In this document: in pieces, positions 1-64,000 of the stretch
Position numbering within the stretch: position 1 is the stretch's first letter
Layout: the number at the start of each line of letters is the position of its first letter
Assembly: GCA_949126835.1 (NCBI GenBank)
Contig: OX421500.1
Location: 28,313,991-28,377,990, forward strand
Length of the DNA stretch: 64,000 bases
Source: Anisus vortex
Lineage: Eukaryota > Mollusca > Gastropoda > Planorbidae
Direction: 5' to 3'
Notes under the pieces: model-generated
Seen by the model: only the letters and a program-made list of their open reading frames with translations
Told to the model about the DNA's origin: nothing
The model's database searches: none
Position numbers and translations under genes: made by a program

Positions 1-1823
1 CATAGGCACGAACCTAGAACTTTGAAAAGTGACTCTCACATTTACATGTGAGCCTAAACAAGTGAAAACTGATATGAAGTAAATAACAGGTAAGATTAAT
101 TGATCATTATTATAGTTTGACATGCATTTAATAGATATTACTAATGTATGATTTCTCTATAATATGTTTGTAAATTCTTTAATATTTTGACTAATGTCAA
201 AGAAAAAAATATTGTTTGTTAACATTTTCTCTAAGATATCCATTTTATAATCACTAGAAAATTACGTTTATTATAAGCGTATATATCTTTTGAAGCACTT
301 TTATGTTTCAATAATTTAAGAAATTTTACGTTAGTTATAATTTATAAGAAAGTAGCAAATTACTTTTGGTATGTGCTTTTTATTTTGCCCGTTATTAAGG
401 GGTGGAGAGCCAGTATAAACCTATTTTTAAATTTTTACACGCATTATGATCATTTTTGATTATATAGATAGCACGATCAAGTCCGAGTAAACATACGTTA
501 AAAAATTTCTGATGGTTGCGATGGAAATGGCGGCCATTTTTGATAGTTTAGTTAACGATTTACCACGCAAAAAGAAATGTATGCCTTGATTATTTATCAA
601 GATAATGCTTTGCGATTCGGCATAAATATTTAAAAACTAGATCTTTATAAAATTTTTGGATGAAATTCGGTTAAATTGATAAATAAAATTTATATGAATT
701 TTTTTAGTAGGACATAGTAAAAAAAATTTTAATAGCGAACGATTTTTTATTAAAATTTAATTTAAGGAAAACTATAACTCTTAATCAAATATGCACACTG
801 TAATTATGATTATTAACATGTAATAAATGTACGTAAACATTTTTATAGAGATCGGTTCATAAATAAGAAAATTAATTAAAAAAATAATACGAAAAAATGG
901 TACTTTGAGAAAAACCGGAAAAACTGACAATTCTAGTAAAAAAAAATTGGGGAAGAAAATTGGAAAATTCAATTTCCTCATCAATTTCTTAATGATCTGT
1001 TGTAAGATTTGTTCCCTACAAAGACAAGATGTGAACATGTAATTTGATGTATATTAATATAGAATTAAACTCAGTTTTTTATATTACTGTAGTGTAAATC
1101 ACTAATAAAATACAATTCTGATATATACCCATTTCAAATGCAATTTTTACATTGAAATAATGTTACTAAAATTAAGTAAATATTTTAGATCCAGGGATAG
1201 TTAAAGTTTACAACTTAAGCAAAAGCTAAACAATTGAATTTTCTTACATTTAGATCAATTTCTTTGTAGTCCCTCCCCTTTAAGCCATATCCCTAAAGGT
1301 TTTAGTCTTAGAAGTTATTAGTTATAAAATGATTCAAAACAAATAGAATGTGATGAGCAAAATTAGATTATCATCATTCTACGACTTTGTGGATTAAACG
1401 TCACATTGCTTGCAGTTGTTTTTTTTTTACTTCAAGTTAGAGAACAAAATCACACCAAGTCATAAACTAAAATAAAATCTCAATAAATGGAAATAGGACC
1501 ATTGAGGATGTTTGCTAGCAAAAGCCATGAACACAAAAAATGTCATGTTACTCTGATAAAGTTTCACTTTACAACATAGATTTAAAGTGTATATTATGTA
1601 TAAGTACATATAATTATAAAGTGTATATTATGTGAATATATCCTAAGCTTAATTTTCATTTTTGAAAAATCTAAAATGTTTACAAATGTCTTTGCAGCGT
1701 ATAATTAACACAATCTGAACAAATTCATGCAACATTCGCCTACCATTAACTGAATGTCACTTGGCTGGGTTTATTCTACAGCGTGACTTAACTTAAATTC
1801 TCAGGTCTAATTTTATTTTAGAA
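1..1823. other. AT-rich sequence without a supported gene
   Basis: Only short chance frames in AT-rich sequence are seen. I found no exon with convincing splice borders, although missing 5' exons of the TRPM-like gene could lie here or outside the window. Confidence 0.5.
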
Positions 1824-1961
1824 CTAGTGGTTATTCCCGTCAAAATGACGGAGAAACGAATGACTACAATGTGTTTTTTGTTAAGAGAGAAGAAAACAAA
1901 TGCAATTAAAACTGCAGTGAAAAAGTTTCTTTCGGTATTTAGTTTTTGTTCTTTTTCTTTA
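1824..1961 (-). mobile_element. Helitron-like 3' terminus (copy 1)
   Basis: On the minus strand a perfect hairpin (stem CCGTCA/TGACGG, 3-base loop, 1851-1837) is followed 9 bases later by CTAG and then T, the arrangement of a Helitron 3' end (hairpin, CTRR, T). About 140 bp of this end, including a shared TTTCTTTCGGTATTTAG string, recurs at 56365-56511. The 5' end was not identified and no Rep/helicase gene is present, so this would be a non-autonomous copy. Confidence 0.5.
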
Positions 1962-2049
1962 ATGGAAAACTTATAAACCGGAAGTAATACAAATATAAAC
2001 AAACCAGAGAAGCCTAGACTATATATCTCTCGCAACGCCCTCCCCTTTT

Positions 2050-3561
2050 TCCTCTGAAGGTCAAACCAATGAATCCTGTTAGCGGAGTTTCATAAACAAC
2101 TTTATGCAAGGGGAATTTTTGGGAAATAGTAAATGAATGTGTCAGGGAAGATCAGTTTAGAACTTTAACTTACGGCGATTACTAATAGGTATAAGTTTAT
2201 TTTTAAAAAATAAATTAATGAATTAAGCAACATTCTTGATAAAATAAAATAATCTTTTGGAGGACGATTCCAATTTATACATTTAACTTTTGACCCGATT
2301 GGTCAATCCACTTAGGAGCCTATAGCGAACAAAAACCAAAAAAACATCTAAATAAACAAACTTACGGTAATTATTATATGTGATTTCAAAATTCAACAAG
2401 AGATGGGAGGGGGGGAGGGGGTATGGTATGAAATTGATACAAGTTTTCATGAAATAAAATATTTCTTTGATTGATGTATTTATTGTACTGATTATCATAT
2501 CGACGATTTCTTAAAATTTTAAAAGCAGGTTTTCATTTAGGTTAAAATCAGACATAAAAAGGAATATTGTCGAAATATACTTTTAAAACTATAATCTTTG
2601 TATACGATGGATTTCTACTGTCTCGAGAGACGATGGCGCAGTGGGCTGCAGTTACATTTCTTCATTTGACTGAGGAGACCGATCCTTGATTGACATTCTC
2701 TATCGCATCTGTTACAAATGTTTTCCGTTGGTACTTGCCTTCTTTCACTTCGGCTACATCAGAATGTACTCCTTCTATAGATGTTCCCCTCCCGGAAAGC
2801 AGCGCGCAAATGGGGCGATCGTCTGATGCCTCTCCCAGTCATTTGCATCAATGCTGGTTGCCCTCATTACCCTTTGGCAAATATCTCTGTAATGAAGGCG
2901 TAGGTGACCTGTTTTCAAAAGGAATACGACCCGGGCTCATGTTTTTACATATCAAAGCCATCTTTAGTGTCTTTTGCTAGGATTGCGAACATGCTATAAG
3001 AGTTGGCACGTGTCAAGACTAGGCTATTGGACACTTTCTCCTGCCATGTAATGCCTAGAGTTATTCTTCAATGTTAATCTTCTTATTAATCATAGTAAGA
3101 AAGTCTAGGAAAATTTATTTAAAAAAAAAGAAAATTAATGTTAAATACAGTGTTTGATGTTGAAGAGAAAAAATACGTTGCACAGTTAACTTAATACATT
3201 ATGACATTAATCAAGAAACCAATTTTACAAATTAAAAAAAACAACATAAAAGCTAATGAAAAGTAGGCTATATAAACTTAATAATACTGTGTGTATAGCG
3301 CTGCCAACAAATATCATATAAGCTCAGAGCGCATTTAACATACAGCTAAGAACACAAATATTACTGTAGGCTAGGAGACAATGCCAAATGATGATTTAAA
3401 AAAGACAAATCAAATAAATGTAGCATTAACCGATCCTATCCATAAGTAAGACACTAGGGGTCTAAAGCTTTATAATTATTAAGTTTAATGATTCAATGTA
3501 ATTGTAACTTGTGATTAGTTAAAGAAGTATGTTACGTAACCACTTTTAGTTTGTTTTACAA
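2050..3561. other. Intergenic sequence, nothing recognised
   Basis: The 96-codon frame at 2690-2980 has no recognisable motif or splice context. The rest is AT-rich with no repeats shared within the window. Confidence 0.4.
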
Positions 3562-4270
3562 TGTTAAGACCACAATCCCCTTGAGGTCAGAGCCGTGTAA
3601 ATGTGGTTGATAATTCTCGTTAGTTCTATGGTAGACTTTAGTTATTATTATTTATATTTCAGTATTACACGAACTCTCCTTACTGTCCTGTGCACAAAGT
3701 CAAGATTTGCGTTCTAACAGTTCTTTTCCTTGACGTTGTAGTTGTAAATAAATATATATATTATAATATTGTAAACAATGAATCAAAAATAGTAACTTAA
3801 CGCGGAAGCTTCAGTGTAAATGTTGTTGATTTAATTCAGGTGATAACTCTGATATTTGCAAGTTTATACAATAAATGTAGTATTTACAGCAATAATAAAA
3901 TAGTGCCAATACAAGCGTCCATCCGACAGACTCAAAAGAAACTATCTACAGAAAACTCTGCAAAACACTCTGCAAAAACTATGCACAAAAACTCTGGCTG
4001 CTTAGCCGGACCCTAGCCTTAAATAGTCGCGGAGAACAGCGGGGGAACAGACCTATTACTAGGAGGGGTGAAAAAAATGGTATCATTACATAACTCATAA
4101 TAAAAATGAAAATTTTAACATGAACTCCCCTGTACGAGAAATAATAAATTATTACTAGCCATTCCAAGAATTTGAGGTCGGCACAAGAGTGGATTCCTAG
4201 AGTAGTCTAAGCTTAGTACCTCCCACAAACCTCGCGCTGAGAGAGAGCTGGGCGTTATTAATATGTGACA
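3562..4270 (-). mobile_element. Solo LTR, 709 bp, family B
   Basis: The minus-strand sequence starts TGTCACATATTAATAACGCC and ends TTAACA. It is homologous over its length to the solo LTR at 46795-47493 and more distantly to the 674-bp LTRs of the element at 35112-42026 (shared end GGGGATTGTGG..C..TAACA). Flanks ACAA/ACTA match in 3 of 4 bases, as expected for a decayed 4-bp duplication. No internal sequence is attached, so the element was probably reduced by LTR-LTR recombination. Confidence 0.7.
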
Positions 4271-4437
4271 ACTAAGTCTATCGCCATTCACTGACCAAAA
4301 TCCGAAATCCAAAACACAATCAAATAACTACCTGTTACTTTTAATACATACAATCTAAATTTCATATTTAAATTAAAATTGCGGATGCCAAATTGTATTT
4401 GTTATATAGGATTTAAGTCTGTTAAAGTTGATTTTTA

Positions 4438-4439
<2 letters not shown>

Positions 4440-4479
<40 letters not shown>
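4440..4479. repeat. (TA)n microsatellite
   Basis: About 20 TA units directly abut the solo LTR at 4480; the insertion used this AT tract as target. Confidence 0.9.
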
Positions 4480-4483
<4 letters not shown>

Positions 4484-5155
4484 ACGTCCACAATCCCCTT
4501 GTGGCCATAGCTGTGTAGATCTTGCTGATAATTCTCGTTAGTCCTAGGGGAGACTTTAATTATTAGTATTTATGTTTCAGTATTACACGAACTCTTCTTA
4601 TAGTCCTGGGCACGAATTCAGTATTTGTATTCCAACAGTTCCTTTCTTGTACATTACAGTAGTAGATAAATCTTATTGTAATGTATACAACACAATTGAA
4701 TAGTAACTTGACAAGGAAGCTTCAGTGTAACTGTTGTTGATAGTTTATTTCAGGTGGTATGTTCAATATATACAATATATCTATTATGTACAGTTAGAAT
4801 AAAATAGTGCAAACACAAACGTTCTCAAATGAACATATTTTGAAACTCTCTGTCTTTCAGACAAAACAAATCATTAAATACTATCCAAGTGGTGCAAGGG
4901 ATAGACCCATTACCAATAGGGGTGAAAATCATGGTATCATTACAAAACTCATAACAAAAACGATAGGAACTTCCCCTATTAAATAATGAGTCGTTCCCAG
5001 ACTCTGAGAATTTGAGATCAACACAGAATCCCAACATTACCTAGAACCTTTTGTTTTCCTACTAAACGTCCTAATATTGTGTGTAGTAAGAAAAGAGAGA
5101 GAGAGAGGAATAAACATTGCGTGTTCCAATTCTTGGAAAAACAATATACATGACA
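4480..5155 (-). mobile_element. Solo LTR, 676 bp, family A
   Basis: Nearly identical to the LTRs at 35112-35785 and 41353-42026 but reversed. It is flanked by ATAT on both sides (4476-4479 and 5156-5159), fitting the 4-bp target duplication of this group. No coding interior remains. A 70-codon open frame inside the LTR is shared by all copies simply because the LTRs are near-identical. Confidence 0.88.
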
Positions 5156-5687
5156 ATATATATATATATATATATTAGCTTTCTGTAAAATTGTATCTGT
5201 AGCTAAGGGCTAATGTAATTGTTTCCCCGGACAACGTCGGGTAATATAGCTTGTTATTTTATTTCATAAATGATATTTTCTTTTCTATATAATATTAATA
5301 GAAATGATTGTAATGTTAATAGTAATGAAATAAACAATATTTATAGACTTCCATAAGTGCAACACGGGAAAAATTTTTTTAGATGGGTTTGACCAAAATG
5401 CTAGAACGATAATAATATATATATATATTTAATAAGTGTAAAACTTTTATTTTAACGCCAGTGGGCATTCTAAACGCTGAAAGAATTAAAATAAATATAA
5501 CAGATCATTGAAATTTGTTTCATTTATTGTATTTTTTTTTTGCTTCAGCCTTTTCTTAATTTAATCTTAATTTAAAAAATGTTTCACTGCATTAGTTTTA
5601 TTTTCTAAGACATGTGAAAATAAATTTAAACTAATTTTCTTTTTAATGTAAAACTCTTAACAATTTAATTTTATCTTAATTATACAG
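5156..5687. other. AT-rich sequence upstream of the first candidate exon
   Basis: Contains TA microsatellites at 5157-5174 and about 5415-5428. No exon is supported. Confidence 0.4.
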
Positions 5688-5708
5688 GCCGAAACAATGC
5701 AGCAAGAG
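5688..5708 (+). CDS. Candidate 21-bp TRPM exon
   Basis: TTATACAG acceptor and GAG/GTAAAA donor enclose seven codons (A-E-T-M-Q-Q-E) in phase 0-0, matching the phase of the next exon. It is so short that it could be chance. It is the most upstream exon I can propose; the initiator Met is not placed. Confidence 0.35.
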
Positions 5709-8700
5709 GTAAAAGGATTGACTTACATTCTACTATTTCATTTCTCCATTTATACTGAAGCCCATCATTTATAAAAAAAAATAGAATCAAATATAATTGT
5801 TTTTAAAATTTGATGATAAACAAAATGATTGTATTATTACATTTTTTGAAAGCTATATTATTATTAGGCACGTAGTTTTTGAGATACAATTTTATTGTTT
5901 TTAAAATATCTACAGATCAATCTACCAGGGTTTGTGGCACCATACGACATTCATCCACGGTTTGAAGACATGATTAATGTAAGCGCTTTAAATTCTGTTG
6001 ACGCTAGATAAATACAATTTCTCTTGGACAATATTTAGTTAATTATTTTGTCTAATCAACGAAATAGTATGCTCTTGTCAAAAATTATTCGTATGTTTTT
6101 AAATCTTTAACACTGAGCACTCTGTAGATTTTTATTTTTACGAAGTTTAAATATATTTTAAGGGAATTGAGACTATTACAGAAACTTAGATAAATAGATA
6201 AAATATAGACCGATACAAATGTGAAAGAAGAAGACTTATGTAAGGAGAGAGACAAATAGTTGAAGAGAAAGCAGAAGAGAGAGAGAGAATGATACAATTG
6301 TGGTAAAAATGGAAACATAGAAAATGTAGGTAGTGATGTTTTTTTATGCATTTAATATGTTTGTGAATTGATTTTATTGTCAAAAAGTAAACCTTAACTA
6401 AAAATACGCAAAATTTTAATGTTAAATATAGTTTAAAAATTTAACAATATTTTTATATTATTGACAGGTCTGTGTATTAAACATTGCGGAGGAATGTGTT
6501 GAAACTATTCCTATTGAAACACTAAATTCAACATGGAAACTTCCAGATAACCCAAACGTAAGCTTATCAGAAAAGAAGATTATGAAAAACTTTGCAAATA
6601 TCTTACAAAGGGAGCAATTTGCCTTTATTTTGTATGAATTTTTTTAAAACTTAAATTATTAATAAAACTGCACAAATATATTTTGTTTTGATACTAATGT
6701 ATGCATTACTAGGCACCGAAGCGTTATCTTTATATTAGTCCGTTCTTTGTGTATTAGTAATTTAATCTAACTTTGTTTATTTTTTTTTACACGTTTGGAC
6801 AACCCATTTCATATCAATAGGCCTAATAAATAAAATTTAATTCATATTGAGCCAAGTCTTTACTTTACACGTGCCCTTCTCCGTCGCCCTACTAGATTCG
6901 TTGGGGTCCACCTCACAATCCTGCAATGTAGTCTGCAAGTTGGCCGGATGAGGCTCCAGTTTAAAGCTAACGCATCTCCTTTTTGTAACTCTTCCTGACT
7001 TTTCAGCATACCCCAACCACGAAGTAGCCAGAGCTTGGCATGATATTGTTCATGAACCAACACATAACAAATAATCGTGGCCCCAGGCCTCAAGTTGGAC
7101 CTACCACATCTCACACCGTCATCCACTGAGACTCGCAGACTCGTGCATTAACCCGCCGGTTTGACTATAGTGGTTTACACCACTGATCTATAAAAAGAAA
7201 GGATAGCGCCTCTATATTAAATGTATATGCGCAAATTGAAGCCAAAATGAATAGTGGGAAAGGGTAATTCACTAATCTACATAAGCGAGTTACATGAATA
7301 AACCACTTACTTATTATTAGAACAAATCCATGCGATAAAAACAAAGCCTAAGTGTACTTACAGGTCAGTGCTTAGGAAATATAATTTCATAGATAAGTGA
7401 AAGTCACTTGAAAGCCTATTTATTTTGTCTTCAAGAATAAAACTTCCATTCTTTTTAGAGATCAGTGGGCTTACACACTTCGCTAGATCTGAGGCTAATT
7501 AGTACAGAGGCATTTACTAGTACCAGAGCTCTCACTGCATCAGTATCTTTGATGACTTAATTCAAGATAAGGACTAATGCATTAATACATTAATCGAACT
7601 CGGTTGATCACAATAATTGATAATATCGTGCTGTAAGTCTGGTCTTGCCTAATATGAGCAAATGAAGGATTACCTAATTAATCTTCTAAGCCGCATAGAT
7701 TTGGCGTAGCTCGATTTTAACAGTATTCTGACAGTCGTGCGTGCCTTGTTCTCATTTCGAAGATTTAGTAAACATTTGAAATTTCAAATAATTGAATTTA
7801 TATAAACGTTTAATGTGCTAACAATCTCAACAGTTAATCATCAGACTTATTGGTTCAGTATCAGAAGATAATGACATCAATCAAGAGTTTTCTTTTCTAC
7901 CCTCATTGGCATCTTTTTCAAAAAATAAAGGTAAGTAATTATTCAACCTAATAAATGAAATATTTTCAAATTGTTAACGAGCAATGTATATAACATCTAA
8001 GCCACTTTTTTAATGGTATGCCAAACTATGATTTCTAAATCATCCAACGTGCCAACAGCCTGAAAGTCAATTTGTTCAACTATATTTTATACCACTCAAC
8101 TCACGCCTAAATAGAAAGAAAAAAGAACAACAAAATAACCCGACTGTAGACACTGCCACTACTATCAAGAAACTGTAGACCACTTCCTAAGTGAATGCTC
8201 TAAGCTAACCTATCTCAGATACACATTACTCCCCAACTCAACCTACCATTACAACACACTATACAACAATACAGAACAACTAAGAAAAGACATGTAAATA
8301 TGTCTACAATTGACTCCAAGAGAGCAAACTGCTCTGCAGACTGGCTATGAGAAGAATAAAGATAAAGGAAGTTATTTACTACCGTAGCAAGACCAAGACC
8401 AAAAGAAAAGGAGCGTTATAGAGAAATTCATTTAAAGTTGTTGTTTTTTTTTATATTTTTAATAACAAATAATTAAATTATCTTTTTTATACATTCATAG
8501 CATATACACAATTTTATTAGATCTACTCTACTTTCACATTAATGGTCAATGTCTACACCTCTTTATTTAATTGTCAAGATATAATTGTAGGAATTGTTAA
8601 AAATTATTTATCTCAGCTTAACAGAGATTTTCTGTAACATATAATGTAAAAATGTGCTAACGTAAAATGCAGTAAAGCTGAGTAAATACGTAGTAATCAT

Positions 8701-11700
8701 ATAAATATGGTAGTTGATGTAATGTAAAAAAAATTACATATGATTTTTAGTCATATAATTTTTTATTTATTTTAAAACTATCTTTTATACTTTGATCATC
8801 TTTAAGATATAAATTGTAAACGTTTTTTTTTTATGGAAACATTAAAAAATAAGCATATTAGAAAAACGGGGTGATTATCTCCCTTTAATTAGATTCTTAA
8901 TATTTGATGCTAGAATCAACAAGTATTATACGATATTAAACAATATTACTTTTTTTAATGTACCTAATATGACTACATAATTATTATTTCTTTATACAGC
9001 ATTGTGCAATTTATTCAAGATATAATTAGAGGTATAAATTAATTTACGTATTAAATAAACACTTCCTGTATTAATAAAGGTGAATCGCGTATATGTTTGG
9101 GGCATATATTTAGATAAAATCTAACCCTCAACGAGGAAACGAAAAACAAATGTAAATCTGCAATGTGGAATCTGCAGAGAATAAAAAGTATTACAAACAT
9201 TCAAACAAAAGAGGCACGTGCGACATTAATCGTAGGCCTGGTAATCTTTCATCTAGACTACGCGAACTGTCTATACATTGGACTGTCAGAGTGTGATTTG
9301 AAAAAAAAACTACAAGGGACCCAAAACATGTCTGCGAATTTTTTTTTCAAAAATGAAGACTAATACAAAATATCTCTAAAAAAAAAACTACACAAGCTAC
9401 CTATAACACATAGGATAAAATTCAAAGTTCTGGCCATGCTCTATAAAAGCCTTCATGGTCAATCTCCCCATTTTATGAGATCCATGATCGAGATACACAC
9501 ATGAGAAAAAAGAGGACTGCGTTCAAACAAAATCCATCTACAGCTCAAGGTAAAAATAGAAACATTTACAGCTCGCTCGTACAGCGTCGTAGCACCTCTG
9601 TGGTGGAATCAACTTCCAAACACATTTAAACAAGCCGACAATATAAACATAAAAAAAATAATAATTAAAAACAAACTTTTTTTATTTGTTATAATAACAT
9701 AAGGTAAATGTAAAGCGCATTCGAAGACTTTGTTATGAATCTCTCTCTTATTCTTTATCGCTCCCAGCAGAGCATAAGGCATCAACAAAGTATGGTTAAA
9801 CCAGCTATAGAGCGATAATATCCGTTCAGAAGTGTAAATTAAACCAAAAGCTGAACGTAGAGCGAATACCTAGCTGTTGACAATAACTGACAACTTTCCT
9901 AAGCAGCTACATTTCAGATTTTCCTGCGAATTGGCACAATTGGATGCCGATTTTTAGGATGTTTAAAATATTAAACAAAATGTCAATATCCCTTCACTAT
10001 AGAACGATCCCGATCTAAGTAGTTTGTAGGAAAACTAAACCAGATTGATGTGGTATAAAATCGAGCACATGAAATTCAAAGTCTTGCCTTTGTTTAAAAA
10101 TATCCGCTTTGAGTGCTTCAAATGTACTTCTAAAAAAGCCCATCAATCTTAATTTGCCTCAAATTATGGAAGTAGTTCAATGTCTTGAAATTGATTTAAT
10201 GGCTAGATATGTCCAGTTTCAATGCAAACCATTTCCAGTGGTTTAACAGTTCAAGTGTTGTTTGACCCAAACCTTGTAAATGCATCCTCAACTCACTGAA
10301 ATGTGTCCAAGTTTGGCACGCTTTCCGCTAGATTTCCTACACCTAGTCTAGGCTATATACACATTAATACGTGCATGACTTTCAACAGGTTCATGGCTAT
10401 TTCTACAAGGGAGAGATAAACTATTTTTCCAGAAACTAGGAGAAGTGTTCAATATACAACATCGTGAGAAATGGACGCCTGTAGGTATAATACATGATCA
10501 AAATGTACGTGACCTTATACTGGTCAACCAGGTGAAACAACAGGTAAGAGAAGAAAGATCTTGGATTAACATAATCAAATCTCTGTGTTGGGCTGAACGT
10601 TTAGTGTTCCTTCTGTACATTGTGTTGTTTATAGAGCTCATGAAACAGAACAAACCACGCTAGGACATTTTTTTTTAAATTGAGAGCTAGAATAAGCCAT
10701 CCGTTATTATACCCATAGAAACTAACAATGCTTAGTGTGACTAAGTCTATGTGAAGGTTAATGAAAAGCATGATGCCTGTCTCGTCCCATTTTAAGCTTG
10801 CATTATATGTGTCAAATTGTGTAAGTAAATTTTTTTTACGACACATAATATATTACGAAGTAATAATAGCGCTTGACAAAAGACCGTTAGCAGATATAAG
10901 CGAAAAAGAGTTAAGGCAATGCAGTGTGAAAAAAAAGACTTAGAAACATCTTCTGTGAAGTTTAAGAAACATTCATTTATTGAAATATTTATTTCAATAA
11001 ATAAATATTTTATAATTTCATAGTTGATAAAAGCAATACGATTTATATCCTATTAACAAATTATATTTAATAATGAACTAGTATGTTTTGTATGTGTAGT
11101 CCTTATTAAAGTTAATAATATACTCTAAGAGATGACGCAAGCCGGAGATAAACGAATGTAAATCGTTGAATGATGTCGTTAAAATTATTTCAATTGTTAT
11201 GTAATAATTAAACAACTATTTGATCTCATCACTCAATCTATTGCTGAAGTATTATATTGACACTATTATGTGATATTGTGCTAATATGCCACACTGTCAC
11301 TGCTGACTAAATATAGTGGTCAAGGATAATAACTCCAACTCTTTAGATTTTTCGACTCATGTCAGGCCACATAATTATACTATGCAATTAAGATAAAGGA
11401 CAATCTAGATATTATCAACATGTTTACATTAACGTAACATATACATCTACCCTCCATGTTGATATACAAAATATGGCCATTATTTTAAATTTGTATTGAT
11501 AAAAATATCTGAAAAGAAAAGTAAACATACTATCATTGATAGGTACGTTTTTCAATTTAACCAACGATGGGTTTTAGCAAATACTATAAGATGGACCGCT
11601 TCCTTTATTGTTTCTGCTTTTTGATGACTCGAATGACTTCTTTTCGGAATTACCGATTCCCTTTTTGTATTGTACACTTCCGTGTTATTTAATCGCTATG

Positions 11701-14700
11701 ATTTTCTTAATGGAAAATTAAAATTAAAATAGCAGGGTGTATAGAGCGAAAACCTTTAGACAGCCGTATGAGTAATTTAAGACAGCGTTATTGGCTGCGC
11801 ACGGGAAAAAAAGAACATAATAATTATATCATAAGCTCTAAAAATATAGTCCATCTTACTATAGTCTTTGATTTTAGTTATCTTATCTTATCTTATACAT
11901 TACAGACGCTCCTTCTATAAAGAAGATTATTGCGTCCAACGCTCATCTGTGGTCCGAGTCTAGTCCTGCATTTTTATTAATGTTTTAAATGATGTTAGGT
12001 TATTGGTTTTCCTGGTTTGTTCAGGCAACCCATTCCATGCCCGAATGCCACTCGGGAAGAAAGAGTACTTATATGCATTTGTTCTCGCATAAGGGACAAG
12101 GAAGGTGTTTTTGTCTTTATGTTTATCTGACCTTTGCAACAGATTGTTTTTGGGTTGTATTTCTAAATTAGAGTTTAATGCCTTATGTATTATTACTACT
12201 TTACTCTTTGCCCTTCTGTCCTCTAGTGTTTCTAGGTTTAGTGATTTGACTAATGGTGTTACTCTTGTCAATTGGGAATATTCACTAGTTATAAACCTTG
12301 CAGCTCTTTTTTGAATTTGTTCTAATTTTTAATGTTTACCTAATCATATAGTGCGACAAAGCTAAGTTTTTGAATGATTACATTACTGTAATGCTTAAAC
12401 ACAAAGACTTTCGAGATACTATTTAAAGTAATAACGCACACATTTTTATATAAGCAATTGGTTTGTAGTTAACCTGTTTACTGGAGCAAACTTAAGGGTA
12501 AACAAATTACCCTATTATTATGCCATATACTTTTTTTTTGGTTACTAAGGGGGAATGGGACTGAAAAAGCTAATTCAGTTATTACTGGACCAAAATGATT
12601 TTTAAATGCATATACATATATATCTTGAGTGGCCTTTATAAAAACATAAGTAATTTTTATGACAAAAATATGGTTGCCATGGTTACGGCCGCCATTTTGA
12701 AAAAAAATAGTCACTACAAACGTTATATAAATTTAAAAAGTATTATAGATATTTTGGTTTTAATAGTTTTTTATGTAGTTCTATTACCATTTTAGATACT
12801 AGACACAATTTTTAATTAAATATTGTTAAAAATATTTTTTTATGAATTTTTTAATTTTAGTATTGGAATTTTGTATAAAATTCATGAATTTTTTTTCTTT
12901 TAATACATTTTACATACAAACTAATTAAACATTCACCTTAAAACCCAATCTAGTACCTCTAGATATAATATATACAGCTATATACTAATTTGCATCATAT
13001 TATCTTTAATGCTTCTCATTATTTTACAATTATCATAGCACAAAAACAACAAAAAAACACATATTGAGAAAAACGCATTTGAAGGCAAAGAATCGACAAA
13101 GAAATGGAGTCGACACACACATTTCAAACTCAATATTTCAGTACAAAACCGTCATTTTTTATATTTTATTGCATGCATTTTTCTTACAATTAGGTTTAAC
13201 AAGCTTTTTTTAACAAAAATTAAACAACTCTATTTTTGAAAAAATATGCCAAATATGCCCCCCCCCCTCCCTACTTTGTCTATACATTATCTTTAATTTA
13301 GTTTATCCAGTTCAAGCACAATGATGATAATGCCCAAATAATTCCTGTGCATCAGAGCATCAAACATTATGTTGTTTCTTCAATATTCCCAAAGATACAA
13401 ACAGGTAACTTGGTAACTTTTAAAATATCAATACATCTACATGATAACTAGTAACATCTACATAATTAGAAAAAGAGTAATAATGGTTATTATATAACTC
13501 CTCCGAGTGCACAATGAGTAAAGGTAAACATTTCCTGGGTTCGAGACCTGGTGAAGGCTATGATTTGTTCCCGGGTCTGAGTGGTATCTTTGTCTACACA
13601 GCTCTGATGGGTACTTAACAATAGTTAGGGATAAATTAGACGACTAGGTATTGTGCGGGTAAACAGCTATGTGTACCGTGGCCACAGCAACTTGTGAACG
13701 CTGATTAACAGGCCATATGGTTCAATATTGGTCTGAAATGGTTCCTTACTATTTACTTATTTAACGCGTTTTCTCTTATTGTCTTATGGACTTAAATAAC
13801 TACTTCGGCTTCATTGTATTTTTGTTAAATGCATTAGATTTACTCCATAGCAAACGATATTAATTTTGTTTTTATGTTTTTTTGTTTTTTAATTATTTGG
13901 TATTTTTTGGTCTAAACGCCTCACTACTACACGGACTAAAGATTCATTCACAAATTAAAAGTTTATTTTGGATTTAGTTTCACTATCCTGTTCATATATT
14001 TTGTCTTGTAATAATCACATCGGACACGTAAATATTTTCTTTTTCTAAAATGTATCATTTTAATCTGGGATTGATTGATCTTGAATGTTTATGTATTCCA
14101 CTCAAGTTAATATCTTATGCACTGTTATACCCTTTCAATTGTCACTTTTTGAAAAATACAACACAAAAAAAAACAACAACATTTTCTTGGACTTATATTC
14201 AGATCACTTTGAATGTATAATTTTATACAATGGAACTTTGACTGATCTTTTTTCAATTTCCGACTACATAAGTGCTGACAAACCTCTGATCATCTTAAAG
14301 GTATGTCATTATATTGTGTTATGGACCTCTTTAGGTTGATTATTATTATTACGACTCGTTAAATCGGATTCAATGAATATAGTTGTATCTTTATTAGAAG
14401 TCTCTAGATTCTGCTAATCTGTAGCCCAAGCTAGGGGTTCTTTGACTGACAGGTCTATGCAGTAATGTAGTTATATTCGTGATAATTATCTCCAACACAT
14501 TTCTCAACAATGATAGATCAAACAACTCCAGTTGTTGAATAAACAATTTTATTTAAATTGTAGACTCAATATAAACGATCAATAAACTTCATCAACTGAT
14601 GGCAACATAAGTATTTCAAAATAAATGGCATATTATATACAAATGAATATAGCGACTTCACTCGACAAACTTCTGAACTGAACTAACTTTAAGGAGGTCG

Positions 14701-15574
14701 GGACTTTACAAAGAAAACGATCATCGAAGATTCTACAGGGTCTTAATACGCATTTTAACCTCTTTCTCTATAATTACTACGATCCAGAATTATCCCCCAA
14801 TTTCCACGGGATTTGAACGAATTATTTTATTTAAACTGCCCTCAGGGCATAAAGGTCAAACCTTGGTCGCTTTGGACTCTGATACGCACTTGTTAAGAGG
14901 TCAATGCCTTACTACGTCATTCATTTATGACCGATATTCGTAACATCCCCCCCCCTTCTAAAGCTTTATAATTATTTCCTTTACATTTTAACCATACGAA
15001 AAATGTTAATTTTAAGGAATAATTATAAAAGAAAATATTCCGGGAAAAACAATACAGTTCAATTGGCGATCCCAATAATTCAATCGAACTGATAACAATA
15101 ACATAATAATATATGCAATATAAATTCATCTTATCAAATGGCTTAACTATAGTCATTCAATCATTCCATTTTTAATTCAAAACAATGGACAATTAAATTG
15201 TTTATCTAAATCTTGTATACACGAAAAATACATAATCATTCTTAATAGATATAATATAATACAAGTTAATAATTTCTATTACATTGAACATTCCACTGTA
15301 ATAAAAACTCTCTCGTCCATTTAATTTATAAACTAATATCTTTTACATTTGTAATCAAACAACAAAAGAAAAAATAATATGCAGACACGACTTATTTTTT
15401 CATAAGGAGAAAAAAAAAACAACGCTCTTGATGAAAAAAATACTACTAGGCTTGACCTAATTACACATCAACACGATCATTTTCTCGACAGTATTTTTTT
15501 TTTCAGCCTGTAGGCTTGGACAACATTAGACAACTGTCGGTGACGCGACCCAAAATGAAGGTCAATTCCGCCTT

Positions 15575-15605
<31 letters not shown>

Positions 15606-18600
15606 TCTCTCTCATTCCCACTTGATTCTAACAATATTGACATCGCTATGCAAATTTCTACCTCATCACAGCCGAGGTCAAATAAAATTGCTACGCGATT
15701 AAATAGTTATCGTATTAAATGAGCATTCTTTAACATCTATCATCTCAAAATCAAATTCATTTATTTTATTTTGAGAACATTAAACATAGTCTGTTCACGA
15801 ATTAAAATAGTTTATAGCAAAAATCATTAAAAATAATTCAATATCTCATTTTACCATGACCTTTTGACGTCATTATTTTCTTTTTAAAAGAGTTCACATC
15901 GTAGCAGGTTAAATTGAAACATTCAGACAATCATGGATTTACTTAAACAAATTTGGTTAATTTACTTAATTAACTATCAATTAAAACAAGTTATATTATC
16001 TTCATACAATCTTAGTACTACACAGTAAGTACTTATTTTCTTTAGATTACATTAAATACAATATTATTGAAGTAGAAAAGAGTTAAGCATAGGCTACTAT
16101 TAATTTTTTTTTTCATAGCGAAATCAATGTAACAATTTATGTACAAAACAAACTGCTGGTTTGACTGGTGTGGTAAAACATTTCATTTCCAATCTTTTCA
16201 GTGGTGTACATTGCTCTTTTCCATTCCATAAAAGGTTTTATTCATTGGTTCTCCTGTTACTTTCACAGTGTTCAGGTCTACCCAATCTTTTGCTTGTCAG
16301 TACAATTCATTCAATCTATTTTAACTCATATAGAAAAAAATAGATTAGTTTTACAATCTTGACATGAAATCCTTAATTAATAATACATTTGGTTAACATT
16401 GGTATGTCAACATTATAAATTTTCAACCATGAAATTCTCAATCATTCTGGTTTGCAGTGTCAAATCAGTGGCACATATCCTAAATTTATACAAACAAGGA
16501 TACAAAGTTTTATTAGTTTCTACTTTTGGTCTGCTTTTCATGTAACAGTATCCTAAAAGTGAAAAATCATATATAATACAATTCTTGGAATTCTTTTTAG
16601 TCATAGTTCTGCCTTGCTGCAACTATTTTTACCCTACATTATCATACATTCAATGATAATATAACAAATGAATAAATTCACATAGAAGAAATTTGCATCT
16701 TGACTCAGTGCAATTATTTCAACAACAGTACATGATAAAATTTTTTCCATAGTACAATCATAAAACATTTCTCAATACTTTAGTGATAGAAAAATTCTCT
16801 TTTCTTAAAACCATTTACATCTTTTTCAATCAAATTATCCTCTCTGCTAAATGTTTCAATTATCATTTCCAGAGATTCTCAAACATATCTAATAATCAGT
16901 CCACATTTATAATGTCCTCTGATTTAGAAACCAATTCTGCGGATAAAACTGATCATTTTCTCTTATAGCAATTATTTTTAATGCTCAACCTAACAAGTTT
17001 GTTTAGAAATATCACACTATAATGATATTTACTCTAACAATACTTTTACTCAGTCCTTTTTCATCACAAGTAAGGGATTTAGTTTTAAAATAGTAAGTTT
17101 GGTAACTAACTATCAGTGAATTTGTCATTCAATTCATCCTGTACTCCAGGCATAAATTTTACAAATAAGAGTAACAATGTTAACAACATCAAGCTTATTC
17201 CAATTGTTTTCAGAAGGTAAGGCTTTATCATTTTCAAATGATATAATATATTTGCCTTTCTTTCATCACACAACAATGGCATCTGCATGTGAGCAGTGTA
17301 CAATTTTTTTCTAACAAACACAGTTATGTCAGACAAAAAATATATGTACTTATCTAGGTACTTGCTCAGCCCAAGGAGATCCAATTCGGTCTGCCATTCC
17401 TCTTGAAGTAGTTTGAGTGGTCCTTGGACAGTGGGTCCAAAGATTGGTCCATAGGCTCCTCGACTTTCCGGATAGGATTCAGTTGTCACCTCATGATCCA
17501 GGCATAAGTTCTTTAGTACTGGATTGAAGAGTTCCGAGGCGAAGTTGGTCCTTCGATCTGTCGGTATGGATTGTGGTAACCCATAGCTTTTGGTAGTTTC
17601 GGTCCAGCTCTCCGCACTCGTTTCTTCAGTGATGCTCCTCCAATCTTCATCTGTACCGGCAACTGCAGGTTTGCATTGTTGTTTGTTCATGCTGTGGTCT
17701 ATCTGTTCATAGACATCAGTAGTAGTATTTTCTTTCTCGTCGACAGCTTTCTCATGCAATTGTAGCAACTCTGGGTCTACTTTCTGTTCAGCAATCAATT
17801 CATTTTGCGATGGTTTCTTTGATTGTTCATTTCCTTTCGGACAATCTTCAATCATGGAGAAAATAGTAGTATCTAGTTCCACTTCTTCTTCCTCTTTCTT
17901 CTCTCGTGGGAGAATTTCTTCTTTCTTTTCCTTTTCTTGTGAGAGAATTTCTTCTTTCTTTTTCTGTGGTGTCATACCATTTATGACATCACCTACAGGA
18001 TAAAGTTCTTTTTCTTTTCCTGTCTCCACCATAGGACTAGGGTCTGGATTTTCCTTCACAATCAGTTCAGGTCTCACCCTCCCTTTCGCCAAATCATTTG
18101 CTAGGATAACAGATATGCCCTCAACAGGAAGTTTTGATATTACTCCAACTGTCACATATCCTGTCACCAAGTCAGATGCGAGGTATATCCTATGTAGAGG
18201 TATTTCTTCTTTCCATTCAAAACCTCTCAATAGGACAGTCTGTCCTGTCAATGTATTCACATTCAATGGTAATACATCTTTAAGCAGCAGTGTTAATGAT
18301 GCTCCTGTGTCTCGTAATATGTTTACGGACTTCAGTGGTCCTTCCTTTTGTAAGGCCACACAACCTTCACTAATGAACGGTTGAAAACTGCACAGGGTCT
18401 CTGTGTCAATTTTTTTCTTCCCTTGACCATGACTTTCGGGTGTTGTTTCATCTTTCGATGACTTCAGACTCTTGTTCGAGTCAAAAATACTTTGGTCTAC
18501 TTTTTCGTCTCTGTGGACTTGGACAATTAATCCAATAGTAGCCATTCTGTATTTATAATCAGGATATTTATCCTCATTATCTTCAGTTGTAGATTTCTCT

Positions 18601-21600
18601 ACCTTCTGACTTTTGCTCTCAGGCAAATCCACCCTCAGTGTTTCTGGTTTAGAAGAATCTTTCTTCGAATTCAGTTCGTTTGTATTTTCGCTTTCTTGTA
18701 CATTCTGTATTGGTTTATGGCTTGCACACATGACCACTTTGTTAGGTCTTTTGTTGCTTCGTATACTCCAACAGTCTTCTATGCTATGTCCTGTCCTTTT
18801 ACAAAAAGTACATTGGACGTTTTTGTTGATAGGTTTTTTTATTAACATCATTTTGTTTCACAAAATGCTCTTTTTCACGATGTTGTTGTTGTGTGTTTTC
18901 TGCTGGCCGTTGTGGCCTATTAACATTCTTTCCATCAGCTGTCCTATGACACAATGTGTACTGTTCAGCTAAATCAGCAGCCTTATGTGGGTCAGTGATA
19001 TCACGCTCGGATAAATACATTCTTATATCCGGCCTCACTTTGTTAATAAAATCCTCTAAGAGAATGATATCTTTCATTTCTTTTAATGTGGAGATATTTC
19101 TGGATTTTATCCACTGATCCATTAGCTTTTCTTCTGCTCGAAGGAAGTCTAAGTGTGTTTGGTAAGGGGACATTGTGTACTGACGGAACCTTTTCCGATA
19201 ACTTTCCGGTATTTGGTTATAGGCTTTAAGTACAGTATCTTTAATGATTTCATAATCATTTAAATTCTCCTCTTTTAACAATAGAACACAATCTCTTGCC
19301 CTTCCCTGAGTAAAAGCTGTTCTGACTAATATTCCCCATTTATCTTCTGGGAACTTAAAATCTCTGCAAGAAATTTCAAAGGTCTGGAAGAAATTAGCTA
19401 TTTCACTTTCTTTATCAATGTAGGTAGGGACTAGCTTTTTCCATCTGGCCATCTCTACATCACTATGAGATTCTTTTTTAGTAGCTCCTATCTTCGCTAG
19501 CTCTATTCTTTCCTGACTTTCTATTTCTCTTTGACTTTTCTTATCTTCCATCTCAAGCTCAAGACGTTTTTGTTCTATCTCCATCCGTTTCATTTCTAGC
19601 TGAAATCGCATCTGTTCAGACATAGTCTGACCTTCAACTTGATATCCCTCCGCGCTTGATTCTACTTTCAACTTGCCACTCGCAATCAACACATCTTTTA
19701 TCTGCTGTGTCAACACAGTCCTCGATGGTGTAGTCTCAGTAACTTCTATCTTTAAGATCTCAGCGATCTCTTTTAACTTCTTTATTGATAAAGTTTTCAG
19801 AACTTCTTCTTCTGGATTTTCAATAAATTCCATTCTTTAGTTAAGAGATTTATAAAGTGGTAAATTTTTCCAACTTACGTTTTTCCAATCGGAAGAATAA
19901 TTTCAGCGTTCTTAGGCTTGCTCAGTAGGTCACTGCTCCAACACACAACACAACACAACTTGAATATATGCTTCACTATACAACTATATCGGACGCAAGC
20001 CCGCAAATTGTTATGGACCTCTTTAGGTTGATTATTATTATTACGACTCGTTAAATCGGATTCAATGAATATAGTTGTATCTTTATTAGAAGTCTCTAGA
20101 TTCTGCTAATCTGTAGCCCAAGCTAGGGGTTCTTTGACTGACAGGTCTATGCAGTAATGTAGTTATATTCGTGATAATTATCTCCAACACATTTCTCAAC
20201 AATGATAGATCAAACAACTCCAGTTGTTGAATAAACAATTTTATTTAAATTGTAGACTCAATATAAACGATCAATAAACTTCATCAACTGATGGCAACAT
20301 AAGTATTTCAAAATAAATGGCATATTATATACAAATGAATATAGCGACTTCACTCGACAAACTTCTGAACTGAACTAACTTTAAGGAGGTCGGGACTTTA
20401 CAAAGAAAACGATCATCGAAGATTCTACAGGGTCTTAATACGCATTTTAACCTCTTTCTCTATAATTACTACGATCCAGAATTATCCCCCAATTTCCACG
20501 GGATTTGAACGAATTATTTTATTTAAACTGCCCTCAGGGCATAAAGGTCAAACCTTGGTCGCTTTGGACTCTGATACGCACTTGTTAAGAGGTCAATGCC
20601 TTACTACGTCATTCATTTATGACCGATATTCGTAACAATTGTATAAGTATTCTTAGGCCTATATTTAAAATCTAAAAAAAAAAAATTGACATTAGCTGTT
20701 TAGCCAATCAACCATATAAATAACGATAGCAATAAAAGTCAAAAAGTCATTATATACATACAATTTAGGTTTAAATAAATCACAGAACGATAATGTATTT
20801 TTAGTTGCTTTTTTTTACACAATCATATTATGCACCTTTGATACAATTCAGGGTTCTGGAGGTAATGCCGATGCTTTAGCTGAGTGGCTGGATGTCAGAA
20901 ATGTGAAAAGGTATCGGATATATTACTTCTCAAACATATATATATACATAATGTAAAATTTGAAAAGTAGGGGAGAGGTGGGTAATTCGTACCCCCTAAG
21001 GGAAAAAATTAACAATAACAAAACTAACAGTAGAAAAAAGTTTATTTTAACGTTAAAACAATTATTGTTGACAAAATAATGAAAATACAAGATTTCAACG
21101 TGTTATTATGAAAACAAAGAGCACAATTAATAAAATTAAAAAAAAGACCAAGTGGTACGAATTACCCTCACCAGCGTTCAATTCGTACCACTAGGGAGGA
21201 TAATAAGTACCAAAAGGAATGAAGAAAAACTATGTTTTGGAGTTTTGAAGCTGAAGTAATAATCTTTATCTCAATTGTATAAAATAAACTCACTGGCATA
21301 ATTCACAAATATAATTATCCATTCATCCATTTTGTGATGCTAATGCACAGCATGCAACATGTACCCATTCTCCACAGATTAAACATTGTATCATGTCGTC
21401 CTCAAGGTTCTCATCGCACATAAAGAAGTACCATAGGAGATCTTTTTTTTGGGCCGATAGACCTTAGGTCTTTTTTTCTGGAGCATTTTTTGCACATTTG
21501 CACTACTTGTAGGCTTATTGATATTTTGTTTTTGATATTTTGTTGTGGTTGTTTTTTAATAAAAACGACTATTTGTATTTTTAGCTTTAGCTGTCGTTTA

Positions 21601-24600
21601 TAATGGATTGATGTCAATATTTGAGAGATTTCTTATTTCCTTTGTCTTTGTCCATGTCTAGTAACTGGCACTGGTATTGGTGAGATTTGTCTCTTAGGAA
21701 TGTAATGATCTGGCGCGTCTTTAGCTTGAGGCCCGGATAGAACTAAGCAGTCATAGTGACCTACAACCTTTCCATTTTTTGTGAACAAGAGAACAACTGA
21801 AATTAAAGATGAATATTCTTCCATACCATACTTTAATACAGATTTGTTTGTTTTGTTATAAACTATTTAACATTTGTTCTTCGCAATTAGTTCCATCTCT
21901 CCATGCATAGTGATTGGCCTAACATGTACTCGAGTCTCTCTGAAAAGGTGTTGTATCTTGTGTGAGGTGGCATATCAAAGCAAAGAATTGTTTGTCAAGC
22001 CCCTCATATTCACTAAAATGTTGGCACATATTATTTATAACTTAGTGAATCAGCTAGAGCTTTTAAAAAAAAGTATGTCTCTAATTTTAGTGCCTTCGGC
22101 GGGGAGAAACTGAAGTGTTAAGGCATACATTCCTTTTTCTAAGACAACCTAAATAAAATACCCTTCGCCTTTCATTACCTAGTAATTCGTCTGCCTATGC
22201 TAGTATCTCGCAAAAGTACTAAGCTTTAATTTAGTTTATATATTTTAAATGCCCAAATTTTAAAGAAATCCTCAATTATGCCGCCCCCCATAAACTCCCG
22301 AAATTTTGCGCCCTATGCGGCCACCTAGGTTGCTTACATGGACGAACCGATCTTGATAATACGTTTGAAACGGCTAAAAAAACAGAGATGTCAAGAGGCT
22401 GCATGCGATGTGTTGTATATGGGAGAAAACTTAGCATAATTACACCCGCTTCACATGCTTTCATGGTGGCGTTTAAGTTTTTATGTGTGGGTAGCATGTC
22501 CATCTAAAATCAAAAGGATAGGGTGAGTTTTTGATGGTTTTACAAAATATTTAAAGTGGTCCATCCACTTTTTCAAATAGTTCTGAATTCATCCACTTTC
22601 GTTGCATGCAAAAAGTGTTCCAGAAGGTGCCCCGTCTTTCAGCTCATCTTTTATTCTTTTGCGTTTAAAATCACGATTGGTGGAAGAAAATATCTTGCAG
22701 CATTCATACAAAAAACGTCAGTGGTTGTGACACCTAATTTCTCGGCACTAGAGAGAGACATGACCTGGCGCTTTCCTTTTGCTGATATTATTCTATGTCT
22801 TGTGCACTGTTGACAAGTTAGTCTTGTCCATATTGTCAATTTCATAGCTTATAGGGAATGTAGGTCCAAGATATTCTGAAGCTTGTCATAAAATCCATTC
22901 AGATCTGTTATATTAAAGCCAGGCGCTCTAGCAATAGATATCGGCTCAGTCTGGCGTAAACTTAAATTTGGGTGGCGCTTCATGAATGCATTATACAAAT
23001 CTTTACCCGCCATTCTTTTGGTCTTGCTGAAAGCATGTAGCAAATTATTAGCCTCAACGAACTGATACCCTAATTGCATCAGGTCCTTTCTTGTGATTCC
23101 GAACATCATTCCCTCAAGCATTTGTATATGCTTGACAAGATCTTCCTCGACTTCAGGAGACAGACTTGTTGATCTCCCTATGACCTTTACACCATATTTT
23201 GCGTATTTGTATTTACTAAAAAGATGACGAGTTGAAGTGGGTTGGGATATCCCATGCATCTTAGAGCATTCATTTATACCACAGATTCCCTCTTTTAATA
23301 AGAGAAGAGCCTTTTTCATAACATATTCTGACCATGCATTTGCCTGTTTTATGAAAAGAAAATGTAAGAATCCACTGTAACATAGTGAAATACATTTGTA
23401 TAGCTAGCACGTTAAAGTTCTAAAATATTATAAACAGGTAAAAAAAAGGGTACGAACTCACCAGTTCCTAAATATAATTGTCTCGAAATGTCAGCTTTTA
23501 TGTTCTATATTAAGGGATGGACAAGTGGGAAGGTGAAAGGGGGAGGGGGGTGAACATCGATAACATGTCCAAAACTAGCCACCCCTCGGCACGTCGATAA
23601 GACACTCACTGCTTCCTACCCACCGAGTATCGGAGCCTCTTGGCAGTGCAATGATCCTCAGAGGCGTAACAACAGCTGTTCCCCATGTGTACTCTTAAGG
23701 GGAGCGTATCGGTGGTTTACACACTTCTTAAGACTCCTGAGTACAGATATGACTCAACAGTTCCAGAAACTCCGAATTTATAAATAGGGTTTATGATGAG
23801 TTATGATATAATCAATTCACAAAGTCTTTTGCGGCTAAAACGTACCACTGCGGGTAATTAGTACCGGTACGTATTGCCCTCCATCGAGTGGTACAATTTA
23901 GCCGACTCAGATGTATCATTGTTTTCCACTTCTATTTTTTTCTTGCCAATACAAAGTAGATCAAATTATACTTATTAATTAAGAAGACTGGATAGTCAGT
24001 ACACATAACAAGTATAAACAAGTTATGTTTCACCAGACCTACATAGTACGAATAGAGACAATGGTCAAAATAACATCAACTAGTGTAAAAACATATAAAT
24101 CGTGCTTACCGCTTTTCATTCTTGTCAATGTCCGCCATTTTTCTATGGAAGTCCTAATTAATGTGCTCGCATGTTTTGACGGGCTTAAATCGTAATTACA
24201 ACCAGTCAAAGTATGTAAAACGGCAGAGGTACGAATTACACACCGGAACGAATTACCCACCTCTCCCCTATATTTATTTGTAACATAGAAAGTACAGACA
24301 CAAAACACCCACCCATTAGTCATAAAATTGATGCAATAAGTAATGATTATATCATATATTAAGTATAATATATTTTTTAACTTGATAAATGCTGCTGTTT
24401 TACATTATAGCTATACGGAAATAATGACAGAGTATCTAGCATCATATGAAAATGAAAACTTCTTTTCAGATGCAAGGTAATTAACTTTTATTATACTATT
24501 TGCTTACATTATTTAACGATGTTAGTTGTAATATTGTAAGCATTTAGTTCATCATCTAGCTATTATATATCTTCAGTTACTAAAGTATAATTTTTTTTGT

Positions 24601-27600
24601 AAATGTTTTTTTTTTTAATTTTAGATTTTTTGTAGCAAGAGTCATTTACTTTTTGAACAAAATTGAAAAGTGCTTTAAAGTCATCAATATTTCTGATGTG
24701 TCTAATAAAGTCAAGTTAGCCAAAACAATACTACTTGCTTTTACAGGTTTAGTATTCGTATTTTAATAGCCTAAATGTTGTTTCAAAATATTATGATTAT
24801 GTTGATGTAAAGTTTGTTGAATCAAAACTCATAGGCCTATATTGTGATGAACTATGGGATGATTACGATTCTGTCTTTTATCTCCTGTCAAGTTCTTTTC
24901 TCGTAAAATAACCTACTATTTGTAGTATGGCTTTATCGGATTATACTTGTATCATTATCAGGGGCGAAGTCAGAAATTTTTTCTAAGGTGGGGTGCTGAA
25001 CTTTTGCGTGACAAATATAAACTTTTTCTTTTGCGAATTTAGTACATATTTTGAAAAAAAATGTGTTGAACATTTTTTTTTTGGTAATTCCAGAGGGGGC
25101 TTGGCCCCCTATTAGCCCCCCCCCCCCCCATGTGGCTTTGCCCCTGATCATTATAAGCAGGTAAATAAATGTGTAGACTAATACAACTGTAAACATATTT
25201 TACCAACTCCAAGTTATCATAAAATAAAATATAAATATGAAGAAATAGTTCAATAAAAATAAATACAGACAAACTTTCATCAGGAAGTCACGAAGAGTGA
25301 TAAAGTCCAATATTGTAATATATTGTTGAGAAGAAGGTCTATAGAATAAAATATATCGATGATGATAACTGCTTAACAACCAAGCGAAGACTGAAATCTT
25401 GTCGAGGTAAGACGGGGGACGCGCATTCCTAACGAAGGAAGATCTGAGCCCAGACAACGGACGGTAAAATGACACTATGCACATTTTGTGACGACATAGA
25501 AACTGTTGACTTCCAGCCGCCGGTAACCCAATTTTAATTCCCCGCCCTTTATTACATATCAACATGTATATTGCAATAGTGGATTAATAAAATTTTAATT
25601 TCAGTCCCAAATTTAAAATCACACAGTTACTTAATTAATTGGACCTAGAATATAATCCTTTGTGGCAAAGACACGTAAATCGTCCTCTAAAGTCTAAAGT
25701 AAGTTCGATCTTAGGCGGTTATATTCATGTGGGTCCCTGTCAGGCCGACAGCCTTTGCCTAGCTATTAACTGACCCAATCCAAGTCTGCCTTGGTCTGCC
25801 CACTTTTCCATATTCAATAAAACATATATAAACAAATATTGCTTAGAAAATAATAAATAACAAATAATAACAAATAATTTGAAATGTATTCGAACAGGAA
25901 ACCGGGACATAGGAAATGCAAGATGTGAAACAAATTTGAAGTTTCTAAAACTTTGCGTACATTTCAATGAACTTGTTGTCGCTGCAACATATGGAAATTT
26001 GCATCAGTATATCAGAATAGGGGTAAGTTTACAAACCTTAATTAGTACCTATGCAAATATATGTTGCTTTAAAAATATATAATAACATACAAAGAAGAAT
26101 ACATAATAGTTTGTTTTTTATGTTATATTCTTGTCAAAAAGTCTCTTGATTCACGATATAAAGAGCTTGCAAAATTAGCCGTCAGATTACAATCTTATAA
26201 TTTTCTTCAATATTTGGTGAACCAAAAACCAAATACAAGAACAGTTCTATCAATGGATGTCTGGTCAGAGGTATTGTTCCTAGATTTATATCTATAGTTG
26301 TTCAACGTACGTAATCATATAATAATGTATTTAAAAATATTGCACTGTTTATGATATAGAACCAATAAAACCGCACATAAGAAGTTATCTCTAACAAAAA
26401 GAATATATTTGATATTTTCATAGGTATTAAATGAAGGTGAAAGAGAAAAAAACATTCAAGCTCAAATAAATCAATATTTGAGTGTTAAGAGTGACAGTAA
26501 AACACTGACAGGTAATCTTGATACATAAACTTTATTAACTTTATTTTATAAACTGTTTACTATTTATTTTATGTTTATTGTTTCAGTAATAGAAAATTGG
26601 TTTAGAAGAAAATGGAAACATCAAGTCTGAATGACACATGCTTTAGTCATGGGTTAATATGTGAGGACCAACTGAGATCAAAATATCATTAATATTAGCA
26701 GATGTTAGGGCGACAGTGATCGCCCGTGATCGGTCAACAGAGTTGACAGTCCGGTAAACCAACCACAGGACCTGCCGGCCGCACACCATACTTGCCAAAT
26801 ACTGTCCCCTACTTCATACAAAAAGTCATTGCGATTCCTATTTCTTATTAATATAATAATATCTAGGCATACAGTTGAGGGATATTAGATATTTAGCAGC
26901 ACTTGCGTTAAGATCACATTTCATCCTAAAACTAATCGATTTAAATAACTGAGGTGTTAAAATATATCGGGTACGTTTGTACCGCCCACTTGCCCGTCAC
27001 CGCCCCCTAATCGCCCCCGGGAATGTCAGCGCCCCCTTAAAGCTTCTCAATGCCACCCGAGGGGTGATATCGCCCCAATGCACTAACACAAAAAACTGTA
27101 TAAAAGAGAGACAGACCTGGAAACCACCGATAAATTCAACATAACTATTCTGAGATACACTGCGAAGAGAGATGACAACTCCGAAAAGATAACTTTAAAG
27201 TGGGCTCCATGATTGATAAATATGCAACATCTGGCCCATGGTACACTCTTACTCTACTCAATTTAGAATCAAAAACATGTATGAACGAATAAAATGTTGT
27301 GCCTCGACAGTTCTAAGGCCGTTTCGAAAAAGTGATTTTAGGTAATCTAAAGAGACAACGAATAAACGGAAAATGTAAGAAACTTAATCATAAAGAGAGA
27401 CGCTAGTCCTGCAAGTATGCGGAGATTGCAAAGCTTATGGTGTTATGTAACATTGATTTAGTCTTTAAAAGTTTATTCTAATCTTTTATTCTTTTCAAAA
27501 AGTGTGTGTTAATCATAGTGCCTTAATTTCATAAATCAATATATATTTTAATATCATTCTATAATGTTCAGTCATCAATATTGTGTAAAACTGCAAGGAA

Positions 27601-30600
27601 ATGTTTTATGTGACTCGTTTCTAACAAACAAAACATGGATGCTAAAAATAAATAATGCTGTTAGTCTTAGTGTCAGAAGTTGTTATTTTGATATGCATAA
27701 AAATCTTTCTGCACAGCTATCGTCTATGTACTTTCAATGCTTATTTACTCCTTTTTATATTTCCGTGAAAATGGAAAACCAATAAAAATATTTCTTATCT
27801 TACTATTACATGACGAGTTTGTTTTTATTTCCAGACAAAAAGAAAACTATCGAATATTATTTCAAATTGGCCGTTGTGTCAAATTTACATGAACTTGCCA
27901 AAATTATGTGGCAAAAAGTTGAGGTATTGTAGTCACTAGTATATTATATAATATATGTACAATATAAGCTTATATTTACAATTTACATGACAATGCAATT
28001 ATATTTTACACATTTTGACAATAAAACAAATGTTTAACATATTGCATTGATTCAGGTGAATATTTCTTACAAATTCAACTGTTTATTTTTAGTCGCCCAC
28101 AGGAGCTGCTGTGTATGCCTACGGCTGTATGAAGATAATGAAATCACAGGAATCCAATGAAGACAAAAAGCTGAAACTATCAGAAAACATGAAGTAAGCC
28201 TATGTTCTAGTGCAGGGCTCGGCAACCTACGACACGCGTGCAAAACCTTGCACGCCGAGGGATTTTCAATGTCACGCGGAAGAGGGATAAGATAAGAGAT
28301 AAGATAAGATTGCTTTATTGATCCAAATGAATGGAAAATTGACTTGATTACATAAATTCCGTTTTTTCAGCATACCTAAAACAATATTAAAGAACCATTT
28401 GTACTCAAACACAATAGACATTCACGCACACTATCATACCATTTATCATACAAGGAAAAAAAAAGTAGGCCTATTATTTAGGAGTCAGCAAGTCAGCATG
28501 GCAAGTCTATTGAAGTCCCATCTACAAGAAAGTTAGTGCTACAGCAGGATGCTGGCACGCTGAAGGAATTAGAAATCATATATTAGCACAATGTTATCAA
28601 AAGGTTGCCGAGCCCTGTTCTAGTGACTTCATAGCCTGAAGTTTGTATTCAATGTCTTGATACTCGTGTAAATACATCACATACTAGTTTTAAATCCTTT
28701 TCTGGAGCCTATAATTATCGTTTATAGTCTGATTATATTTTGAGATTATTTATAAAATAGAATCATTTTTGTAATTTTATCAAGGTTTAGGTGTATGTAC
28801 ATACTGGAGCATACATAATTTAATTAGTTTGTTGGAAAAATAATTCACAGTCAAACATGATTTAAAATATTTTGTTGTTCTTTTGCTTAATTTAAGTTTA
28901 ATAAATTGCTTAACTTAGGACAAATATAAATCTGCAATATGACTGATAATCCCTATATGGTATCAGTTTTAACATATCTATTTTGTTATGCGTTTCTTAT
29001 AATAACTATATGTATGTATCCTTTGTTCTGCTTTAGCTTCCATACGCATTAAAAAAGTTCATAATTTTAAGTAAAAGAAGTTGTTCATAACTCATCTAGA
29101 CAATCTAAGCTAATTATTGACTACTCTGTTTACATATTATTATCTTCATTAAGATTCATAGAAATGTATTGGATTTTAAAACATAAAACTCTGCAAGTGC
29201 AACTGTATTATATTCAACAATCATGTTACTTTAGCGTGGCTCATTGATTATTTTCTCTTCATCTTTATAGATTTAACATTAGCTCATAGACCGTTTGATC
29301 TATTCAATAACATAGCCTTTTATGTTTTTTATTGTCTTTTATGGTAAAAAGCCACTATGGCATCTAGATATTCAATGATTTTTTATATTTTTAAACCAAA
29401 TTCTGTGCTTTTACATCAACATTACTTTTTTTTTCTTCTTTTTCTTCTTCATTGGTGGGCGATGCTGGAAAAGTCACATGTATACAACTTTAGTTTTCTT
29501 AAAATGATATATTTCTCAGAAGTAAGGCGATATGCTGGAGATGTAATATACGAGAGGTGTTTTCTCCATTTCTGCTCATGATCTTTAGATGCGTAAGTAA
29601 AAACCAACACAAAAAAACAACACATTTTGTTTATCAGTGGTTATTTTACTCTAATATATATGCCCATAACTTTAAAATATCAATTAGTGTTTAAGAAAAA
29701 GTCCTTTTTAAATTGTTTCTATAATTATAGAACATTTTATTAGAATTTTAAAAATCGTGTTTAAAAGTTATTATAAATTTTATTTAAAAAAAAGGCTATA
29801 ACATTGAAATGTATGTATAACATGTAATTATAGTTTTTATATTTTGTATGCAATTGTCTAGCTAGTTCATTTATATTTATTAATTTATATTTATTTGGGA
29901 ATTTTGCATAGACATTTATTTATTAGGACGTAACAGCACCAATATTTTTCTCATTTCTCTACACATTTCTGGAACGAATTTTCTTTTGCATTCTAAATAC
30001 TTCGGGAAAATCCATTCTAGCTTTTTTGTATGCACCAAAACCTATACAAAGCATGCTTATGTGATGCTTAGCTACAAGGAAGCTACTTGTTATGGACCAG
30101 TGAAGTTGAACGTTATCATTGCACATAAGTTCAAACATTAAATTCTTCTTTTAATATATATCGAGTGGCTTGAGTGTATTATTTCAGTAATAAAATTTCA
30201 AATTACTTTCCTTAATAAATACAATATAAATAGTCCAGTTGAAGATATTTGGCAATTCATAAAACAAACTTAAAAACAATAATGGCTGATTTTGTGCCAA
30301 CAAAACAAAAATTAAATTAAATTAACAAATGTTGGTTTAACACTAAACTAAAGAAACTGTGTAAACAAAAAGAAAATCAATAACTAATTCAATTAGACTA
30401 CATAAAAAATACCTAAAAATTAAACATTTAACTCAGAAACTAAGCAGACAGCTGCAGAATAAATATGTAAACAATGTAATTTCTAAAGATAATAATACAA
30501 ATGTGTCGTCCTACATTAAATCAAGACAAATGGACACTAAAGGCATAGCTCCACTAAAAGGCCAAACAATGAAACTTATAACGACAATGAAACTAAAGCT

Positions 30601-33600
30601 AATAATATCTTAAACACACACTATGCATCATCTTTTTCTAATCCAGGTGACAAAGAAATATCCATAAATTTAAACAAACTAGAAGAGATAGGAAATATAA
30701 ATGTAGATGAAAAATGCATTAAACAACCAAATTAAAAGTAAACAAAGCTTCTGGTCCAGATGACATACCAGCAAGACTGCTTAAAGAACTAACTAATGAA
30801 ATATCTCCAATCTTTAAAATACTTTTTCAGGCCTCTATAAACCAGGGGACAGTGCCCAAAGATTGGAAATTAGCTAATGTAACCCCCCTTTTCAAAAAAG
30901 GAGATAAATCTGACCCCGGAAATTACAGACCTTTTTTCCTAACAAGCATAACATGTAAAATACTCGAACATATAATATATAGTAGTATAGTAAATAATCT
31001 AGACAAACTTAATGCACTGTTCCCACACCAACATGGCTTTAGGAAAAATAGATCATGTGAGACTTAATTAATAGGCTTAATATATGAGTTGTCTAAGGGA
31101 TTAGATAATAACAACCAAATTGATGCTATATTACTAGATTTTTCCAAAGCATTCGATAAAGTTCATCATTCTAGTCTACTAAAAAACGTAAATATTTTGG
31201 CATCTCTGGTCCCTTACATCAGTGGATTCAGGACTTTCTTATAGGCAGAGAACAAACTGTGGTAATAAATGGCTCTAAGTCATCACCAATAACTGTAAAC
31301 TCAGGAGTTCCACAAGGAACTGTTCTCGAACCCCCTACTAATTCTAATTTGTACTAATGATCTGCCAAATTGCATCAACTAAGGAACAAAAGTAAGACTA
31401 TTTGCAGATGATTGCATAATTTATAGAACAATAAAGACAGGAACTTCTACAAAAAGACCTAGATGAACTACAAAAATGGGAATCAAACTGGAGTATGTCT
31501 TTTCACCCAGAAAAAGGCCAACTAATAAGGGTATCCAAGAAAAAGAAACAAATAATAGCAAACTACTTCATTCATGGTAAAAAACTAACTCAAACTAACA
31601 ATACGAAGTATCTGGGAGTAATAATAAATGATAAGTTATCTTAGAACCCTCATATTGATAAAGTAATTAAAAAATCAAACAAAACATTAGGATTCATAAA
31701 AAGGAACTTTTACAAATGTAATGTAATAGAATATGCAGCACCTGTATAGGACCCATCAACTAAAGAAAACATAAAAAAAAATTAGAATAAATCCAAAAAA
31801 GAGCTGCAAGGTTCATAACCAGTGAATATTCCCAGTTAAAAAGAGTAACACTATTAGTCAAATCTCTAAACCTAGAAACACTAGAGGACAGAAGGGCAAA
31901 GAGTAAAGTAGTAATAATGCATAACGCATTAAACTCTAATTTAGAAATACAACCCAATATCAACCTGTTGCAAAGCTCAGATAAACATGACGACAAAAAC
32001 ACTTTCCTTGTCTCTTATGCCAGAACAAATGCATATAAATACTCTTTCTTCCCGAGTGGCATTCGGGCATGGAATGGGTTGCATGAACAAACCAGGAAAA
32101 CAAGTAACTTAACATCATTTAAAACAGTAATAAAAATGCAAGACTAGACTCGGACCATGGATGAGCGTAGGACGCAATAATCTTCTTTATAGAAGGAGCG
32201 TCTGTAATGTATAAGATAAGATAAGATAATATTTCATAGTGAATAACATCCTTAAAAAATAATATTGTATTTCAGATCGGGCTAACGGTTTTCCTAATGC
32301 TGTTTTCTGCACTTTTGATATCTTATCTGGAGCAGAAGTCATTCCATTGGATTGAATGGATCCTTTGGGCCTGGATAGTCACATTTGCGATGGAAATTGT
32401 TAATCAGGTGTATACTACGGTTTTATCAATATAAATATTATTTATACTCTATTTTGATTTCATTTTAAATTTACTTTTGAACTTCGAGAATATTTTTTAA
32501 TTCATGGACACTTTTCAGACATTTCGCAATAGAGCCATTGGTCGCCACGACATCTATAAATGGATAGAGTTATCTGCCGTGATATTATTTGCACTGGCCT
32601 GGGTTGTACGCTTTATTGGCTATATATACCCAGAGACCCAGGCTTGGATGTTTTGTGCCAGAATAATGTTTAGCATTGACTTTATTGGATTCTGTTCATG
32701 TCTTCTGGAGCTGTGCTTTATGGTGAAATTCCTTGGACCGTTGTTGTTGATGATCATGAAAATGGTAAGGGGCTGTTTAAAAAAAAAAAAAAAAACTAAC
32801 TTACCTCCGGGTCAAAAAAGCTTAAAATCTTGTACATTATTTTTCGTTATAACGATCAACTAAGATTTTTTTTTTAATTTGATTATTTAACAAAAAGTGC
32901 ATTTAACTTTTATATATTTTATTTCGATCTTTAGCTTTGAAAAACAATCATGGCTGTTGAGCTCTTCTTATAATTTTAAATTAATGAATTCGTTGTTGTT
33001 TTTCTTTTCAGATGAAGGTCTTGGTGCAGTTTTTATTCATTTTATTGATCGCCTGTTTCGATTATGCAATAGCTTCAGAATCTGTCATGTTTCCAGAAGC
33101 GGAAATGAATTCGAAATTGTACTTTTGGGTCCTTAGAAAAGCATTTTGGGCAATATTTGGCGATTTCTCCATAGACGATTTAGATCCAGCCGGTAAATAT
33201 TCATCTACTCTACAATTTTAAATACACTAAAGTTAGTTCTCAGCCAAATAAGTACTTTTAGTGAATGTAATATTATTTTTTATTATGATACCAGATGGCA
33301 GTTGTAGTAACAATCCAGACGTTTACAATAATTTTGATGAGAAGCGTTGCCCAGAAAGTGGAGGGAAATATTTTGTGTTCCCATTACTTGGAGTGTATCA
33401 TATTTTTAGTAATGTCTTACTGATCAATTTACTCATTGCCACGTTCAAGTAAGTTAAAACACAAAGCTTTAAGTAGTCATATCACTGTTACTTAATATCT
33501 TAATCTATATATATATATATATGTACCTATCTGTCTCTTCATTATATATTGATATATATTTCTTTATTAATATACAGACCCAAGATGTATTTAAATAATA

Positions 33601-33875
33601 CCGATACGATACGGTATTTTTCCTTTTTAATCGTAAGAAAATAAAACTAATCATAAACAAAGCGTCCTAAGATGTCCACAGTAAATATAGGAGAGAATAA
33701 CCACTGTCCATTAGAACATATTAGATAATATAAATACATTAACGTGTCTTCTTCTTCTATAATATCAACGTGCTGTTGGCTGAATAAAACATTAAGTCTA
33801 ATTTTTGTACAATTTACATATCTAAAATATAACATCCCTACATCTATCCAACTTTCTCTTTCTCTCTATCTTTAT

Positions 33876-33924
<49 letters not shown>

Positions 33925-36900
33925 TATATTATATGTATAATACTTTGTTATGTGCTTAGTTCCAAAATAGTTTACATTCAAGAAATCGCTACTCAAGTTT
34001 GGAATCAACAGTTTGCTCAGATAACATTGAAGTACTATAAAGTAATTTTCCCGCCCGGTCCCTTTGTCCTATTGGCACCACTGCTTTGGATCTGCAGGAC
34101 AACAGATTTACAAAAACCGTTTGGTGAGTTGCAAGCACAATTATACATAAGTAGCAGTTTCTCTTATCCAGCCAAGGTTGGGTTACTGCAATAGCTGCCT
34201 GTGGGGTTTGCCCCAGAACCAGCTGCAGAGATTACAGAGAAGCACGTATTGTTTCGGGGGTGAGGAGTCAAGATCATATGTCCCCAACACTAAATGATCT
34301 CCACTGGCTCCCGGTGATATGTTGTACCGGACAATGTGCTAAGATATAGGACTGTCCAGTTTAGAACGGGACACCTGACAGCCCTTGCTATGTTGGTACT
34401 ATGCTTGAATATTTCATTCTGAGGACGTATGCAAAGATATTTTTTTTTAAATGTAAAACTTTTAGCCAATATATTCATGATTTTATCCAGAACGCTATTA
34501 AAAAAGGCAAATTTTAGAAATGGTATTCAATACCGTTTTGAAAAAAAGATATTTTTGGAAGAATATTACATACCATTGAAAGAAAAAGATAATTTTAGAA
34601 TTTCTTTAAATGATATCATATGCGATTTAAATTAAAAGATGATTGTGTAATTACGATATTAGAAATTAATAAAGCTAATTAATGAGCTAATCCAATCATA
34701 TATTCATTTAGAGCAAGAGTTCCCACCAGAAGTGTTTAAGAAACTACATGTTGTAGAGAGCAATATTCGTTACAAGTTTATCAGGACAAAGAAATTAGAC
34801 ATTGAGCCGTAAGTTACCAATTTGTATGTGCAAATGTTATGTAACTGTTAAATAAATCAAAATATTTTAAAATATCATTTATTTAAAGTTTATACTTAAT
34901 TTACTTATATAAAATAAAACGACTTAAATAAACCAAGCTTTACAAGCAATATCTTTTGTTTTACTCTTAGTACTGTCGATGATATAATGTGATACGTTTC
35001 TTTAATATATAACTGCAACAAAATGTCCACTTCTTGTTACTATAAAATAGTATTATCTGCTTTATATGTGGTAATAATAATACCAATTTTCTTATATAAA
35101 GGTTTTAATAATGTCATGTATATTGTTTTTCCAAGAATTGGAACACGCAATGTTTATTCTCCTCTCTCTCTCTTTTCTTACTACACGCGATATTAGGACG
35201 TTTAGTAGGAAAACGAAAGGTTCTAGGTAATGCTGGGATTCTGTGTTGATCTCAAATTCTCAGAGTCTGGGAACGACTCATTATTTAATAGGGGAAGTTC
35301 CTATCGTTTTTGTTATGAGTTTTGTAATGATACCATGATTTTCACCCCTACTGGTAATGGGTCTATCCCTTGCACCACTCGGATAGTATTTAATGATTTG
35401 TTTTGTCTGAAAGACAGAGAGTTTCAAAATATGTTCCTTTGAACGTTTGTGTTTGCACTATTTTATTCTAACTGTACATAATAGATATATTGTATATATT
35501 GAACATACCACCTGAAATAAACTATCAACAACAGTTACACTGAAGCTTCTTTGTCAAGTTACTATCCTATTGTGTTGTATACATTACTATAAGATTTATC
35601 TACTACCATAATTTACAAGAAAGGAAATGTTGGAATACAAATACTGAATTTGTGCCCAGGACTATAAGAAGAGTTCGTGTAATACTGAAACATAAATACT
35701 AATAATTAAAGTCTCCCCTAGGACTAACGAGAATTATCAGCAAGATCTACACAGCTCTGGCCACAAGGGGATTGTGGACGTAACAAAATTTGGGGGCTCG
35801 TCCGGGATATTTTTCCTGACCTAGGATTGACAAGATTTGGTAGTCTCGTTCGGTAGATTTGAGTTCTACTTTTCTTGATCTAGGATTGGAAAAAATGTGT
35901 TGATCTCGTCTGGAGAATTTGAGTTATATTTTTTCCTGACCTATAAATATTTTGTGACATTAGTAGTACTGAGAGCGGCATATTTGTGTTTCGTTTTCAG
36001 GACTGTGAAACTATTTTTTTTAAAAAGAGGAGAGAACTGGTTTGCGTTTTTATTCCTTGGGAAGTGTGAAGATTCCACGAAGTGTTTAATATTATATTGT
36101 GCAAATTTCTGGACAAATCGTAAGTTGGAACTTTATATTTTATTATACAATATATACTACTCTACTATAACAAATATTTCGAACGCTATACTATGGCTTC
36201 GAATATATCAAGTGAGGAACTTAATGCCATGTCATTTGCTGAACTAAAAGAATTAGCTGAGTCCTTTGGGATTGAGGCAGGACAGGCAAGACCTAATCGT
36301 AATCGTTTGACCAAAGAAATTATGACATGTTTGAACGGGCAGAATGCCATGAACACTGGTAGTGTAGTTGAAGTGGGACAGAACGATATCAATGAAGGTT
36401 ATGTAGCTCCCAGTGGGGGCGAGGTAATTGCCCACGGAGACGAGGTAAGAAATATGTCATCTAGATCATCAAACAATGATGAAGATGAAGGGTTGAGTGA
36501 AAACCTAAAATTCCAATTAGCTATGAAGAGAATGGAATTGGAAAGAATGAGGATAGAAACTGAAAGAGAAAATGAAAGAATTAGGATAGAAACTGAAAGG
36601 GAAAATGAAAGAATTAGGATAGAAACTGAAAGGGAAAATGAAAGAATTAGGATTGAAAGCAGAGAAAGGATAGAGATGGCACGCATGAACAGACCTGACC
36701 ATCGTAGGGACAGCAATGGTATGGATATTAGCGCAATGAAGCAACACTTGCCTATATTCAGAGAAGAAGATGTTCAAGATTTCTTTTTGCTTTTTGAGAG
36801 GATAGCTGTAGATTATCAGTTCCCTGATGATAAGATGGCTTTATTGTTAAGGTCAACTCTCAACAAAGGAAAAGCATTGGACGTAGTGTTGAGTTTAACA

Positions 36901-39900
36901 CCCGAGGAAATAAATGACTATGAAGTAATCAAAGATAGGGTGCTAAAAAGTTATTCCCTGACACCAGAAAAATATAGAAAGCTATTTAGAGACAGAAAGA
37001 AGGCATATGATCAAACTCATGTAGACTTTTTGAGACAAAAGGAGAAAATGTTAGAACAGTGGCTAAGGTCACAGAATGTAAGTGAGTTTGATAAACTCAA
37101 GAACCTAATATTGTTTGAGGAATTCAATGATTGTATTCGAGTGGATATTAAAACCCACATCTCAGACCGAGGGGTTGAAGATGTGCATGAAGCTGCTAGA
37201 TTGGCAGATAACTATGCCATAATTCACGCCAGCATAAAGCCATATTATGCTGACAACTCCAAAGTGCACAAACCAGAGCCCAAGGAGGCTAGTAAACCAA
37301 AAGAGACAAGTGAAAACAATAATAAGAACAGTGGTGTAAATAATAATAGTAACTTAGTTCATTTCAGGAAGCAGACAGATGTAAATAAAGCAAAGGTGGT
37401 ATGTTTCAATTGCAAGAAAGAGGGCCACATGAAGAAAGATTGTTGGATCCTTACCAAGAAGCAAGGTGCTATTCTACACTGTGCCAGAGTGCAGAAAGAT
37501 AGCAAGCAGACAGAAGAAGTGTGCAACACAGGGTCAAGAAACTCAAAAGAAATGCGGCCGGCATCGCCCATAGTTGTGGAGTCGATGGTTTTTGAGAACA
37601 GTCTATCTAAGGTAAAAGAGAATAGCTGTACTCAATCTATTATGCTTTCAGAAGGCCGTGAGGAACAGATGGTTCCTGAAGTCCCGGAAGAGGACGACCT
37701 ATCCGATTTTCGACCCTTTGTCTACGAGGGGACAGTGTCGACAGAAGTCGATGTACTCAGCAAGAAGAAAATACAGATATTACGTGACACGGGTTCTGCT
37801 GTCAGCGTGATCCTGGAGGGCAGTGTGCCGTTAACGGATGCCACCAGTACCGGTGAGTCTGTTGTGCTGAGAGGTGCTAGTATGGAGGCTGTGGAAGCTC
37901 CACTGCACAGAATAAAACTCGAGTCGGATATTTTTACAGGTAACATCGTAGTGGGAGTGTGGCGCGCACTACCCGTCAAAGGCGTTTCCATGATATTAGG
38001 AAATGACATTATGGGCGGCAGAGTCACTGTCGAGCCCATGGTTAAAGTGTTGGAGACAAAGATGGCGGAGGACAAAAACCTACGTCCTGCCAATGAACGC
38101 CCAACATGTGCACTGACAAGAGCAATGCATAAAAAAAAGTCGGTAAAGACTCCTGCTACGCCGTGTAGTGCAACGAAAGATGTGTTTGTCTGTTCTGAAG
38201 ACACACATGCGAATGAAACAGTGATAACAGAAACACCTGACATCGATTTAAGTGCTACGTTCTTTGCTGAACTAACAACTGGTGATGCAACCGAGAACGA
38301 TAACATTTTGTCACCAAAGCAGAAATTGGTGAAAGAACAATTGAATGACGAAGTAATAATGCAACTCAGAATGAAAGCTGTTGATGAAAAGACTGCAGAT
38401 GCAATGGCGGAATGTTTCTACATGAAAGATGAAGTGTTGATGAGAAAGTCGAAACCGCTCAACTCAGGTACAAACGAGTGGGACAGTATTCACCAGATTG
38501 TAATACCTAAGTGCTATCGTCAAGATATACTGCGTATGGCGCATGATCTTCCTTTCGCTGGTCACATGGGAGTCCGAAAAACGCACCACCGTATCCTCCC
38601 TTACTTCTACTGGCCAGGACTGAGAAGAGATGTCGAACAATACTGCAAGACTTGCCACGTATGCCTAATGGTAGGACGTCCTAACCAACGAATTCCTGTC
38701 GCTCCACTCCAGCCGATACCAGCGTTCGACGAACCATTCAGTCGTATACTCATTGATTGCGTGGGCCCGTTGCCGAAAACAAAAGCCGGTTTTTAATACC
38801 TGCTCACAGTCATGTGTTCATCCACTCGCTTCCCGGAAGCCATTCCGTTGCGGAACATAACAACAGTGAAGGTGGTAGACGCCCTGACAAATTTCTTCAC
38901 ACGTTATGGCCTACCGAAGACAGTACAGTCCGACCAGGGGACTAACTTTACTTCGAACATTTTCAAACAAGTCATGGAACAATTAGGGATAAGCCATAGG
39001 CTATCAAGTGCCTATCATCCTGAGAGCCAGGGAGCTCTGGAAAGGTTTCATCAGACATTAAAATCGATGCTTAAAAAGTACTGTTATGAAAACGAGAAAG
39101 ACTGGGATAAGGGTGTGCCTTATGTACTGTTCGCTGCAAGGGAGGCCACTCAGGAATCCCTGGGGTTTAGCCCATTCGAACTTGTGTATGGACACTCAGT
39201 CAGAGGTCCGTTGAAACTTCTACATGAAACTTGGCTAACGGACAGTGAACCGATTGGACTTTTGTCATATGTAGATAAATTTAAAAATATGCTTTATCAT
39301 GCTTTTAACCATGTGAAGATTCATTTTCCACAGATGCAGGAGCGTATGAGACAGAACTATGACCGTAAAGCTACAGCTAGAACTTTTGCACCAGGTGACA
39401 AAGTTCTTGTGTTTCTACCTTTGCAAAATCAGCCTTTAAGTGCAAAGTTTAGTGGACCCTATGAGATAGAGTCAAAGCTTGGCGAGGTCAATTATTTGAT
39501 AAAGACTCCTGACCGGAGACAAAAGCAGAGGGTATGCCATATTAATTTACTTAAGCCCTATGTTTCCAGGGAAAAGAGTAAACCACGGGAGGTCCCCATG
39601 ATTTCGTTAGCTAGAGTCCCGACGGATTTATCTAGGATAGAATATAAGTTAGCAGAAAGTAAACTTAATAATACAGATGCCCTTAAGAGTTTAGATACAA
39701 GGCTAGAACATCCTCCGGTAGAAGATAAGGAGAAGATTATTGAGCTGGTGCATGAAAATAAGTCAATGTTTACAAATGTTCCCAGTAGGACACATGTCAT
39801 AGAGCACGATGTAGTGTTAACCGATAGTGCCAGGTCTATTAAACAGCATCCATTTGACCCCATCAGACCTGAGCATATTAAATTAGATGTAAAGTATATG

Positions 39901-42900
39901 TTAGAAAATGACATAGGAGGAAAATGTGATAGCAAATGGTCTACACCCTGTGTGATGGTACCAAAAGCCGACCACACACTGCAGTTTTATAGAGACTTTG
40001 GGAAATTAAGTAATTTGACAGAGACCGACTGGTATCCCATTTCCCGTATCATCGACAAGATAGAGACAAGGTCATAGCTGATAATCTATCTCGGGTGCTA
40101 CATGATTGACTGAATAACCCTATACTTCTTTTTCAGATCATCTCACTTATTCATTAAGAATGTGTCATGATAACCTATCATTCGTTTGAATTTTGATTAT
40201 GGAATACCTATAGAATACTTGTATCATACAGAAGTCAAGTCTTTTGAAAGTATTAATAATTCTTATAATCATGTATAATATTGATGTTCTGATATATTTT
40301 AAATTCATTTGATTATGGAAAAGAAATTCCATTTAAATGTTGATGCATGATGCAATAAATATATAATATGCACGTATTTACTTGATATGGATGGATAAAA
40401 GTAATTGTCATCACATGCAATTAAGTGGGAAAACTTTGAGATAGTTGATTTATTATCTTGTTTTATTTTAGTTAATGAATGGAACTAAATAATAATATGT
40501 ACAATTTTTATCTTAGAAAGAGATGTAATCTTAATTGGTATAAATTAATAGATAATATTGGAAATCTATTGCTAAATTGTTATATCATGGTAATAGAATG
40601 GGAAAAACTAGTGGATATTCACTATGTTGTATAGGTTGTTATATATTCCATATATCCGGGAATGGAGGGAAACAAAGGTACCTAAAGTTGTGCACTCATT
40701 CAACCCTGAACAATCTTTTATATTAAACTTTTAAATTTGCCAAAAACGCATAATAGTGGATTACATTTTAATATTTAGATTACTGTAGTAATCGTAACTA
40801 GAGTGTATTTTCTCCTCGTATTTGAGAAAAGGGGAAGTATCATCATCTTAGGTATGAACCCTGTTAATGTCAAGTTGACACTGTAATTTAAAGGGGAAGT
40901 AACCTATAGTTTGATTCGAGTTATGTATTACTTATCTTTTGGTTTGTATATTAGAAGTAAACTGTTGGAAATTGACAAGAGTTTGAGCAATGTTATATTT
41001 GTTTAAATAGATTAAGACTTTTTGCAAATTTTTGGTGGAAATCCACACAACTGTACATAGTTAAAATAAGAATGACTAGAATATTTTTGAATTATTTGTA
41101 CTTGTTGAGACATTAGTTAATATTAATACTAACGGTGAAATATTTGTCCATCACGTTATAATCACAATTACCATTGGGTAGTGACACTTTTTATAATTTA
41201 GTTGTGCCAGTGAGCCATGTTTGCTTAAATTGTCTAATAATCTTCCATTGATTGTTGGTTATTAAAACGATAGTGTTAAGTACGAAAAATGTACCATGTT
41301 GAGTATTACTTGGGTAATTATGGTACATTATTTCTTTCATTGGGTGGGGGCGTGTCATGTATATTGTTTTTCCAAGAATTGGAACACGCAATGTTTATTC
41401 TCCTCTCTCTCTCTTTTCTTACTACACGCGATATTAGGACGTTTAGTAGGAAAACGAAAGGTTCTAGGTAATGCTGGGATTCTGTGTTGATCTCAAATTC
41501 TCAGAGTCTGGGAACGACTCATTATTTAATAGGGGAAGTTCCTATCGTTTTTGTTATGAGTTTTGTAATGATACCATGATTTTCACCCCTACTGGTAATG
41601 GGTCTATCCCTTGCACCACTCGGATAGTATTTAATGATTTGTTTTGTCTGAAAGACAGAGAGTTTCAAAATATGTTCCTTTGAACGTTTGTGTTTGCACT
41701 ATTTTATTCTAACTGTACATAATAGATATATTGTATATATTGAACATACCACCTGAAATAAACTATCAACAACAGTTACACTGAAGCTTCTTTGTCAAGT
41801 TACTATCCTATTGTGTTGTATACATTACTATAAGATTTATCTACTACCATAATTTACAAGAAAGGAAATGTTGGAATACAAATACTGAATTTGTGCCCAG
41901 GACTATAAGAAGAGTTCGTGTAATACTGAAACATAAATACTAATAATTAAAGTCTCCCCTAGGACTAACGAGAATTATCAGCAAGATCTACACAGCTCTG
42001 GCCACAAGGGGATTGTGGACGTAACAATAAGAAATTTCCTGAAATAAAATCATGATTTTAACAATTATTTTAATAACAATTATTTTTTTTAGGAATGTCG
42101 TCTGTAATGGAGCTATAATCTGTAGACACAAAGGTACAAAAAATAAGTAAAATAATAGTAACAAGCATAACATTTACATAAAAAACACAATAAAATATAA
42201 TTTAAAAAAACGAGAAAAAAGAAGCTGCCAATTCTCGTGACAGGGATGGTGTTGCCAACAGGGTGCACAAATTCTAGTGCGCCCACTCAAAGCGTGAAAT
42301 CTCCGGGCTGTGGTGCTGTCCCAATGGACTTTTTATACCTGCCAAACACTAATGGCTTAATGGTCTATAAAGAATGATAGCAGAACTTGACATTTGTGCG
42401 CTATTTTACTCGTTGTACGATATATATATATTATGGAAAAGCAGCTTATTTTCTATAAAACTTCGAGCCCACACATAAATAGGAAAATAATACACAACAA
42501 GGCTTTGTGTGTGTATATATATATATATATAGACGCAAAATGTCTCAGTTTATTGTATTGATAAAATATAATTACTTCAATGGTGTTTCTATATTTACGT
42601 TTTTCACAGTGTCCTATCATAAGATATAATTATGATATCACAATAGAGTAGTCTCTCTGGCGATTATCTCAGAGTTCTTTATAGAATGTGCATCTGTTGC
42701 TCGGCAAGGAACCATTACCATGTAAACATACAAAATAATATAAAATAAAGCACAAAAATATTTTTTAGTCACATTAAGAACACAAGCGATATATTATGCA
42801 GAACGGTAGTGGAAGTCCAGAATGTGTCAATGTGTTTTTACAGACTAAAAGTTCCATGCGTGTCTCAATAGTATAGATGTCTTAGTCTGATACCCCTATA

Positions 42901-44182
42901 GTCACCCAAAAGAGATGGGTTTAATAAAGGGCGTCTCGCGCTAGCCAATAGAAAACCAGTTGGAATGCTTACGTCAACTGTCACGTGTCCGTGCCCACAC
43001 TTATAAAAGCAAGATGGCTGCATCAAGGGTCAGTCGACTACCAAGAATCAGTGGTGGGAGGTCGTTTGGCGGGGGGGGGGGGGCGCGATTGTCGGTATAC
43101 GTCGGAATAGATCAATATTCCCCCTACATTGTACAATGTCACCTATGCCCTGATAGCTGGTGCAGCATCTAGTTCGCTGGACTGTCAATACAATGGCTCG
43201 GGTTCTACCCTTGCTGTCATTCAATCTCTACCGCACTGCATGTGTTTCGAGCCTAGAGGACGTAATAATCTTATATCTAGAAGGAACGTCTGTAAACGTA
43301 TAAGTTATCCCAAACAAGCTGTCGACGGCGTAGCGATTGTAGGCAACCGTATCAATATTTACGCAACACGCGACTCTAACGGCATGAACAATAGCAAGCT
43401 AGTGATGTTGGCCACTCCCTTCCAGATAACGATACCTCAGGTTTCAATCGACACACTTGAGTGAACAATAGAGCAAATGTCCTGTCGCCCCACTTGACCA
43501 CTCGTGTCGTTTTTCAATAAATGGAGAATACCAGCTCCTCGTTCAAAGGGTCCTAGATAAAGAATCAGTTATATAGACACGGTGACTAACCTTCTAATCC
43601 AGGTAAGGGTAGGGGTTGGCAATGGCTGACTACATTTCTTGGGTTCGCGTTGAAAATCAGCTCATTTTTTATTTTTTAAAAGAGCTAAATTATTGAACGG
43701 ATAACGCTACTAATCTCGCGGACTAATTAATATTCTCACTAATTAGTAAGCGCATCATCACACCTTTTTTGTTTAAATATTCCAAATAAAGATTACTTGT
43801 TCGTCATTGGAAGTGTGAATAACATTATTGTTTAAACAATGAACACAAAATACTAGAGACCGACCGAAACCAAATTTTTAGTTTCGGTCAAAAACGATAC
43901 CATACCGAATATTATACATTGACTTTCGGCCAAAACCGAAGCCGAAACCAAAAGTTTAATTACAATATGGCCGAAACAGAAAAATAAACCGAAATTGCGA
44001 AACAAATGATTTCAAAAGATTGCACCTTTACGTGTAGCCTAATACTAATTAGTTGATGGGCTATCTATTTGAGTAAACCATTCTTTTTTGTCTATTTTCG
44101 GTCCCGAAACCGAATTTTGGTTGGTCTCTACAAAATACCCTATTTGCTAAAAACTAGGAAATATAAACTGCGAGGTTCTGTG

Positions 44183-44213
<31 letters not shown>

Positions 44214-47200
44214 TAGATAGACAGATGTATAGATAGAGAGTTGCTTTGATGTTCCCGCGATCGAATCACAATAAGTATTTTCGTCTTAATTATCCCCGCG
44301 GTCTTGAAAAGTAACATAGGAAAAATAGATCCGACTAGCTAGAGTTTCGGCCACACTTTTACAACTTGGCAAATAGAATGCATAAGGTATTAAAATAGAA
44401 TAGTTTACCTTCATTACACTTTATTATTATGGGGCACAAAATTGTGTTCGGCTGGCATACAAAAGATCCTGGTTTTGAAACCTAGGGAAAGCCAAGTTTT
44501 ATTTTTCCAGTCTGTAGGGTGTTCCCGAATCTACCCAAATCTGATGGGTACCTGGCGTTAGTTGGATAAAAAGAAAAAAATTAGGCGGCTGGATGGTGAT
44601 ACCAATAGATCATTTCAATCCGTCTGTAATACTTAACTATACACTCATGTATTTATTTAATTAGTAGCATGGAGATATAAAGTCATTGTTCTCTAATCGT
44701 AAATAATTAAGATATCCTTTATTATCTATAAATTTATAGATAAAGTTACATACACGGAATCGACACAAACAGGTAAGCCTTACTTTTTTACACTTTAAAA
44801 TAATCTTCAGCCTGTACAAACTAAATTTTAGATAATCGTAGAACTTCAATAATTTTTGCTAATATAATGGATGCAAAATATTTTTTTTAAGTTATATTTT
44901 CTTAAGTTCTTAGATTAACGATTAGTTCACAGAGTTAATTACTTTGTATACTATTGTTTCATGTTTGGATTTTAAAAAAAAACATAATAATTATTTTCAG
45001 ATTTGTTTCAAGATAAAAAAGAGCAAGCAGGTAGTCTATAATTAAAACAAAAAAATCATTTTCCATAAATTTGTGCATGTAGTAGCCCACGCACATACAT
45101 TCTTAACTGATAAACGGATATAACTTATAATGGTAATTAGTTTAGGGCTTACACTTGATTTAGCGAGTTTCGACTCCTTGAGCTTAAATCTTAAATTAAA
45201 TTGTTGTTTTTTTAAAACAGAAATGGACGATGGTTTTGTGGCTTCACAGGAAACTCAATTTCGTAAGTACCTTGGATATTTAGATAAGATAAGATAAGAT
45301 TGCTTTATTGATCCCAATAAATGGAAAATTGACTTGATTACACACTTGAAATTAAATCCCTACTTTTGCTTTTAAGCTCAAATGGTTTGTGAAATTTATT
45401 GCTAACCTCGTGGAAAAAAAAAACACTGCATCGAGAATTTGAATTTAAGTGAGTTAAAGAAAATGTAGTATTCTAGACAAAAAATAGGAAGTATTGAAAG
45501 TCAAGTAAATGTGAAGTCAGATAGAACATGTGACATTTTAATGCTAGAAAATAGTATTAACATATTTTAAAGGATATAAATACTTTGAAAAAAATCATTG
45601 TAGTATTTCATTTAACATAAATATGCCTACAGATTTGCAGTTTTTGTTTCATAAAAAAATGCGTTGCCTTTATACATTTAATATAGCCTCTAAAAAAAAA
45701 GTAGTAAGCTAATACAATGCTGAGAAAGACACTGTGAATTTAAATACCCGGTTGTAAAATGTTTGTAAATTTACTTACCAGCGGAGAGAACGACGACTGA
45801 TGTTCAAACTGACACGTGTAAGTCAATGTTTGTCAATGTGTGTCAATTTTTGTCTATGTTGTCAATCTTTGTCAATGTTTGTCTTTGTTTGTCAATGTTT
45901 GTCTTTGTTTGTCTATGTTTGTCAGTGTTTGTCAAAGTTTGTCAATGATTGTTTATGTTTATAACTTTTTGTCAATATTTGTCAATGTTTATAAATTTGT
46001 ATCAATGTTTGTCAATGTTTGTCAATGTTTGTGAATAATTGACTTGTAACTTTGGCTTTTCAACATTTTATATAACGCTTCTTTACTTTATTATATAAGA
46101 ACATATATTTTTAATATGTCTATGTACCGAGCTGTAATCTGTAATAGACAATTCTTAAATATTATGCAAGCATGGTGAACCTAAATTTTAAACCTGTACC
46201 AATATTCCCAGTCCTATTCGTTCATTTTGCACAAAACATGTATCTATATGTGCTGCGCTACTAGTTGTACTGTGAATGAGAAAAGATACAGGGAATTAAA
46301 TTTTATTTCATTTTTTAAAGAAAATGGATGGATTGTGAACGTCAGACGTGAAGAATCACTTTTTTTTATTCCTTAACTTCTTTGTTTGATGCAAAAGAAT
46401 GTTTGTTTTGTGTTTTTATGTATCTACGGATTGTATTTTTTTGTATAAATCAAGACACACTACTCTTTACTAATCGTTTTACACTTCGAGTATTAATTAT
46501 CCCACACTTTTTTTATGTTTAAAAACAGTTTTCTCATAACAAACATTGTAGCCTATGTATATTTCTAAAAGACCAGAAATGGCCGTATAGGTTGAAATAA
46601 ATTGTCAAACATTCGCAAATGCATGTGTTTTTTTTTTGTTGTTGCCAGAAATGAACCGGAAATTTCTGAACACGTTTTACCACGATTTATTGAAAAGGAC
46701 AGGCATCATTAAGACTTGTCAATTGCAACCAAGTTTTGTATAATACAAAATGAAAAAAAAAAGTAGTAGCCTGAACTGTATATTTTATGTATATTGTTAC
46801 ATATTAATAGCGCCCAGAGCTCTCTCTCAACGCGAGTTTTGTGGATGTACTAGGTTTTGGACCATTTCATTCTATAGTTGTCAATTTGGTATACTTTAGT
46901 GACGACTGCGAAATTCTAGAAATCCACTCTTGTACCGTCTGCAAATTCTAGGAATAGTTAGGAATTGTTTATTATTTTACGTACAGTGGAGTTTGTGTTA
47001 GAACTATCGTTTTTATTATGAGTTTTGTAAATGGTACCAACATTTGTATCCCTCTCATAATAGATCTGTTCCCCGCTCTTCCCGTTAGTATTTAAGGCGT
47101 TTCGCGTAGTCTTTCTAGGCAGTTAGCTAGATAATTACTCTTGATTCTGTTAGTTGACGCTTGTGTGCTCTGTTTCACTGTTAGGGTATATAATGATTCT

Positions 47201-50200
47201 GTTGTATATACTTACAAGTATTAGAAATAAATATTTTCCTAATTTAACCATTTACACTGAAGCTTCTGAGTCAAGTTACTATTTTAGTATTTACAATACC
47301 CTATATGTATCTACAACTACCACGTCAAGGAAGGAATTGGCATACAGCTAATCCTGAGTTTGTTCCCTGGATAATAAGGAGTACGCATAAAACTGAAGTA
47401 TAAATAATATTAACTAAAGTCTACCTCAGGACGAACGAGGATTAACAACAACATTTACGCTACTCAGACCACTAGGGGATTGTGGTCGTAACAATATGTA
47501 GTTACACCAGTCCTTTATGGAATGTCTCGATGAGTTATTTTAACTAACTATATTGTGTTGTTCTAAGACTGAAATTACAACGTCTAAGTTACATTTACAA
47601 AAACGTATATAAAGCCCACCATTTCATAAATGACTGTTACAATACCACGAGAAACACATAAGATGATTGATGGGCCATCTCTATCAAGTTATATGGACAA
47701 CTAATTAACAATACAATAATATGTTTAAAAAAATCAGCGCGTCGGGCATGTAATAGACTCTTACCAATAGGAGCATGATCTAAGGTTTAAAAACAGATAA
47801 ATGTCCCTTTCACACGTGTTCACGGGGGAGATAAGAAGAAAAAAGCCTGGCTGGGACATAGGAGTTATCTCCTACGTACACAAGATTGTGTTTGTAAATA
47901 TAGTATGTATATGAAAGGACGATGATGTAGTTTCTTGAGTCTCTGTCCTTTGCTTTTGTCATGGCACTTCTATTTGCTTTTATCGCTGTCGAAAAATGAT
48001 TTTTTTGTTCGTTTGCCTTGTCGCATAGTTATTTATCAGATATTAAGAAGACTTAATTAGTTGCATGTGAACATAATATTAACTTATTATTACGTTTGTT
48101 ACGGTAAACAAATGCATAACAAATTATTAATTATCGTACACAGATTATCTCCTAAACAAAGAAACACAGAAGGATGCTAGTAAGTTTTGGACTTTTATAA
48201 AATTAGTTTTAAATTTATATCTTTGTTCTGGTAACAATATATTTACACATTGTTATTAATCTTACACATTCTAACCAGATCATCGCCCATATAAAGATAC
48301 CCAAGAGACTACAAGTACTAGTAAGTTTTGGACTATGAGCTTTACCTTTCATTAACTTTTTTATATTGTTCATAATACAATACTTTAGTTGAATTTTGTT
48401 TTTATTTCATTGACAGCTTTTGTAAGCAGATTTAAAAGCAAGAAGGTTCAAAAAGGTGACAAAACTCTTCTCTATATATCAAAATATTTTAATACCTTAA
48501 GCACATTAAGTCTTATAAAAAATGCAGATATTGTTTACAAATATATCGATTTTAGTATTCATCAACTTTGACGAGTCGATGTTTTTAAAAAGTAAAAAAT
48601 AAATCATTGATATCTGATACAAAAATGAATGTATAGTTTAAAAATCAATTTTGTTGTTGATGAGGCTACAGTTGGATACTTCCTTTTAAGAATGGACTTA
48701 TGGCCTTACATAGATTAGATCTATGTTTTTTTTATATTTAAATGTTGACTTCGAATATTAACTTTAAAAAAACAACAACAGTAAAAGAAATTATATTTTT
48801 GATAAAAAAAACTAGATGTGTAAAGCATATGTCTTTTAGTTTTGTGCTTCTCAAACGTTAAGTTTCAGGGACCAGCAAGCCTTGTTCATTTAGATAACAA
48901 AACGGTGTCCACTTTGTTGTTTTTCTTCTTTTTTTTTTACATTTAATGATAGTAGTTATAAGTATTTGTTACCATAGGGTATAATGTACTAGACTATTTG
49001 TTTGTCTTTTTCTAGTTTGTAAACGTATAAAAGAATAATTTATAAAATGTCTTGTACCTTTTTAAATTTACGTGAGAGTGTTTGAAGCAGTGCTTACTTT
49101 TACAAAGTTCACAAATTTAGCAACGGCTACAATACAATTTTAAACACGTAAATGCGTTTTGACATTACATTAGGGCTATTACAATGATCTGTTTTCAATG
49201 TAAAGTTGACAGAGCGTTATGTTATTTATGCGAAAGTTCAGTCTATTTAGCAATCAGCGATTTAATTATGAACACTGACACCCACACAGTACTGTATCTC
49301 TATTGTGTCTTAGTAAAGCTCATTATTGATCAGCCAGTCTCGTAACAGTTTGACGTGAGAAGAGCTCTCATATGAAATGAATGTATTTTTTATGATCCTA
49401 TTTTATATCAAAATATTAGTGTTGCAATTTCTATACAACCGTTTACTACTTACTATTTAATTTAGATTCCGATAATAATTTCTTTTGTATATTAGTTTAA
49501 TATTATTATTTTGATTGTTATATTTTGTTTAAATTGTCCTGATTTTTCAATTTACTTGACTTAAGTAACACTCAATTAAGTGAAGAAAAAAAAAAGTATA
49601 TAGATATTATATTTTAACCTTTTATTTTTTTTTTATTAGGTCGACCTAAACGTATTGACAAAATGTTACAAACAGGTATGTTAACAGTACATTAATTTGA
49701 TTGTTTCATTAAAAAAAAAAGTAATTTTAATGTAAAAAAATGTAAAATAATTAAATATGTTGTTTTTTTTTCTTTTAAATTATGATGTAGATCTAATAAA
49801 TTTTTTTTTTTATGTGTGTTAGATGGTGTCATTCAAGTTGACAAAAAAATCCTTACTGGTGAGAAAATACCATTATACTGAATATAATAATTTATAAAAA
49901 TATTATTAAAACATAAATATGTATATACTATGATTTCTTTGTCAAATTAAAAACATTATATTTAGTCACTATACCAAGTTGTTCTATAATTGTACACAAT
50001 AGTCAGATAGATACATTAAATTATTTCTTTGAGGTAAAAGATAAATGAAAATAATGTGTTTAACATACAGATAAAATCGAGCATCCAGCAAAGGAAGTTC
50101 AAACAGGTTGGTTCTTTAATTTTTATGCTAGTAAATTTTGTAATTTGTATTACGTCTAAATAATCAAATATAAACTAAAAAATAATTTGCAAATTATATG

Positions 50201-51140
50201 TTGATTCATAATTTATTATAGACAACAAAACAAAATTGACGTAAAAAATCCCAGAGCTAAAGGTACATTTTCCCCTTACCTATCCGTCAACCCCATTTTT
50301 TTACTGTCTGAAAACATCGCGCAGACAGACTTGTCCTTTCAGAGCAAATAATGTGCATTTCAATAGACATTATTTTTGTCATCCTGACAACATTTCTTCT
50401 TTTTTTCCCCACTTAAGTTATTCAATGTAATTGTAAACTGGTATCAGTGGTAGGCCTATAACCAGATATAGATTATTTCTAGCGGATGCATATAGTAGTA
50501 TATAATTGTTTATGAATGTAACTAAATGTCCTCTAATTTTTACCATGTTGGTTCTTAGAGTTAATGCTTTAGCGTTAAAACAACCACTTTGCCAAAATGC
50601 TTATTTTTACAACTAATGTCAGTTATAGAAGTGGAAATCAGACACGCCATAAATACCTGACATAAAAAAATGGCAAGTAAAACTAATATATTTGGGAATG
50701 ATAGTGCACACGAGGTGATGTCACCGTACATAAATGCAAACGAAACAAGACATTTCAACTTCTGAAAGGTAGCCAAGAAACACAATAAAATTGATGAGAA
50801 TACAATCAAGGAATGCCTAACAAAATCTTAAATCGCAACTTATTGTTCATTTTCACAGAACCTGGTGTATCTGTTTCTACACAGAAAGATAAACGTAAGT
50901 TGAGAAAAGAAAATAAGAAATCGAAATGATTAAATAACAAATGGCATTATATCTAGCAGTACTATTATCTGTCATGATAGATTATATTTGTGTAGCTACT
51001 TGCTAAAGCTGCTAAATCACGTTAAAAAAAAAAGTTTGCCCGATTGTCTTGAAGAATAATAGGCCTTTGTTGTTATTAATATGCTCATTGTCTTCAAGAA
51101 TATTATGTTGTTATTAATATGCTCAACGTTAACTCAATTA

Positions 51141-51208
<68 letters not shown>

Positions 51209-54184: not shown

Positions 54185-54760
54185 AGTAGAGCAGGATAAT
54201 ATAACGTGCATATGTAAGAACTGTATGACTTAGTAATTTACAACAAACCCTTTTTTTAAATACACAATATACTATTTTGTTATTACTGTATAGTAATAAC
54301 TATAATAATGACTGTTTCACTTTTGTAGTAAGCCCATGAGAGCAAGCACGTATGTGCACAGTTTTAACGTGAATCTAAACATAAATTTAATAACACAAGC
54401 ATTATCCAATTAAACGTTATAACGTTCATTGTCGTTCAAAAAAAAAATCAAGTTATCATAGACTGGAGCATAGTATAAAGATACACTAGAAATAGAGACG
54501 ATTGGTCTATTAAATATATAATTGGATAGTTTAAAAGCTAAATAAATAATACAAAAAAAAAACCTTTGACATGTTGAATTGTGTAACCTTATTGAGGTCA
54601 TTTCACGTTTGGTAGAATGATGTACAAAATTAATGTTCATCCTTTTTAATTAATGCTATAATTTAACTTCTTTGTTCTGTGGATGTTTTTACTTTTTTTA
54701 TTTAAATGTTTTTATAGCTTTGATCTTTAAAACAAATGTGTTTGTATTATAGTACATTAA

Positions 54761-54779
54761 AATAAATGTTATAAATAAA
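54761..54779 (+). terminator. Candidate polyadenylation signals
   Basis: Two AATAAA hexamers about 580-595 bases after the stop codon. AT-rich context makes chance occurrence likely, so this is tentative. Confidence 0.3.
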
Positions 54780-54799
54780 ATGATATTAGAAAAATGTTA

Positions 54800-56273
54800 T
54801 TAGTAGTTAATCATAAGCTGGTGAGTGTTTGTTTCGAGCTCCCAAAATTGTACTTTAAGGTTTTATTGAGATTTTGTTGTTGTAAATATTGATAATAAAC
54901 AAATTTAAAGCTAGTAAAACACATTTATTTACCAAGCATGAACAAGTTCGAAACGAGGCCCGTATTTTATTATATATCTTATAGTCCCCGTGTTAACTTC
55001 ATTATATAATTATATATCTTAGAGGTAATACAATTTTTTTTATAGAATGTAGTGATTAGTAATATATACGTATGTACACTGTGTTATTAACATGCATTAA
55101 TGGATGTATTTATAAACATTTGTAGTTAAAGTTCTCCGTATGTTCTGATTTTGTAAAATATTTTTTATATGAATATTTTAATCAAACTTGCCTTATAATT
55201 CCTTATTTTGATTAATTTTGATAATTTTTATACTTTTCTCACATTAATATTATTTTGTTTTACAAATATTTACACTCGTTCTTTTTACTTTTGGCAAATA
55301 GTTGTGTTGATTTAATAAAAATTTTAAGAATAAACCGTTTTCTCAACTATCAATTTAATATGTAAACTTATCATCACTTTGATAACATTATATATAAAGT
55401 ATAAACATGCATTAGAGAATCGAAAGAATTAGATCTACAGTGTTACAGTTACAAGCTGAAATTTATAAAAACCTAAAACGTACATTAAATTTTGTAAAAA
55501 AAAATTAAGCTTTCTGTTAGATCTTACAACGATCACAAAATTAATCTCAACATTTGTGATTTAAGGTCGTAATGTCATTTTCATTTACCGTAACTCCTCA
55601 AACAAATATCCCGTCTTGTATTTAATAACACAAGGAATACCGCGGTTCTTTTATTATATAAACATATTTATATACATATATATATTTATTTATTTATTTG
55701 TTTTAGAATTATACTTACTCGATTAAACAATAATTTTGTTTGTATCTGGTGTCTTTTACACTTGTATTGTGTGTTCTAGTGGTTAAACTTAAAACGAAAT
55801 AAAAGAAGATAACGAGCTAGTTTTGATGGTGAACTATATTTGCGTAGCTGATTCATTTGAATGAGAATTGAAAATGCGTGCTCTATGCCTTATATAATAG
55901 TATGTATTTTCTGTTTCATCTATATTTATATGAGTTGCCTACATTCAGGACGAAATTTAAATGTATAATTTGGATAAGTACCTTTTATTTTATAAACTAT
56001 ATTGTTTAATGCGTTAATTTTTTTCTAAAAATAACGTTTACATAATAATATGACTGACAGTTATAAACTGGAGTGCCATTTAAAAATATAGAGTGATGTC
56101 CCTTTCAAAACGCTTTCAAATTATGTTTATTTTTGCACTGGGTTTACCAGTACTGCGAAATATTATTATCAACTTTGTTTATTATTTACTTTTTTATAAT
56201 TTGGTATTTCTGTGATTTTTTTTTCTTCTTGATATAATTATTGTTAGTTTAATATTATTAATAAGAAGTCCAA
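54800..56273. other. AT-rich intergenic sequence, nothing recognised
   Basis: Short TA/TTTA runs near 55675-55695; no frame or repeat of note. Confidence 0.45.
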
Positions 56274-56364
56274 TCAACCAAACCTTTCACCACTTTTAAT
56301 ACAATAAACTTGACAGCAACAATTATTATGTATAATCCAGTGCCAGGAGACAGTAAATAATAAT

Positions 56365-56511
56365 AAAAAAAAAGAACAAAAACTAAATACCGAAAGAAAC
56401 GTTCTAACTACATCTTTTATTGTAATATTGTTTGTTATTTTTTCTTTATATTTTAACAAAATACATTGTAATAATTCGTTTATCCGTCATTTTGACGGGC
56501 ATAACTCATGG
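56365..56511 (+). mobile_element. Helitron-like 3' terminus (copy 2)
   Basis: Hairpin CCGTCATTTTGACGG at 56483-56497. The body matches 1824-1961 in opposite orientation. The terminal bases read CATGG before T rather than CTAG, so this end is decayed. Confidence 0.45.
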
Positions 56512-56849
56512 TAAAAAATATTTTACAATATAGGCCTATTAATATTATAATGATATAACAATATATTAATATTACAATTATTTTGTTCCTCTTCCGGCTT
56601 TGTTGATAGAGACTATAGACAAATGATAAGGTATAAAATTAACTCAAGGCACATTTTGTAGTAAGGAACGAAAAGTTGAATTATTAGTTTCCACTATACT
56701 CGTTGGAGCTAGGTACTCACAATATTATCAGTTTCGTAACAAGGGAAATGTTGCCTTGTGCATTTTTTTTTTGGTTTTCATTTTGGGGAAAAAAGTGGGG
56801 TCGGGGTGAAAATACATGTTTATCTAAATAGTTAGTTTTCATGTCTAGA

Positions 56850-57112
56850 TACTTACTTACTTACTTAGGCCTTTTGCCCTATCTGGGACATAGGCCGCCA
56901 ACAAGAGTCCTCCAGGTATCCCGATCCTGGGCCAATTTCTCTATCTGACCCCAGTTAAGCCCAAGCTTTTTAACAACGGTTACCATATTGCGCCTCCAGG
57001 TGTTTCTCGGTAGACCTCTTTTCCTTGTGCCCTGGGGGTTCAAAAGTGAGCGCTTAGCGAGTGACACTGTATGCCGGTTTTCTGAGGGTGTGACCAATCC
57101 ATGTTTAGATAG
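56850..57112 (-). mobile_element. LINE 3' fragment with (AAGT)n tail
   Basis: The minus frame 57097-56879 encodes R-K-R-G-L-P-R-N-T-W-R-R and A-Q-D-R-D-T-W-R-T-L-V-G-G-L-C-P-R, the usual C terminus of several LINE polymerases. A short AAGT repeat follows. Confidence 0.75.
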
Positions 57113-57693
57113 CTAAAGGGCATAGAGGGTTAGAAAGGGTTCATTGCAATTTTAAGTCGCTAACAAGAAAGTTTTTCCTAACCTCACTGCAGCCCCCCAC
57201 AACTATCACAAAATACCCCAACCCATTTACAATGTTTAACAGACTGGGAAATTCCACATGTTACCTATTTCTCCTTTTTATGGAACATTACCAAATTACA
57301 CAAAATGACGAGCACAAGGAAATTACAATGCAAAGTTATTTAACTTGTTTATTCTAAGAGAAAGACACATTTACTTTACGTTTTACCAGTATGATTATAC
57401 AGGATGTAACATGAACTAACGGCATTTTTTTCAAGAGTGTTGTGGAAGGCAGGGGCGAGGCCAGGAGGGGCCCCCACATAAATTTGGGAACAGGGCCCCC
57501 ATAATCCTACATACGGCTCTGGTGCCGCTACATTTTAAAAATGTTGTACATTTATTTTTTTAAGCCTTAATAATGTTTATTTACTTTTATATTAGTTTAT
57601 ATACTTTTTGTTGGGATATTTTTTTTCCAACAGTATTTTAATAAATATTCGCAATTTTGATGTGCAATGCTAATTCTAATAATGTCAAACATG

Positions 57694-57956
57694 TGTAACG
57701 CGTTGATCTAGGGGTATGGTTAGTAGATTAATTCTTATGGATTCTCAAGTCGACTCATTACTTTTCAATGAACAAAAACTCTTTAATTCAATAAAACAAG
57801 TACATAACAACTGAAAACAACCGCACAGCACGACGACTTAAAAAGTAAAACAAACGCCCCGAGTCCACTCGTGACACATTTACACATTAGCCAGTCACTG
57901 GCCTTAACCAATGAAAGTAAGGGGATAGCTGGGTAAAGAGGGCAAAGTTCGTAATA
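57694..57956 (-). repeat. 3' LTR of retrotransposon 3
   Basis: 263 bp; the terminal ACA reads ATA and a 13-bp segment present in the other LTR is missing. Confidence 0.9.
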
Positions 57957-58556
57957 CCCTATTATCCGGGGAGAAAAAAAAATATTTTTGTTAATCTTAA
58001 ACTAAATACTTTTTTTTATACAAATTTCTCAAGGTACAGGAACAAAAGTATGTGACAATAATAGTGTTAAAATTTATGAGAACATAAGGAAGAAAGTGTG
58101 ACATTATTAATTAAACACAGCAGTGTAAATATAACGCACAACACTGACAACAGCATAATAGTAGAATTAACTTAATAAAAAGAGAAAAACTCAACATAAA
58201 CCCTTTAGGTCAAAAATAAAAGGGGCATAACTTTAGAAGTTATCAGTATTCTCCCTTGTCATTGTACAATAATAAATTCGGTGAAGCGTGAAAAAAATTT
58301 TTTTATACACACTGAAAAATGACCGAGGTCAAAACAAGATGGGGAAAAAATTAAAGTAATACATTATTCAGGTTAACTCTGGCAAGACAAGAAATATCAT
58401 AGCTTAAGTCTAGACAGAAAACAACAATCTCATTCTTCATTGAAAAATCAATACAATGCATTAATTTTCATTATTTTAAAGTTAACTCAACCCACGTCCA
58501 TTTAATTCTGAACTAAACATCTTTTGTCATTGTCAATAACTTCATAACAATAAAAA

Positions 58557-58620
58557 CGACAATCAACTCAACCGACAATTAACTCAACCGACAATCAACT
58601 CAACCGCCAATCAACTCAAC
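58557..58620. repeat. 16-bp tandem repeat, four units
   Basis: Four consecutive units of CGACAATCAACTCAAC with one substitution in units 2 and 4, in the noncoding 3' part of retrotransposon 3. Confidence 0.92.
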
Positions 58621-58839
58621 CGCGGCGACACTTCCCGTATTGAAATTAATTTTTTTTTTCCATTCATAAAAATCATACTATCTCTGTAGCATAAGTTTTC
58701 CACTGTTCACTAGTGTATGCTTGACCCAATTACGGTCTCAGCTCTAGGACAGTTTAATTTTCAATTTCAAGCCTGCTGGCCGTCTTTCTAACTACACATT
58801 AGATAACTGTTGACCCCAATTCCTAGAATCAAACAATAC

Positions 58840-59000
58840 TCTCCTTCTCTCTCTCACGTTTTTTTTTCTATCTCTCTATCAGTATCATTCTACTCTCTCT
58901 TTCTAATGCAAATTAATCACATCACCTCTTAAATTAAGGTAAAAAAAATCTCTACGCGACACTAAGTCGCGACAATTAATGAGCATTATAGATTAAATAA
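58840..59000 (-). other. CT-rich conserved noncoding block of retrotransposon 3
   Basis: Counterpart of 15565-15725: CT runs, ATGCAAATT, CTACGCGA and TTAATGAGCATT in the same order. Confidence 0.5.
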
Positions 59001-59503
59001 ACTTACGACTATAATTATAGTATAACATCGAAATTACATTAATTTATGTTAAATTTAATACATTAAACTTTGTAAGTGACAGAATGAAGCTAGTTTATAG
59101 AAAATTCATTTATAAATACAATTTCTATGATATCAGTGACATTTTCCTAATTGCGTCATCAATTTCTGTGCACACTCTTTTTTTGTATACAACATAAATT
59201 CTTAGTTTAAACATTTCATCTTCATTAAAATATGAATATTATTCAAAATACTAGTCAATTTACTTAATCAGCCAAAAAAAAAACAACAAATGAGTATCCA
59301 ACAACAACAAAATCTTGATATCAATTAGTAAGTAATTACATCTTATTGACTTTAGAAAACTTAATAATTCTTTGGTAGCAGAAAAAGCATAATGTTTTTT
59401 TTTTCAAACATAAGTTAACATAAGACGAATATGTGTAAGTGCTCAAGGTCTACCAATTTCCTTGTCATCAATACAATTCACAAAACAGTTTTAGTTACTG
59501 CAT

Positions 59504-59850
59504 TTAGTTTGCGGTAATCAGTACAAAGCGGGTTGATTTATCTGCTTTTGGAACTATGACACATGGTGAACTCCAATCGCTACAGCTTTGGCAGATGATA
59601 TCATTATCTAACATGTATTGGATCTCTTTCTGAATAATAGCTAACTGGTTAGGGTTAACTCTATACGGGTGTGGTTTTATGGGAGAAATATTCTCATTCA
59701 AAATGACATCATGTTCTATCAAGTGTGTTTTAGTAGGAACATCATTGAATAACATAGGGTATTCTAGAATAATGGACTTGATGACATTGCTCTCTGACAT
59801 TTTTAAATGTTTAAGTTTTTCATCAATGTTCTCAAGCACAGTAGATTTTT
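59504..59850 (-). pseudogene. Retrotransposon 3 reverse transcriptase, N-terminal remnant
   Basis: Contains T-H-L-I-E-H-D-V-I-L, then W-S-S-P-C-V-I-V-P-K-A-D. A frameshift then follows, with a D-Y-R-K-L-N block in another frame at about 59517-59480 before the sequence becomes noncoding. It lies directly downstream of integrase, in a different frame from it after an indel near 59845. Palm and RNase H are missing. Confidence 0.85.
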
Positions 59851-60729
59851 TAGTTTACACCCACTAAATCTATGGTCAATTTCACAGTGTTGTTCGTCAG
59901 ACTCAACAACAATAGGTGACATGGGGAGAGTTGGAGGGGAATGTTTACCTTCTACCGTTTCCCTACCCACATAAGGTTTGATCATGTTGTTGACCTCACT
60001 GACCTTTGAATCTACTTCGTATGGACCGAAGTCAGAAAGGGGGTGAGTGTTGGTGGGGAGAAATAACAACACTTTTTCCCCTGGCGCAAATGTGCGAACT
60101 CGTGATTTTTTATCAAAAACAGTTTTCATTTTGCGCTGGTCTTGTTTTAAATTGTCCCTAGCAAATACAAAAGAATTGAACAAACGATTTTTAAACTTAT
60201 CTACACAGTCAATGAGTCCTCTTTTCTCGGTTTGTTCATCTGTCCAGGCTTCTTTAAGCAGTTTTAATAGACCTCTGACGGTGTGTCCAAAAACCAACTC
60301 GAATTGACTAAAGTCCAGGGACTCTTGTATCGCTTCACGGGCAGCAAAGAGCACATATGGCACTCCTTTGACCCAATCCTTCTGATGGTCATGGCAATAA
60401 GTTTTTAACATTGTCTTTAATGTTTGGTGGAAACGCTCTAGCGCTCCCTGGAAGTCGATGATAATATGCGAGAAAGGTTCGCCAAAAGCAGGGATGGGCT
60501 GTAGTGGCGCAACTGGTACTGTCTTGTTCAGCTTTCCAATGAGTTGACATGATTCGCACGATTTACAGTAGGCGGTGACGTAACGTTTCAACCCAGGCTA
60601 ATAAAAGTGGGACAATATACGTTGATATGTTTTGTTTATCCCCAAATGACCCGAAAAGGGCGATTCATGCGCTACCTCAATAATATCCTCTCGGTACCTC
60701 ACCGGAACCACAATTTGCTCCACCATTCT
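59803..60729 (-). pseudogene. Retrotransposon 3 integrase, two nonsense codons and core deletion
   Basis: In phase with the frame upstream but separated by a TGA at 60730-60732 and a TAG near 60599, both at positions where the related element has Trp (G-to-A changes). The His/Cys domain is recognisable (H-E-S-P-F-S-G-H, C-K-S-C). After the first catalytic Asp the core jumps straight to Q-G-A-L-E-R-F, losing roughly 90 residues and the second Asp. The C-terminal G-P-Y module and K-P-Y block follow. Confidence 0.85.
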
Positions 60730-62400
60730 TCAGTTATCCTCCGGCGCAGCATCCCGAGGTCTCCAACTCCTCATCAGCATTCCACCACGTACACAATATT
60801 GCACAGGGCCATCTCTGACGTCAGACTCAGCCACAACACTCTCACGCAGCTTTTCCAGCTCTGTATCTTTCTGTTGTTCTTGGATTAGTTGCTGCCTGGG
60901 AGATAACTTATCTCCTCCGCTGTCTACAGGTGGTTCTACCAACCTGGAAAAGAAGGTAGCTTCCAAGTCGATTTCGCTCCGAGTATTGTCATTTTCGGCT
61001 GGTCCTCCAGGCGCCTTGTCCCTATTGTCTTGTTGATTCATGCCTCGGGTGATAGCATAAATAGGGTACAGTTCAGTATCTTCTACTTCTGTATTGTTGA
61101 CTTTAGGATTATGAGTCACAATCAGTTCAGGCTTTACACAGCCTTTTGCTAAGTCATTTCCAATTATGACAGAGATTCCGTCAATTGGAAGTGTAGGTTT
61201 ATCTCCTACAATCACTGGACCGGAAATAAGTTCGGTAAGATGAATGCGTTGAAGCGGAATTTCCACGTGTCGCATCTCAGTGTCTTTGATTAGTACCTTT
61301 TGTCCAGCATATGTTTGTTCATAGAGTGATAATTTACCCTCTAGACTCAGGGACATAGTTTCACCGGTATCTTTTAGGATTTTAACTGGTTTTTGTAGCT
61401 TAGTTTTATCTTCAGATGTAAATGGCGAAAATTCGTCAAGAGTTGAAGTTTCTATCTTCTTTTCAAATGAAGTTTCTATCTTCTTTTCAAATGAAGTTTC
61501 TATCTTCTTTTCAGCACACTGGTTTACCTTACCAGGTTCTACCTTTGTAGTGATTTCTCTATTATCTGAGATCGATATGTAGCCTTTAGATATAAAAGGT
61601 GACAATTCTTTAATTGAAGAACTTTCTAAGTTATTTTTCTTTCCTTCATCAGCACACAGGATATCCTTGACCGTTTCTACCTTTGTAGTAGGTGGACGAC
61701 AGTAGGCTTTCATCACGTGTTCTATTTGCTGTGAATCTTTTGTGTCGCCTTTAGTTATATAAGGTGACAATTCTTTTATTGGAGAACTTTCTGAGTTATT
61801 TTTCTTTCTTTCATCAGCACACTGGATAACCTTGACCGTTTCTACCTTTGTAGTAAATTGACGACAGTAGGCTCCCATCACGTGTTCTATTTGCTGTGAA
61901 TCTTTTATGTCGCCTTTAGATATATAAGGTGACAATTCTTTCATTGGTGAACTTTCTGATTTACCTTCCTTTCCTTCATCAGCACACTGGATAACCTTGC
62001 ACGTTTCTACCTTTGTAGTAGGTTGACGACAGTAGGCTCCCATTACTTGTTCTGTTTGCTGTGAATCTTTTCTTTTTTCCATAAACCAACAGTCCTCTAG
62101 TGTGTGACCTAGTTTATCACAGTTCTTACACACAGGCTTTGGCTTTGGCTGACCTTCAATCATATCATAAGCTCCCATTTTATTTTCTGAGTGCTTTGAA
62201 ACTTTCTTTTTCAGAAAGCAACAGTCTTTTCGTGCGTGACCGATTTTATTACAAATTTGACACGCAGGCTGTAGTGTTATACTTTCACCTATCTCAGAAG
62301 CTCCGATTTCTTTGTTTGGTTTTTTTAAACCTTTCTTGTTTGTTAACCAACAGTCTCCTCGTGCGTGACCTACTTTTATACAATGTTGACACACGTTTTG
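60730..62400 (-). CDS. Retrotransposon 3 nucleocapsid-protease frame with repeated modules
   Basis: About 554 codons, open from a GTG near 62394, so likely entered by a frame change from gag rather than its own start. Three CCHC knuckles (nt about 62391-62350, 62263-62220, 62131-62090) replace the single one of the other elements. Then come about three tandem modules of 60-66 residues (D-S-Q-Q-x-E-x-V-M-x-A-Y-C-R ... C-A-D-E) and a short K-K-I-E-T-S-F-E repeat. Protease D-T-G starts at 61371, with I-I-G-N-D-L downstream. The integrase zinc domain is approached before the stop. Confidence 0.85.
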   Translation of the reverse strand, partial: QNVCQHCIKVGHARGDCWLTNKKGLKKPNKEIGASEIGESITLQPACQICNKIGHARKDCCFLKKKVSKHSENKMGAYDMIEGQPKPKPVCKNCDKLGHTLEDCWFMEKRKDSQQTEQVMGAYCRQPTTKVETCKVIQCADEGKEGKSESSPMKELSPYISKGDIKDSQQIEHVMGAYCRQFTTKVETVKVIQCADERKKNNSESSPIKELSPYITKGDTKDSQQIEHVMKAYCRPPTTKVETVKDILCADEGKKNNLESSSIKELSPFISKGYISISDNREITTKVEPGKVNQCAEKKIETSFEKKIETSFEKKIETSTLDEFSPFTSEDKTKLQKPVKILKDTGETMSLSLEGKLSLYEQTYAGQKVLIKDTEMRHVEIPLQRIHLTELISGPVIVGDKPTLPIDGISVIIGNDLAKGCVKPELIVTHNPKVNNTEVEDTELYPIYAITRGMNQQDNRDKAPGGPAENDNTRSEIDLEATFFSRLVEPPVDSGGDKLSPRQQLIQEQQKDTELEKLRESVVAESDVRDGPVQYCVRGGMLMRSWRPRDAAPEDN

Positions 62401-62410
62401 TTGAGATGTC

Positions 62411-62962
62411 TCAGTGAGTTTTTTTCTGCTGGGTATTTAGGTCGTCGGCGTTCTCTACTGTGGGTTTTCTAAACATCTTTCCATGACTTTTTGGTACCGA
62501 TTCGTATCTTCTAATGATGGCTTCTTTGCTATATTGGTAATTATCAAACTCTTCGTCTTTCAATAAACTTATGACCTCTCGTGCTTTGCGGTTAGCGACT
62601 TTAGTGAGTGCTTGTCTGACGAGTACAGCCCATTTTTCTTTTGGGAACGGAAAGTGTGTGGCTACTCTTTCAAAACTGTCAAAATACTGGTCAACAGGTT
62701 CATTTTCATTGAATTTGGGAACGTATTTTATGTACCTGAAAAGATCATTTATTTGAGTCTGTTTAGTAATAGCTTCTTGTTTTATCTGTTGTGACATTTT
62801 TATCTCTTTAGCCAGTTTGGCTAATCTTTCTTCCATTTCTATTGCTAGTTTTTCTTTTTCCCTTGCGGTTTCCATTGCTAGTTTTTCTTTTTCCATTGCA
62901 GTTTCCATTGCTAGTTTTTCTTTTTCCATTGCTAGTTTTTCTTTTTTCCTTGCAGTTTCCAT
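62411..62962 (-). CDS. Retrotransposon 3 Gag fragment
   Basis: 183 codons. A repetitive K/E-rich helix (E-K-L-A-M-E-T-A units, 62962-62800) is followed by the first part of the SCAN-like capsid (F-x-x-F-E-R-V-A, W-A-V-L-V-R-Q-A). The C-terminal half of the capsid is absent. The N-terminal domain is cut off by a stop near 63000; an ATG lies at about 63062. The frame closes just after a run of seven A (62425-62419). Confidence 0.8.
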   Translation of the reverse strand: METARKKEKLAMEKEKLAMETAMEKEKLAMETAREKEKLAIEMEERLAKLAKEIKMSQQIKQEAITKQTQINDLFRYIKYVPKFNENEPVDQYFDSFERVATHFPFPKEKWAVLVRQALTKVANRKAREVISLLKDEEFDNYQYSKEAIIRRYESVPKSHGKMFRKPTVENADDLNTQQKKTH

Positions 62963-63134
62963 TGCTAGTTTTGTAGCCTCTCCTTACTAGCTGATTATAT
63001 TTTAAATTTTGCTAGTTCAATCTTGGCTAACTCCAGTTGAATAATAATCGGTGACTCCATTATTATGTAATGTTAATGTTACTCACAGTTTTTCCAGACT
63101 ACTGCATCAACTGCTTTTTGGACGAGATCCCAAT

Positions 63135-63410
63135 TGTAACGCGTTGATCTAGGGGTATGGTTAGTAGATTAATTCTTATGGATTCTCAAGTCGACTCATT
63201 ACTTTTCAATGAACAAAAACTCTTTAATTCAATAAAACAAGTACATAACAACTGAAAACAACCGCACAGCACGATGACTTAAAAAGTAAAACAAACGCCC
63301 CGTGTCCACTCGTGACACATTTACACATTAGCCAGTCACTGGCCTCAACCAATGAAAGTAAAGGTCAGCTATAAGGGGATAGCTGGGTAAAGAGGGCAAA
63401 GTTCGTAACA
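63135..63410 (-). repeat. 5' LTR of retrotransposon 3
   Basis: 276 bp, minus sense TGTTACGAACTTTG...GCGTTACA. Confidence 0.92.
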
Positions 63411-63414
63411 CATG

Positions 63415-64000
63415 GCATATATTAATCTCTTTATTTTTTATGCAAGCTATTCCGCCGCTAATGTCGTATTTTATAATCATTGTATGTAAATAACGTAAGT
63501 AATATAAATAAAGTAAAACATGTAATTAATATAAAATAATGTACACATGTAAATAATAGTCTAAATAATTGAAAAAAATTGTAGGAAATGTAAATATTCT
63601 AAATTGAGTAAATGATGTAAATAATGTAAGTAATCAAATCCATGGTTTAATTATAAATATTAATATTATATATACCGATATAGGTAAGTATTGGCTAAAT
63701 TTCGATCGGCAAGGAATTATTAAGCTTTTTATTATATTACCCTCAAATAGCAAAAAAAAAAAAAAAAGACAGAAGGATAAGCTTAATTTATATATACATG
63801 GTCAAAGGGACAGTACTCAGTAATTATCTAAAGTGTGAAAATATATACATATTAATTCCCTTGAAGAATGTTACTGTTTTGATTATTTTTTAACAGGGTA
63901 AACACAAAACTGGAAAAGCGTGAACATAGAAAAAGCGCATAAAGATTAGGGGGTACAGGAGAAAATACTAATCAGTTCACCTCTCAATCTAAACGTTGAA
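63415..64000. other. AT-rich sequence, nothing recognised
   Basis: No frame, exon or repeat structure beyond an A-run near 63750. Confidence 0.45.

Follow-up and report, generated by a model that had tools for sequence, protein, structure and literature searches.

The channel gene and its microexons

On the forward strand of the window (the whole 64,000-nucleotide stretch of Anisus vortex DNA that was analysed), we found a TRPM-type channel gene that runs into an array of microexons (Table 1). A TRPM-like channel had been predicted here, and phmmer searches upheld this identity: among PDB chains, the TRPM2 chanzyme was the best solved-structure match to the channel region (query residues 11–280, E 5e-28), as expected for a TRPM-type transmembrane and pore region, and nearly all of the 60 listed among 63 phmmer matches bore TRPM names or were TRPM fusions; one is named MKIAA1616 protein. 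Snail proteins were the best matches of the channel, and the PDB matches among those listed stop upstream of the microexon tail. TRPM channels have an N-terminal SLOG/TRPM homology region and a C-terminal coiled coil, NUDT9 or kinase domain. A Pfam search of read-through DNA of the window gave no SLOG/TRPM N-terminal domain and nothing useful; the counterpart of the 14184..14300 exon in P0001, a predicted Biomphalaria protein, has a weak match to the SLOG-in-TRPM family (Pfam LSDAT_prok, P0001 residues 285–334, E 0.085). P0001 carries the label 'isoform X5', which implies several predicted isoforms, and 305 of 575 residues aligned upstream of the tail (53%) are identical to those of the window.

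Table 1. Features of the channel gene and its microexon array in the window.
Feature	Coordinates	Strand	Basis or remark
N-terminal exon segment, TRPM-like gene	7834..7917	+	tblastn with P0001, 50% over 28 aa, E 0.011
N-terminal segment, weak match	10382..10498	+	tblastn with P0001, 28% over 39 aa, E 0.16
N-terminal exon	14184..14300	+	tblastn with P0001, 64% over 39 aa, E 2e-10
N-terminal segment GSGGNADALAEWLD	20846..20914	+	tblastn with P0001, 52% over 23 aa, E 0.12
TRPM homology region, six exons	24625..28193 (24625-24746, 25898-26022, 26142-26270, 26424-26511, 27835-27923, 28093-28193)	+	AG/GT borders, compatible phases, P0001 match
Pre-S1 exon SKAICWRCNIREVFSPFLLMIFRC	29520..29592	+	tblastn with P0001, 52% over 21 aa, E 0.054; phase 2 in, 0 out
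S1-S2 exon	32276..32407	+	frame and borders; phmmer match to TRPM
S3-S4 exon	32519..32764	+	frame and borders; phmmer match to TRPM
S5-pore exon	33012..33192	+	frame and borders; phmmer match to TRPM
S6 exon	33295..33448	+	frame and borders; phmmer match to TRPM
Post-S6 exon	33960..34123	+	frame and borders; phmmer match to TRPM
Exon EQEFPPEVFKKL..LDIEP	34712..34808	+	borders and phase, tblastn with P0001; phase 2 at end
LTR-retrotransposon-like insertion in intron	35112..42027	+	two identical 675-bp terminal repeats (35112, 41353)
Junction exon NVVCNGAIICRHK	42093..42133	+	phase 2 to phase 1; CNG..C.HK common to P0001
Microexon 1 DKVTYTESTQT(D)	44740..44772	+	33 bp; strict LC8-like anchor
Microexon 2 DLFQDKKEQA(E)	45001..45030	+	30 bp; anchor absent; donor weak
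Microexon 3 EMDDGFVASQETQF(P)	45221..45262	+	42 bp; relaxed anchor
Microexon 4 PERTTTDVQTDT(Y)	45782..45817	+	36 bp; strict anchor
Microexon 5 YYLLNKETQKDA(N)	48144..48179	+	36 bp; relaxed anchor, +1 = K
Microexon 6 NHRPYKDTQETTST(T)	48279..48320	+	42 bp; relaxed anchor, +1 = E
Microexon 7 TFVSRFKSKKVQK(G)	48417..48455	+	39 bp; relaxed anchor, +1 = K
Microexon 8 GRPKRIDKMLQT(D)	49640..49675	+	36 bp; LQT anchor
Microexon 9 DGVIQVDKKILT(D)	49823..49858	+	36 bp; strict anchor, GIQVD class
Microexon 10 DKIEHPAKEVQT(E)	50071..50106	+	36 bp; strict anchor
Microexon 11 EPGVSVSTQKDK(P)	50859..50894	+	36 bp; relaxed anchor, +1 = K
Microexon 12 PKLSIMDRRTQT(T)	52274..52309	+	36 bp; strict anchor
Microexon 13 TFTKEKGIQT(V)	53798..53827	+	30 bp; strict anchor, +2 = valine
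Terminal exon (V)PDSLPVKKAVR, stop	54147..54184	+	phase 1

The original prediction of at least 13 internal exons of 30–42 bp, each a multiple of three with AG/GT borders and phase 1-1, held for 13 of 13. They lie at 44740–53827 on the forward strand with open frames in a single reading frame, are separated by introns of 96–2326 bp, and are followed by the predicted phase-1 terminal exon with a stop, which matches EHKYFAVVKPPR of P0001 in length and place. The link from channel to array is in frame: the exon at 34712–34808 ends in phase 2, the junction exon at 42093–42133 passes from phase 2 to phase 1, and the microexons follow. P0001 unites the same pieces in one product, reading ..QCNGRIICLHK/D.. 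where the window reads ..VCNGAIICRHK/D.., and runs through the equivalents of both exons into the array, which argues at the sequence level against a channel ending soon after 34808 or 42133.

Chance would not readily produce this array. With cut-offs and a motif, [TVIL]Q[TVKEF], that were chosen after the microexons had been seen, a consensus splice filter (pyrimidine tract, YAG, donor score of at least 3, 27–48 bp, phase 1-1, open) retained 55 phase-1 segments in the whole window on both strands: 13 in the 9.2-kb array on the forward strand, 12 of them microexons, 16 in the other 54.8 kb of that strand, and 26 on the reverse strand. Of the 55, 12 contained the motif, and each of these is a microexon; among 122 segments of the other two phases, 3 contained it. 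Microexon 45001–45030 failed the donor cut, and phase 0 is also open in 9 of the microexons. A stricter splice matrix, for which 13 ordinary exons of the channel gene served as the only training set, passed 9 of 13 microexons; at scores of 8 or more it gave 13 matches in the array (8 with the motif), 7 elsewhere on the forward strand and 11 on the reverse strand, these last two groups without the motif. Both filters thus reject a chance origin. A relaxed scan of 34.8–54.1 kb yielded seven further motif-bearing AG..GT/GC segments, none of which we added as units: three extend or lie within unit 10 (50071), a fourth extends unit 4 (45782), and the remaining three have weak donors (42126, 42262, and 52698). 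We also rejected coding repeats of transposable elements as the source of the microexons because the repeats found in the array, a TTTGTCAATG simple repeat at 45829–46078 and a diverged repeat of ~0.5 kb at 46281–46723 and 51444–51908, do not overlap them. The simple repeat starts directly after the microexon at 45782–45817.

LC8-type anchors in the tail

The predicted repeat of the microexons matches the motif of the dynein light chain LC8 (DYNLL), [KR]x[TVI]Q[TV][DE], a consensus that tolerates V and I at position –1 (available text of PMC3078936). LC8-like sites in the window tail include TESTQTD, TTDVQTD, AKEVQTE, DRRTQTT, and GVIQVD. Each repeat had been expected to show a Q-T-like ending; this is so for 12 of 13 units in relaxed form and for 6 of 13 as a strict [TVI]Q[TV] anchor, and 45001–45030 has neither. 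The P0001 tail, cut by hand from the protein into 17 units, has cleaner motifs (AETQTE, NETQTP, KKTQTE) and strict anchors in 9 of 17 units; its candidate anchors number 14, compared to 12 in the window. The six strict anchors in the 168-residue window tail compare with 0.87 in shuffled sequences (4 of 20000 reach six), and the nine in the Biomphalaria tail with 1.53 (0 of 20000), the 1035-residue body of that protein having one. TQT alone is unremarkable in the window tail, where its count of 2 was reached by 737 of 20000 shuffles.

The positions around the anchors are also biased. K or R stands at –3 in 7/12 window and 5/14 Biomphalaria anchors, T, V or I at –1 in 11/12 and 12/14, T or V at +1 in 7/12 and 12/14, and D or E at +2 in 7/12 and 7/14; D or S at –4 is found in 6/12 compared to 3/14. 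Both tails thus carry, by sequence, the anchor and flanks of an LC8 client (K/R or a large residue at –3; D/E at +2). A crude LC8 matrix built from 20 published binder peptides, whose AUC for telling binders from non-binders that also bear the anchor is only 0.77, found 6 sites in the window tail against a shuffle mean of 0.35 (0 of 1000 shuffles reach 6) and 9 in the Biomphalaria tail against 0.63 (0 of 1000), with none in the body. A charged group at +1 is highly unfavourable for LC8 and a hydrophobic +2 is poorly accommodated (PMC6607443); four window units carry K or E at +1, as do two of the six matrix matches of the window tail (both K), and unit 13, with valine at +2, exemplifies the latter. 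Two non-binders in the same study, peptides of PLK1 (..KMLQTD..) and DAZL (..SIQTVV..), closely resemble units 8 and 13. A TRAF-type motif was rejected, as [PSAT] stands at –2 in only 2/12 window and 2/14 Biomphalaria anchors.

Anchors recur at a median pitch of 12 residues in both tails (range 6–24 in the window, where the closest pair is 6 residues apart, and 10–23 in Biomphalaria), so that several motifs stand at a spacing workable for a multivalent LC8 client. Plotted by charge and hydropathy, both tails fall on the disordered side of the dividing line. A structure model of P0002 has pLDDT below 50 in the tail, but this says little because the model is poor everywhere (mean 52).

The order of units is hardly conserved between the two snails: of 2000 permutations of the units, 116 equal the score of the actual order. 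One-to-one orthology of units is unsupported. Poor conservation of order alongside a conserved anchor would be expected if it is the motif that is kept. A homology search with the window tail alone returned nothing at E ≤1 among 529 candidates, P0001 included, and one with the P0001 tail returned only itself and P0002 among 465 candidates; at the sensitivity of these searches, the database thus showed the tail in Biomphalaria only. Searching the PDB with the Biomphalaria tail gave no match (best E 0.68), and a scan of viral contigs gave 7 pattern matches and no relative.

Rival readings of the array

The original prediction had suggested a docking or phosphorylation tail, and our results favor the former. 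In favor of SQ/TQ-type kinase sites with T-Q pairs under selection, S or T precedes Q (or M) in 6/12 window and 10/14 Biomphalaria anchors; ASCIZ, an LC8 client, was itself reportedly first described through its SQ/TQ cluster. The remaining anchors, however, have V, I, L or A before Q, residues that to our knowledge SQ/TQ-type kinases do not take, and of which LC8 tolerates V and I. Moreover, T/V at +1 and D/E at +2 are enriched too, and VQT, IQT, and IQV units have been retained. We regard phosphorylation as an improbable explanation and LC8/DYNLL as the most likely docking partner. A neutral disordered spacer, in which duplicated symmetric exons have drifted and have the Q-T pattern in common by descent only, earns scarcely more credence. 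Symmetric exons duplicate readily, the neighbours at 48144 and 48279 retain a common 17-base string next to their donors (score 22, compared to a maximum of 20 in 500 random pairs), and unit order is poorly conserved; the pair 48279/48417 does not stand out from random pairs in the same DNA comparison with 40-base flanks. Against drift, non-anchor sequence has diverged within and between the tails, yet positions –1, +1, and +2 are biased in both, and the 748 modelled codons contain no stop before the final one, although ~5% of single-base changes would create one.

A greater share of our doubt, still well short of the preferred reading and compatible with LC8 docking, attaches to the window copy being a decaying or mis-assembled paralogue whose array is left over from a functional tail that Biomphalaria retains. 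The window lacks a counterpart of P0001 residues 577–674, 98 residues before S1 (best score 46, with 43–50 for a shuffled query), and this block overlaps the Pfam TRPM2-like domain of P0001 (497–628). The window anchors are poorer than those of Biomphalaria, and a 6.9-kb insertion with identical terminal repeats, whose gag/pol-like frames were judged by eye, lies inside the gene. Nevertheless, all 28 modelled exons are open with intact AG/GT borders (the last with its AG only), the exons on both sides of the missing block are in frame with each other, the pore region finds its match, and 305 of 575 aligned residues upstream of the tail are identical to P0001. That the microexons belong to a transcript other than the channel's is the least credible of these readings: ~10 kb and the LTR-type insertion separate them from the pore exons, but phases are continuous, and P0001 has the pore, the CNG..HK junction, and the array in one product.

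A candidate LC8 docking strip

We consider it probable that a gastropod TRPM-type channel ends in the C-terminal tail encoded by the array and that this tail is a multivalent docking strip for dimeric LC8. Most microexons would each supply a single LC8-type strand motif, the motifs recurring every 12 residues in the median, and LC8 dimers may bind matching motifs of two neighbouring tails in register, zipping the tails into one or two ladders per tetramer or bridging neighbouring channels into clusters. Such zipping or bridging would stabilise, cluster, or gate the channel, with no need for the dynein motor to be coupled to it. All microexons being symmetric in phase 1, gain or loss of one would change the number of rungs and leave the frame intact, making the exon the likely unit of valency in evolution (13 compared to 17 units) and perhaps also by alternative splicing; since most microexons spell a likely LC8 site, exon splicing could set the number of docking sites. 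A further proposal, to which we give somewhat less than even weight, is that cells set, rung by rung through microexon inclusion, the number of LC8 dimers that clamp the four tails of a TRPM tetramer or bridge channels, thereby tuning clustering, stability, or gating stepwise, with units turning over freely in evolution and only anchor and pitch mattering.

Elements of this arrangement are known from other systems, here cited from the available portions of the papers. The C-terminal region of ASCIZ/ATMIN is disordered and, as the tail would, mixes many short LC8 anchors, strong and weak, with QT2 and QT3 of Drosophila ASCIZ starting 11 residues apart, close to the median of 12 here (PMC5963919); ASCIZ is a transcription factor, however, not a membrane channel, and we found no mention of a one-exon-one-motif layout in the available portion of that paper. 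Speaking against the ladder, a third site in ASCIZ is negatively cooperative, and a 3-residue linker gives heterogeneous complexes (PMC10046861). Nup159 likewise has tandem sites, with five LC8 (Dyn2) dimers on two chains (PMC5963919, PMC3995210), but is a nucleoporin with five sites. Kir4.1 is a tetrameric channel with LC8 as an auxiliary protein on a disordered terminus, copurifying stoichiometrically through a TQT motif (PMC11999606), although it has a single motif at its N terminus. In myosin Va, alternative exon B is needed for LC8 binding (2006 titles cited in PMC3078936 and PMC3995210), but this is one exon and one site. Several sites in 53BP1 let LC8 bridge oligomers into larger assemblies (PMC12187134), although that DNA-repair protein is a trimer with three sites. 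Schistosome micro-exon genes (MEGs) share an array of very short exons, 3–81 bp among long introns (PMC10526429) compared to 13 of 30–42 bp here, but encode secreted parasite proteins rather than a channel tail in which each exon brings a recognisable binding motif, whereas the window encodes a TRPM-type channel closest to snail proteins.

No LC8 array on a TRP channel was found in the published literature searched (TRPM/LC8 and channel/LC8/TQT). Titles and abstract openings on TRPM and dynein light chain mentioned nothing of such a tail, nor did the titles on TRPM and Biomphalaria among the matches listed or the available TRPM text of PMC7789530. Kir4.1 alone emerged for ion channels, LC8, and TQT; a search joining LC8 sites, multivalency, and alternative splicing found no paper, and 'microexon' was absent from the available text of the microexon and LC8 matches listed.

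LC8 is a hub with more than 100 clients (available text of PMC10046861), and as of 2018 ASCIZ and Nup159 were the only ones in which multiple sites had had their role characterised, human ASCIZ having 11 functional sites, by far the most at the time (available text of PMC5963919). The channel has about as many candidate anchors (12; Biomphalaria 14), and with roughly one per exon its valency could change without touching anything else. If this reading is true, the gene would offer a natural system for testing LC8 multivalency on a membrane protein, and microexon arrays, usually viewed as variability devices, would be tied to a defined candidate partner.

Gene model of the channel and its microexon tail

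The original prediction had placed, at the end of a TRPM-like channel, an array of symmetric phase-1 microexons followed by a phase-1 terminal exon with a stop. We read 44600–55600 again, scanned it for AG..GT segments of phase 1-1 and spliced the candidates in silico; all 13 microexons and the terminal exon were located. In the spliced translation, the upstream part of the joined frame, which ends in LDIEPNVVCNGAIICRHK, is followed in order by DKVTYTESTQT, DLFQDKKEQA, EMDDGFVASQETQF, PERTTTDVQTDT, YYLLNKETQKDA, NHRPYKDTQETTST, TFVSRFKSKKVQK, GRPKRIDKMLQT, DGVIQVDKKILT, DKIEHPAKEVQT, EPGVSVSTQKDK, PKLSIMDRRTQT and TFTKEKGIQT, and then by the terminal VPDSLPVKKAVR and a stop. Phase 1 is kept by every microexon, so that any exon subset preserves the frame; phase 0 is also open in nine of them.

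Features of the window (window positions)
Feature	Position	Strand	Remarks
Gag/pol-like open frames	17106–19836	-	Translations judged by eye
Exon before missing block	28093–28193		
Missing pre-S1 block	28193–29520		
Exon after missing block	29520–29592		
Exons for S1 to post-S6 region	32276–34123		
Exon	34712–34808		Exit phase 2
LTR-retrotransposon-like insertion	35112–42027		In intron between the exons listed before and after it
Exon	42093–42133		Phase 2 to phase 1
Microexons 1–13	44740–53827	+	Phase 1-1, 30–42 bp
Microexon 2	45001–45030		Not passed by consensus filter
Diverged repeat, copy 1	46281–46723		Inside array
Microexons 5 and 6	48144–48320		
AG..GT segment	50223–50263		Between microexons 10 and 11
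Diverged repeat, copy 2	51444–51908		Inside array
Terminal exon	54147–54184		
Gag/pol-like open frames	59504–62983	-	Translations judged by eye

The window is AT-rich (GC 27–42% in 4-kb steps), and chance segments were counted with two controls. A consensus splice filter, whose cut-offs and motif were picked with the microexons already known, passed 13 phase 1-1 segments in the 9.2-kb array (+ strand), 16 in the other 54.8 kb of that strand and 26 on the - strand. Of these 55 segments, 12 contained the motif [TVIL]Q[TVKEF], and every one of the 12 is a microexon; among filtered segments in the other two phases, the motif occurred in 3 of 122. For the second control, 13 ordinary exons from this gene were used to train a position matrix, which accepted 9 of the 13 microexons; the four that it rejected have low acceptor scores. 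At a score of at least 8, the matrix returned eight motif-bearing matches in the array compared to 0 of 18 elsewhere or on the opposite strand.

The assignment to a TRPM-like channel was upheld, as the joined pore-plus-tail query had the TRPM2 chanzyme as its best PDB match (E 5e-28). This search gave 63 distinct sequences; nearly all of the best 60 of these carry TRPM names, and one of them is named MKIAA1616 protein.

Several other elements lie in or near the array. Microexons 5 and 6, 99 bp apart, have in common a 17-base string across both donors, which occurs exactly twice in the window's + strand and suggests a fairly recent local exon duplication. The AG..GT segment between microexons 10 and 11 (~41 bp, with a phase-1 stop by eye) is possibly a decayed unit. 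The two 675-bp terminal repeats of the LTR-retrotransposon-like insertion are identical, and the insertion is thus probably recent. The diverged repeat (~0.5 kb, copies 5.2 kb apart) is 76–87% identical in matched pieces.

Comparison with Biomphalaria proteins

When model residues 1–520 were compared to 5.8 billion proteins (7994 candidates scored), at least nine proteins were found at E ≤ 0.001. The first seven bear Biomphalaria labels, some of them truncated, and are led by P0001, a predicted protein of 1239 aa that is labeled 'TRPM2-like isoform X5' and covers 57% of the query at 63% identity. These matches make a gastropod related to Biomphalaria the most likely source of the window. Upstream of the tail, 305 of 575 aligned residues are identical between P0001 and the final exon model. 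The 748 modelled codons contain no stop before the final one, and a single-base change in them would create a stop in ~5% of cases; most of the divergence from P0001 therefore probably accrued under selection. Nothing in the window corresponds to P0001 residues 577–674 (98 residues, before S1): the best local score is 46, compared to 43–50 for the shuffled query. The Pfam TRPM2-like domain (P0001 497–628, E 6e-13) overlaps this block, and the exons flanking the block connect in frame; its absence could reflect loss, misassembly or decay.

P0001 runs from CNGRIICLHK into an array of its own, DRKQCTAETQT ELNVKNNSLQT DDIYFSTTETQT SYHQDNETQT .. SINLTKKTQT EHKYFAVVKPPR, which we cut by hand from the protein sequence into 17 units. 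The channel of the relative is thus also predicted to end in such an array, with cleaner motifs than in the window. A search with the P0001 tail (465 candidates) gave no match beyond P0001 and the partial P0002, and one with the window tail gave no match at E ≤ 1 among 529 candidates. In P0003–P0005, the CN..C.HK junction is present and the array absent; P0003 has a single SQT at the junction place (KDMASQTES). Exactly at the CNG..HK junction, P0004 has 28 additional residues that are absent from P0005 (both are TRPM-like models from Biomphalaria), a difference that would fit a junction splice site taking optional cassettes.

LC8 motif content of the two tails

The natural motif of LC8 (DYNLL, dynein light chain) is given in PMC3078936 as [D/S]-4 K-3 X-2 [T/V/I]-1 Q0 [T/V]+1 [D/E]+2, with GIQVD as the traditional second class. 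The strict core ([TVI]Q[TV] type) occurs 6 times in the window tail, against a mean of 0.87 after shuffling (6 reached in 4 of 20000 shuffles), and 9 times in the Biomphalaria tail, against a mean of 1.53 (9 reached in 0 of 20000). TQT alone is unremarkable in the window tail (2, reached by 737 of 20000 shuffles), and the 8 in the Biomphalaria tail were reached by none of 20000. Anchors were chosen as Q (or M) beside T/V/I/L/A plus a listed +1 residue, a rule that itself biases position -1 and, in part, +1, but leaves -3 and +2 unaffected. Among 12 window and 14 Biomphalaria anchors, respectively, we counted D/S at -4 in 6 and 3, K/R at -3 in 7 and 5, T/V/I at -1 in 11 and 12, T/V at +1 in 7 and 12, and D/E at +2 in 7 and 7. 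Median anchor pitch is 12 residues in both tails (steps of 6–24 and 10–23).

We also built a crude matrix from 20 binder peptides. Of these, 16 are tabulated in PMC6607443 and one, the myosin Va motif, is given in the text of that paper; PMC3078936 supplied the other three, of which two are designed or consensus sequences. The leave-one-out AUC of the matrix for binders over non-binders was 0.77, the non-binders being the 26 with an anchor among the 43 listed. With the cut-off at the 10th percentile of binders, the window tail has 6 sites (0.35 in shuffles; 0 of 1000 reach 6) and the Biomphalaria tail 9 (0.63; 0 of 1000 reach 9), compared to none in the 1035-aa body of P0001. Elsewhere, P0002, a partial copy of the P0001 tail, has four, P0003, P0004 and P0006 have one each, and P0005 and P0007–P0009 none.

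Against strong sites stand the K or E at +1 in 4 of the 12 window anchors, a type that includes 2 of the 6 matrix matches, since a charged +1 group is described as highly unfavourable in PMC6607443. Units 8 and 13 resemble non-binders there, and the same paper stresses that many TQT peptides fail to bind; it also notes that some low-scoring true sites belong to multi-site clients and are helped by neighbours. We judge that about six good candidate sites is the realistic count for the window copy.

Probable assemblies of channel tails and LC8

The TRPM channel is a tetramer, and one tetramer would offer four parallel tails. LC8 is a homodimer with two grooves and binds a pair of chains that lie alongside each other in register (PMC5963919, PMC10046861, PMC12057147). 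If, as is most likely, the tail is a docking strip with about one motif per microexon, tails within one channel could be paired by LC8 dimers to form ladders, as is reported for two chains of Nup159 (PMC3995210); alternatively, the dimers could bridge separate channels, as is reported for 53BP1 oligomers (PMC12187134). On Kir4.1, according to PMC11999606, binding of an LC8 dimer to two neighbouring subunits is accompanied by a loss of fourfold symmetry; lipid activation and tetramer stability are both influenced by the interaction.

Given an 8-residue motif, the 12-residue pitch leaves 4-residue linkers. In ASCIZ (PMC10046861), a 3-residue linker gives heterogeneous complexes, whereas linkers of 6 and 9 do not, and the third LC8 site is negatively cooperative; the tail linkers fall between, just above 3.

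Taken singly, each element is already known: clients with several LC8 sites, a channel bound by LC8, an LC8 site that depends on an alternative exon, and arrays of microexons. Their combination was not found in the open-licence literature, covered partly through top-ranked papers and with most subscription journals outside its scope. The 'isoform X5' label of P0001 only hints that cells actually use exon choice; exon-by-exon inclusion could alter the tail without loss of frame.
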